A DNA stretch of 64,000 bases, from positions 372,001 through 436,000 of the forward strand of contig NW_026570268.1 of NCBI RefSeq assembly GCF_019649055.1, read 5' to 3'. This document shows positions 1 through 64,000 of the stretch, one piece after another. The notes below the pieces were generated by a model. It had not been told where the DNA came from. It saw only the letters and a program-made list of their open reading frames with translations, and ran no database searches. The DNA comes from Paramacrobiotus metropolitanus. Lineage: Eukaryota > Tardigrada > Eutardigrada > Parachela > Macrobiotidae. Each line of letters opens with the position of its first letter. Position 1 is the stretch's first letter. A program made the position numbers and the translations under genes.

Positions 1-1083
1 AATTTAGGAACAGTGATACCGGTTTCTTACGATCGATTTCCGCCGGATGTCGAACGTCTACGGAATAATTAACTGGTGCCGCAAATTATATAAGCTAGAT
101 AATAATTAGCACTGTAAAATCGTTCGCAAAAAATTCACATTGACAAAATAAAAATTAACTGCGAATTAATCCAGGCAGACCACTTGCACTGTTGAACAAC
201 AGCTAGGAAAAACCTGGAACGTAATAAGACTATCGCGATAAAATTAGCATATGTGGAGTCAGTGCTGACGTCAGTAAGAAGCCGCTTAAGCAAGCCAGGC
301 AGGAAATGCCGCGGGCTTTTTCCGACGACCTAAAATCAAAGAATGCCGCTGTTGGCGCGTCCGCATTGGAGGGGCGGTTGTGTTACACTCGCCGTATTTT
401 TGCTACCGCAACACCGTTCATCGCAGACGGTTGTTTACGTACTATACGTAATTAAAAAAGCATAACCCCGTAATGGATTGGAGCGTTTTCCTGAGGCTAA
501 CCTGTTCCTGTAAAGATCAATTTCCTACTTAAGTGGATGTACATTTAACCAGAACGTCCAAGCTGAACAATTTAAATGAAGAAAATACAAGAACTTCCGG
601 CGCTTACAGCAATTGCAACCGCCCAAGGTGGCAGCGTAGTGCTGTTTTTTATTGCTGATTTCTGAAAATTCCAACCGTTTCTATTTTTAATTTTTTCGCA
701 AATAGTGTGTTTCTTGCCTTCTTTTTGTTAAAAAATTAAGAAACACTATTTGTAAGGAATTATTTTAAATTGGAAATGTGTCATTTAAAACCCGACTGAA
801 GGAAAAGCGACCGATCTGATCTCCCTTCTCGGTACACGGAAATAAAGCAGGTTAAATTCCGTAATGTGTGTCATGCATACCAACCGCACAAGGGAGACGC
901 TAACGTGATGACTTTCAATTTAGCTGATTCGTTGCAATCCCGTGCAAATTTATTTCCTTTTCAGTTTTCTAGTTTTCTGGCTGTTTTCCGTTATCAGTTT
1001 TCACGCGGAATAGATACCAAGGGGATTTGTTGGATCGAGTCGTATTATTTTGGTTGCCTGTAGTTAATCCGTGCTGGGCAGGC
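1..1083. other. 5' flank of the INO80B-like gene, no gene seen
   Basis: AT-rich sequence without a convincing exon. It ends at the first coding exon of the INO80B-like gene and presumably holds that gene's promoter and 5' UTR. An antisense frame overlapping the downstream GC-rich exon is a shadow. Confidence 0.5.
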
Positions 1084-4000
1084 ATGCCGCGTCCCTCCAT
1101 CACGATGGTGATCCACCGTCCGTCGCGCTCCTCGCGCCTCTCCGCCGCCGCCGCCACCAGCGACGAGGCGCCCCCCGCGCGCTCCCCCCCGACGGGGGCG
1201 CCGTCCGCGCCCAAGACCCGCTCGCAGCGCAGCGCGGACTTATCGCCCTCCTCCTCGGCGCAGTCGGAGTCCGCCGGGGAGAAGCGGCTGCGACGGCCCT
1301 CGCAGCGCCTGCTGGACGCCAGCACCCTCCGGGGCGGCGACAAGCGGAAGGCCGCCCCGGGCCCCGCGGGGGTTCCTGCGTCCTCGCCCAAGAAGGAGAC
1401 GCTGGCGCCGGAGGAGGCCAGTGCCGCGGCCGGCAGTAAGAAGGCCTCCGCGCCCGCCCCGAAGAAGCGCCGCGGGAAGGAGGACGACAGCGAAACCAGC
1501 GAGAGCGCAGCGCCAGTTGCCACGGTAAGGAGAAAATAAACATCTTTTGTTTATATTTTACGCACTGTTTTCTGCTCTTATTATGAAAGTATATCTTTGG
1601 GAATAAATTCAATTTCTTCTTAGTTTCTCTATCCAGTATTTCATGTAATATTAAATTTTGTTGAATTGTTTTGTGAATAAGTGAATTGTTAAAAATTTTT
1701 ATGGATTTTTCTTTTATTTTCCGTTTCTAAGAATTATTTCATCTACAATTCCCTGGTGTTTCACACTCTTTAATTCCTATTATTTTATGCTGAATTTTTA
1801 TTGTAATAGTAATTATTTTTCTTCTATAACTGGGTTAATTGGATGTGATTTAACCGTTAACGGTGTTGTTAATTTCGGAATAAATCTTGGTATAATTCTT
1901 ATGTAGACTTATTTATGATTATTGTGGATGAGGATTTTTTTAATTGTGAATTTCCATTGTAGAGTATTTAATATTATTTACATTTTTAGTTGGCGAAACG
2001 GAAACCCACAGCACATTATTTTGATCCCGATTATTTTGATCTTATAATTTTTTTCATGGATGGTATTTTACGTACGAGAACATACATACATTTTGAATAA
2101 GTACAGGCTGTACAGTACAGTACAAGAGCTGACTGCCTTCTAATTGAAAATGCGCAGTTATTCTGATTGTGTTCTAAATATTTTGTTATAAATTCGGACA
2201 ATTCTGCCTGCAGTTGCGGACTGGACTGATTGGTGGGATAGTACCGAATTAAGCGCGTAATATGTACTTACACTGGTGATTTTTCTGGGTGGCCTGTCTA
2301 GGCGGAAGCGGCGGAGAAGAGCGGTCGCAGTGGCCCTTCCGGCGGCAGTGGCAGTCCGGCCAAGAAGAAGGCCAAAGCCTCGGCCCCGCCCGACAGCCCG
2401 CCCTCCACGCGCCGCAGCTCGGCGCGCTCCCGTCCCGACCGCAAGGAATCCCCGGCCGCCGCCGCCGCCGCGGCCCCGCCCACCGACCCGTCGCCGGCGC
2501 GCCCGCCCGTCTCCATGAAGTTCCGCCTGGTGGCCAAACCCTCCTCCGACACCGACAAAGCGTCAGTATTCCCCTATCTCCCGGCTTCTGTGTTCTTTTT
2601 AACACAGTTAAATGCTGTTGATTTTTTACGTACCATAATAACATTTTCAAAGATTTTATTTACCCGACTGCGTTTTTATTTCTTTTTATTTGTCGGAATT
2701 TGTAATTTTTTCGTTTTTATTTACCAGGGATTATGTTGATTTATTTAGCAGGATTTATTTTTTTACTAACCTGAATTCAGTCGCTATAAATTGTGTCTAT
2801 TCGAGTTTAGTTCATTTTAATGGCAAAAATTTGATTTTTCTTTACAGTTTTACAGGAACTAGTTCTGGTTTAAATGTTAGTTGAGGGCGCTGTTGACCGT
2901 GTTTTTCTGCAGGAAATCGGAGAAGGGCAGCGGTGCCAGCGGCAGCGGCGCGGCGCCGCCCGTCCTCTCCGTCGAGATCACGGAGAGCTCCGCCAAAAGC
3001 CCGGCGTCCGGCTCGGGTAGGTCTAGGCCGCATTTCTTACATTTTACTGCTGTCTTTCACTCTGGCCATAGATTGTTTTGCATTTGAAAGCGAATTTTAT
3101 CAAGTTAAATTCACATTCAATTCTTGCAATTAAAATTATCATTTTCTTTAAATTCATACTCTGAATCGATTTGTTTTAGTACTTGTCGGAACTGTTTTGT
3201 GTAGTACATACATAGTATTTATATTGTTGTAGGTTTCTGTGCAGTTCAGTGAAGTTAAATACGTACTGAATTTTAGTACTTGTTTTCAAATTAAATTTTC
3301 CCATTTTTACAGGTTACAGTATTGCCATTAATAGTTAATTGTATTAACTAAGGCTTTCCTTAATTAATACGTAGTGTAAACCTGCGGAAGCATACCGATA
3401 TGGGCATTGGTCGTTGCCGGATAAAAACGTTTAATTGTGTATGTATTGTAATTTAAGGATGTATTTAAATCAATGAACATGCAGTTATTATTGAAATACA
3501 TCTGGATAATGTTGGGCATCACATCTCGCAGGGAAATCCGGGAAGAAATCCAAGAAATCGGCCAAAGAAAAGAAATCTTGGAAAAAAAGCGCCGTCCCGG
3601 AAATCGCGGTGGAGAGGGCGGAGACAGCGCCGCCGGTGGAAACTGCCGCTGTCGTCGCGCTGGCTGCGACGCCGGTTGCCCCGGAAGCCGCTCCCGTGCT
3701 GACGCAGGACCGGGAGCGCCGATTGACCGCGCGACAGGTACAGATACACACAGGGATCGGCGCCGGCCTCTGTTTTATTCAGATTAAACTTACACACGCC
3801 GGATTTTAAAGAAACTATGATTAATAAAATAATCATTATGAAGGAATTAAGGTATATACATTGAATTTTAGTAATGATTAACTGAAGGTTGGGTGTGTAG
3901 CGCGCCAAGCTGTACGGCGCCGAGGAGCACCTGATCAAGCTGGAGGATCCCCGGCCCAAGACGCCGCCGCCCGACTACCAGGAGAAGCGCGAGGAGCGCA

Positions 4001-5088
4001 ACAAGAAACGCCGCGAACAGGCCGCGCAGAAGCGCGAACAACTCAAGGTACTGTCGATGGTTTCTGGCTGTTTTCCACTCAGCCATTACCGACACTTCAA
4101 TTGCATAATGTGATTAAAAAAATGCTTAATGATACGGCTGAATAATAAAACGCGCTAAAACTGATGTCAGTCGATGGTTGAATTAAATTTGCAGAAATGT
4201 GTATGCGTTGTTAGCGTGAGTAATTCAGCAGAAATATTGGCGCTAGCTCATCTGCTATGGACACGGCTGAGCGTAGTGTGTGGGCAACTGCGGTGTCGTT
4301 CGCTGTTAAAAAAGTTAAGTAATCGGAGAAAGATTTGACTGATCTTTTTACGACCTAAAATATTTACTGGAATTATATTAAGAAATAATTTGAAAAAATG
4401 AACTGCAATTAGTAAATATCGTTGAGGCGTGTTGTAATGTTATTGTAGAAGGAGACGGTGAAGAAGCTGCTGCACAAATCGGCGACGACGAAGAAGGCGG
4501 CGCGCGAGGAAGAGCAGAAGCGCAAGCAGATGATCCGCTACACCGCCAACACCGCCGGCGCCGCCATCCTCTTCCCGGACCACTGCCCGCCCGCGCTCTT
4601 CATCCAGCCCCTCCCGCCCATCACGTAAGACTGCCAACTAAATCCACCAATCTTTAATTTGGCCCTATTCAAATTGACAAATATTTAAAAAATAAATATA
4701 CGGGTTAATTCTCAATTAAAACAGATTGAATTACATTACTCTCTTGTTATTTTTATTTTTTAAAAAAGTTAATTAGTAATATTTATAACTTAATTACTTG
4801 TGCCGATGTTTTCGGGGAGGATAACTCTTAATATTGTTGTAAATATTCATGGAAATTGTCCTTCGTTAATACCTCACTCTTTAAAACTGAAAGGCAATAC
4901 TGTATTTGTGTGAATATTTGTGGAGTAGTAATATGTGTCGGCATTGCAGCCCCCCGGCGGTGCGCGTGTGCGCCGTGCCCGGCTGTGGGAATCCGCGCAA
5001 GTACGCCTGCGCCCGCACCGGCCGCTCCCTCTGCAGTCTGCAGTGCTACCGACGCAACCTGGATCTGGCCACGCCCTCCGTCCTCTGA
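1084..5088 (+). CDS. INO80B: INO80 chromatin-remodelling complex subunit B-like protein (PAPA-1 plus HIT zinc finger)
   Basis: Seven exons (1084-1524, 2302-2561, 2913-3016, 3532-3737, 3901-4047, 4449-4624, 4950-5088) join in phase to about 490 residues. The N-terminal two thirds is a low-complexity Lys/Ser/Pro/Ala-rich tail. It is followed by a basic helical PAPA-1-like region (LTARQ joined to RAKLYGAEEH, then alternating Lys/Arg/Glu) and a C-terminal HIT-type zinc finger with VCAVPGCGNPRKYAC and CSLQCYRR. In known INO80 complexes this subunit binds the ATPase core in the nucleus and supports nucleosome sliding. The start is the first ATG (1084) of the open frame, and ATG 1105 is an alternative. 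The order of PAPA-1 then HIT matches the family. A polyadenylation signal AATAAA lies at 5281-5286. Family assignment is good. The long disordered N-terminus is only inferred to be coding. Confidence 0.85.
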
Positions 5089-5868
5089 ATGCGCCGCTGA
5101 TCTCGCCGCTGTTTATTTTGTCTCGGCCTTAATTAATTTTTCAGCAGATTCATTCGTGCTGTGCTCCGTAACCGACGACTGACGAAATTAATTGACTAAT
5201 TTTCAATGGAGCCATTTATTGCTGGTTTTCTTCTACGGATGACTATTTGAACGATATGTACGTCAAGTGAATTAAAATTAAATAAAACCGCAGTGGAGCA
5301 GTGGATTTGGCTTTCGTGCGTTTTAATTTGCTGGCGAAAGTGAATTAATCAAATTCGAAAATTAGAAACTTTAGTCAAACGAAGGTTAAAATCTTTCAGT
5401 GCAAAATCACAGAATTTTTTTACTTAGATCAAAAGCCTCCAAAATAACATTACTTTACACATAAATTTATATTTTCAAAAATGAAACGCAAATTTATTGA
5501 GCTTCATTGCAAGGACAATAAACTTCCACAGTCAACTACTTCTATATATGTGAAACTGAAACTGTGCGCAAATGGTAAGGCACCTGTACGGAAAAATGCC
5601 GAATGAATGGGCGAATGCCCGAGTTGGGCACAAACTGAAGCGTCGTTCACATAATTATTTTATCCTTTTTTTTCTATTCAGATTGTCATCTTTTTGCAGT
5701 TTGTTTTATTTGATAATGTTAAACGTAATTTGCCAAATATTTTAAAATAGCAACTTGGGATATTCATGGAGAGAAACGCTAGAAAAGATGATACGCGTGC
5801 TGGCTTCTATGTGCTACGCAGAATCTGTGGCAGAAGATTGGGCGGTCATTAGAGAGCGTTAGCAATTC

Positions 5869-6033
5869 ATACTTACCTGGACCCGGAATGGCGCAGTTCA
5901 CGATTTGCCCATCCCCATCGGAGTGGTCCCATTGCACTTCCGGGATTATGAAGGTGGCCTCTTCGGTCAAAAAGATCGGGGTAGGGGGTCAGAATTTTTG
6001 ATAGTTGGGGGACTGCGTTCGCGCTATCCCCCT
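5869..6033 (+). ncRNA. U1: U1 spliceosomal snRNA
   Basis: About 165 nt, the usual U1 length. It begins with ATACTTACCTGG, the 5' end that pairs with splice donors. A TCACGA loop follows (U1-70K contact in stem-loop I), then CATTGCAC in a GC-flanked loop (U1A-binding stem-loop II), an Sm site AATTTTTG near 5995, and a terminal hairpin with a GGGGG/CCCCC stem around GCGTTCGCGC at about 6007-6032. These elements are in canonical order. The gene is intronless and lies between INO80B and Rabaptin. Many predicted donors in this window fit gtaag/gtgag-type pairing with this 5' end. Confidence 0.93.
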
Positions 6034-6653
6034 CTCAATAAACAAAGAAAGGGCCGAATCGGAATGGTGGGTGGGTTGGCGCCTAAGGGCGGTTGACAAC
6101 ATGTCAACAGTATTTACTGTTGGTTGGTTGGCACAACACTAGTTACGCAGGGCGGTCGCCCTGTCGACGGAAAATGGTGCATGTGAAATTGCCGTAGAAA
6201 AATAAATTGCATAGAAAAACTACGCACTCGAACGGTGGAACCCAGCCGATTCTTGCCAGCGCAGTTTAAATTTTTATAATTTTGAATGATAAAAATTATA
6301 AGTTGTCTTTGGAGACGTGCGAGATAAGTAACACACAGAAGTATTTTGCTTTGTACGGCAACCAAAATTCAGAACAACCAATAACTCTCGTTCGATGAAT
6401 AAATTTAATCAAAATCCGCATAGAAGCAATCTGACTGGGTTGCTCTAAACGTCTGAGTGTATAAAATCACATAAAGCACCGGATGCGTGTTACGATCAGT
6501 AATCGCGAATGACGGACAACGGCTCAAACAGCCAACATACATATCTCAGCGCATCAAGCTGCGAAAAAAGCGCAAATCCAACAAATCCACGGTATCTTTG
6601 GAATGGGAGGCGAACAGGCGCTGCTTCGACGGAATCGCGCGTGATTGGTAGGT
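6034..6653. other. Intergenic stretch between U1 and the 3' end of Rabaptin
   Basis: No exon, RNA gene or repeat was recognised. It should contain the U1 3' processing signal and the 3' UTR of the minus-strand Rabaptin gene. Confidence 0.4.
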
Positions 6654-9600
6654 CTACTTGGGGGAGGGCGGGGCGTGGCTGAAGTAGGGCGCGGTGTCGC
6701 GGTTGAGGATGGTGTGGCACACCTGGCAGACCTTCACCGGACGGCGGTGCGGTCCGCTCAGCACCTCGCGGTTCAGGCAGTCCACGCAGAAGATCTTGCC
6801 GCAGTGCCGGCAGTGGATCTGCCACAAAACAACCCAGTTTCAGCAAAAAACATGGACAAAATTATGTGAAAAATGGAGGACTGCATGGAGAAGTTACATA
6901 TAAATAAAAGAAATCACCTTGAGCGAGCGGACTTTTTTCCTAGGCAGGACGAAGGGCTGCCGGCAGGCGTTGCACTCGTCCACGTCCTCGTCCAGCTGCC
7001 AACGCACTTCGTTCTCCGCCTGCCGGATTTTCTCCAACTCAACCTACCGCACCGAATTTTTAACGGAGGAAAAACAACACAAATCTTGCTACAATAAGAC
7101 GCTAGCTGCAAATTATTATTCAGTTATTCCAATTTATTATTCGACGTTTATGGTAATTATTTAGCATTCATGCATATTTTTTTGGGATATTTATACTGGG
7201 AGCAACGTTTATCCGGGCACATACTCGTACTTTTATTCCACCGTTTATTTACGATTTAATCATTTTGTTAATTATTATTCAATATTTAACTGTTTATTTG
7301 TCAACAGTTTTATTTGCTGTTAATATTTTAATTAATGCTTTATTTCTAATTCCGACCTGTAGGGACTGGGAGAGTTTGACGAAGTCGCGCTGCACGGCCT
7401 CGCTGTTGTCGAGCTCGACCTGCAGGGCCTGGGCGCGCGACCGCGAGTGGTGCAGGTCCTTGTCGAGTTTGCTGCGCTCGGCCTGCAGCGTGTCCAGCTG
7501 CGTGCGCAGCAGCAGCGCTTCCGCCGTCTGACTGGCCAGGCCCTCCTCCAGCCGCTTCTCCCGCACCTCCCGCAGCTGCCGCTCCAATTCGCTCTTCTCA
7601 CTCTCCAGAATACCCAACCGCTCCCGCAACGCATCTGCAAAACACGCACTAATTAGTCTGCTTTAGTTTTGATTTTTATCTTATTTTATTCGAATTTCTT
7701 CCAGCGGTCTTCTCATTTTCTATGATTTTTGTACTATTTTCCTCATGTTTGCTTCCTCTTTTATTCTTCTAATTTTGTTCCCATTTGCCTACAATTTATT
7801 CTGAATTTTTTATTATATTTTTTCCAGACTTTATTCTGTTTTCTTGATTTTATTCTCAATTTTTCCTATGAATAATAATTCCCTGGATTTGCTATAATTT
7901 TTGAAGCGTACCGGCTTCCTTGGTGAGCATGTGGAGGAGGCCGTCCTTGTTGTGCTGCTCGGCGGCCAGCTGGTCGCGCAGGAAGAGCAGCTCGCCGCGC
8001 AGGCCGTCCTCGCCGTGCTCCTTGGCCACGCGGCTGCGGATCACGTCCTCGCGGTACTTGAGCAGGAGGTGGTGCAGCTCCTCCACGTCCGTCGGCAGAC
8101 TGATCTCCTCCTCCTGCATGCGCCGCCACTCCGCCGTGTACCGGTCCGTCAGCCGCCCGTTCTCCGCCTCCAGGAAGCCCAGCTACAAATACATGCCAAC
8201 TCCATCAACACAAATGGACCAGCCCGTTTTCACCAACAAATACTTATAAATTCGTAAAATACAAGAAATAAAGCCATATACGAGAAAAAATACATCCAAA
8301 TTATACGAGAATAATAAACATAAGTATGTACATAGAATAAATACATAGAAACCACTCCGCAAAATACCTCTTTCGCCGTTTGTTCGCGCTGGAACACCAT
8401 ATCACGCTGCAACGGAAACAAAATTTATTAGAAAAGGTTCGGCCAACATCGCCAGAAAAACGTACAAGGATGTGCTCCAAGGAGACGCGCGCCGCTTGAT
8501 GCGCATCCTCCGCTTCCTGTTCGCGCTTCTCCGCTTCCGCCAGCAGTCGCTGCAGCTCCGATATCTGTCGCAATGATTTTTCTTATAATTCCTCTGAACT
8601 TTTCCACTGAGTTTCTATCGATTTGATTCGACTACATATTTCCCCAAATTTTTATTTGTCAAGCGTTGTATTTTATTATTTTTATTTTCAATCAAGCCCA
8701 CTCAATACTATCAGCGAATATTAGTTTTGACCTGGTGCTGCGTGTCCTGCACGGCCTGCCCAACACGCCGGTCCATCTCCTCGCGGAAGTGCTGCTCGTG
8801 CTTGAGATCCTCCTTCAGCCGCGTCACGGCCGCCTTGGCGGCGTCCAGCTCCTGGCGCAGGCGCGTCTCCGTCTTCTGCGCCAGCTGCAGCGTCGACTCG
8901 TAGTTGGCGCACATGGCGCACCCGCTGACCGGGCTCGGGCCGGCCATCAGCATCTGCGGCGCCGCGGCGGAGGCCAACGAGGCCAGGGTGGGGCGCCGGC
9001 TGCTGTCTAAACTGATCAGCACGTCGTCGCCGCTCATCTCCAGCTCCAGCGAGGGACTGCCGTGATGCAGCGGAGATTCTACTAACCCCCAACATCATCT
9101 TCTTTAAATTTTATTCTTCTTACAAAACTTATTATGCTTTTCCCATTATTTTCCCCTTTTATGCAGTTTCTCTACTTTTTTTATTCATTTTCAAATTTTA
9201 TAAACTTCTACACATTATTATTCCTTCCATATATGACATTGTGCATGCGGCATGTTTAATTATTTTGCTAAAAATTTTACACCAGTTTTTATCGAGAATT
9301 TAGTTTGAATTTCTACACCTTTTTCGAGACAGTTTGTTCCTAGTACATACGTACAAATCTTTCGAATTTCAAAAAATCATTTTTTTAAAATTTGTCTATA
9401 TTTTTCATTTTCTATATAGTGTAATACTGTTTTTAAATGCTAAAAGTAGTCTACTTTTTATTTTGTTTGAATAATCCAACAAGTTTCTACCTTCTCCATC
9501 GCCGGAACGCAGCGACACATTATCCGACCGCGTAATATCCAGCGAGTCATCACTGCGGTTGCGAGCGTGGCTGGGCGAGAAGGGCGCGGCGTTGAGACAC

Positions 9601-11840
9601 CGCCGGAAGTACTGCGTCACCTCGCGCTCCTGCTCCAGCAGTTTCTGCACGCGCGCCAACTCGCGGCGCGACGCGGCGGCGTCCTCCTGCAGCACCAGCT
9701 TCTGCGTCTGCATCACGCCCAGGTACATCTCGATGTCGCCCTTCGACGCCGTCGACAGATCCAGCTCCTGCAAAGGGGCGACACGGTCAAGCGGAAGCCA
9801 GTGGAAAAGGTCATCCGCAAGGTCACCTTCGAGCCGAACTTGCGGGTCAGCTGCTCCAGACCGTCGTCAGTCTGGCGACTGAGTTTCGGCTTCTCCTGCT
9901 CGTAATACTCTAGCTTCTCCTGGGCTTCGTGCAGTTGACTGCGCAGGACGTTGATCTCGTCTTCCAGGGGGACCACCAAGGAGCGCATAAAGTCCGCGTC
10001 GTCCTTGGCCTGCGCAATTCTACGTGGTATACTTCACAACCAATTTTAACAAATTCAGTTTCTTAAATTTAAGTGCAACGTAATTTCTTTCTGGTTTCAA
10101 CTTACGCTCAGTTTAATTCAGTTTGACTTCAATTTAATTTCTAGCAAGTGGTTATTTGAGGTCTAGCGTAAAAAGCATTTGCTTGTGCAAGTTTGGAATA
10201 AAGTCCTGAAATCATTTAATTTCAGGTTAATTTGCAATTAGACTGTAATGTTTATTCGGCAATGGCCAATTCAGATAACAATGAGCTTGCGCAGGTAGAA
10301 ACTACTTGAAATGACTCAAAATTTAAACAGAAAACAAAGACTGTAATTCAATTGTAATTCAATTTCGAACCAATTTTAGTTAAATTTTAATCGACCTTCC
10401 GTTCAATTCAATTTTGTTTCAATACCTGCAGTTACGACTTACGAGTATACCGAAATTTAACTGCCGAATTATGTAACTGAATTTTGAATTTAACTACGAG
10501 TACGGAACTAATTTCAATTAAAATCCAATTTAATTTCACCTTAATTTCGGTAAATTTCAGTCTAACTGCAATTATACTAACATTTAATTCTGATCTAATT
10601 CGCAACAAATCTCAGTTTAATTTCGAATTAATTTCGGCCGGATTGTCCGAGCACATGGAATTTCACTTTCAATTTATCTGAATTTATTCCGCAGCGCCTA
10701 CCCGCTTCATATCGCTGTTATACGTCTCCTCCTCACTGCTGGGCGACCGCAGCGTCTGCAGACTGGCGCTGGGATGCATCGCCGGCGGGGAGGCGGCCAC
10801 GCCCACCCCCACCTTGCGGGAGAGGGTGGCCAGTAATCCGTTGCGGTCCGGACTGCTCTGCGCCGCCGCCCTCCGTCGCAGCTCGTCCAGCTCGGCCTTG
10901 AGGCGCGTGTTGGCCTCGATCAGCTGCCGGCGCTCCAGCTGGTACTTGGACTCGGTGGACTGCACGGCGTCTTCGATGGTGGCTGCAAGGGAGACGTGTT
11001 CAAACGGCGGCAAAAGGCACTAGACAGACGGCCGACGCACCGCGCATGGCTTGCTCCATGGAGTCCAGCTCCTGTTGGTAGCGGCGCCGCATCCCGTCCA
11101 GCTCCTCCTTGGAGCTGGACTCGGCGATCACCGCCACCGCCTTGATCTCCGCCAGCTCGTTCTGCAGGGCCGTGAAGTCGCGGGCGAGGGTCTGGTAGTC
11201 GGAGGCGCTGGCCTGCCGCGCCGCCGCCATACTCCCCACTTCGCCTGGATAACCAATAATTATGATTTGATTTTTGATTCAATTTTCGCTGGTAATTATT
11301 TTTCTGTTTTAATGAACTGTTATTACGTTATTTTCCATGCAGATTTTCTTTAATTTTATAGCTATACTAATAAAAAATAATTAAGAATAAAATTATTACG
11401 AGATACGAAGATATATTAAAGTAAGAATAATAGGAGAAGAAAACAGGAGCGGAACGTGCCTTCCTTCTGCATGTACATCTCCTTGAACATGGCGCGATGC
11501 CGACCGAACTCCTCGTCGCGCTCCTGCTTCTCCAGCAGCAGCTGGGTCTGGCGCTGGCGCAGCTGTTTAATTAGCGGACGCAACTCCTCGGCGCCGGCGC
11601 TGTCCACATCCAGCAGGAGACTGTCCTCGGCATCACCTGCAACAAGGGGCAGCGACTGTGACGCCGGATCCCGAGGGCGGACGGCGAATGGCCCGGATAC
11701 TCACCACTCTTGTCATCATGACTGGACGCTGGACTGGCTTCCCCTTTTCCCGATTCTTCCGCGGCGGCGGCGCTGAAGGGGCCCAGGAAGCCGAGGGAGC
11801 TGGCGCTGGCCAGCGGCTGACGGTCCACTTCGTCCGCCAT
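6654..11840 (-). CDS. RABEP1: Rabaptin (Rab GTPase-binding effector) with C-terminal FYVE-like zinc finger
   Basis: Thirteen exons (11705-11840, 11460-11636, 11041-11244, 10702-10982, 9827-10009, 9491-9767, 8732-9078, 8466-8564, 8368-8406, 7912-8182, 7357-7634, 6918-7043, 6654-6818) give about 860 residues, close to vertebrate Rabaptin-5. Nearly the whole protein is coiled coil. Signature segments include FKEMYMQKEG near the N-terminus, LPTDVEELHHLLLKYRED, and the Rab5-binding end RDFVKLSQSLQ followed by VELEKIRQAE. A Cys-rich FYVE-like module follows (CNACRQPF, then SLKIHCRHCGKIFC, then VKVCQVCH). The family tethers early endosomes through Rab5 and Rab4. Invertebrate rabaptins with a FYVE module are known, whereas mammalian Rabaptin-5 lacks it. 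The start is the ATG at 11840. The second intron appears to use a GC donor (AAGGAAG then gcacg at 11459), since no GT donor there keeps the frame. Confidence 0.9.
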
Positions 11841-13499
11841 CAGACGGCAGCCAGATTCAGCGCAGCAACCACCGCGTTGGAAATAAGGAATCAATAAGGA
11901 CCTAACGATTTCCAGCCAAATGAACCTCTGTACTATGAATAAATAAATTGAAATAATCCAGACCGACTAATTATAATGATGATCCATTATAGTATCAAAT
12001 AAAAAGCGGAAATCGAATAAAAATTAAATTACAACTGGAACTACATACACAGAAATTCATAAAAACGTGACATATTAAAAAAATAAATAAAAATCAAATA
12101 AAAATAAAAAAATTAATCAGATTCCAGAGTTTAAAACAGTAAATAAAAGTGAATTACAGATCAAATAAACATTACAGAAACAACAAAACAGAAACCAAAA
12201 AAAACAAATACATTGTAGGCTTTGCACTCTGTAGCACCAAAGTCCAAAAGCAAAGCAAATTGCCAAATACCAGTACATACTTCCAAGCAAATTCAAACTA
12301 CTGCAGGAACTTCAAAACAAATTTAAAACGTAAAAATAATGATTCTATAATTCTAATCATATATACTGCTTCGGCCTTCGCATATCTTGCTTACTGTGGC
12401 ACTGACGTCAAGCTGAGCGTTCACAGGACACAGGCACACATGGAGAGCGAAGAAACTCAGGCTGCCTTGCAGTTGCTCATGTCTCGCTTCCCAGCCATCC
12501 CGCGATAATCACCATCCTGCTAATCAAATTCCAGCTGTTAGTCGTGAGAAAGATCAACCATACAACTCACAACATTTCGCACACATGGTACAGATTACGC
12601 TAACAAAACACGCTCCGCAATGTCAGAACTCCAGCTGCGATCGTCAAGGTAAACAAAATCCTGCTCGTGTTCAAACGTGAAACATTTACATATGATTGAG
12701 ATGAATGGCATCACCATATTACCTAACAATCACCTCCCATGGGCAACTTGCCAAGAAATTATTAATTCTTTCAGACTGATAATTGTCACAAGACCAAGGA
12801 GAAGTCGAGGAGAAATCAATGGGAATTCGTTCAGGAGAAAAACGGGAAATTCATCAAATTGAAATGTGCAATTTGCAAACGAAAGCGGAAAGCAGCCCTT
12901 CCACGCACAGTGCACACTGCAGTGAGTGCCACTGCCACCTCAAAGCTCGCCACGCTACACCACTGCACAGACCCCTTCAGCATGCCTCGCCACGCTCTGC
13001 TGTTTGATTCCTGGGTTTTGCTTTTTATGCACTTGAATGAATTGAAAGCAATGTCAAGACGACAAAATACACGGCGTATATACAGTAGTACCACTAACCA
13101 TAAAAAACGCACAAATAAAGTTTACAATATTGTTAGGTAAATTTAAAAAATTGCTACGATTTGGATTAGTTAATTTGAGCGGCTCGCTTTGCAAATTGTT
13201 ACACGTTCAGCACCAATGCGTAGTGCGTACTCGTACACTCGCCGAGAATAAGACCAGCTTTCAAATTCTTAATCAAATTAACAAATTAATAAACAAATTT
13301 CCCACCGGCAAACATCGATGTCAACAAAAATCACCGACCAGCAAACTTCAACGACACCGTCGCCGACACGAACCTCAATCTCAATAAATCAGAGTGGAGA
13401 AAAATCAGCACCAATCCAGATTAATTTAATCAATAAATTCTTTCGTTAAAAAATCATTTCTCTCTCAAAAACCCTTCCGCACACCACCGGAATTGCAAT
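11841..13499. other. AT-rich intergenic region upstream of Rabaptin and downstream of RABL6
   Basis: No coding exon could be supported. Several small open frames lack splice context and known motifs. The region should hold the Rabaptin promoter and the RABL6 3' UTR. Confidence 0.45.
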
Positions 13500-16450
13500 C
13501 TAATCATCGTCACTGGCCAGGAACTCCTCCAGCTCCCGCGCCATCGACTCCTCATCCGCCTGACTGGATTTGCGCACCGCCGGCTTCCCAGTCCCGGCGA
13601 CCGGCGCCGCGGTCTTCCCGCTCTTCTTCCTGCCGCTCTTCTCGCTCTCCTTGCTTTTCTTGGTCTTTTTCTTCTTCTTCACCGGGTTCTCCACGGGAGC
13701 AGGGACTTCCGGGGGAGGCGGCGGGGGCGGGGTGGCCGCGCGGGTCTCCAGATCGCCCAGCCAGGAAGACAGCTCCTCGGCGCTGAACTGCACCGCGGAT
13801 TCGCCGGAAGGCTGGACTTCCGGCGAAGCTATCTCCACGGGGGATTTTTCTGCTATGGACGATGCTACCGGCGTCAACTGCTGCTCCTCTTCCGTACTAA
13901 ACCAATAAAAAACCAAACCTCTTTATTTGTTCTATTTATACAATTTTATAAGATTTTCGGATTTTTCTATACATTTGGTTTTATGCAACTTATTTCTATA
14001 AAATCAGCTTAACACAGCTGTTTTCGAACAATCAGTTTCGAGTTGATTTAATTTCATTTTTTATTCTTTCCGTTACTTTCATTTGACTTAGTCTATTTTG
14101 TCAGATTAATGTTGATTTTACGTAGTTCATTTCCTGTACAGAAATTTCTTCGTACTCGTCGTCATCAATCCGGAAAACTTCCTGCGCCGGCACCGCCTCT
14201 TCCCCATCCGATTCCACGGATTCCAGGGAAAGCTGAAGGGGCGCCACGGCGCTGATGGCGGCCGCCGGCGGGGGGTGGCGGGCGACGGAGGCCATGGCCA
14301 TCTGCACCGCCGCCGTCTCATCCACATCGATCTCGTCCTGGAACGCGGCCACCATGGGATTCCCGGCGTCCTCCTCGTCGCTGGAGCCGTCCACGCCGCG
14401 ATGGACACCCGGCGGATGTGCGGCCGTCGGCGTGACGGCGTCCTCCAGGAATTCCCCGGACAGCGTGTCATCCGGGATGAAATCATCCACGTTCTTCACG
14501 CGGGAATGCGACGCCGGGACTTCCGGCGAGGGCAGCGCGAACGCCGCCGGTTTCTTGGGACTTCCGATCGGCAACGCGAAGGAACTCGTCGCGCCGATGT
14601 GCGAAGGCGAAAGGGGCGGGGCGTCGGCCGCCTTGACCGGCGGGGCGGGGCTCTCCTTGGGCACCCACTTGCGGTTGGTAATGGAACATAAAAAGCGCTC
14701 GTAATTCTGCTCTTCGGATTCTGATAAGCTCTCCAGCTCGCGGAAGGTCAGCTCCATGTCGCGGCGGTTCTGCTCCAACTGGCGCGTTAATGCTTCGCGC
14801 TGCAGCTGGAGAAAAGGCAGGTTGAAGAACTTGTGGAGATACTTCAGCCCGAAGCCGTTGCGCATGGAGGCCTCGGCGACGAGGATGGGCGCGGCGCCTT
14901 TGGGCCGCGGGAGGTGCTGCACGAAGCTCTGCACTTGCGAGAGCGTGATCGTGCTGTGCGGGTTGGGGGCCTCCGTGTGGAGGTCGCGGAAGTTGAGGAA
15001 GATGAGGATGGGCAGACGCGGCGGGACTTGGTCCAGCTCCCGCCGGACGTACTCGAACGTCCACATTTTACTCCAGTCCATCATCAGGATCACCCCTGCA
15101 AACAGTCACTAATACATTCTTTATTTTTCAACTGATTTAATACAAAGCAAATACAACCTGTTCAAACAAATTCAGGATCCCACCGGCAAAATAAATGGTG
15201 ACAAACTGATTTTCCTCGAATTTAATTTAATTTATTTTTACATCAATCGCAATTAACTTGGAATAAATGTAATTATGTAATCAATATTATTCTAATTTAA
15301 TATAATAATATAATGTAGTTTGAAGTGTATATTATGTATAAAGAAGTGATAATGTATATTATGTAATATAATGTAGTTTGATGGAAGTAATTAATAAGAG
15401 ATCAACAGAAAATTGCTTAATAGATAGACCGGCACGGGAAACCAGAAAATCCGAAAAGACGCAAATTCAAAATTATTAAAAAACCTTAAAAATCAAAACA
15501 AATTCGAAAAACACTAGAAGAAACCCTGTGAAAAGATGAAAATCAGAAAAAAATCAGGTACAAATCCAGGTAACGGTTACGCAAAAATCAAGAAAACATA
15601 GAGAAATATTCAAGCAAAAATCCGGAAGCAATCAGGGGAGATAAAGAGGAAAATCGGGGAAAATCACTGAAAGAAATGCAGCTAACCGTGTGCGCCTTTG
15701 TAGACGTCGAGCGTCTCGGCGTCCAGGCCCAGCTCGCCCTCCTCCGGGCCGGGGGCCCCGGGGCCGGCGGGGCTGTTGGTCAGCTTGAGGCCCTCGAGGA
15801 GCTTCTTCTTGCGGCCCTTGTCGACCACGTCCCACACCTCCACCTTGACCACGTCGTCCGTCGTCTTGAAGTTCCAGCTAATGTTCCCGATCTGGATCTC
15901 CTCCGAGGGACGGTACTCCTCGCGGAAGTCCCCGCCCTGCAGCCGCGCCAGCAGACAGCTCTTCCCCACGTTCCGCTCCCCGCGCACCAGGATTTTCTGT
16001 CAAAACCCAGCATGTACAAAGGATCAACGGTGCAGAGGAAAAAAGCGCATCCATAATAAAATAATACCAATGTCGAATAATTATGAAAAACACACCTTCA
16101 TTATTTAACTAATTTTAAATAAAAAATTCTAATGAGTAATAAAACAAATAAAAAAATCACTAAGAAATTAATATATCGCTCGTCATATAGTTCTTATCGC
16201 ATTAATTTAAAAAATACGTAATTAAATAAATGATTACCATGTTGTACTGCACACCGCGGGCGAATTTGCGCTGCAACTGTGGTTCCATACTGCGCATTCC
16301 CGCCGCGCGACTGTTCGCGTTACTGTTGGTCGACAGGCTGCGCGGGCTGCCTGATTCTGGCGTCGACTGGCTGGGAGTGGGCAGATCCTGCGAGCCATTC
16401 TGCCGTCCGGACTCGTCCTTGGCCACCAACTTCTTCAGTTTGGAAAACAT
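13500..16450 (-). CDS. RABL6: Rab-like protein 6 (RABL6/PARF), small-GTPase-like
   Basis: Exons 16238-16450, 15687-15996, about 14140-15095, and about 13500-13896. The protein opens with MFSKLKKLV, like vertebrate RABL6. The GTPase-like fold follows: P-loop GERNVGKSCLL, TTDDVVKVEVWDVVDKG in the switch II region, then GVILMMDWSKMWTFEYV and the FGLKYLHKFFNLPFLQLQRE block typical of RABL6. The C-terminal half is acidic, Ser/Pro-rich and ends with a Lys-rich stretch and an acidic tail. RABL6 is implicated in cell proliferation through p53/ARF pathways and shuttles between nucleus and cytoplasm. The first three junctions are in phase. The last one (near 14130 to 13896) is uncertain, because the obvious donors at 14122 and 14140 are phase 0 while the obvious acceptor needs phase 2. 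A donor at a nearby GA|GTACGA or an acceptor a few bases further in would fit. Confidence 0.88.
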
Positions 16451-17201
16451 GCTCTTCGCGTACTGAATCACCTTACATAATCCCTCATAACAGCTCTTCC
16501 ACTAGCCATAAAGATGCACTGCTCAGAACAAAAGTCTTATTAAAATATTTTCATGAGATCGTAGAAATAACGGTGCAGTTATCAAAAACCCAATGTCAAA
16601 TGTGGCGACAGGAAACTTCAAAAAAAAACAAAAAATTCAAAAAGTGGCTCGATATTTTGGTTTTCGCGACGACGTGGTTCAACGCACTGCGCGTACGCCG
16701 TACGCGGTACGTACTGCCGTACGCATCGCCGCACCGAGCACGGCGAGCAGTGCGCAGTTCCCACATTCTTACGCATGCACTATACGGAATATTGCGTGCG
16801 TAGTGCGTACGCATGCGTGCATCGCAGCACTGGTGCTTTTCCGTTGGAACTGCCAGCATGAAATTCCCGATGAAAATTGAATAAAATCAGCTGTTCAAAG
16901 TCCAAAGTTGAACGTTCGCGACACTTCTGTCCTGGCTGCGCATGGATCACTGTTAACTTTACTCTGATTTTATTCGCTGATTGGGATCTTTATCCAGATT
17001 GTCAACGTTTCAGAGTGACAGCGAAGCAGCCGCCGTGTATCAGCAGCACGCGCAGACAGCATTTTATTGGTGTGCCTGGTGAAGGCTGGATCGCTGCTTG
17101 TTTCTTCCTGGCTTTTTGGAGGCTTTATTATTTGACCGTCGGTGGCGTCCTTCATCTCCACACCAAGATTATTCATTTGTCGAATTTGTCCGCGTGGCAG
17201 A
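16451..17201. promoter_or_regulatory. Divergent promoter between RABL6 and TMEM120, with a GTACGC-rich cluster
   Basis: The two flanking genes start 751 bp apart and point away from each other. About 16685-16830 is dense in short palindromic words such as GCGTACGC, CGTACG and GCATGC, which contrasts with the AT-rich surroundings. A similar cluster lies in the divergent region before Prp8 (about 52765-52800). Promoter function is inferred from position and composition only. Confidence 0.45.
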
Positions 17202-19676
17202 ATGAGTGCGGGCGAGGCAGTGGTGAATCTGGACTCGTTGGCGGCCGATCTGTCCGCGTTGGATGAGGAGTTCGGGAAATTCGAGGTGGGTCTGCTCACT
17301 CTGTTGTTAAACGGCAGAAGGGGAATGCAGAGTTGATGCGGGAGTATTTGGCAGGACCAGCACCGCAACTACCTGCTGCAGCTGAACCAGCAGGTGGCCG
17401 CGCAGGCCAAGTGCGCCAAGGACTACTCGCACTTCAAGTACCGTCTCGCCCAGATCAACGACGCTCTCAAAAAGTATGCACACTTCACAAATTCTGTTCC
17501 GCTGCTGCTACAGATTTATAAACTTTAGTTAAAAATAAATTTAAATTTTTGCAATTTATTCAGTTGCATTGTGAATATTTTAATCAATTTTATTAGCATA
17601 ATTTATTACATAAACTGATGAACAACAACGCAGTACAGTACCGCACTTCCGTATTGCAGTTTGTTGAATTTTAGTTTAGTTTTTGTTAAATAATCGTGTT
17701 ATTTAGTTACTGACACGCACCCTGCGTGAAAATTGTGTTGGGAGCGATTTTCGCACATTGCCAGTTTTTGTGGTTTTTAGCAAGGGTTCAAAGGCATCAA
17801 AAAGAAAAAAACATGGGAATTATTGTGGTGTGATGTTTTGTAGGAATGGTCAGAATCTGTCCTCGGAGCAAGCGGCCCGGCTGAAGGAGCTGCAGGAGGA
17901 CATCGCCGTCAAGCGGACACAGCTCAACGAGATCGGCGAAACCCTGCCGCGCAAAGCCAAGTGTGTACAATTATACAGAAATATACAACATTATAAAACA
18001 CTGCTGTAAGCGATATGCAGCATTTATCGGTGCAGATAAAATTGTAAAATCAGTTAATCGCGTAGTAAATGACGTACTAGAAATTGTAGCAGAAATGACC
18101 AGTATTTGTGGATTAAAATTGTATAAAAGCGTCTTGCAAATAGCATCTACCTGCGGACGATCCTGGGGAACGTGAATCTGAACCTGTTCAGCAAGGCGGA
18201 CCGCTTCCGCTACAAAGACGAGTACGAGCAGTTCAAGCTGGCCGTCACCATCGTCTCCACCGTGCTCTCCTTCGCCAATCTCTTCCTCTTCAAATACCGG
18301 TATGTCGCCGCTTCCGGCGTGACGCGTCCACGTCTGTTGAACGGAATATTATTTTATTACTGGGTTTTTATTTAATTGCAATTTTTCTAATGAATGCTGA
18401 TCGCAGAGCCATGGACGCGCTCTTCCACTTCCTGCTGGTGTGGTACTACTGCACGCTGACTATTCGCGAGGGGATCCTGCGGCTCAACGGTTCGCGGTAC
18501 GAAGCGTTCGCGGCGTCTGCTTTCGGGGTGATAAAATAAGTTTGATGATCGCGTTGCAGGATTCAAGTGTGGTGGGTGGCGCATCATTACATCACCACGG
18601 TCCTCACCGGCATTCTCGTTACCTGGTACACACGCGCTGTACTAACGTCGTCCAGTATTTGTTTTTAATAATGTCGCTATTTATCTTGGAGATTCCATCC
18701 TGTAATTTGCTGTGCAGGTTTTATGTGCATTTTCTAGTGATTATGTGTCTGCACGTGATTATGGGAGATTATTGTTTTTTCATAGTTTTATTTATTGTTC
18801 TCCAGCAGTTCTATCTATGTATCTTAGTTTTCTGACGAAGGTTGGATTTTGCAGGCCGGATACGGTGATTTACCAGATGTTCCGCACGCAGTTCTACATT
18901 TTCTCTCTATATCTTGGTACGCGTTACATGCACCGATTAATTAATGCCGACGTGATGGAAAGGAAAATGTCATGCTGAATATTTTTGCAGGCATCGTGCA
19001 GGTACTGCAGTATCGCTACCAGCACGGTCAGCTGTACAAGCTGAAAGCGCTGGGCGAGCGGAAGAGCATGGACGTAACCGTCGGTAGGTAATTTTTAATT
19101 TTCATTAATGTGTTTTTCACTTTCCTCCCGTTATTAGCTAATGTGGGATACTTCAAGTACTCATTTGTATTTTGTAGAGGGATTTCATTCGTGGATGTGG
19201 CGCGGATTGGGCTTTCTGCTCCCGTTCCTCTTCGGCGGATACGTAGGCGATTCTCACTAGATTAAAGAAATGCGTAAAAATTCTGAACCGAATTCAATTA
19301 AGTCGAACTGACTGCTAAATTAATTGGGAAAAATATTCTACTGAAAACATCATTTCACAAAGAATTTGTTAATTGTTTAAAAATTAATGCCGCATTGGTT
19401 GATGGAAAGCTTTATTTGTTAAATGAGTGCAGTGCAATTGGCGTATTGGTGTTGCAGTTGTTCCAGCTGTACAACAGCTACACGCTGTGGCAGCTGGCCA
19501 AGGATCCGCGCTGCCTGGAGTGGCAGGTGCGCACCTGCGCCGTCATCTTCTTCGTCCTGTTCCTGGGCAACTCGCTGACGACGCTGTCCGTCATGTGGAA
19601 GAAGATGTCGCGCTCCTCCGGTCCCAGCAAGGAGCTGGACTCGCGCCGGCTGCAGGCCAAGTACAAGTCCACCTGA
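17202..19676 (+). CDS. TMEM120: TMEM120 (TACAN-family) membrane protein
   Basis: Ten exons (17202-17285, 17355-17473, 17844-17960, 18144-18299, 18407-18496, 18560-18625, 18855-18916, 18991-19083, 19178-19242, 19458-19676) join in phase to about 356 residues, against about 343 in mammals. An N-terminal coiled coil is followed by [20 protein letters not shown] and about six hydrophobic segments. Family signatures are [45 protein letters not shown] and [21 protein letters not shown]120 proteins sit in the nuclear envelope/ER. They are structurally related to the fatty-acid elongase ELOVL7, bind coenzyme A, and TMEM120A has been proposed as a mechanosensitive channel, which is debated. The gene looks intact. 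It starts at the only suitable ATG and shares a divergent promoter with RABL6. Confidence 0.93.
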
Positions 19677-20049
19677 ACACCCACCCGCCGCTCTACATTC
19701 GCTTCACTGCGGCTTTTGCGAATTTAACGGTGCACTTGGCCGGAATTTACCTATTTAATTTTGTCTGACAGCTGGCACGCAGTTTTGTTGGATTTGTTTC
19801 TCTGCTGCATTAACTGCTAATGGGACAGTTTTAGTTACTCCGCTACATTGATTGTGCATTTCCGGTATCACGATTAAAAGCGTACAACATGAGCGCGAGC
19901 AGAAATAATTTTGTTTTGCGCTTTTTTGTCGTTTTGTCGGGTCGTCGAAACGGGAAATCACAACTTTTCGTCATTACTAATTTAACACATAGTTCTTATA
20001 ATACATCAAAACTTCTTAACTACAGATATATGCTGTTGCGGGATGCGTA

Positions 20050-20500
20050 AAATTTCTCACTTTACCTTCATACTACGTGGGAAACACATAATTTCTTGGG
20101 TTTTCTTCATGAACTGCATCCGAGATAGAAAACGTTCTTGGGTTCTCTTTGCAAGTGCATGCAGGATGCATAAATTACTACGGTTCTCATGAGTACTTGT
20201 ACATGGAAGGTGCATCAATGCCGTAGGTACTCTTTGCAAGTACATGCGAGATACATCACATTTCTTAGGTATTCGTCATAATTAGTTCCAAAATGCATAA
20301 ATTTCGTAGGTAACCTTTGCAAGTACATGCGAGATAGACCAAATTTTGGGAGTTTGCGTCACAATTAGATGCAAAATGAATAAATTTCTACAGTTTTCTT
20401 CAAAATTTCATGGAATGCGCATCAGTTTAACGAAGGTACCCTTTGCAATTAATCGTAAGTACATGCAAATTACTCTGTAGATAAAATTTCGCAAGTCCCT
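20050..20500. repeat. Degenerate ~41-bp-unit satellite, left flank of a 77-bp array
   Basis: The motif GCAAGTACATGCGAGAT recurs at about 20236 and 20319 (83 bp, about two 41-bp units), with TTCGTAGGTA and AATGCATAAAT between. It matches the 124-bp satellite in the Prp8 intron (59.7-61 kb). Copies are diverged and partial. Confidence 0.7.
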
Positions 20501-20504
20501 TTCG

Positions 20505-21890
20505 ATTCCCTTTTCTACTTTATATTTCTGTATGTACTGTTCAGTTAACTTTCTACACTTTTCTACTTTACATTTCTGCACGTACTTTCAGTTAACTTTC
20601 TACTTTAAATGGCAGTATCTCCCTTTCGATGCCCTTTTCTACTTTATATTTCTGCACGTACTTTCAGTTAACTTTCTACACTTTTCTACTTTACATTTCT
20701 GCACGTACTTTCAGTTAACTTTCTACTTTAAATGGCAGTATCTCCCTTTCGATTCCCTTTTCTACTTTATATTTCTGCATGTACTTTTTAGTTAACTTTC
20801 TACTTTACATGGCAGTATCTCGCTTCATTTCACTTTTCTACTTCATATTTCTGGATGTACTTTCAGTTAACTTTCTACTTTACATGGCAGTATCTCCCTT
20901 TCGATTCCCTTTTCTACTTTATATTTCTGCATGTACTTTTTAGTTAACTTTCTACTTTACATGGCAGTATCTCCTTTCAGTTCCTTTTCTACTTTATATT
21001 TCTGCATGTACTTTTTAGTTAACTTTCTACTTTACATGGCAGTATCTCCCTTTCGATTCCCTATTCTACTTTATATTTCTGCATGTACTTTTTAGTTAAC
21101 TTTCTACTTTACATGGCAGTATCTCCCTTTCGATTCCCTTTTCTACTTTATATTTCTGCATGTACTTTTTAGTTAACTTTCTACTTTACATGGCAGTATC
21201 TCGCTTCATTTCACTTTTCTACTTCATATTTCTGGATGTACTTTTCAGTTAACTTTCTACTTTACATGGCAGTATCTCCCTTTCGATTCCCTTTTCTACT
21301 TTATATTTCTGCATGTACTTTTTAGTTAACTTTCTACTTTACATGGCAGTATCTCCCTTTCGATTCCCTTTTCTACTTTATATTTCTGCATGTACTTTTT
21401 AGTTAACTTTCTACTTTACATGGCAGTATCTCGCTTCATTTCACTTTTCTCCTTCATATTTCTGGATGTACTTTTCAGTTAACTTTCTACTTTACATGGC
21501 AGTATCTCCCTTTCGATTCCCTTTTCTACTTTATATTTCTGCATGTACTTTTTAGTTAACTTTCTACTTTACATGGCAGTATCTCGCTTCATTTCACTTT
21601 TCTACTTCATATTTCTGGATGTACTTTTCAGTTAACTTTCTACTTCACATGGCAGTATCTCCCTTTCGATTCCCTTTTCTACTTTATATTTCTGCATGTA
21701 CTTTTCAGTTACCTTTCTACTTTACATGGCAGTATCTCGCTTTTATTTCACTTTTCTACTGTATATTTCTGCACGTACTTTCAGTTAACTTTCTACACTT
21801 TTCTACTTTACCTTTCTGCGCGTACTTTCAGTTAACTTTCTATTTTAAATGGCAGTATCTCCCTTTCGATGCCCTTTTCTACTTTACCTA
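20505..21890. repeat. 77-bp satellite array, T-rich on the plus strand (subfamily 1)
   Basis: About 18 tandem copies of a 77-bp unit containing CATGGCAGTATCTCCC, CTACTTTATATTTCTGCATG and AGTTAACTTTCTAC. The unit looks like two related halves of 38-39 bp, each starting TTTAyAT and ending TTTCTAC. Some copies carry a GCTTCATTTCAC variant, giving mixed or higher-order phases. Open frames here are by-products of the repeat. Confidence 0.93.
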
Positions 21891-22190
21891 CGAATTGATG
21901 CACATTCCATGTAATTATGAAGTAAGCCGTAGAAATTTATGCATTTCACTTCTAATTATGATGAATACCTACGAAATTTCTTCTATTTAGCATGTACCAC
22001 CAAGAGTACTTGCGAAACTGATGCGTTTTCCATGTAATATGAAGGAAACGTCAAACGTTTGTGCATTTTGCATCTACTGTAATTATGATGGATACCTTAG
22101 AATTCCGTCTAACTCGCACGTGCTTGCAAAGAGAACCTTCGAAACTGATGCATCTATGAAGAAAACTTTGTGCATTTGTGCATTTGGTTG
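21890..22190. repeat. Degenerate ~41-bp-unit satellite, right flank of the 77-bp array
   Basis: Diverged units with TTATGATG, ATGCATTTC and GCAAGAGAACCTTCGAAACTGATGC-like motifs, in inverted orientation to the block at 20.05-20.5 kb. The 77-bp array is thus nested within 41-bp-family sequence. Part of the block overlaps the 3' frame of the Kunitz relic. Confidence 0.55.
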
Positions 22191-22681
22191 TAATGATTGC
22201 CCATCCCCGTTGCTGGTGGCCTTGCTGCATTCTTCCGTCAAATACCGGCTGCAACACAACATCCGCTGCATTAGTTATATTGAAATATATCTTTTTTCCA
22301 ATAAATATGTATTAGCAATGTATTAGCAATGTAAATATTTTTTCATTTAAAAAAACATTAATGGTTTTATTAAACTTAATTTATTGATATTTAATGTATT
22401 TAATAAATAACAAGCTAATATTATGATAAATTTTCTACAGTTAAATGTTGCGCTTACTTTTTATTGCCACCGCATCCGCTGCGGACGAAGGTCTGGCAGA
22501 CACCGGTGGCCGGGTTGAGGTTCCAGCGCGTGATCTCCGCGTGACACACGCCGGTGTCCGTCGCCTCCGAGCAGCCCGGCTGGGGGGTGGGGGTGGGCCC
22601 CCGGCTTGGCAGTCACTTGCAGAATGCAGACCTGGACCGTAACTTCCGGCGCCGCACGAGTCGCGGCGGGCGTCGTGGCCG
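22083..22681 (-). pseudogene. Kunitz-domain fragment (papilin-like relic)
   Basis: Two exons are visible on the minus strand. 22458-22681 ends in a phase-2 gtaagcg donor, and 22083-22248 begins after a ttgcag acceptor. Spliced, they make a Kunitz/BPTI-type domain: GCSEATDTGVCHAEITRW, then TGVCQTFVRSGCGGN, then KNRYLTEECSKA. Spacing of the first four cysteines is canonical (8, 15 and 7 residues between). The fourth-to-fifth gap is 11 rather than 12, and the sixth Cys is replaced by Thr. The frame then runs into repeat sequence. A possible upstream exon lies at about 23191-23249 (LDGIKRKPNVDLPACVRSG), but its phase leads into a different frame (RRDSCGAGSYG) from the Kunitz frame. Damage plus missing 5' exons suggest a relic of a thrombospondin-repeat/Kunitz matrix protein. 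An active diverged gene is not excluded. Confidence 0.55.
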
Positions 22682-23636
22682 CTGTAAACCAACAGACCCG
22701 GTCATTTTTATCATAAAGTAAGGGAATTTCTCAATATACCCATGGTTGCGGCTTTAGTTATGATAGCTTTATTGGTCAAATCAGAATGCGGTACACAATT
22801 ATTAGAAAAGACACACAAACTACGGCTTTAGTTGGCATTGTCGGCTTCGTCGGCGTTGTTATTGGGAGCACCTGCCAGTTATTTACAATAATTAGTCAAT
22901 CTCAGTGTTTAAATATCTATATTTTTATAAATTTAAACATGTTAAACATTAGCGATCAAGGCTATTTATCAAACATTAATAAATATGTAGTACACGTATT
23001 TCAATAAAATTTAATAAATAAAATATATGTGTTTTAAAAAATAAAAATGTCCCATTCCGGCATTTTGCTAGCAGTGCAGCGGACAGTGTTCATTTGAAGA
23101 TTAGGTGAGAACACCAGCCATGCTTTGACAGTTAAACTACAACAACATACAAGTACGTAATATACAAGTCATACGTATCTGTACCTGCCGCTGCGGACGC
23201 AGGCGGGCAGGTCCACGTTTGGCTTCCGCTTAATTCCGTCCAACTGTTAAAATTCAAGGATTAAGCGTTTGCGCAAGCACCACATTTTCTAATGCGGTAA
23301 ATCCTCACTGCAACTGCCGCTCTCTCTTTCTGCGCCGCGATGTTATTTAGCGTGTGCTCGATTATTGGTCGGTTACTGTTAGCGCTGTTACGCGAAATAC
23401 GCTTGTGTACCTAACAATCGCCTTCTGTGACTCGGCTAAGAATTGTTTAAAAAACTTTTACGGTTGGCAGTTTATCACCTCTTTTCATCCAGTGAAAATC
23501 AAATCAAACTCTTTAATCAAACAGATTCAGTTAAATCGAACAGTTATAAACAACCAATCAGTTTCAGTTAAAGTTTAACCCAACTAAACAATAACACAAG
23601 CAAGTCAAGCGAGAAACAGGCTTCGACGGCATCCAG
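22682..23636. other. Intergenic stretch between the Kunitz relic and the KH-FLYWCH cassette
   Basis: Mostly AT-rich and featureless apart from the possible small exon at about 23191-23249 described with the Kunitz relic. The last ~80 bp resemble the sequence before the second FLYWCH exon at about 42590-42640, so the segmental duplication may start here. Confidence 0.4.
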
Positions 23637-25697
23637 TTATTTGCCTTCGGGCTTCTTCTTCGTGAATCGCCCTCTCTGGTCTCGTTCCCGGGGTGCATTT
23701 GCCGTCTTCCCTGGCTTCTCACGCGTCTGCTGGGCGTCCTCCTCCTCCGTTTCCACGACAGTTGCGGGCGTGGGGGACTCTTCGCTGTGCGCCGCTGGCT
23801 CACTGTGCTCCGGTGCCTGCGCGTTCTGCTCCAACCGATCGTGGGTGTGCTTCCGGTCGAGGATGGGCACCGTGCCGCCCATATCCAGCTTGACCATACA
23901 ATCAGTCGTCCGGCGACAACGCCAGAAGTGTTTCCCCCCGACTTTTGTGAAGTCCCGGAGATATTCAAAATCGTCCAGCGTCAGCACTTCGCCCCCGCGC
24001 TGACTGACCGGAGCCACCGTTCCCTTGCCCGGTTGAACGGGCTGAACGGAGGATACCTAAGGAAACGAGCAATGATAACATAAATCGCAATTTACAACCG
24101 AAAACAGCAACCTAGATTTTTCCAAAAAATTATAAAACACACTTTCTGAATAAACACACTTTATTCATGTTTTAACACTTGTTTTTCCAAGCATTTACTC
24201 TAGAATATTTTCGAACAATTGTACGTTAATTTTCAGTATTCACAATCAAATTTTACCATTAATTTTTTCCATAATTTTTAGCTTTATTAAGCATTATTAT
24301 TTCTTCCTTTCCAATTGAGTGCAAATATTTATTCAGGCATACGATGTAGCGTTATACGTACGAAACTTTATGTTCAAACATTTGTTTTCAATTTGTTCGC
24401 TGAGAATTCGTTTAACCTTTATTTTTTTCACTGTATTTTTTCTTTCGACTTTCTAAATATTTCAACATTAATGACTGATTGATGCCACTGATTTGCGTAA
24501 AGAAACCGCTGATGACCATTACCCACCTCGGCGTCATCGATCTTCTTCACGCCGCGCGTCTCCGTCTTCTTGCGCGAAACTCCCGCATCTCCTTTTCCTC
24601 GTTCGCCCAGCTGCAACGGGAAACACGTTAAACGAACGCTGCACAATGACACAAGCCAGCGGACCCACATAAAATTTCTTCCAATCCAAGAAATGACTTC
24701 GCATTTACATATTTTTATCATGTTTCTGATTAAAATTTTACAGAGGAAAAATTAAACAATTAAAGTTCAACAAGTTAAAACAATGGTGCAGGAAACGATT
24801 AACAAAATTACAAGTAATTTTTAAAACAAATACGCAAATCCAGTGCAATAAAAGCATTCAAAGAAAAACGCAATACGAGGATCGTGTTTTTCGAACATTT
24901 TCTACTGGCATGTTTTTAAAAATCTGTTTTCATGTTCACTCAAAGGGCAGACGGTCTCTGGTCCACCTCGCTTTCATGAATGAACTCAGTTAAAAAATTT
25001 CATTTTTCGATTTAATGTCTATAAAAACATTATTAATTTTATTTCTAAATAATATTATAGCGCCTGCAACAACGCACTCGCAATTCACGGCATGGAATCT
25101 GACAATAACACAACGCTTACCAGGAGCACCTGTTTGGCCGTCTCACACTCTTCGGGGCTGCCGGGGCCAACCTCCGCTGGGGCTTTGCCGCTGGTCTCCT
25201 CGGTTGGCGCAGGTTGCTTGCTGTTGGGGATGGCGGCGGGGATGCAGTTGTAGCTGCTCGTCTGCCGGTTCAGCGTGGAGAACTCCTCCACAATCTGCTC
25301 GCACGGTGCGCTTTTTACCATGAACTCGCCGACCGTCGCTGAGCCGTTCTCGCACTCGACCTGGCGCTGGGCGGCGGGGGCCGGAGCGTGGTAGGCGCGG
25401 GACGTCTCGTTTTCCACCACGTCGCCCAACTGGAACGACGCATCCTGTCCATTCTCGCCGATGCCCTCCATGCGCATCATCTCCGCCTCGCAGTCGTTCA
25501 CCGTCTCGCCCGCCACCGTCACCCCGCTGGCCTTCTCGTCGTCGCGGACCGGGAAGTTGATCTTCACCTGGAAGCGGTTATCCAGGTCCGTCAGAGTGCG
25601 GCCGTTGTCGTCCATGACGCGGGCATGGGTGCGGCTGTCCAGCGGCACCTCCACGCGCGGCTTGCGCTGCTACACAACGGACATTAACGCGATTACA
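23565..25697. repeat. Segmental duplication B, copy 1
   Basis: This block is homologous, exons and introns, to about 42600-44759 in the same orientation (offset about 19.1 kb). The right edge is sharp. Both copies share CTACACAACGGACATTAACG then GATTACA, after which copy 1 enters the 77-bp satellite and copy 2 continues as unique intron. Intron sequence just inside the FLYWCH exon is nearly identical between copies. Confidence 0.85.
23637..25666 (-). CDS. KH-FLYWCH cassette, copy 1 (5' exon not certain)
   Basis: Three exons: 25121-25666 (182 codons), 24527-24610 (28 codons) and 23637-24056 (139 codons plus stop), all phase 0. The first holds a vigilin-like KH segment (RVEVPLDSRTHARV, TLTDLDNRFQVKINFP, then SGVTVAGETVNDCEAE) whose GXXG loop is degenerate (DDNG). 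A long polar linker follows. The last exon has a FLYWCH-type zinc finger: EVLTLDDFEYLRDF, FWRCRRTTDCMVKL and a HTH pair, then an acidic and a basic tail. No ATG precedes the KH exon in frame, so an upstream exon is needed. The nearest minus-strand exon with a phase-0 donor is the TFIIS fragment 5.7 kb away across a satellite. Paralogous to the last three exons of the fusion gene at 42.7-44.7 kb. KH domains bind single-stranded nucleic acid. FLYWCH fingers occur in DNA-binding proteins and in MULE-type transposases. Confidence 0.7.
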
Positions 25698-28600
25698 GGA
25701 TGCAAAGGAGATGCAGCAAAGTAAAGGAAAAAAGTAAACGTAAACGAGATACTGCGATGCAAAGTACAAAACTGACATGCAAAGGAGATGCAGCAAAGTA
25801 AAGTAAAAAAGTAAACGTAAACGAGATACTGCGATGCAAAGGACAAAACTGACATGCAAAGGAGATGCAGCAAAGTAAAGTAAAAAAGTAAACGTAAACG
25901 AGATACTGCGATGCAAAGGACAAAACTGACATGCAAAGGAGATGCAGCAAAGCAAAGTAAAAAAGTAAACGTAAACGAGATACTGCGATGTAAAGTACTG
26001 TAGCCGCTAGATGAAGTGGCTCCACTTTTAGATCCGCCCGCTGCCTGCACCTGGCCGGGCATTGAGCACGAGCCTTCCTCCCACCGGGAGGCGCGCACTT
26101 TGCTTTTCGATATTAGTACTGTACTGTTACTAACTGTTCTGCCTGCCAGAACTCCCAAAAACCACAACAAACCAGATTTATAAATCGGAAACTATCCTAG
26201 CTGTGACATTATGCTCTTACAATAATTATCGTACGTTGCTAAAATTAAGAAACTCAGTAAAACATGTAGAACGTCAGCATCAGAGTGAAAATTGTTTGAA
26301 ATCAAACACAATTCTGCACGGAGCAATGTGTGTATATTGGGCCTGCATTTTCCCGTATACCAGACTCTGTGGAGCCACTTCATCCAGCGGCTACAGTACA
26401 AAACTGACATGCAAAGGAGATGCAGCAAAGTAAAGTAAAAAAGTAAACGTAAACGAGATACTGCGATGTAAAGTACAAAACCGACATGCAAAGGAGATGC
26501 AGCAAAGTAAAGTAAAAAAGTAAACGTAAACGAGATACTGCGATGTAAAGTACAAAACTGACATGCAAAGGAGATGCAGCAAAGTAAAGTAAAAAAGTAA
26601 ACGTAAACGAGATACTGCGATGCAAAGTACAAAACTGACATGCAAAGGAGATGCAGCAAAGTAAAGTAAAAAAGTAAACGTAAACGAGATACTGCGATGC
26701 AAAGGACAAAACTGACATGCAAAGGAGATGCAGCAAAGCAAAGTAAAAAAGTAAACGTAAACGAGATACTGCGATGTAAAGTACAAAACTGACATGCAAA
26801 GGAGATGCAGCAAAGTAAAGTAAAAAAGTAAACGTAAACGAGATACTGCGATGTAAAGGACAAAACTGACATGCAAAGGAGATGCAACAAAAGTAAAATA
26901 AAAAAATAAACATAAACAAGGATACAAAGGACAAAACTTGACATGACAAAGGAGATGCAGCAAAGTAAAGTAAAAAAGTAAACGTAAAACGAGATACTGC
27001 GATGTAAAATTACAAAACTGACATGCAAAGGAGATGCAGCAAAGTAAAAAAAGTAAACGTAAACGAGATACTGCGATGTAAAGTACAAAACTGACATGCA
27101 AAGGAGATGCAGCAAAAGTAAAGTAAAAAAAACATAAACGAGATACTGCGAAGTAAAATTACAAAACTGACATGCAGAGGAGATGCAGCAAAGTAAAGTA
27201 AAAAATAAACGCAAACGAGATACTGCGATGTAAAGAACCAAACTGACATGCAAGAGATGCAGCAAAGAAAAGTAAAAAAGTAAACGTAAACGAGATACTG
27301 CGATGTAAAGAACCAAACTGACATGCAAAGGAGATTCAGCAAAGTAAAGTAAAAAAGTAAACGTAAACGAGATACTGCGATGTAAAGTACAAAACTGACA
27401 TGCAGAGGAGATGCAGCAAAGTAAAGTAAAAAAGTAAACGTAAACGAGATACTGCGATGTAAAGTACAAAACTGACATGCAAAGGAGATGCAGCAAAGTA
27501 AAGTAAAAAAGTAAACGCAAACGAGATACTGCGATGTAAAGAACCAAACTGACATGCAAAGAGATGCAGCAAAGAAAAGTAAAAAAGTAAACGTAAACGA
27601 GATACTGCGATGTAAAGAACCAAACTGACATGCAAAGGAGATTCAACAAAACAAAGTAAAAAAAAAAGTAAACGTAAACGAGATACTGCGATGTAAAGTA
27701 CAAAACTGACATGCAGAGGAGATGCAGCAAAGTAAAGTAAAAAAGTAAACGTAAACGAGATACTGCGATGTAAAGTACAAAACTGACATGCAAAGGAGAT
27801 GCAGCAAAGTAAAGTAAAAAAGTAAACGTAAACGAGATACTGCGATGTAAAGAACCAAACTGACATGCAAAGGAGATTCAGCAAAGTAAAGTAAAAAAGT
27901 AAACGTAAACGAGATACTGCGATGTAAAGTACAAAACTGACATGCAGAGGAGATGCAGCAAAGTAAAGTAAAAAAGTAAACGCAAACGAGATACTGCGAT
28001 GTAAAGAACCAAACTGACATGCAAAGAGATGCAGCAAAGAAAAGTAAAAAAGTAAACGTAAACGAGATACTGCGATGTAAGAACCAAACTGACATGCAAA
28101 GGAGATTCAACAAAATAAAAGTAAAAAGTAAACGCAAACGAGATACTGCGATGTAAAGAACCAAACTGACATGCAAAGAGATGCAGCAAAGAAAAGTAAA
28201 AAAAGTAAACGTAAACGAGATACTGCGATGTAAAGTACAAAACTGACATGCAGAGGAGATTCAGCAAAAGTAAAGTAAAAAAAGTAAACGCAAACGAGAT
28301 ACTGCGATGTAAAGAACCAAACTGACATGCAAAGAGATGCAGCAAAGAAAAGTAAAAAAGTAAACGTAAACGAGATACTGCGATGTAAAGAACCAAACTG
28401 ACATGCAAAGGAGATTCAGCAAAGTAAAGTAAAAAAGTAAACGCAAACGAGATACTGCGATGTAAAGAACCAAACTGACATGCAAAGAGATGCAGCAAAG
28501 AAAAGTAAAAAAGTAAACGTAAACGAGATACTGCGATGTAAAGTACAAAACTGACATGCAGAGGAGATGCAGCAAAGTAAAGTAAAAAAGTAAACGCAAA

Positions 28601-31247
28601 CGAGATACTGCGATGTAAAGAACCAAACTGACATGCAAAGAGATGCAGCAAAGAAAAGTAAAAAAGTAAACGTAAACGAGATACTGCGATGTAAAGAACC
28701 AAACTGACATACAAAGGAATAAAATAAAGTAAAAAAAGTAAACGTAAACGAGATACTGCGATGTAAAGTACAAAACTGACATGCAGAGGAGATGCAGCAA
28801 AGTAAAGTAAAAAAGTAAACGTAAACGAGATACTGCGATGTAAAGTACAAAACTGACATGCAAAGGAGATGCAGCAAAGTAAAGTAAAAAGTAAACGCAA
28901 ACGAGATACTGCGATGTAAAGAACCAAACTGACATACAAAAAGAGATGCAGCAAAGAAAAGTAAAAAGTAAACGTAAACGAGATACTGCGATGTAAAGAA
29001 CCAAACTGACATGCAAAGGAGATTCAATAAAGTAAAGTAAAAAAAAGTAAACGTAAACGAGATACTGCGATGTAAAGTACAAAACTGACATGCAGAGGAG
29101 ATTCAGCAAAGTAAAGTAAAAAAAGTAAACGCAAACGAGATACTGCGATGTAAAGAACCAAACTGACATGCAAAGAGATGCAGCAAAGAAAAGTAAAAAA
29201 GTAAACGTAAACGAGATACTGCGATGTAAAGAACCAAACTGACATGCAAAGGAGATTCAACAAATAAAGTAAAAAAAAAAAAAGTAAACGAGATACTGCG
29301 ATGTAAAAGTACAAAACTGACATGCAGAGGAGATGCAACAAAGTAAAGTAAAAAAAGTAAACGCAAACGAGATACTGCGATGTAAAGAACCAAACTGACA
29401 TGCAAAGAGATGCAGCAAAGAAAAGTAAAAAAGTAAACGTAAACGAGATACTGCGATGTAAAGAACCAAACTGACATGCAAAGGAGATTCAGCAAAGTAA
29501 AGTAAAAAAGTAAACGCAAACGAGATACTGCGATGTAAAGAACCAAACTGACATGCAAAGAGATGCAGCAAAGAAAAGTAAAAAAGTAAACGTAAACGAG
29601 ATACTGCGATGTAAAGTACAAAACTGACATGCAGAGGAGATTCAGCAAAGTAAAGTAAAAAAGTAAACGCAAACGAGATACTGCGATGTAAAGAACCAAA
29701 CTGACATGCAAAGAGATGCAGCAAAGAAAAGTAAAAAAGTAAACGTAAACGAGATACTGCGATGTAAAGAACCAAACTGACATGCAAAGGAGATTCAGCA
29801 AAGTAAAGTAAAAAAGTAAACGCAAACGAGATACTGCGATGTAAAGAACCAAACTGACATGCAAAGAGATGCAGCAAAGAAAAGTAAAAAAGTAAACGTA
29901 AACGAGATACTGCGATGTAAAGTACAAAACTGACATGCAGAGGAGATGCAACAAAATAAAAGTAAAAAAGTAAACGCAAACGAGATACTGCGATGTAAAG
30001 AACCAAACTGACATGCAAAGAGATGCAGCAAAGAAAAGTAAAAAAGTAAACGTAAACGAGATACTGCGATGTAAAGTACAAAACTGACATGCAGAGGAGA
30101 TGCAGCAAAGTAAAGTAAAGTAAACGCAAACGAGATACTGCGATGTAAAGAACCAAACTGACATGCAAAGAGATGCAGCAAAGAAAAGTAAAAAAGTAAA
30201 CGTAAACGAGATACTGCGATGTAAAGTACAAAACTGACATGCAGAGGAGATGCAACAAAATAAAATAAAAAAATAAACATAAACGAGATACTGCGATGTA
30301 AAGAACCAAACTGACATGCAAAGAGATGCAGCAAAGAAAAGTAAAAAAGTAAACGTAAACGAGATACTGCGATGTAAAGTACAAAACTGACATGCAGAGG
30401 AGATGCAACAAAGTAAAATAAAAAATAAACGCAAACGAGATACTGCGATGTAAAGAACCAAACTGACATGCAAAAGAGATGGCAAAGAAAAGTAAAAAAA
30501 ATAAACATCGTGAGATACTGCGATGTAAAGAACCAAACTGACATGCAAAGGAGATTCAGCAAAGTAAAGTAAAAAAAGTAAACGTAAACGAGATACTGCG
30601 ATGTAAAAGTACAAAACTGACATGCAGAGGAGATGCAACAAAATAAAATAAAAAAGTAAACGTAAACGAGATACTGCGATGTAAAGTACAAAACTGACAT
30701 GCAAAGGAGATGCAGCAAAGTAAAGTAAAACAGTAAACGTAAACGAGATACTGCGATGTAAAGTACAAAACTGACATGCAGAGGAGATGCAGCAAAGTAA
30801 AGTAAAAAAGTAAACGCAAACGAGATACTGCGATGTAAAGAACCAAACTGACATGCAAAGAGATGCAGCAAAGAAAAGTAAAAAAGTAAACGTAAACGAG
30901 ATACTGCGATGTAAAGAACCAAACTGACATGCAAAGGAGATTCAGCAAAGTAAAGTAAAAAAGTAAACGTAAACGAGATACTGCGATGTAAAGAACCAAA
31001 CTGACATGCAAAGGAGATGCAGCAAAGTAAAGTAAAAAAGTAAACGTAAACGAGATACTGCGATGTAAAGTACAAAACTGACATGCAAAGGAGATGCAGC
31101 AAAGTAAAGTAAAAAAGTAAACGTAAACGAGATACTGCGATGTAAAGTACAAAACTGACATGCAAAGGAGATGCAGCAAAGTAAAGTAAAAAAGTAAACG
31201 TAAACGAGATACTGCGATGTAAAGTACAAAACTGACATGCAAAGGAT
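25698..31247. repeat. Large 77-bp satellite array, A-rich on the plus strand (subfamily 2), interrupted by a MITE
   Basis: About 67 tandem units of 77 bp with AAAACTGACATGCAAAGGAG, ATGCAGCAAAGTAAAG and AACGAGATACTGCGATGT. Two variants (AAAGTACAAAACTG and AAAGAACCAAACTG) alternate over long stretches, most clearly at about 29.8-30.4 kb, giving a dimeric higher-order period near 153 bp. The reverse complement aligns with the T-rich arrays at 20.5 and 41.3 kb, so all are one superfamily in opposite orientation. Because 77 is not a multiple of three and the unit lacks stops on the minus strand, very long false frames (to 583 codons) arise. Confidence 0.96.
25999..26395. mobile_element. 397-bp terminal-inverted-repeat element (MITE) inserted in the satellite
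   Basis: 27-bp inverted repeats at 25999-26025 and 26369-26395 (TGTAGCCGC...GGCTCCAC and its complement) differ at one position. GTAC flanks both ends (25995-25998 and 26396-26399). It matches the repeat unit's own AAAGTACAAAACTG, so the element interrupts one unit and duplicated 4 bp (or the inner TA). The interior is unrelated to the satellite and has no transposase frame, so this is a non-autonomous element. Confidence 0.88.
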
Positions 31248-31416
31248 AATAATAATTTTCAAATTTAATTTCACTGTCTGTGAAATTTTTATCAGAAATA
31301 CCATTTTCAAAATTGTGTCGTAGGAAAAATTTCAGTTTTCAAAATGCAAAACTAACTGAATTTGAAATCGTGTCGAAATCAAAACAGAAACCATTACAGT
31401 TTGCTGCGCAGTGTAC

Positions 31417-31958
31417 CTGTACGATGTCGAGATCGATGGGCAGCTTCTCCAGCGCTTTCAGCAGCTCCACCACTTCCTCGCTGCCCTGCAGTCGCAAATC
31501 AGCAAATGCAATCAACTCATTTTCACCAATTCACTTCTCTGGCAAACCGTGCAGATGCTCTGTTTTATGTGCATCATTTTATAATTAATTGTAATTCCAT
31601 TGTAACAAACACGCAAGTATGGGGTACAGATGAATGACAGATGCATGGTAAATCTGACGTGTAAGACTGTAAGAGTTAAGACGGTGGAGAACCCAGTTAC
31701 CCAGGCAGATACGAAGCTCCGTCTCAACGCTTGGCTCCTGCACAATATGCCACAACCACCACCAACAAACCGTATTCATTTTAAAACAGCCATGTGCATC
31801 GTAATCGTGTGCAGAAAGATATAACAGCACTGGCCCAGACGGCGTACCGTGCTTTTCTCCGCGACGAGCTTGTCGAGTTTGCTGCAGGTCTCCTGCACTT
31901 CGCGCTGAATCCCATTGCCCGCCGTCTCGCGCCCGTTCCCGTTGATACTGCCGCTCAT
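31417..31958 (-). CDS. TFIIS N-terminal (LW) domain fragment
   Basis: Two exons, 31848-31958 and 31417-31485, join in phase 0 to 60 residues starting MSGSINGNGRE. They match the start of transcription elongation factor TFIIS: CSKLDKLVAEKST, then GSEEVVELLKALEKLPID and LDIVQ, equivalent to the ALDLLKxLKxxPITLxxLQ helices. In TFIIS the next residues (TRIGMxVNxLRK), the central domain and the zinc ribbon should follow. None is present before the satellite that begins 170 bp downstream. The last exon ends in a phase-0 gtacac donor. Either the gene is truncated, or it splices over the array to the phase-0 KH exon of the KH-FLYWCH cassette. Confidence 0.68.
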
Positions 31959-32919
31959 TCTGCTGCCTTCTACGATCCCCTGATAGCTGCTGACAGCGGT
32001 AATTAGACACGAGTCGGAAGACGACGAGCAAGCCCAGCTGCAAATCCTCCAAGTTCAGCACAAAATCTGGCACAGACAAGCTGAACAACAAGTGCTTTGG
32101 CTCAGCCTCCTGCTCCACGCAAAATATAGTAGTAGACGCTCTCGCTCATCAATCCTCTACTCAAAACTCCTCCGATAGCTTACCATACGGTCCGTTCCCG
32201 AAAAACGTCAGATTTTGGGGGAAACTGGGATGAGATCATAAGAAACGGTCGAAAAGCGACGAAAACTCCAAAAGGCAGAAAGATGTGTCCCAGAAATTCT
32301 GCAAACTGCAAAGCGCGGTCTGTTGATTTGCGAACGGAAGCTGCCAGCGCAAGTACCACGTAGCTGTCACTCTGGCGGTTGCTGCAGCGACAGCCACAAC
32401 ATCTTCCGGTTCGGGTTGATTTTCATCGTCAAGTAAATACGTGTACTCGTACAGACTTACAGTAAGTAATTGCAAATTGTTTACATGCTTCTCATTGATA
32501 ATTTCATATTAAAAGTTATAATATTTTGCCAGTTGTTTTCTGCAAACGTCCAGGAACCAGTTTATTCCTTTTCACAATGCGCAGTATTAATGCCATATGC
32601 AGAAAGCCATTTACAATAAAACTGCGAATATTTCTTCAATTTTTTCAGCGTCTTGTCTTTGATTCAAGATTTGCAGAACCGCCAAAGGATCTGGCAGATT
32701 TTTATTGCATTTACAGTTTATAAAAAACAAGCACAGAAAAATTCCAATAAGAAAATTCCAATAAGCACCTTATAAACTAACAGCAGGTCATATTTCGCGG
32801 TAAAAATCGTTGGAAGGAAACGCTAGATGAAAGGCCCGGTATCACCAGCTTTTTTTAAAAACTGAGAAATAATTCCGCTATATAATACTAGTGGAATGAT
32901 CGTTTGTGATCGCTGCCAA
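31959..32919. other. Intergenic stretch between the TFIIS fragment and the NUBP1 3' end
   Basis: No exon with convincing homology or splice context. It should include the promoter of the TFIIS fragment and the 3' UTR of NUBP1. Confidence 0.4.
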
Positions 32920-34476
32920 TTACTCCCCGACTTTCTCCTGGCAGAGGTTCTCGATTTCTACAAAAAAGAATTTTGATTTAATTGCTAGCAGTAACTGAAT
33001 TTTCAATTAGCAGGGTTTAAATTATTAAATGTAAACTTGATAAAACAATTTGGAAGTTTTATTTAATGGACAGTTAATTTGTGGCTTTGAAATGCCAACA
33101 TGTAGCAGAAGTACAGCTGGAGTCGAAATGGTGGAACGTACTGGTGGCGATTTGCAGGAGAGAGCGCGTGCTGGGACTGTCCGGCAGATCCCCGATGAAA
33201 TTCCGTCCTTCATCGCAACAACGGCCTGCACAAGCAATGGAAAATGTATCGACAGCACGCGCAATGCGAAACACGCTTGAGAACACACTGACAGATGGCC
33301 GGATCGAGCGGCACCCGTCCCAGCAACGTCAGACCGGCTTCCTCGCACAGCTTCTCCACACCACCGCTACTGGCTGGAAAAATCACCGAATCCAGCTGCA
33401 GATTATTAAAACATTATTCATTAATTCTGAATAACTGGGTTCCTGATAAAATCTGAATAATCGAACTTGTCGACTAACTTTTATTCTCTGAATTGTTACT
33501 AAATTAGTTTTCTTGCTTTTTAACTGCGATATGCTGAATTAATACTTACGTTTTTTAATACAGGCACTTAATTAGCTTTTTATTGTGGGATTCTTAGTCA
33601 TTAATTTGGTTTCTTGACCTTCTTCCGATTTATCAAAATAATTACATTAACTGAAGCCTGAATGCACTAAAGACAACAACGACCTTGCACTTGGGACAGA
33701 CGAAGCGGCTCATGTTCGCCACGACGCCGAGGATGGGGAGGTGGACCTTGCGGCAGAAGCTGACCTGCTTGCGGACGTCCTGCAGCGCCACCTCCTGCAG
33801 CGTGCTGACCAGGACGGCGCCGTCCAGCCCGGCGGCGGCCAGGTAGCCCACCAGCGAGAGGTGCTCGTCGGAGGTGCCGGGCGGCGTGTCCACCAGCAGG
33901 TAGTCCAGCTGGCCCCAGTCCACGTCGCGCAGGAAGTTCTTGATCATCGTGTTCTTCTTCGGGCCGCGCCAGATCACGGCGTCGTCGCCGCCGCCCAACA
34001 GGAACCCGATCGACATCACCGCCAGATTTTCATCTGCATACTGCAAACGTCATAGTTTTTCAGTCGGGTGTACCGATATGAATGGAAAAAAGGAGCAACG
34101 CACCACGGGTGACCAGCCCGAGCCGCTCTGGTGAACCTAAGAACAGCCGGAAAACTGTAAACCACTCGCCAATAACAAGTTCATTTTCAAACCGATACAA
34201 GACGTCATTTAATCTTTATTCCATATTTGCAATTTCATCCAATTTTCTGGCACTGATATAAACTTTCGCACTGGTTTTTATTTTACTTAATATTTACTAA
34301 CTTGTATTTGTTGGCAACAACTGTCATATTTTTCTATACTGGTTGATATATGATTTGATTCAATTACATAATTATTCCTTTCATGTTTCACTCGTTCGAC
34401 CAAGTACCTGTTCGCCGGCCAGTCCGAGCATGGTCGGCACGGACGCTCCACAGACGTCCACATCCAGCAGCGCAAC
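32920..34476 (-). CDS. NUBP1: NUBP1/Nbp35 cytosolic Fe-S scaffold ATPase, 5' exons missing
   Basis: Six exons (34408-34476, 34104-34136, 33684-34040, 33293-33395, 33142-33225, 32920-32957) join in phase to about 227 residues. They match NUBP1 from [18 protein letters not shown] to the C-terminus: [72 protein letters not shown] and a short tail ending [10 protein letters not shown]. The CPxC cluster ligands are present. The N-terminal Cys motif and the Walker A P-loop (GKGGVGKST), about 95 residues, are not found in the 650 bp before SLC38A9. With CFD1/NUBP2 the family assembles 4Fe-4S clusters for cytosolic and nuclear proteins. As it stands the copy would be inactive unless 5' exons lie elsewhere. 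A 77-bp satellite remnant sits at the broken end. Confidence 0.85.
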
Positions 34477-34737
34477 CTGCAAAACGCCCATCTCGATAGC
34501 TACATGGTTGTTTATTCAAAAACAGCGTATGTTTCTGAGCAGTACGAAACTACGAAGGGTGCCAATTGAAGACTGCTTTCACCACCACGTATTGTCTACC
34601 ATTAGGCTATCACTACCTAGTACAGATACGAGTACTGGTGCAGCACAGTCGAGCTGCTGCGGCTTCGTTCAGCTGCACAACCAACCAACATCAGCATTCC
34701 TCGAAAAACAAGTGCATTCCGTCCACATCCCCTAGGA

Positions 34738-34950
34738 AGTACAAAAGTAAACTAAAAAAGTAAACGTAAACGAGATACTGCGATGTAAAGTACAAAACTG
34801 ACATGCAAAGGAGATGCAGCAAAGTAAAGTAAAAAAGTTAAATTAAACGAGAAACTTGCGATGTAAAGTACAAAACTGACATGCAAAAAGGGCACAACAA
34901 AGTGAAGTAAAAAAAGGAAACGAAACGAGATATTGCACGTAAAGTAGAAA
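34738..34950. repeat. Short 77-bp satellite remnant (A-rich orientation)
   Basis: About 2.7 diverged units with AACGAGATACTGCGATGTAAAG and CAAAACTGACATGCAAA. It lies exactly between the 5'-truncated NUBP1 and the 3'-truncated SLC38A9. Confidence 0.9.
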
Positions 34951-35127
34951 ACCAAAAGTGTAGCAATATCAGGACGGCTTTTTTGGAAAACAAAACAAAT
35001 ACTATGAACGCATTCTAAGTCAGCAGTAGGATGTTAATTAGTATTCCAATTAGTATTCACCTCAGAACAAAAGAAATATAATTTTCATCTGACGAGTGAG
35101 AAAATTAGTACAATTCGAGTACCCCAC

Positions 35128-37650
35128 CTGACGTTTTGGTGGCCAAACAGATTAAACAGCTGCACCCGGAACAGATAGGCCAATAGCGGGAAGACGGTGA
35201 ACATCTGGAAGAACAGCAGGCAGCGCGCTACGAGCGCCATAATTTCCTGGTTGGCGAAATTCTTCAATAAGTTCTGCAACAGATCCCCTGCGTCATCAAT
35301 CTACTTCCACTAAGTTACACATACAATGTGGAGATTCTCACGTCGGCAATCAAGTGCTTATCCACCGGGAAGGCGGCGTAATAGCAGCCACCCACGAAAG
35401 CGTAACACACCGCCGCCATCAGAAACGCGATGCCGGTGTCGCGTTTGCGGTGCTGCGGATTGGCGTGGTGCGTCGTCATGCCCAGGATGCAGTTGTGGAT
35501 GAAGAAGCCCATGGACAGTGTCCCCGTCAACGCCGGGAAGTGGCCGTTGAACACTGCAACACCAAGAAACGCTCTCTCCCCTGCGCAACTAATAAAAGAA
35601 AATATGCTCTACATTCGAATCCCGGCGAGCCGCTGGACGCGTTCCAGCCCCAGTCGCTGACCTTCTTGGACACGAAGACGATCATGTACAGGATGGAGAC
35701 GATGCCGAAAGAGCTTAGTTTCGTGAAGAAGGTCGGATTGCGGATGCAGATCAACGGCAACAACAGGAACACCTATGCAATCAAACAAATCAGTTTTTAA
35801 CCAACGAAATACTAAAAAAATAGACAAACTGATTATCGGAAATTTATAATATTCCTAGGGAGATAGAAATTTTTAAGTTTCTTTATGCCAGAAGAGCAAA
35901 CGAAGTTGACGAAATAATCAAATAAACAAACCAAACGCAAACAAACCGGTAAACAGAAATAAATTGGAAAATCCAGATAAATAAATGACGAAAAATTAAA
36001 TTACAGAGCTAAAATGCGCACCAGATAAAACGGGACGGTCAGGAGTTCATTCCAGTAGCGCGCAAAGCGTCCCTGTGGTCCCAGATCGGTGGCGGGATCG
36101 GTGATGTTGGCCGTTTCGGGATACTGCAGTTCTGCAGAATTTCAGATGAATTTATCATTTTATCATTATCATCACACGGCACACAGCGCACTGCCAAAAT
36201 ACGTCCGTACCGTAGAAATAGCAGCCGATCTGGTAGAGCATGGCCGACATGAGGATCCAGTAGACGACCATGGCGCCGATCAAGTTGAGGAGGGAGACCA
36301 GCAGACTGACGAAGGCCAGTCTGACGCCCAGCAGCCGGGCGCAGATGTCCTGGAACTCGACGATGGTGACGCCGGTGGTGGTCTGCAGGTAGTCGGCGGC
36401 CTTGTAGATGAGCGTGGTGGGGAAGAAGGCCAGCGCGCCCATCACGAACACCAGGCACACGCCCAACGCCAAACCGGCCTACATGCAAAATAGCTCAGCT
36501 TCCGCTGGATGGCGCAGTGTTTTGAAGGGAAATACGCACCTCCTGGATGGCCCAGGGCAGCACTAGCAGCGACGATCCCATCATCGTCGTCCATAAACTC
36601 AATCTGCAAATTGCAATGAGTGAACAATACTTGACCAAATCAAGTAAAGATAATTTCACTTCTGGGCAGTAGTAAGTGAACAAAAGAAATTTACATTCCA
36701 TGTCTCAAAACCTTCAAAGCCCTGGTAAATTAAAACAACCGGAATTAAATTCAGAGAAATGGAGATTCGCCACTTACATGGTGACTAAACTGCCCTGGCT
36801 GTTTTGCGATTTCTCCACCGGAAATCCACTGGCAGTCTCTGCGCGTTCTAGCAGTCGCTCGCGGTCGGAATCCGCCCCGATCTCCGGGTACACATCGGTC
36901 GGGCGGCTGCCGACATCCTCGCCCCGCCGACCGCCGAATCTCCCCGCGTCCGATCGCTCCGGACGCCGCGGACTGGACGGAGCAGGTGGCGGCGCATACG
37001 GATACGCAGCGAGGCTGGGCGCGTCACCGACGCCAGGCAGCGTCGCGCCTTCCCTAAACGTCAACGCACGATTGGACTCCATACAAAACAAGGGAAATTA
37101 CAGTACTGTGTAATTATTCTTTCAATATGGTAAAATCTCCTTGAATCTGCTAACTGGAAATCAAATACAATTCAATGAAAATAAAAACCTGCTAATCAAA
37201 ATTAAATAATATTAAACTCCTGATATAAAAATAAAATAAAATTTTGACAAATACAACTCAATTCTGATGAAACAATTAAAATAAAAATAAAATTCTGATA
37301 AACAAGAATTAAATAAAATTGCACTTTAGACTGTAATCTACGAAGTATGATCAGCATTCAGCAATATAATAAAAAATTTAATAAAATCCAATTCGCTACA
37401 ATAAAATCATGAAAATAACCGTCCGTCGGGTGAAGCTTTAATGCCCCATTCCACTTTAATCTGCTTAATCAGAATGCTTTGTTTACCTTTGAAGCACATC
37501 GTCCGGGAGATGACTGCGCTGGCGGATGCCGGAAATGAGGGGGAGACGCGCGGCGGTGGGGATGTTGGAGAGGAACTGTTCGTCGTTGGTCAGCGCGTCG
37601 CTGTCGCTGTTCCGCATCACCACGGGCTCCTCAACCACGCTGTCCGCCAT
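35128..37650 (-). CDS. SLC38A9: SLC38A9-like lysosomal amino-acid transporter, 3' exons missing
   Basis: Eight exons (37487-37650, 36778-37053, 36540-36603, 36211-36478, 36022-36131, 35613-35772, 35342-35553, 35128-35273) join in phase to about 466 residues. A cytosolic Pro/Arg/Ser-rich N-terminal tail precedes the transporter core. The core starts LSLWTTMMGSSLLVLPWAIQE, matching TM1 of SLC38A9, and continues with SLVSLLNLIGAMVVYWILMS, GTLSMGFFIHNCILGM and CLLFFQMFTVFPLLAYLFRV. SLC38A9 is the lysosomal arginine sensor that signals to mTORC1 through the Rag-Ragulator complex. The human protein has roughly 95 more residues, including the last TM helices. The final exon ends in a phase-2 gtgggg donor and no continuation is visible before NUBP1. 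The ATG at 37650 opens exon 1. The 5' part is duplicated at 51.4-52.7 kb. Confidence 0.9.
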
Positions 37651-38005
37651 GGATATTTCTACAGCTCGGAGAATGGGGCAAAGTTATCAACCAATGCTAA
37701 ACTGGCCAGATGTATTCCACACTGATAACCATCGCATCACCCAACACGTTCAAACATGACAAACAGTATAAAATCAAAAATACTGTAAATCAACGATCAC
37801 GAATAATGCAAGCAAAGTAAGCTAACGCACTGCATTCCAGACTGTCCTCGTCGCAGATCGCAGTCTTTCGTATGTACTGATAGCACCCGCTGTGCGTTGT
37901 GAAAAAACACCAGAAGAATGCACTCGTCGGTGGATGGGAAATGTGTCAATACGGCAGAATTCCAGACAAGTGGAGCGAGCGCGTAAATTTATCGGAAAAG
38001 CTGGA
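36819..38005. repeat. Segmental duplication A, copy 1 (SLC38A9 5' end plus promoter)
   Basis: Nearly identical to about 51443-52665, same orientation, offset about 14.6 kb. It covers the 5' two thirds of exon 2, intron 1, exon 1 and about 350 bp upstream. The left edge falls inside exon 2 at GGAAATCCACTGGCAGTC. The right edge lies just past AAATTTATCGGAAAAGC. Copy 2 has a ~15-bp insertion in intron 1 and a ~28-bp insertion upstream. Confidence 0.92.
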
Positions 38006-38455
38006 CTTGGACTTCGGCACATCGCGATAAAAGGCAGCACAGGCCACAGGGTGGCGTGACCGCACGAATGCGATACCAGGGGGCAGAGCCGTCGTGCACC
38101 TACGATGTGCGAATTCCATTCCACAATGCGTCGACCGGAAGCACCCCGATGCAGCATGCTCGGCACGTTGCCCGCTCTTCTTGCAAGTTGCAACACGTAT
38201 GCAGCCAACAATTTTTTCTACGTCAGTTTGTTGTTGTATTTTTTACATTTTCGAAGCAGTGCTTTTTAGTTTTTACCATTAGTTTTCTTACTGTGCCTTC
38301 ATACTTCATAATAATTGTCAGTTTGTCACTACATTCCTGTGCATATTAATTAAAGTAAATCCTCTGCCTGATCACCGTTAGCGGCGCATACTGAGTAATA
38401 GATTTATCCTTCTGCACTTGCTGGTTTTCCGGACTGGCGTGTCGACTCGCGAAGA
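38006..38455. promoter_or_regulatory. Divergent intergenic region between SLC38A9 and TBL2
   Basis: The remaining unique part of the ~800-bp region between the two divergent start codons. No exon is supported. Promoter activity is inferred from position. Confidence 0.4.
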
Positions 38456-39985
38456 ATGGCTGATTCACAGGCGTCTTCTTTGTTGAGCTGGAGCAGCATC
38501 ACGACGCTGTCCATCACGCTGCTCTTCGGGAAGAAGACCGACGCGGAGACAGCCTCCGCCGACGCGCCCGTCACTGATCGCGGCGCTGCGGAGAAAGGGA
38601 AAGCAGCGAAGGAAACGGGCAAGAATGCAAGAACAAGAGCGCGCGCGCCGTCCCCAGCAAGGACGCCGCGGCCGGAAAGGGGGCCGCCGAGAGGTACCGC
38701 CATCCGCTGCTGGTGGCCAGCCTCAAGGGCCACAGCGCCGACATCTGCGACGGGCATTTCAACGCGTCGCAGATTCAACTCGTCACGTCCGCCAAAGGTA
38801 CTTGTACAGTTCTGAGTAGTGCCCGTTTGGCCTTAATAACAGGATTTACAGAATTTTCGCTGGCAGAAATTGTTTTTGCCACGGTGTTGCCATTTGCAGA
38901 CCGCTCGCTAATTTTATGGACCTGCAGTGATTTCCTCACCGATGATCCCGCAAAAGAACCACGGTATTTATTATTTTTATTTGTTGCACAAAATCCTTTT
39001 ATTTTTTCTCTCTGATAACTTTCGTTGTATGCATTTGTTTTAAATGTTTTAAAATATAATTTATCGTTGCAACATTTAAACGTTGCAACAACGTCGCCCT
39101 GTTATTAGTTACTCCTTATCAATTTTTCTGTGTTTTCAGTATTTTTAGATTGATGATTTCTTTGCGTTTTTTTAAAATTACTGTTGTCACTGGTTGATCA
39201 GCATTACAGTTAATAATCATTGGCATTAATTTTTGTTTTATTTACTTCTATTTTTTATTTTCGTTTTTTTACTTTTCTGTTTAAACGCTAGTTTTTCCTA
39301 ATTATGTTAAGTATTCCGCTTGACGCTATCATTGTTCTTCTTGATCCAGGTTTCACGCCGGAAGTGCGCGCGTGGGCCATCGTGGCGGAACAAATCCAGC
39401 GGCGACGTGCAGTCCGTGGAGAAGGCCTTCGAGCTGACGGGGCACAGCGCGGCCATCCCGGCCTTCGCCTTCTCGGGCGACTCCACCCACATGCTCTCCG
39501 TCAGCAAGGACAAGTCCTTCCGCCTCTTCGACGTCAACGTCGACTACAAGAAGCGCCAGTCGCCGCGCCTCGTCCAGCACGCGCCCTGGACCGCCGCCGC
39601 CGTGGACGACAAGCGGCCGCTGCACTGCGCGCTGACCAACGACTCGCGCTGCGTCGTCATCGCCTACCGAGCGGACCTCTTGATTTTATCAGGTGTGGAC
39701 GGGACGGTGCGGTGCCGCATCGACAGCTGCCTGGCGGGGACGCCCGGAGGTGGCAGCGTCGACGTGGGCCGGCTGCTGCTGGATCCGACGTCGGGCTTCG
39801 TGCTGGTCATTGGCGGACGCGTGGTGCGGGTGTTCCGCAATCTGGTCGGACTGGAGGTGGCCGTGGAGGCGCTGAAGGAGAGCTTGAAGTTCGCCTCGCA
39901 GGATTCGGTGCGCAGTCGCATTCAGGGTCAGATGGAGGCCGCGGAGACGGCGCTGCAAGCATGTCGAAAGAAATTCACCTTGTAA
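38456..39985 (+). pseudogene. TBL2: TBL2-like WD-repeat protein, apparently damaged
   Basis: Three exon blocks (38456-38797, 38900-38963, 39350-39985) match transducin beta-like 2, an ER-membrane WD40 protein that binds PERK. An N-terminal hydrophobic segment (MADSQASSLLSWSS) is followed by a basic linker, SLKGHSADICDGHFN, DRSLILWTCSDFL, FTPEVRAW, EKAFELTGHSAAIPAFAFSG, VSKDKSFRLFDVNVDYKKR and a C-terminal helix ending ACRKKF. Three defects are visible. The reading frame changes near 38620-38630 and again near 39375-39385. About 100 residues (the middle WD repeats between DPAKEPR and FTPEV) are absent, and the junction phases do not match. No splice solution repairs these. It is either a decaying gene or local sequence error plus an unassembled segment. 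Confidence 0.72.
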
Positions 39986-40457
39986 CGGATTTTTATCGTC
40001 CAGTTTTTTATTTCGTTTTGTTTTTGTTGATTCGCTGTTTTTTTTAACGTAGAGAATGCTTTGGTAGTTATTTGTCGCGGCTGTCCGTCCATTCAGTTAA
40101 AAGCAGAAAAAATGACTTTGAAAAATTAAGAAAATCTGGCAGCTTCGGAGAAATGAAGTCAATTAAAATTACAGAAATTAAAAAATATTTACACCAGAAA
40201 TTTAAAATCTCCAAAGAAATCCAACTGAATTAAAGCAAAAACAAAAATGTTTAATACAGGAACCACAAAGCAAAATCAGAAGAAAGGAAAAATAAATCAG
40301 ATACATACTGAGAAAACATCCCGAGATTGCAGTAGCAGTAGCACAGCTGAACACTGCACAGTGCTTCATAATATGGGAGATTTACATAGTTTTTCAGTGC
40401 TGTACAATTTACGTTAATTGTAGCGGTATGTCTTCGTATCTCACTCGTTTACTTTAC
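39986..40457. other. AT-rich stretch between TBL2 and a DNA transposon
   Basis: Presumably the TBL2 3' UTR and flank. No exon or repeat was recognised. Confidence 0.4.
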
Positions 40458-40460
40458 ATT

Positions 40461-41232
40461 AACTGGGTTGCGGCGGCTCTCAAATCGCTACAAATCAGCG
40501 ATAGTTTGCATTGCAGAGGCAATAAAAATGGCCATTTGCGCAGTATATATGGTTGGCGGCATTTTTAGGGCACGAAACAGTGTGCATAAATCATCGTAAT
40601 TCTCAAACCGAAACATCTTGCGAAATTTGACTTCCGGCATATCTTCCAGGTTGATATCGAAACGCGCACAATGGCGGTTTTCAGAATTGTTTTCGCCATC
40701 AGAAGTCAGGATAAAAATGGCCAAGATGCAGTACAGTTTCATTTTAGAAAAATACGTTGTACAGCGGCGGGTAGTCGCTAAACGTTATTTCCTATTCCGA
40801 GCCATATTTGCAGAATAGATATATTATACGAACAATATTAAGTACTGTCCGCGGTGCCGCATCGACAACAGTCTGGCGCTGGCGCTTCAAAATTTGAAGT
40901 TACTATCACTTGCACTTTGATAAGAAAAGCCAAATGAAGCTCTCGAAATCTGTGCTGGTGATTTTATTTAATTCCTGCTGATGAGATGTATGGATTGTTG
41001 GATGTTATTGCTGTTGCCCTTTGTTTTCGAACGCGCTTTGGCGGTTAGATCAAATGTTTTGGTGCATCAAATATTATGGTGCTGATGTGTTAATTGCCTG
41101 CAATGTGTTTTCGCAAGGCACTTTCACAAACCGACACAAGCAGCCTTTTTCTTAGCAGACCGCAGCCGCCAGCAATGCAAAGTGCAAACTATCGTTTGGA
41201 ATGCCACATCTGAGAGCCGCCGCAATCCAGTT
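40461..41232. mobile_element. 772-bp DNA transposon with 22-bp terminal inverted repeats
   Basis: The ends read AACTGGGTTGCGGCGGCTCTCA (40461-40482) and its complement (41211-41232) with one mismatch. ATT flanks both sides (40458-40460, 41233-41235), and a TA duplication is equally possible given the palindromic edge. A subterminal GATAGTTTGCA occurs inverted inside both ends. A short minus-strand frame (40488-40742) resembles the start of a DDE-type transposase, so this is an internally deleted copy. The right end abuts the 77-bp satellite. Confidence 0.82.
40488..40742 (-). pseudogene. N-terminal fragment of a Harbinger/DDE_4-like transposase
   Basis: 84 codons. The stretch FRKMFRFENYDDLCTLFRAL followed by KMPPTIY resembles the N-terminal region of the HARBI1-like/DDE_4 nucleases of marine invertebrates and crustaceans (FRFxKxDIxxLxxxLxIPPxI). 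No DDE catalytic residues are present, because the frame stops at the transposon end. Lying inside the inverted repeats supports the reading. The family call is from a short match. Confidence 0.5.
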
Positions 41233-41269
41233 ATTACCTTTTCATTTCACGCTCTACATTACAAAGCTT

Positions 41270-42375
41270 TATGACCTTTGCTTCACTTTTTTACTTTTTA
41301 TATATTTCTGCATGTACTTTTCGTTTAACGTTCTACTTTAGATGACAATATCTCCCTTTCCTTTCACATTTTTACTTTAGATTTCTGCATGTACTTTTCG
41401 TTTAAATTCCTGCGTTACATGACAATATCTCCCTTTCCTTTCACTTTTTTACTTTAGATTTCTGCATGTACTTTTCGTTTAACGTTCTACTTTAGATGAC
41501 AATATTTCCTTTCCTTTCACTTTTGCTTTATATTTTTGCATGTACTTTTCGTTTAACTTTCTGCTTTACATGACAATATCTCCCTTTCCTTTCACTTTTT
41601 TACTTTAGATTTCTGCATGTACTTTTCGTTTAACGTTCTACTTTAGATGACAATATTTCCCTTTCCTTTCACTTTTTTGCTTTATATTTTGCATGTACTT
41701 TTCGTTTAACTTTCTGCTTTACATGACAATATCTCCCTTTCCTTTCACTTTTTTACTTTAGATATCTGCATGTACTTTTCGTTTAACGTTCTACTTTAGA
41801 TGACAATATCTCCCTTTCCTTTCACTTTTTTACTTTAGATTTCTGCATGTACTTTTCGTTTAACGTTCTACTTTAGATGACAATATCTCCTTTCCTTTCC
41901 TTTTTTACTTTAGATTTCTGCATGTACTTTTCGTTTAACGTTCTACTTTAGATGACAATATCTCCCTTTCCTTTCACTTTTTTACTTTAGATTTCTGCAT
42001 GTACTTTTCGTTTAACGTTCTACTTTAGATGACAATATTTCCCTTTCCTTTCACTTTTTTGCTTTATATTTCTGCATGTACTTTTCGTTTAACTTTCTGC
42101 TTTACATGACAATATCTCCCTTTCCTTTCACTTTTTTACTTTAGATATCTGCATGTACTTTTCGTTTAACGTTCTACTTCAGATGACAATATCTCCCTTT
42201 CCTTTCACTTTTTTACTTTAGATATCTGCATGTACTTTTCGTTTAACGTTCTACTTCAGATGACAATATCTCCCTTTCCTTTCACTTTTTTACTTTAGAT
42301 TTCTGCATGTACTTTTCGTTTAACTTTCTGCTTTAAATGACAATATCTCCCTTTCCTTTCACTTTTTTACTCTAT
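41270..42375. repeat. 77-bp satellite array, T-rich on the plus strand (subfamily 3)
   Basis: About 14 units of 77 bp with GATGACAATATCTCCC, CCTTTCACTTTTTTACTTTAG and TTTCTGCATGTACTTTTCGT. Related to the array at 20.5 kb (same orientation) and, in reverse complement, to the A-rich arrays. It lies downstream of FLYWCH copy 2, as the 20.5-kb array lies downstream of copy 1. Confidence 0.94.
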
Positions 42376-42599
42376 ACGCTCTTTATTGATCTAACTCGTA
42401 TCGCAGCAGAGGCAACTGATTAGAAAAGATAGAATCGTAGCTACGAGAATCGAGGAAACAGAAAGTTGCAAAGAAGGAACAGAATCAGGAAACTACGAAT
42501 CAAGAGAAAAAATTGTTAGTATCAAACCGTACGTGCAAGTCCACTTTGCAGTCGTACATACACCACACAAACAGATATCAGGAACAACCGTCCAAGTTA

Positions 42600-44759
42600 A
42601 AATTTAACAAAACACAGTAACACAATCTAGTAACCGACAACACAGGATGCTTCCTGATCGACATAGCTGCACACAGTCCGCGTTTTCGAGTGGCTTCTGG
42701 AATGGACGTGTGGACTTCGAGGGCCATCCAGTCACCTACGCGTCCTTCTTGGACTTCTTCACGAAGCGGCCCCTGTGGTCCCGCTCACGGGGCACGTCCA
42801 CCGTCTTCGCGGGCTTATCGGCTGTCTGGCGATCGTTCTCCTCCGTCTCCGCCACGTCAGCTGGCGCTGGGGATTCTTCGCTGTGCACCGCTGGCTCAGC
42901 GCGCTCCCGTGCCTTCGCGTTGTGCTTCCAGTGATTCGGGTCCAGGACGGCCACGTCGCCTTGCAGTTCCAGCTTGGCCCGACACAACCCCCTCTGACGA
43001 CAACACCACCAGTTTTCTCGGCCGTGGTCACGCAGATACTCGTGCCCACCCAGCGTCAGCACCTCCGTTCCATGGGTGCTTACCGAAAACTGCACCCTGC
43101 TGATCGGATAAATGATGGGAAGCGATGGAACCTAAGGATACGAGCAATGATCACATAAATCGCAATTTACAACCGAAAACAGCAACCTAGATTTTTCCAA
43201 AAATTTATAAAACATGAATATACACGCTTTATTCAAGTTTGACATATTTTTCCATGCATTTTCTCCAGAACATTTTCTAGAAATACACGTGTCCTTCATT
43301 ATTCACGAATCACACTTTACCATTTATATTTTTCATAATTTTAAGTTTATAAACATTCATTTTTAACTTTTTGTAAATATTCATTCAAGCCTACCATATA
43401 TGTTTGTACGTATATTCATCTTAAAACATTTATTTTCAGTTTGTTTACTGAGCTTTCGTTTAACCTTTTACTTTCGACGTTGTATCTTTCGACTTTCTTA
43501 ATATTTCAACATCAGCGATTGCTTACTGCCACAGATTTTCGTAACAGTTATTCAAACGGCCGATGGCCATTACCCACCTTTTTATCAGGCACTGTCTTCA
43601 CCACGCCGCGCGTCGGCATCATTCTGCGCGAAACTCCTGCATCCTTTTTTCCTGCTTCGCGAACCTGCAACGGGAAACACGTTAAATGAACGCTGTTCAA
43701 TGACACAAGCCAGCGGACGCACATAAAATTCCCTCCAATCCAAGAAATGACTTCGCATTTACATATTTTTATCATGTTTCTCAATAAAATTTTATAGAGG
43801 AAAAATTAATCATTTAAAGTTCAAGAAGTTAAAACCATGGTACATGAGACGGTTGACAAAATTACAAGTAATTTTAAAAACAAATACGCAAATCCAGTGC
43901 AACAAAAGCATTCAAAGAAAAACGCAATACGAGCATTGTGTTTTTTGAACAATTTCTATTGGCATGTTTTTAAAAATCTGTTTTCATGTTCACTCAAACG
44001 GCAGACGGTCTCTAGTCCACCTCGCTTTCATGAATGAACTCAATTAAAAAATTTTATTTTTCGATCTAATGTCTATAAATGCATTAATTTTATTTCTAAA
44101 TAATATTATATTATTATATCGCCTGCAACAACGCACTCGCATTTCACGGCATGGAATCTGACAATAACACAACACCTACCAGGAGCGCCTGTTTGGCCAT
44201 CTCGCACTCTTCCGGGCTGCCGGGGACAACTTTCGCGGGAGCTTTGCCGCTGGTCTCTTCGGTGGGCGCCGATTTCTCGCCGCTGGTGTGGGCGGCGGAT
44301 GCGTCGGGGATGGAGTTGCCGCGCTTCATCGTGGGAACCACCTCCAGGTTCTGCTGGCAGGGCGCGCTCTTCCCCATGAACTCGCCGGCCGTCGCTGAGC
44401 CGTGCTCGCGGGCTATCTGGCGCTGGGCGGCGGGGGCCGGGGCGTGGTAGGCGCGGAATGTCTCGTTTTCCACCACGTCGCCCAACTGGAACGACACATC
44501 TTCTGCACTCTCGTCGATGTCCTCCGTCGACGAGCGCTTCACCTCCGCCTCGCAGTCGTTCACCGTCTCGCCCGCCACCGTCACCCCGCTGGCCTTCTCG
44601 TCGTCGCGGCCCGGGAAGTTGATCTTCACCTGGAAGCGGTTATCCAGGTCCGTCAGAGTGCGGCCGTTGTCGTCCCCGATGCGGGCATGGGTGCGGCTGT
44701 CCAGCGGCACCTCCACGCGCGACTTGCGCTGCTACACAACGGACATTAACGCGATTACA
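42600..44759. repeat. Segmental duplication B, copy 2
   Basis: Partner of about 23565-25697. It contains the last three exons of the fusion gene and their introns. At 44759 the shared sequence stops and the unique intron towards the preceding KH exon continues (TTTACCTCTGTGCAG). Confidence 0.85.
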
Positions 44760-47700
44760 TTTTACCTCTGTGCAGTCAACCCACCACCTTGCCCTCACCT
44801 CGGATTCAGTGCGGGCTTGGCCCTTGTCGCGCGCCGCGGGCGCCTGCGACTCCAGGCCGCTGGTGACGGTCTTGTCGGCGTCCGCGCTGGCAGCGGCGTC
44901 GTGCGGGAACTGAATCTCCACTTGAAATTCGTTACGGAGCTTGCTGATGTTCCCGCCGTGCTGGCCGCTGATCTGCAAATGGTGCGTGATGTCCACGCGC
45001 ACCCCTGCGGGGTAGTTGTGCCCCGCCTGCACATGAAACAAACGCAAATTATTCTCCTGCATCAACACCAGCGCTAACTCCAGCAAGCATACCCGTTGTT
45101 TTTCCAACCTCTCCAGCTCCTTGACGCGCGCCGCCAGCTTTTCGTTGGCTTCATCCACGTTGCGGCGCTGGCCGCCGATCCCGATAACGTCCCTCTGATC
45201 CGCCGGGCTGGGGATGGCTTCGCGGTCCTCCGGGCGGCCGGTGACGCCGATGACCTTTTTAGGCACTTCGGAGGCGGTTCCCACGGTGGGAGCTAGCTGC
45301 TTGCCGTCGGCATTGGCGGCGCGGTTGTCCTTTCGCTCGGGGAACTTGATGCGGAGGTCGACCTCCTTGGACACGTCCGTGACAGACACCTCACCGGGGT
45401 GGATGATGCTGGGCTTGGCGACGTCCATCGCATCCTGGGAGCCGAGCAAAATCACCTCCTTCTCCTCGGCCATGCATACATTGCCGGTCCCCTGGATTTG
45501 CTGGATTTCTTCGGCGCGGGGCGCGGGGGAGCGATGGGGAATATCCACCGAATCGTCCACGGCGTTATGCTGCAAAGACAACCATTAAGCAGCAATCAGC
45601 AACGGTTTTCTCATCAAACAGAAAATGACGGGAAATTAAAAATTAAACTAAAATAACGAAACAATAAATTTCAGAAATTTAAAAGGCATGTAAAAAATCA
45701 TATAGAAGTATGAAACAACTAGAGCAACAAAAGGAATAAGACCGAAAATCGCCCGGCTTTCTTCACGAATTCGACCAAACGCCCCTTCACCTCTCGAACA
45801 CATCCGGCGCAGAGCTTCCGCACTTTCAGGTCCAGCACACGACGGACCTGAAAGACTTGCCAGGCAGGCTCTCCCGTGACCACAACCAGGTCTTTCTCGG
45901 GGAAGAACTGGACTTCCACACCGCGACACAGGCGGGCCAGCATGGCCTTCAGCCCATCCGAGTCACTGCCGGCCAGCCAGCTGTGGCTGCTGCCGGGAGC
46001 TCGAAGCTGCACGTGAACAACGTGCTTATCCGGAATCTAAAAGCACGCGGCCGATGGTTGACGCATCTCGTAAACACGAATTGTTCCAGCTCACTGACCT
46101 GCTGAGCGAGGAGATCGAGAGCCTCTCCAAATCCGAGAGGATTCCCGTAGAGGGTAACCGCATCACTGTCGGGCGACGCCGGTAATTTAACCGAAATCCC
46201 AGTCTTCTCGTGTACCCGGTGCAGGTACTTTCCGTCCGATCCCCGCAGATCGCGGTGGCAGGCGCGAGAAAGGTGCAGCGCGATCTCCTCATTCAGTTGC
46301 TGCGCGGAGAAGGGGGACGGGGGCTGCGAGACGGGAGACGGCGACTCCGCGGAGACAGCAGACGTTGGCACGTCCTGCGTGGACTGGCCGGTGCCACTCG
46401 GGATGGTTCTCTTTGAACCGCTGCCATCCCGCAGTTCAATCGTCAGGACTCCGTCTGCGTAGGTTAATAAGTAAGTTACTTGTGACCGAATTCGTGCAAA
46501 CCAAAGCAACTTTCGCTGTTGCGCACTCCCGTATACAGTATATTTTTTTTATTTTTTTGAATTGCTTTATACTGTTTTGAAGCCAAAGAATTTGTATACA
46601 TAGGTATAAAATCCGTTTGCGAGCGCAACATCCGGTTGTAAAGTTATGGTTGAATCACAATTCCAAAAAAAAAGTTTAAAAGCATTCAGGCGTGCCAATA
46701 GTATAATTATAAACCGACATTTTGCATCCAATTACGATGAATATTTACAAAATGTCAGTAAAATAAAAAAGTAAACGTAAACGAGATACTGCGATGTAAA
46801 GTACAAAACTGACATGCAAAGGAGATGCAGCAAAGTAAAGTAAAACAGTAAACGTAAACGAGATACTGCGATGTAAAGTACAAAACTGACATGCAGAGGA
46901 GATGCAGCAAAGTAAAGTAAAAAAGTAAACGTAAACGAGATACTGCGATGTAAAGAACCAAACTGACATGCAAAGCAGATTCAGCAAAGTAAAGTAAAAA
47001 AGTAAACGTAAACGAGATACTGCGATGTAAAGAACCAAACTGACATGCAAAGGAGATTCAGCAAAGTAAAGTAAAAAAGTAAACGTAAACCAGATACTGC
47101 GACGTAAAGTACAAAACTGACATGCAAAAGAGATGCAGCAAAGTAAAGTAAAAAAGTAAACATAAACGAGATACTGCGATGTAAAGTACAAAACTGACAT
47201 GCAAAGGAGATGCAAATAACTTTTAAACCGGATGTTGCGCGCGCAAATGGATTTTATGCCTACGCATGCAGATTTTTTGGCTACAAAGTTTCTTAAAGCA
47301 ATGCAAAAAATTGTTTGGGAGAACACGATAACGAAAGTTTCTCAATGTACACGAATTTGGTGCTGGGCCATATCCCTTAACGCAGTAGGGAAAGTAACGC
47401 AGTAAGAAATCCAAGAAATAAAAACTTACCAGCTTCTTCCGTCGTGGGACTTTGAGAGGCGGAAGGCGTTGTCCCAGAGGACCCCGTGATGGGCGACATC
47501 AGAGAGCCCTTCCTGAAGAGGTGTTTTTTGAACCGGTTGACATCCGGGTCTACCCAGAACAGGTTCATTTCCCTTAGCAGTGCAGCAAAACTGTCGTCAG
47601 ATTCACTGCTCAAAGGTGACGGCAGAGACAACGGCTGACTGTGCACTGTTTGCGGCAGTTCACTGTCGCTGGCAGGGGACTCCCAGTGCGGTCCACTGGG

Positions 47701-50700
47701 TGACTGCCCGCTGACCAGTTGTGCCCCGTCGGAAGTCCGTACCGGCGTACTCATTGGGATGTGGCTGTTCTCCGGATCACAGGGAGTTCGAACGTAAAAC
47801 AGCATATAAGCCTTCTGTTTAAAAACAGTTCGCTTATCCGCCGGCGACACCTGCAAAACAAACGGTTTTAGAAAAATATTTATTTTTAATCGTCAATTAA
47901 TCGCTTTAATACCTCTGCATCATTGCAACAGAACCATGATTTCCCGTCAATGGTAACATAGGATAGGTAGTGACCGGACTTCAAAGACTTGCCGCAATGC
48001 ACGAGCACTGCATACAGCTTATAGATGACGTCGGATGCATCATTAGGGTCACTCATAAACGGGCGCAAATTGAGCCGCTCTGGGAAGGCGACATCCTTAT
48101 CCACCTTGTATAACGACTCCCCGGTATCCAGATATCGCTTGAACAGCACCGTCAGGATGTTGGGTTGAGCCTGTATCGTGAGCTGCTTGGTTGAGAAAGT
48201 CGCCTTTCCACACTGTTCGCAAAAGTAGAGGTTGTCCTGCGATGTCAACTCCTCGCGCTGGGTGTGGATGCGCAGCGCGTCCTCCAGGTGATTAACGTTC
48301 TCGTCAATGGCAAGCTGAATGTCCCAGAAGCTCTCCAACCGTTCGGAGGTGTGCTTACACTCCCTGCACTGGACGCTGGACTGAGATACCCCGTGGAATA
48401 TCCAACCCGGCATGGTTGTTTCGACACCATCCACGGTGTCCGGATCTTGGTGTCCCGACGCTGCACGCACCATGTCATTCATCACAAAGTGAAGAAATTG
48501 GTGGGCGTCGTGCTGGTGGCCATCGGAATGCTCTTCCGCAAACACTGTGGCAATATAAATAACATCATTCACAACAGGAGCAACATCAGTTTTTGTATTT
48601 AATAAAAACTGATAAAGCAGCGAAAACAAAACAGGCTTATTCTTGAGGAAACACATTTCAGATTTGTAACGTCGGATAAAAAGAAGTTTCTTACCGGAAA
48701 GATTCTCAATAATCACTTTAGGTTCCAGCGCATCCAATGGGGAGGTGCTCAACACGGACAAAAGCAACTCTTGCAGCTTGCAAGTGAGACAAAAGTCCGA
48801 GCCTTTGATACGACCTGCAAGCCAGAGTAATATTGCAGAAATATTATGCCACACAACTATTGCAGAAAGTTCAAAGCCACCCACAGTGATGATTGTTCTT
48901 CATAAAGTAATTATACAGCGGCGCTGTATAGACCAGACATTGTAGTGTGGCATTGATAAAGCACGTCGTGTTGCTCGGATTCGTCAGTCCGCAGCCGACG
49001 GCCATGTCCGGATGCGGCCACTCCAGATCGATGGCAGGCGGCCACTTGAAATCATGAAAACTGCCTTCCGGACTGAGTATCCCGGAGCTGGGCGTCGGTG
49101 ATGTAGCGGGACTGGCCGGCGAGGCGGACTGTTCGGAGGAGCGTGCTGCAGGGTCGTGGGTGTTGGCAGAAGGGGGCACGAACAGCGGCTCAAGGACAAT
49201 CTCCGCCGGCAGCACCAAAACCGCTTTGCTACTGGGCACAATGGGGTTCAATGGGCTGACGGGCGCACTGCTGCTTCCGGTCTGCATGCCCGTCGGCGCC
49301 GCGCAGCCCGGCTGCACCACACTGCCGCTGCTGGCCGAGATGGACCGGCCGAAGGTGTCCGGCGCCGCCGCCAGAACATTCGGCTGGATCAACGGGTCCA
49401 CGCCGGGCGTCGGGCTCGATGTCGATCGCTGCTGGGTGTCCTCCCCACGCGGCGCCAACTCCGACAGATCGCTCGGCTGGTGCAGCTGGCCCGGGCGGGA
49501 GGTGTCTGGGGAAAGCATGCCGTCCAAAGCGTCGCCGCTGTGCTGCGTTGTCGTCGGGGACGGCGGGGAGTATTGCGGCGACTGCGGAGACATGTGCACG
49601 CTGGAGGCGCCGGACGAAGACTGAGTGCGGTAGCTGTTGGTGGTGGACCGATCAGGAGCCGGGGAGCTGAGGGGCAGCGCCAGCGAATGCTGTAAAAAAA
49701 TCACGCGGACTAACCAGAACAAATTAACAATAATTCAGAAAATTAATCTATCAATAATTACCCACGCCCTATAATAAGAATTAGATTAATCGTAGGTCAA
49801 AAAGAATTATATCAATAATAGTAAAATCCTAAACTAATAAGAATAAATTATTGGTAAAAGATTAAGCTACGAATAAAACAACAGCGATTAATAAATGAAT
49901 AAGGAAAAAATTAAAATTAATAGAAATGATTAAGAATGACTAAGGATGCCGATCTGACCTTCCAGTAAGCATCTGAGTCGCCGGAATAATCCAGAGATGT
50001 CAACTCCTGCGAACTGTCCATCCCGACCTGTCCCGTGGAACTGCAGCCGGACGAAGCCTCATTTTTCCGCGTAAAATACTCTGCAACACAGTAAAGGCGC
50101 TGGGCACACCGAGTATTACTCAACGCCGAGTGCTGAATACCTTTGCACATCTCCAGTGTGGCCTTAACGTCATCCAACAACGACAGCAGCGGCAGTAGTC
50201 CCGCTTGGATAATTTCCGCGCACCCGGCTTGGTCTGCACCAAATGATGCTAATCATTCACAAAAATATAACAATAAAGGCGAAACAGCGGATACCGATTT
50301 CACGGGGATTGGGGAAGGCGGAGTGTTGCGTACCGAGGCGGGGCAGCAGGGCGTCGGTGAAATCCGGCAGGGGGACGTCGTCCAGAACGATGGACTCCTC
50401 GAAACACGGCTGCATCACCATGCTCCCGCTGTGCGGATCGCTCACCGCCTGAATAATTGCAACATACAGTATCATCAAAACAGCCAAATTGTGGTTATTA
50501 ATACGGCACAGCATTATTATTAATTCATTATTATTATTACGACGGCGTACACTGGCGGCCATGCTGTCGCTGCGGGTGCGGACGCCGGAGATGCGGTTCT
50601 TGTACCACAGCCGCCAGCGGCGGTACTCGGAGGAGACGATGGCCAGCCGACGCTTCCAGTACTTGCCCGCCACCAGCTGCACCGAGTTGTCCACTTCGTA

Positions 50701-52283
50701 CGAAGCATTCACCGGCCGCACAGGCTTGACAACTGCACAAACATCTTCCGAATAACACAATACATAGTAATTATTTTTCACATTTTAATGACGTACGTAA
50801 TTTATTTAATGAATAAATCCATTACAGTTATTCAGCCTGCATTCTAAAATTTCTGTTATTTTTTTTCTACACAGGCATAAATCAAATTAATGTTTTACGA
50901 TTCCAGCCGTTATTATGCGCACTTGTGTACATTCCATTAAATTAAAAATTAATATTAGAAATTCCTGGAACTGCCACAACGAATTCGTTTGTGATATCTG
51001 ATGGTGGCGATATTTTAAAAATTATCCTTAAGAAAATTTAAAATTAAATTAATACCGTAGCCAATTAAATTAATATTAAATTAATGCAGTAGCCAAGCGA
51101 ATCAACTTACAGTTCATGTGCCAGGCCCGCCGAATGACGTTACTCAGACGGATCTTCTGAGCTGAGCTGAGTCCCCTGAAATTATTCCATGTGGGAGACG
51201 TCAATTTTGCCCTAAATCATTGCCAGCTAAATTCCCCTGACAGAATAAGAGGAAATGCAAATGTCGCCACCCACTTGTTGGCCAGCGTCATGCTCTCGAA
51301 CAGCTTGCGAAGCGACGAGTCGACGAACGTCAGCTTCTGCTGCTGTGGCGCCGTATCGAGCTGCATCCCATCGTGCGCCACGGAGTTGCTGCGTTCGCGC
51401 GGCACATGTGTTTGCTGCGAGGCGGTGGCGGCGGTTTCCGCTGGAAATCCACTGGCAGTCTCTGCGCGTTCCAGCAATCGCTCGCGGTCGGAATCCGCCC
51501 CGATCTCCGGATACACATCCGTCGCTCGGCTGCCGACCTCCTCGCCCCGCCGACCGCCGAATCTCCCCGCGTCCGAGCGCTCCGGACGACGCGGACTGGA
51601 GGGAGCAGGTGGCGGCGCATAAGGAGCGATGCTCGGCGCTTGACCGACGCCAGGCAGCGTCGCGCCTTCCCTAAACGTCAACGCACGATTAGACTCCGTA
51701 CAAAAGAAGGAAATTACAGTAATATTTAACTGCTCTTTCAATGTTAAAATCTCCTTGAATCTGCTAACTGGAAATCAAATATAATTCAATGAAAATAAAA
51801 ACTTGCTAATCAAAATTAAATAATATTAAACTCCTGATATAAAAATAAAATAAAATTTTGACAAATAAAACTCGATTCTGATGAAACAAATTAAAATAAA
51901 GATAAAATTCTGATAAACAAGAATTAAATAAAATTGCACTTTAGACTGTAATCTACGAAGTAAGTGAAAACAAAAATTATGATCAGCATTCAGCAATATA
52001 ATAAAAAATTTAATAAAATCCAATTCGCTACAATAAAAATCATGAAAATAACCGTCCGTCGGGTGAAGCTTTAATGCCCCATTCCACTTTAATCTGCTTA
52101 ATCAGAATGCTTTGTTTACCTTTGAAGCACATCGTCCGGGAGATGACTGCGCTGGCGGATGCCGGAAATGAGGGGGAGACGCGCGGCGGTGGGGATGTTG
52201 GAGAGGAACTGTTCGTCGTTGGTCAGCGCGTCGCTGTCGCTGTTCCGCATCACCACGGGCTCCTCAACCACGCTGTCCGCCAT
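42736..52283 (-). CDS. Chimeric SLC38A9 N-terminus / Mondo / USP36-type deubiquitinase / KH / FLYWCH protein
   Basis: Eighteen exons: 52120-52283, 51275-51670, 51111-51175, 50551-50732, 50334-50448, 50141-50233, 49959-50080, 48885-49689, 48695-48814, 47913-48544, 47430-47850, 46078-46454, 45767-46036, 45093-45569, 44799-45026, 44180-44728, 43578-43664, 42736-43131. Every junction agrees in phase, giving about 1,832 residues. Residues ~1-131 copy the SLC38A9 tail. ~132-380 are Mondo/MLXIP (SSLRKLFESMTLANK, KIRLSNVIRRAWHMN, GKYWKRRLAIVSSEYRRW, DFTDALLPRL), with no bHLH-zipper. ~380-610 are Ser/Pro-rich. ~611-918 are a USP domain with Cys box (NTTCFINATLQCL), zinc CxxC pairs, His box (SGHYLSYV) and NDAEV. 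~1095-1670 hold vigilin-like KH segments, GXXG intact in two (GSDG, GQHG). ~1701-1832 are FLYWCH (WWCCRQRGLC, HWKH). Transcription as one mRNA is inferred. Separate genes with internal starts remain possible. Confidence 0.75.
46760..47217. repeat. 77-bp satellite array (A-rich, subfamily 2) inside an intron
   Basis: About six units nearly identical to the 26-31 kb array (AACGAGATACTGCGATGTAAAG, ACTGACATGCAAAGGAG). It lies in the 975-bp intron between the USP part and the first KH exon of the fusion gene. Flanking sequence shows an inverted pair, AATCCGTTTGCGAGCGCAAC near 46610 and its approximate complement near 47225. Confidence 0.93.
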
Positions 52284-52665
52284 GGATATTTCTACAGCTC
52301 GGAGAATGGGGCAAAGTTATCAACCAATGCTAAACTGGCCAGATGTATTCCACACTGATAACCATCGCATCACCCAACACGTTCAAACATGACAAACAGT
52401 ATAAAATCAAAAATACTGTAAATCAACGATCACGAATAATGCAAGCAAAGTAAGCTAACGCACTGCATTCCAGACTGTCCTCGTCGCAGATCGCAGTCTT
52501 TCGTATGTACTGATAGCACCCGCTGTGCGTTGTGAAAAAACACCAGAAGAATGCACTCGTCGGTGGATGGGAAATGTGTCAATACGGCAGAATTCCAGAC
52601 AAGTGGAGAGAGCGCGTAAATAATATTTAAAATATACCGGCGGTAAATTTATCGGAAAAGCAGCT
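51443..52665. repeat. Segmental duplication A, copy 2 (SLC38A9-derived 5' end of the fusion gene)
   Basis: Near-identical partner of 36819-38005. It supplies the upstream ~350 bp, exon 1 with its ATG, intron 1 and the first part of exon 2 to the fusion gene. The switch to Mondo-specific sequence occurs in the middle of exon 2, and the reading frame is kept. Confidence 0.92.
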
Positions 52666-53623
52666 TCCAGGAAGTTTTCAGCCTGCTCGCTCAGTGCAGA
52701 TCGAGATCTATCGGAACAATGCTGCACCGCCAGGCGTCTGCGGCATCTGCGTTGCACTCGGTTTTGCATGACGTACGAGCACTACGTACGAACGTACGTA
52801 CGACACTGAACCTGTGCTGTTGTAACATTTTTTAATGGTAAAACACTGTACCAAATCCCGCATAAACTATTCGCCGCCTTTGAAGGATGGGGCGGATTAA
52901 CCAATACAGATTTCGTATTTTAAACGCAGTCCAATAGGACCACGTACAAGTCGTCGGCTTTGCGGTGCACAGTTAATACACGGCGCACAGTAATGGGTTC
53001 ACTGTACTTTACGTTGCGCTGTCGCAGCGGAATCGGCAACCGCATGTAACAGCATGTTTTCAAAATTTTTTATCAAAGACAAACCAAACGTTACGGTTGG
53101 GATGTGTACATTTCTGTGATTCCCAGTTTTCATAATTTGATTACTGCTGTGGAAAGATAGAAGATCGAATTTTTGTGGAGAAGTTGTTATTCTTTCTATG
53201 TTAACCTACTGCGAGCGAGGAGTGTGGATGCTGTCGGTTGTGCGATCGTGATTATTAATTATAGCGTGCATTCCGGGCTCCTGCAGTCCTGCTCGATGAT
53301 CTTGCAAGTCTGGTTACACTGAATAATTCCTCTCCGCCACTTGATTAATCAGGTTTGTTGGCAGAACTAAGGATTAATCTACAATGTGCTTCAGGGAAGG
53401 ATGAAATTTTAGATGACGCAGACAGAAGGGACTTGTTTTTGGCGAATGCTGGAGTTGTTTGGTTGTGCAGTGAACGAAGTTTTCGAATTTTCTCAGTTTG
53501 TTTTTGAGAATTCTTTCGCAACGGCTGTTTTGCTCATTTTCAGTTGTGTTAGTCACTTAGTGGAAGCAAGAATTAAATAAATTAAGGAAATTTTTGGTTA
53601 TAGTGAGGTCTGATCCCGCCGCA
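52284..53623. promoter_or_regulatory. Divergent region between the fusion gene and Prp8, with a GTACG cluster
   Basis: The left part is duplicated SLC38A9 upstream sequence. At about 52765-52800 there are repeated GTACG/CGTAC words (CTACGTACGAACGTACGTAC), like the cluster before TMEM120. No exon is supported. Prp8 5' UTR sequence probably occupies the right end. Confidence 0.45.

Positions 53624-64000
<10,377 letters not shown>

Follow-up and report, generated by a model that had tools for sequence, protein, structure and literature searches.

On the reverse strand of the window, the whole 64,000-nucleotide stretch of Paramacrobiotus metropolitanus DNA analysed here, lies what sequence evidence indicates is very probably (roughly 0.8) a real single protein-coding chimera, which would owe its origin to segmental duplication and to recombination of DNA that contained introns. 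Its modules follow one another in the order SLC38A9 5' end, Mondo N-terminal region, USP36-like domain, shortened vigilin and FLYWCH-like end. We refer to this window copy (LOC129591753) as W, to LOC129591803 as D, to LOC129591844 as G, to a further chimeric locus as F and to the SLC38A9 gene in the window as X.

Rebuilt from the sequence, W comprises 17 exons running from 52283 to 42736 on the reverse strand, with 1863 codons, consistent phases throughout, GT-AG at all 16 introns and a single, terminal stop (Table 1). A preliminary description of this DNA had proposed one spliced frame joining five families on one strand, and both the rebuilt model and the single-gene record at NCBI bear this out, with exact agreement on start and end. 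Its 18 exons and 17 junctions are recovered by counting an additional 60-nt intron in NCBI's model, the rebuilt model having one fewer of each, and its uninterrupted frame stands although the count of about 1,832 codons was slightly off. NCBI annotates isoform X2 of LOC129591753 with 1846 aa (protein P0001), which differs from our model in three splice choices and is otherwise the same: the exon 4 acceptor, which makes the start of exon 4 four residues longer; the 60-nt intron, which falls within our exon 6 (~50140-50081) and removes 20 residues; and one Gln at exon 15.

Table 1. Features of the chimeric gene W and related loci in the window
Feature	Positions	Strand	Remarks
Duplicated SLC38A9 upstream flank, putative promoter	52284..52621	(-)	337/338 bases same as flank of SLC38A9 gene X
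Exon 1, SLC38A9-derived	52120..52283	(-)	164/164 identical to SLC38A9 exon 1
Exon 2	51275..51670	(-)	SLC38A9-derived 51670-51437; Mondo-derived from ~51431; fusion within exon
Exon 3, Mondo conserved region	51111..51211	(-)	
Exon 4, Mondo	50551..50732	(-)	
Exon 5, Mondo	50295..50448	(-)	
Exon 6, Mondo	49959..50233	(-)	
Exon 7	48885..49689	(-)	Mondo linker to 49219; deletion joint 49218; last Mondo exon piece to ~49174; then USP36-like N-part and Cys box
Exon 8, USP	48695..48814	(-)	
Exon 9, USP: zinc ribbon, His/Asn-Asp boxes	47913..48544	(-)	
Exon 10, USP C-terminal strand and linker	47430..47850	(-)	
77-bp minisatellite in intron 10	46757-47214 (element 46553..47310)		95-nt inverted arms 46553-46647, 47216-47310
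Exon 11, vigilin KH3-like	46099..46454	(-)	
Exon 12, vigilin KH4-like	45791..46036	(-)	
Exon 13, shortened remains of vigilin KH10-KH12	45093..45569	(-)	no Pfam match
Exon 14, KH13	44799..45026	(-)	
Exon 15, KH14 (under Pfam cut-off) and vigilin C-terminus	44180..44731	(-)	
Exon 16, linker	43578..43664	(-)	
Exon 17 including stop, FLYWCH-like	42736..43131	(-)	
SLC38A9 gene X, donor or sister of exons 1-2a, outside chimera	35088..37650	(-)	
Sister chimera G (LOC129591844)	23640..32239	(-)	head exons 32239-31417, satellite intron, KH14-FLYWCH tail 25669-23640

Two of the four module joins lie inside exons. The SLC38A9-Mondo border, formerly placed at exon 2/3, is found within exon 2, and the Mondo-USP border, formerly at exon 7/8, within the next large exon; the borders between USP and KH (11/12) and between KH and FLYWCH (17/18) agree with the earlier placement. 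Adjacent but separate Mondo and USP genes were rejected as an account of the locus, since the join falls inside exon 7. The USP-KH join spans the 975-bp intron 10 and the KH-FLYWCH join spans introns of 515 and 446 bp; what links the modules at these two joins is splice signals and copy comparison alone.

The modules differ in how completely they have been kept. Exon 1 and part of exon 2 copy the 5' end of X, which confirms the SLC38A9 head; the transporter transmembrane domain is absent from W, its exons residing in X. The SLC38A9 N-terminal stretch found no match among solved sequences, while the transporter part of the same query did. Exons 2b-7 match the exons and sequence of P. metropolitanus Mondo (MLXIP/MLXIPL), and the solved Mondo/ChREBP sequence 5f74 matches (E 9e-20), as the preliminary naming had it. 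Exon-by-exon alignment to the complete Mondo gene, together with 5f74, reveals the N-terminal conserved regions after the first; the first conserved region is missing, as are the DNA-binding bHLHZip and the C-terminal region, both of which are readable in the canonical gene. The USP domain is likewise correctly named, with PDB 8bs3, a USP36, as its best solved match (E 3e-61), and covers 254 of 254 positions of PF00443 (E 1e-48); it differs from USP36 in a one-residue Cys-box insertion and in being followed by KH exons. Domain matches also confirm the KH module. Exons 11-15 align with P. metropolitanus vigilin (HDLBP) over 701 columns at 39%, but W has fewer KH domains and continues into FLYWCH-like exons: Pfam recognises 14 KH stretches in the vigilin, two in W and three in D, and by eye KH1-2 and KH5-9 are missing from W, KH10-12 have collapsed and the GXXG motifs are partly lost. 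For the FLYWCH finger claimed earlier, scores differ between copies: W falls under the Pfam cut-off of 23.6 bits (exon 18, whole protein 13.8); in a six-frame search the corresponding exons of D (29.8) and G (31.8) exceed it, as does the G protein (30.1), the D protein staying slightly short of it (22.4).

The case for a single constrained frame draws on D, the paralog of W some 130 kb away, in a local comparison that covered 192 kb and a further 40 kb of a contig 1,047 kb long. Both copies have the Mondo-USP36-vigilin-FLYWCH order. All 15 exon indels that separate them have lengths divisible by three, compared with 4 of the 20 intron indels (Fisher 2e-6), and at the sequence level this is a stronger argument than the chance agreement of junctions previously invoked. 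Across the 17 exon segments that the copies share, the last one followed up to its stop, D has neither stops nor frameshifts, and the splice sites common to both retain GT/AG, beginning with the donor of exon 2 and ending with the acceptor of exon 17. Omega between the copies is 0.58 overall (0.48-0.69) and below 1 in 1000 of 1000 bootstraps; by module it is 0.40 (0.27-0.61) for USP and 0.57 (0.43-0.80) for KH, with an interval for the Mondo part (0.39-1.08) that includes 1. On this comparison, neither copy has lost the reading frame in any shared module. Telling against the single-gene reading, exon 16 shows differences at 25 of 84 sites and exon 17 at 145 of 396.

The copies also part in structure. 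W alone carries duplicated SLC38A9 sequence on top of exon 2, comprising the upstream flank, exon 1 and a portion of exon 2, and about 930 bp within the Mondo part are missing from it. Loss of an intron between exons 7a and 7b through a cDNA was considered and dropped, because the joint in W matches no exon-exon joint of D; as NCBI's D protein moreover has further residues at this place, a ~930-bp deletion fits better.

Parental SLC38A9, Mondo, USP36 and vigilin genes are present elsewhere in the genome, among them a complete Mondo gene (C48:751.0-756.5k) and a USP36 (C33) that is 42% identical to the chimera's USP. The chimera shares intron positions with parental Mondo and, as far as a tblastn alignment shows, with USP36; this points to duplication at the DNA level, and a retrocopy origin is rejected on the same ground. 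W shows the marks of a duplication-born chimera: parents elsewhere, breakpoints within genes and retained parental introns. We envisage that the Mondo-USP36-vigilin-FLYWCH fusion, of which two copies exist, would have been produced in this way, and that W, which lacks the ~930 bp and carries the SLC38A9 parts upstream, would be transcribed as one mRNA from a putative SLC38A9-type promoter.

Familiar young chimeric genes join two parents. Duplication-born chimeric genes are known from Drosophila, where duplication likewise makes chimeric structures and shuffles regulation (PMC5460883); W differs in drawing on five sources through at least two fusion rounds, in having sister chimeras whose heads are different, and in the satellite that lies in joining introns. 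The gene too is on record at NCBI, as an uncharacterized protein, the architecture and function of W and D being absent from the source names; LOC129591753 and LOC129591803 are named in no open-access paper searched, and among the matches listed in the literature search there was no title on tardigrade chimeric genes. A protein search that scored 7999 candidates, their lengths 0.55-1.75 times that of W, gave seven matches, and only NCBI's W model and D share the architecture; within that set, the earlier statement that no described protein is known to have it holds outside this pair.

Could W instead be transcribed as two units, one an SLC38A9-Mondo-USP gene that stops within intron 10, the other a KH-FLYWCH gene that starts from a first exon of its own, so far unseen? 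No other intron of W is as long as intron 10, which is filled by a satellite element, and G has the tail without a USP head. However, NCBI joins the USP and KH parts in both W and D; D matches W in all six bases at the donor of exon 10 and in all six at the acceptor of exon 11, with phase 1 on both sides; and F likewise runs from a USP end into KH exons (NCBI model P0008). If translation ran on past the donor of exon 10, it would reach a stop after 17 codons in W and none in the 34 codons shown for D, so there is no conserved USP end, and in the frame of exon 11 of W no Met lies between the upstream stop and the exon. We consider this division quite unlikely. That the copies are decaying pseudogenes, open by chance after a recent duplication, is very unlikely: the lost GXXG motifs, Cys-box insertion and collapsed KH10-12 are what decay might leave, and in F a stop separates the KH part from the USP part unless splicing removes it, but neither W nor D has acquired an internal stop at 7.5% exon divergence, and the in-frame indels and omega values point the same way. 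An assembly artefact merging reads of paralogous loci might be suspected, given a repeat-rich contig and a published assembly, which we take to be this one, made with Canu from nanopore reads according to PMC11191345. Yet D has the Mondo-USP-KH-FLYWCH order independently and with its own substitutions, and the SLC38A9 piece of W differs from X at 17 of 234 positions in exon 2 and 16 of 430 in intron 1, which makes an artefact extremely unlikely.

A single chimeric protein having been preferred, what might it do? The preliminary description tied a nutrient-sensing N-terminus to a deubiquitinase, which goes beyond the evidence. The Cys, His, Asn-Asp and zinc-ribbon cysteines are all present, and USP53 and USP54, once taken for pseudoenzymes, are active according to PMC12037411. 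In W, D and F, however, the catalytic Cys stands one residue farther from the conserved Asn, an insertion found in neither human nor P. metropolitanus USP36, and PMC10867860 calls this Asn extremely conserved in USPs. With the first Mondo conserved region absent and the head unmatched to solved SLC38A9 N-termini, an active USP36-type enzyme under a nutrient-responsive Mondo/SLC38A9 head seems unlikely. In the Mondo family the N-terminal region serves export and 14-3-3 binding. The product of W would most likely be a shuttling adaptor associated with ubiquitin and RNA, the functional part being a guess, and a doubtful one: the Mondo region would steer localisation, the USP fold would bind ubiquitin but cleave it weakly or not at all, and contact with RNA would come from the KH13-type domain.

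W is a member of a local chimera family, as two more loci on the contig, G and F, carry the shared tail beneath other heads. The 77-bp satellite occurs in three joining introns and in the 3' flank of each SLC38A9 copy; its orientation relative to transcription is the same in W, D and G. A 45-mer taken from it, allowing up to one mismatch, has 54 matches in the genome, all inside 145 kb here. The head of G has no Pfam match and is not among the four genome matches of the TFIIS Pfam family; in a weak test its best TFIIS-type PDB match (E 0.14) ranked below unrelated chains. It is conceivable, if rather improbable, that the 145-kb cluster is a head-swapping locus, where satellite-array recombination, with splicing hiding the breakpoints, would repeatedly put housekeeping 5' parts and promoters (SLC38A9, Mondo, perhaps EFL1 and a TFIIS-like gene) on a shared KH-FLYWCH tail, and the product's exons would then outpace introns over most of the gene.

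P. metropolitanus has five parents joined in one constrained frame, with sister chimeras that have a common tail, and copies along the contig reveal in what order the fusion steps took place. The sister fusions nearby suggest that composite genes were built at this spot more than once. Should transcripts confirm the model, the assembly of a multi-domain protein from unrelated genes would become directly testable in a culturable animal, as would the question whether satellite-bearing introns serve as joints.

One pattern weighs against the single-gene reading: between W and D, exons 2b-15 diverge more than the introns, and do so at silent sites too, which sets W apart from an ordinary gene. With CpG excluded, 222 of 3682 exon and 40 of 1452 intron positions differ (counts that omit intron 10, exons 16-17 and introns 15-16), and CpG decay accounts for only part of the exon excess. 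When introns 15-16 are added and exon 17 is left out, again without CpG, the values come close (exons 236/3736, introns 137/2476), and the excess is therefore confined to exons 2b-15.

The chimeric gene of the window (LOC129591753, hereafter W) was rebuilt from splice sites and reading frames as 17 exons with 1863 codons, the sole stop being terminal, which confirms the single in-frame spliced gene of the preliminary description. In a protein search its best match is LOC129591753 isoform X2 [Paramacrobiotus metropolitanus], an 'uncharacterized protein' (99% identity, 100% query cover). This NCBI protein (1846 aa) departs from our model at three places: the acceptor of exon 4 yields four further residues, exon 6 loses 20 to a 60-nt intron, and exon 15 has one Gln fewer. 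Counting that intron gives 18 exons, the number originally proposed. The genome comprises 170 Mb in 533 contigs, and the window is positions 372001-436000 of one of them, C48. For the published assembly, taken to be the one analysed here, a passage of PMC11191345 describes nanopore reads assembled with Canu. The sequence, frame, constraint and origin of W are shown here, and we infer one mRNA and one protein from it.

The USP36-type module of W aligns with the whole of PF00443 (E 1e-48), has human USP36 as best solved structure (E 3e-61), and is 42% identical to the species' own USP36 at 431k on another contig (C33), where introns, seen as alignment gaps containing stops, fall at about the same three places. 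Exons 2b to 7a (2b being the Mondo-derived part of exon 2, and 7a and 7b the sides of a deletion joint) correspond one by one to exons of a complete Mondo gene, which continues into bHLHZip and C-terminal regions, and the Mondo part also matches ChREBP (5f74, E 9e-20). A second, diverged Mondo-like gene has the HSGHFM motif and the C-terminal region. The species' vigilin, encoded on contig C119 with 14 KH domains, can be aligned with exons 11-15 (701 columns, 39%); by eye, these exons lack its KH1-2 and KH5-9 and have KH10-12 in collapsed form. Read by eye, the GXXG motif of KH domains is retained in the units that resemble KH3 and KH13, and altered in those that resemble KH4 and KH14. The proposed FLYWCH finger is below the Pfam cut-off in W itself, in the paralog D the whole protein is below the cut-off and a six-frame match is over it, and in the sister chimera G both exceed it. 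The 5' end of an SLC38A9 gene is present in W as a copy, made up of exon 1 and the first 234 nt of exon 2; the transporter part of that gene has its match in a solved SLC38A9 (6c08, E 6e-53), so the N-terminus was correctly named.

This SLC38A9 gene lies 14.6 kb from W, and the two differ at 1/338 sites in the upstream flank, 0/164 in exon 1, 16/430 in intron 1 and 17/234 in exon 2a, the SLC38A9-derived part of exon 2. By this comparison W probably uses an SLC38A9 promoter. A second SLC38A9 copy is much less similar to its counterpart in the window in upstream flank and intron 1 than in its first two exons. As D starts with sequence resembling Mondo's own N-terminal exon, the SLC38A9 head of W is most simply a newer addition. 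Comparison with the copies places the SLC38A9-Mondo join inside exon 2, at about 51431-51437, and the Mondo-USP join inside exon 7, at about 49174, where W and D track the last Mondo linker exon through ...GAGCCGCTG.TCGTGCCC and diverge from it thereafter. A third joint, at 49218, is particular to W: about 930 bp are missing relative to D, and the residues between 7a and 7b, present in NCBI's D protein, are missing there. USP and KH, and KH and FLYWCH, are connected via introns.

Positions of the chimeric genes, related genes and satellite arrays (C48, contig NW_026570268.1; C3, another contig)
Feature	Position	Strand	Remarks
W, LOC129591753	window 52283-42736	minus	rebuilt model
D, LOC129591803 isoform X2	C48:285.6-269.8k	minus	1853 aa; NCBI protein match
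F	C48:306146-295916	minus	EFL1 pieces, KH3/KH4-like exons, USP, KH, FLYWCH-like exons, in order
G, LOC129591844	window 32239-23640	minus	454 aa; short head exons, 5.7-kb satellite intron, KH14-FLYWCH
SLC38A9 gene	window 37650-35088		
Second SLC38A9 copy	C48:364991-368141	plus	sequence comparison
Complete Mondo gene	C48:751.0-756.5k		
Second Mondo-like gene	C3:3174732-3171524	minus	
77-bp minisatellite in W	window 46757-47214		mid intron 10; flanked by 95-nt inverted arms
77-bp minisatellite, further arrays	window 26398-31246, 25700-25995; C48:288885-293145, 368320-369880		
Insert in D	C48:283885-277578		~6.3 kb

D has the order Mondo-USP-KH-FLYWCH, as in W. The 17 exon segments compared are free of stops and frameshifts in D, with the last exon followed up to its stop codon, and donors and acceptors common to both genes are GT/AG in D. 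Indels between the two are multiples of three in 15/15 cases in exons and in 4/20 in introns (Fisher 2e-6); judged by these indels, every module is in frame. Omega (Nei-Gojobori, 1000 codon bootstraps) is 0.58 overall (0.48-0.69), 0.40 for USP (0.27-0.61), 0.57 for KH (0.43-0.80), 0.63 for exons 16-17 (0.41-0.99) and 0.65 for Mondo (0.39-1.08), the last not separable from 1. The D intron between exons 6 and 7a holds an insert, by eye with CTA at each end, which may be a mobile element.

The divergence between W and D runs against that of an ordinary gene. Over exons 2b-15, 353/4681 exon sites differ vs 47/1561 intron sites (intron 10 omitted), or 222/3682 vs 40/1452 without CpG; third positions without CpG differ at 87/1151 and fourfold sites at 74/724 (three groups summed). 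From window 51431-44180 to C48:285501-271291, exons, silent sites included, show two to three times the intron divergence, both paralogs being intact. In the tail, divergence is high in exons and introns alike: exons 16 and 17 differ at 25/84 and 145/396 sites and introns 15 and 16 at 38/515 and 78/429; with these introns included and exon 17 left out, the non-CpG exon excess nearly vanishes (236/3736 vs 137/2476). When the comparison is with the complete Mondo gene, introns are more diverged than exons, as is usual. Selection at the protein level alone should not make silent sites outrun introns; the excess could come from exon-limited replacement out of other copies, or from constraint on, or homogenisation of, the introns.

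The N-terminal region of the Mondo family has 14-3-3 and export functions, and in the product of W this localisation region would have a steering role, with KH13 providing RNA contact. The USP retains Cys, His, Asn-Asp and the zinc-ribbon cysteines; in W, D and F one extra residue, lacking in the species' own USP36, lies between the conserved Asn and Cys. In the account of catalysis in PMC10867860, that Asn is 'extremely conserved' and poised for oxyanion stabilisation, which together with the extra residue leads us to favour a weakly active or inactive enzyme whose fold would still bind ubiquitin. This view of the product as a whole is a guess, to which we give about one chance in four.

Two sister chimeras lie on the same contig. 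The EFL1 pieces of F match 5anb (E 1e-37). Unless splicing removes it, one stop interrupts F between KH and USP, and the NCBI protein retrieved for this locus (LOC129591805, 799 aa) accounts for its 3' part only. The visible EFL1 start of F is without the P-loop letters usual in a GTPase. G carries the KH14-FLYWCH tail of the other chimeras under a short head, and most of its long intron is the 77-bp satellite. The head weakly resembles TFIIS N-domains and is not among four genome matches to Med26/TFIIS-N, one of which is on G's contig (C48:990749). A protein-library search with the G tail, among candidates of 0.55-1.75x its length (a range that leaves out W and D), returned G itself only.

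In the open-access papers searched, LOC129591753 and LOC129591803 are named nowhere, and none combines SLC38A9, Mondo and USP36, or vigilin and FLYWCH. Chimeric genes born of duplication are a known kind (PMC5460883); the novelty of this locus lies in how many parents it has, the legible order of steps, a tail common to genes with unlike heads, and the presence of the satellite in introns at the joins.

A 45-mer of one satellite variant, searched with at most one mismatch, a setting that would miss more diverged variants elsewhere, has 54 genome matches, 54/54 on C48 between 273,996 and 419,213 (within 145 kb). They lie in intron 10 of W and of D, the D-F gap, the G intron and the flanking sequence 3' of each SLC38A9 copy. 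The satellite may act as a substrate for recombination. Its orientation relative to transcription is alike in five genes (W, D, G and both SLC38A9 copies); more diverged 77-bp arrays downstream of G and W (C48:392681 and 413275) have the opposite orientation.
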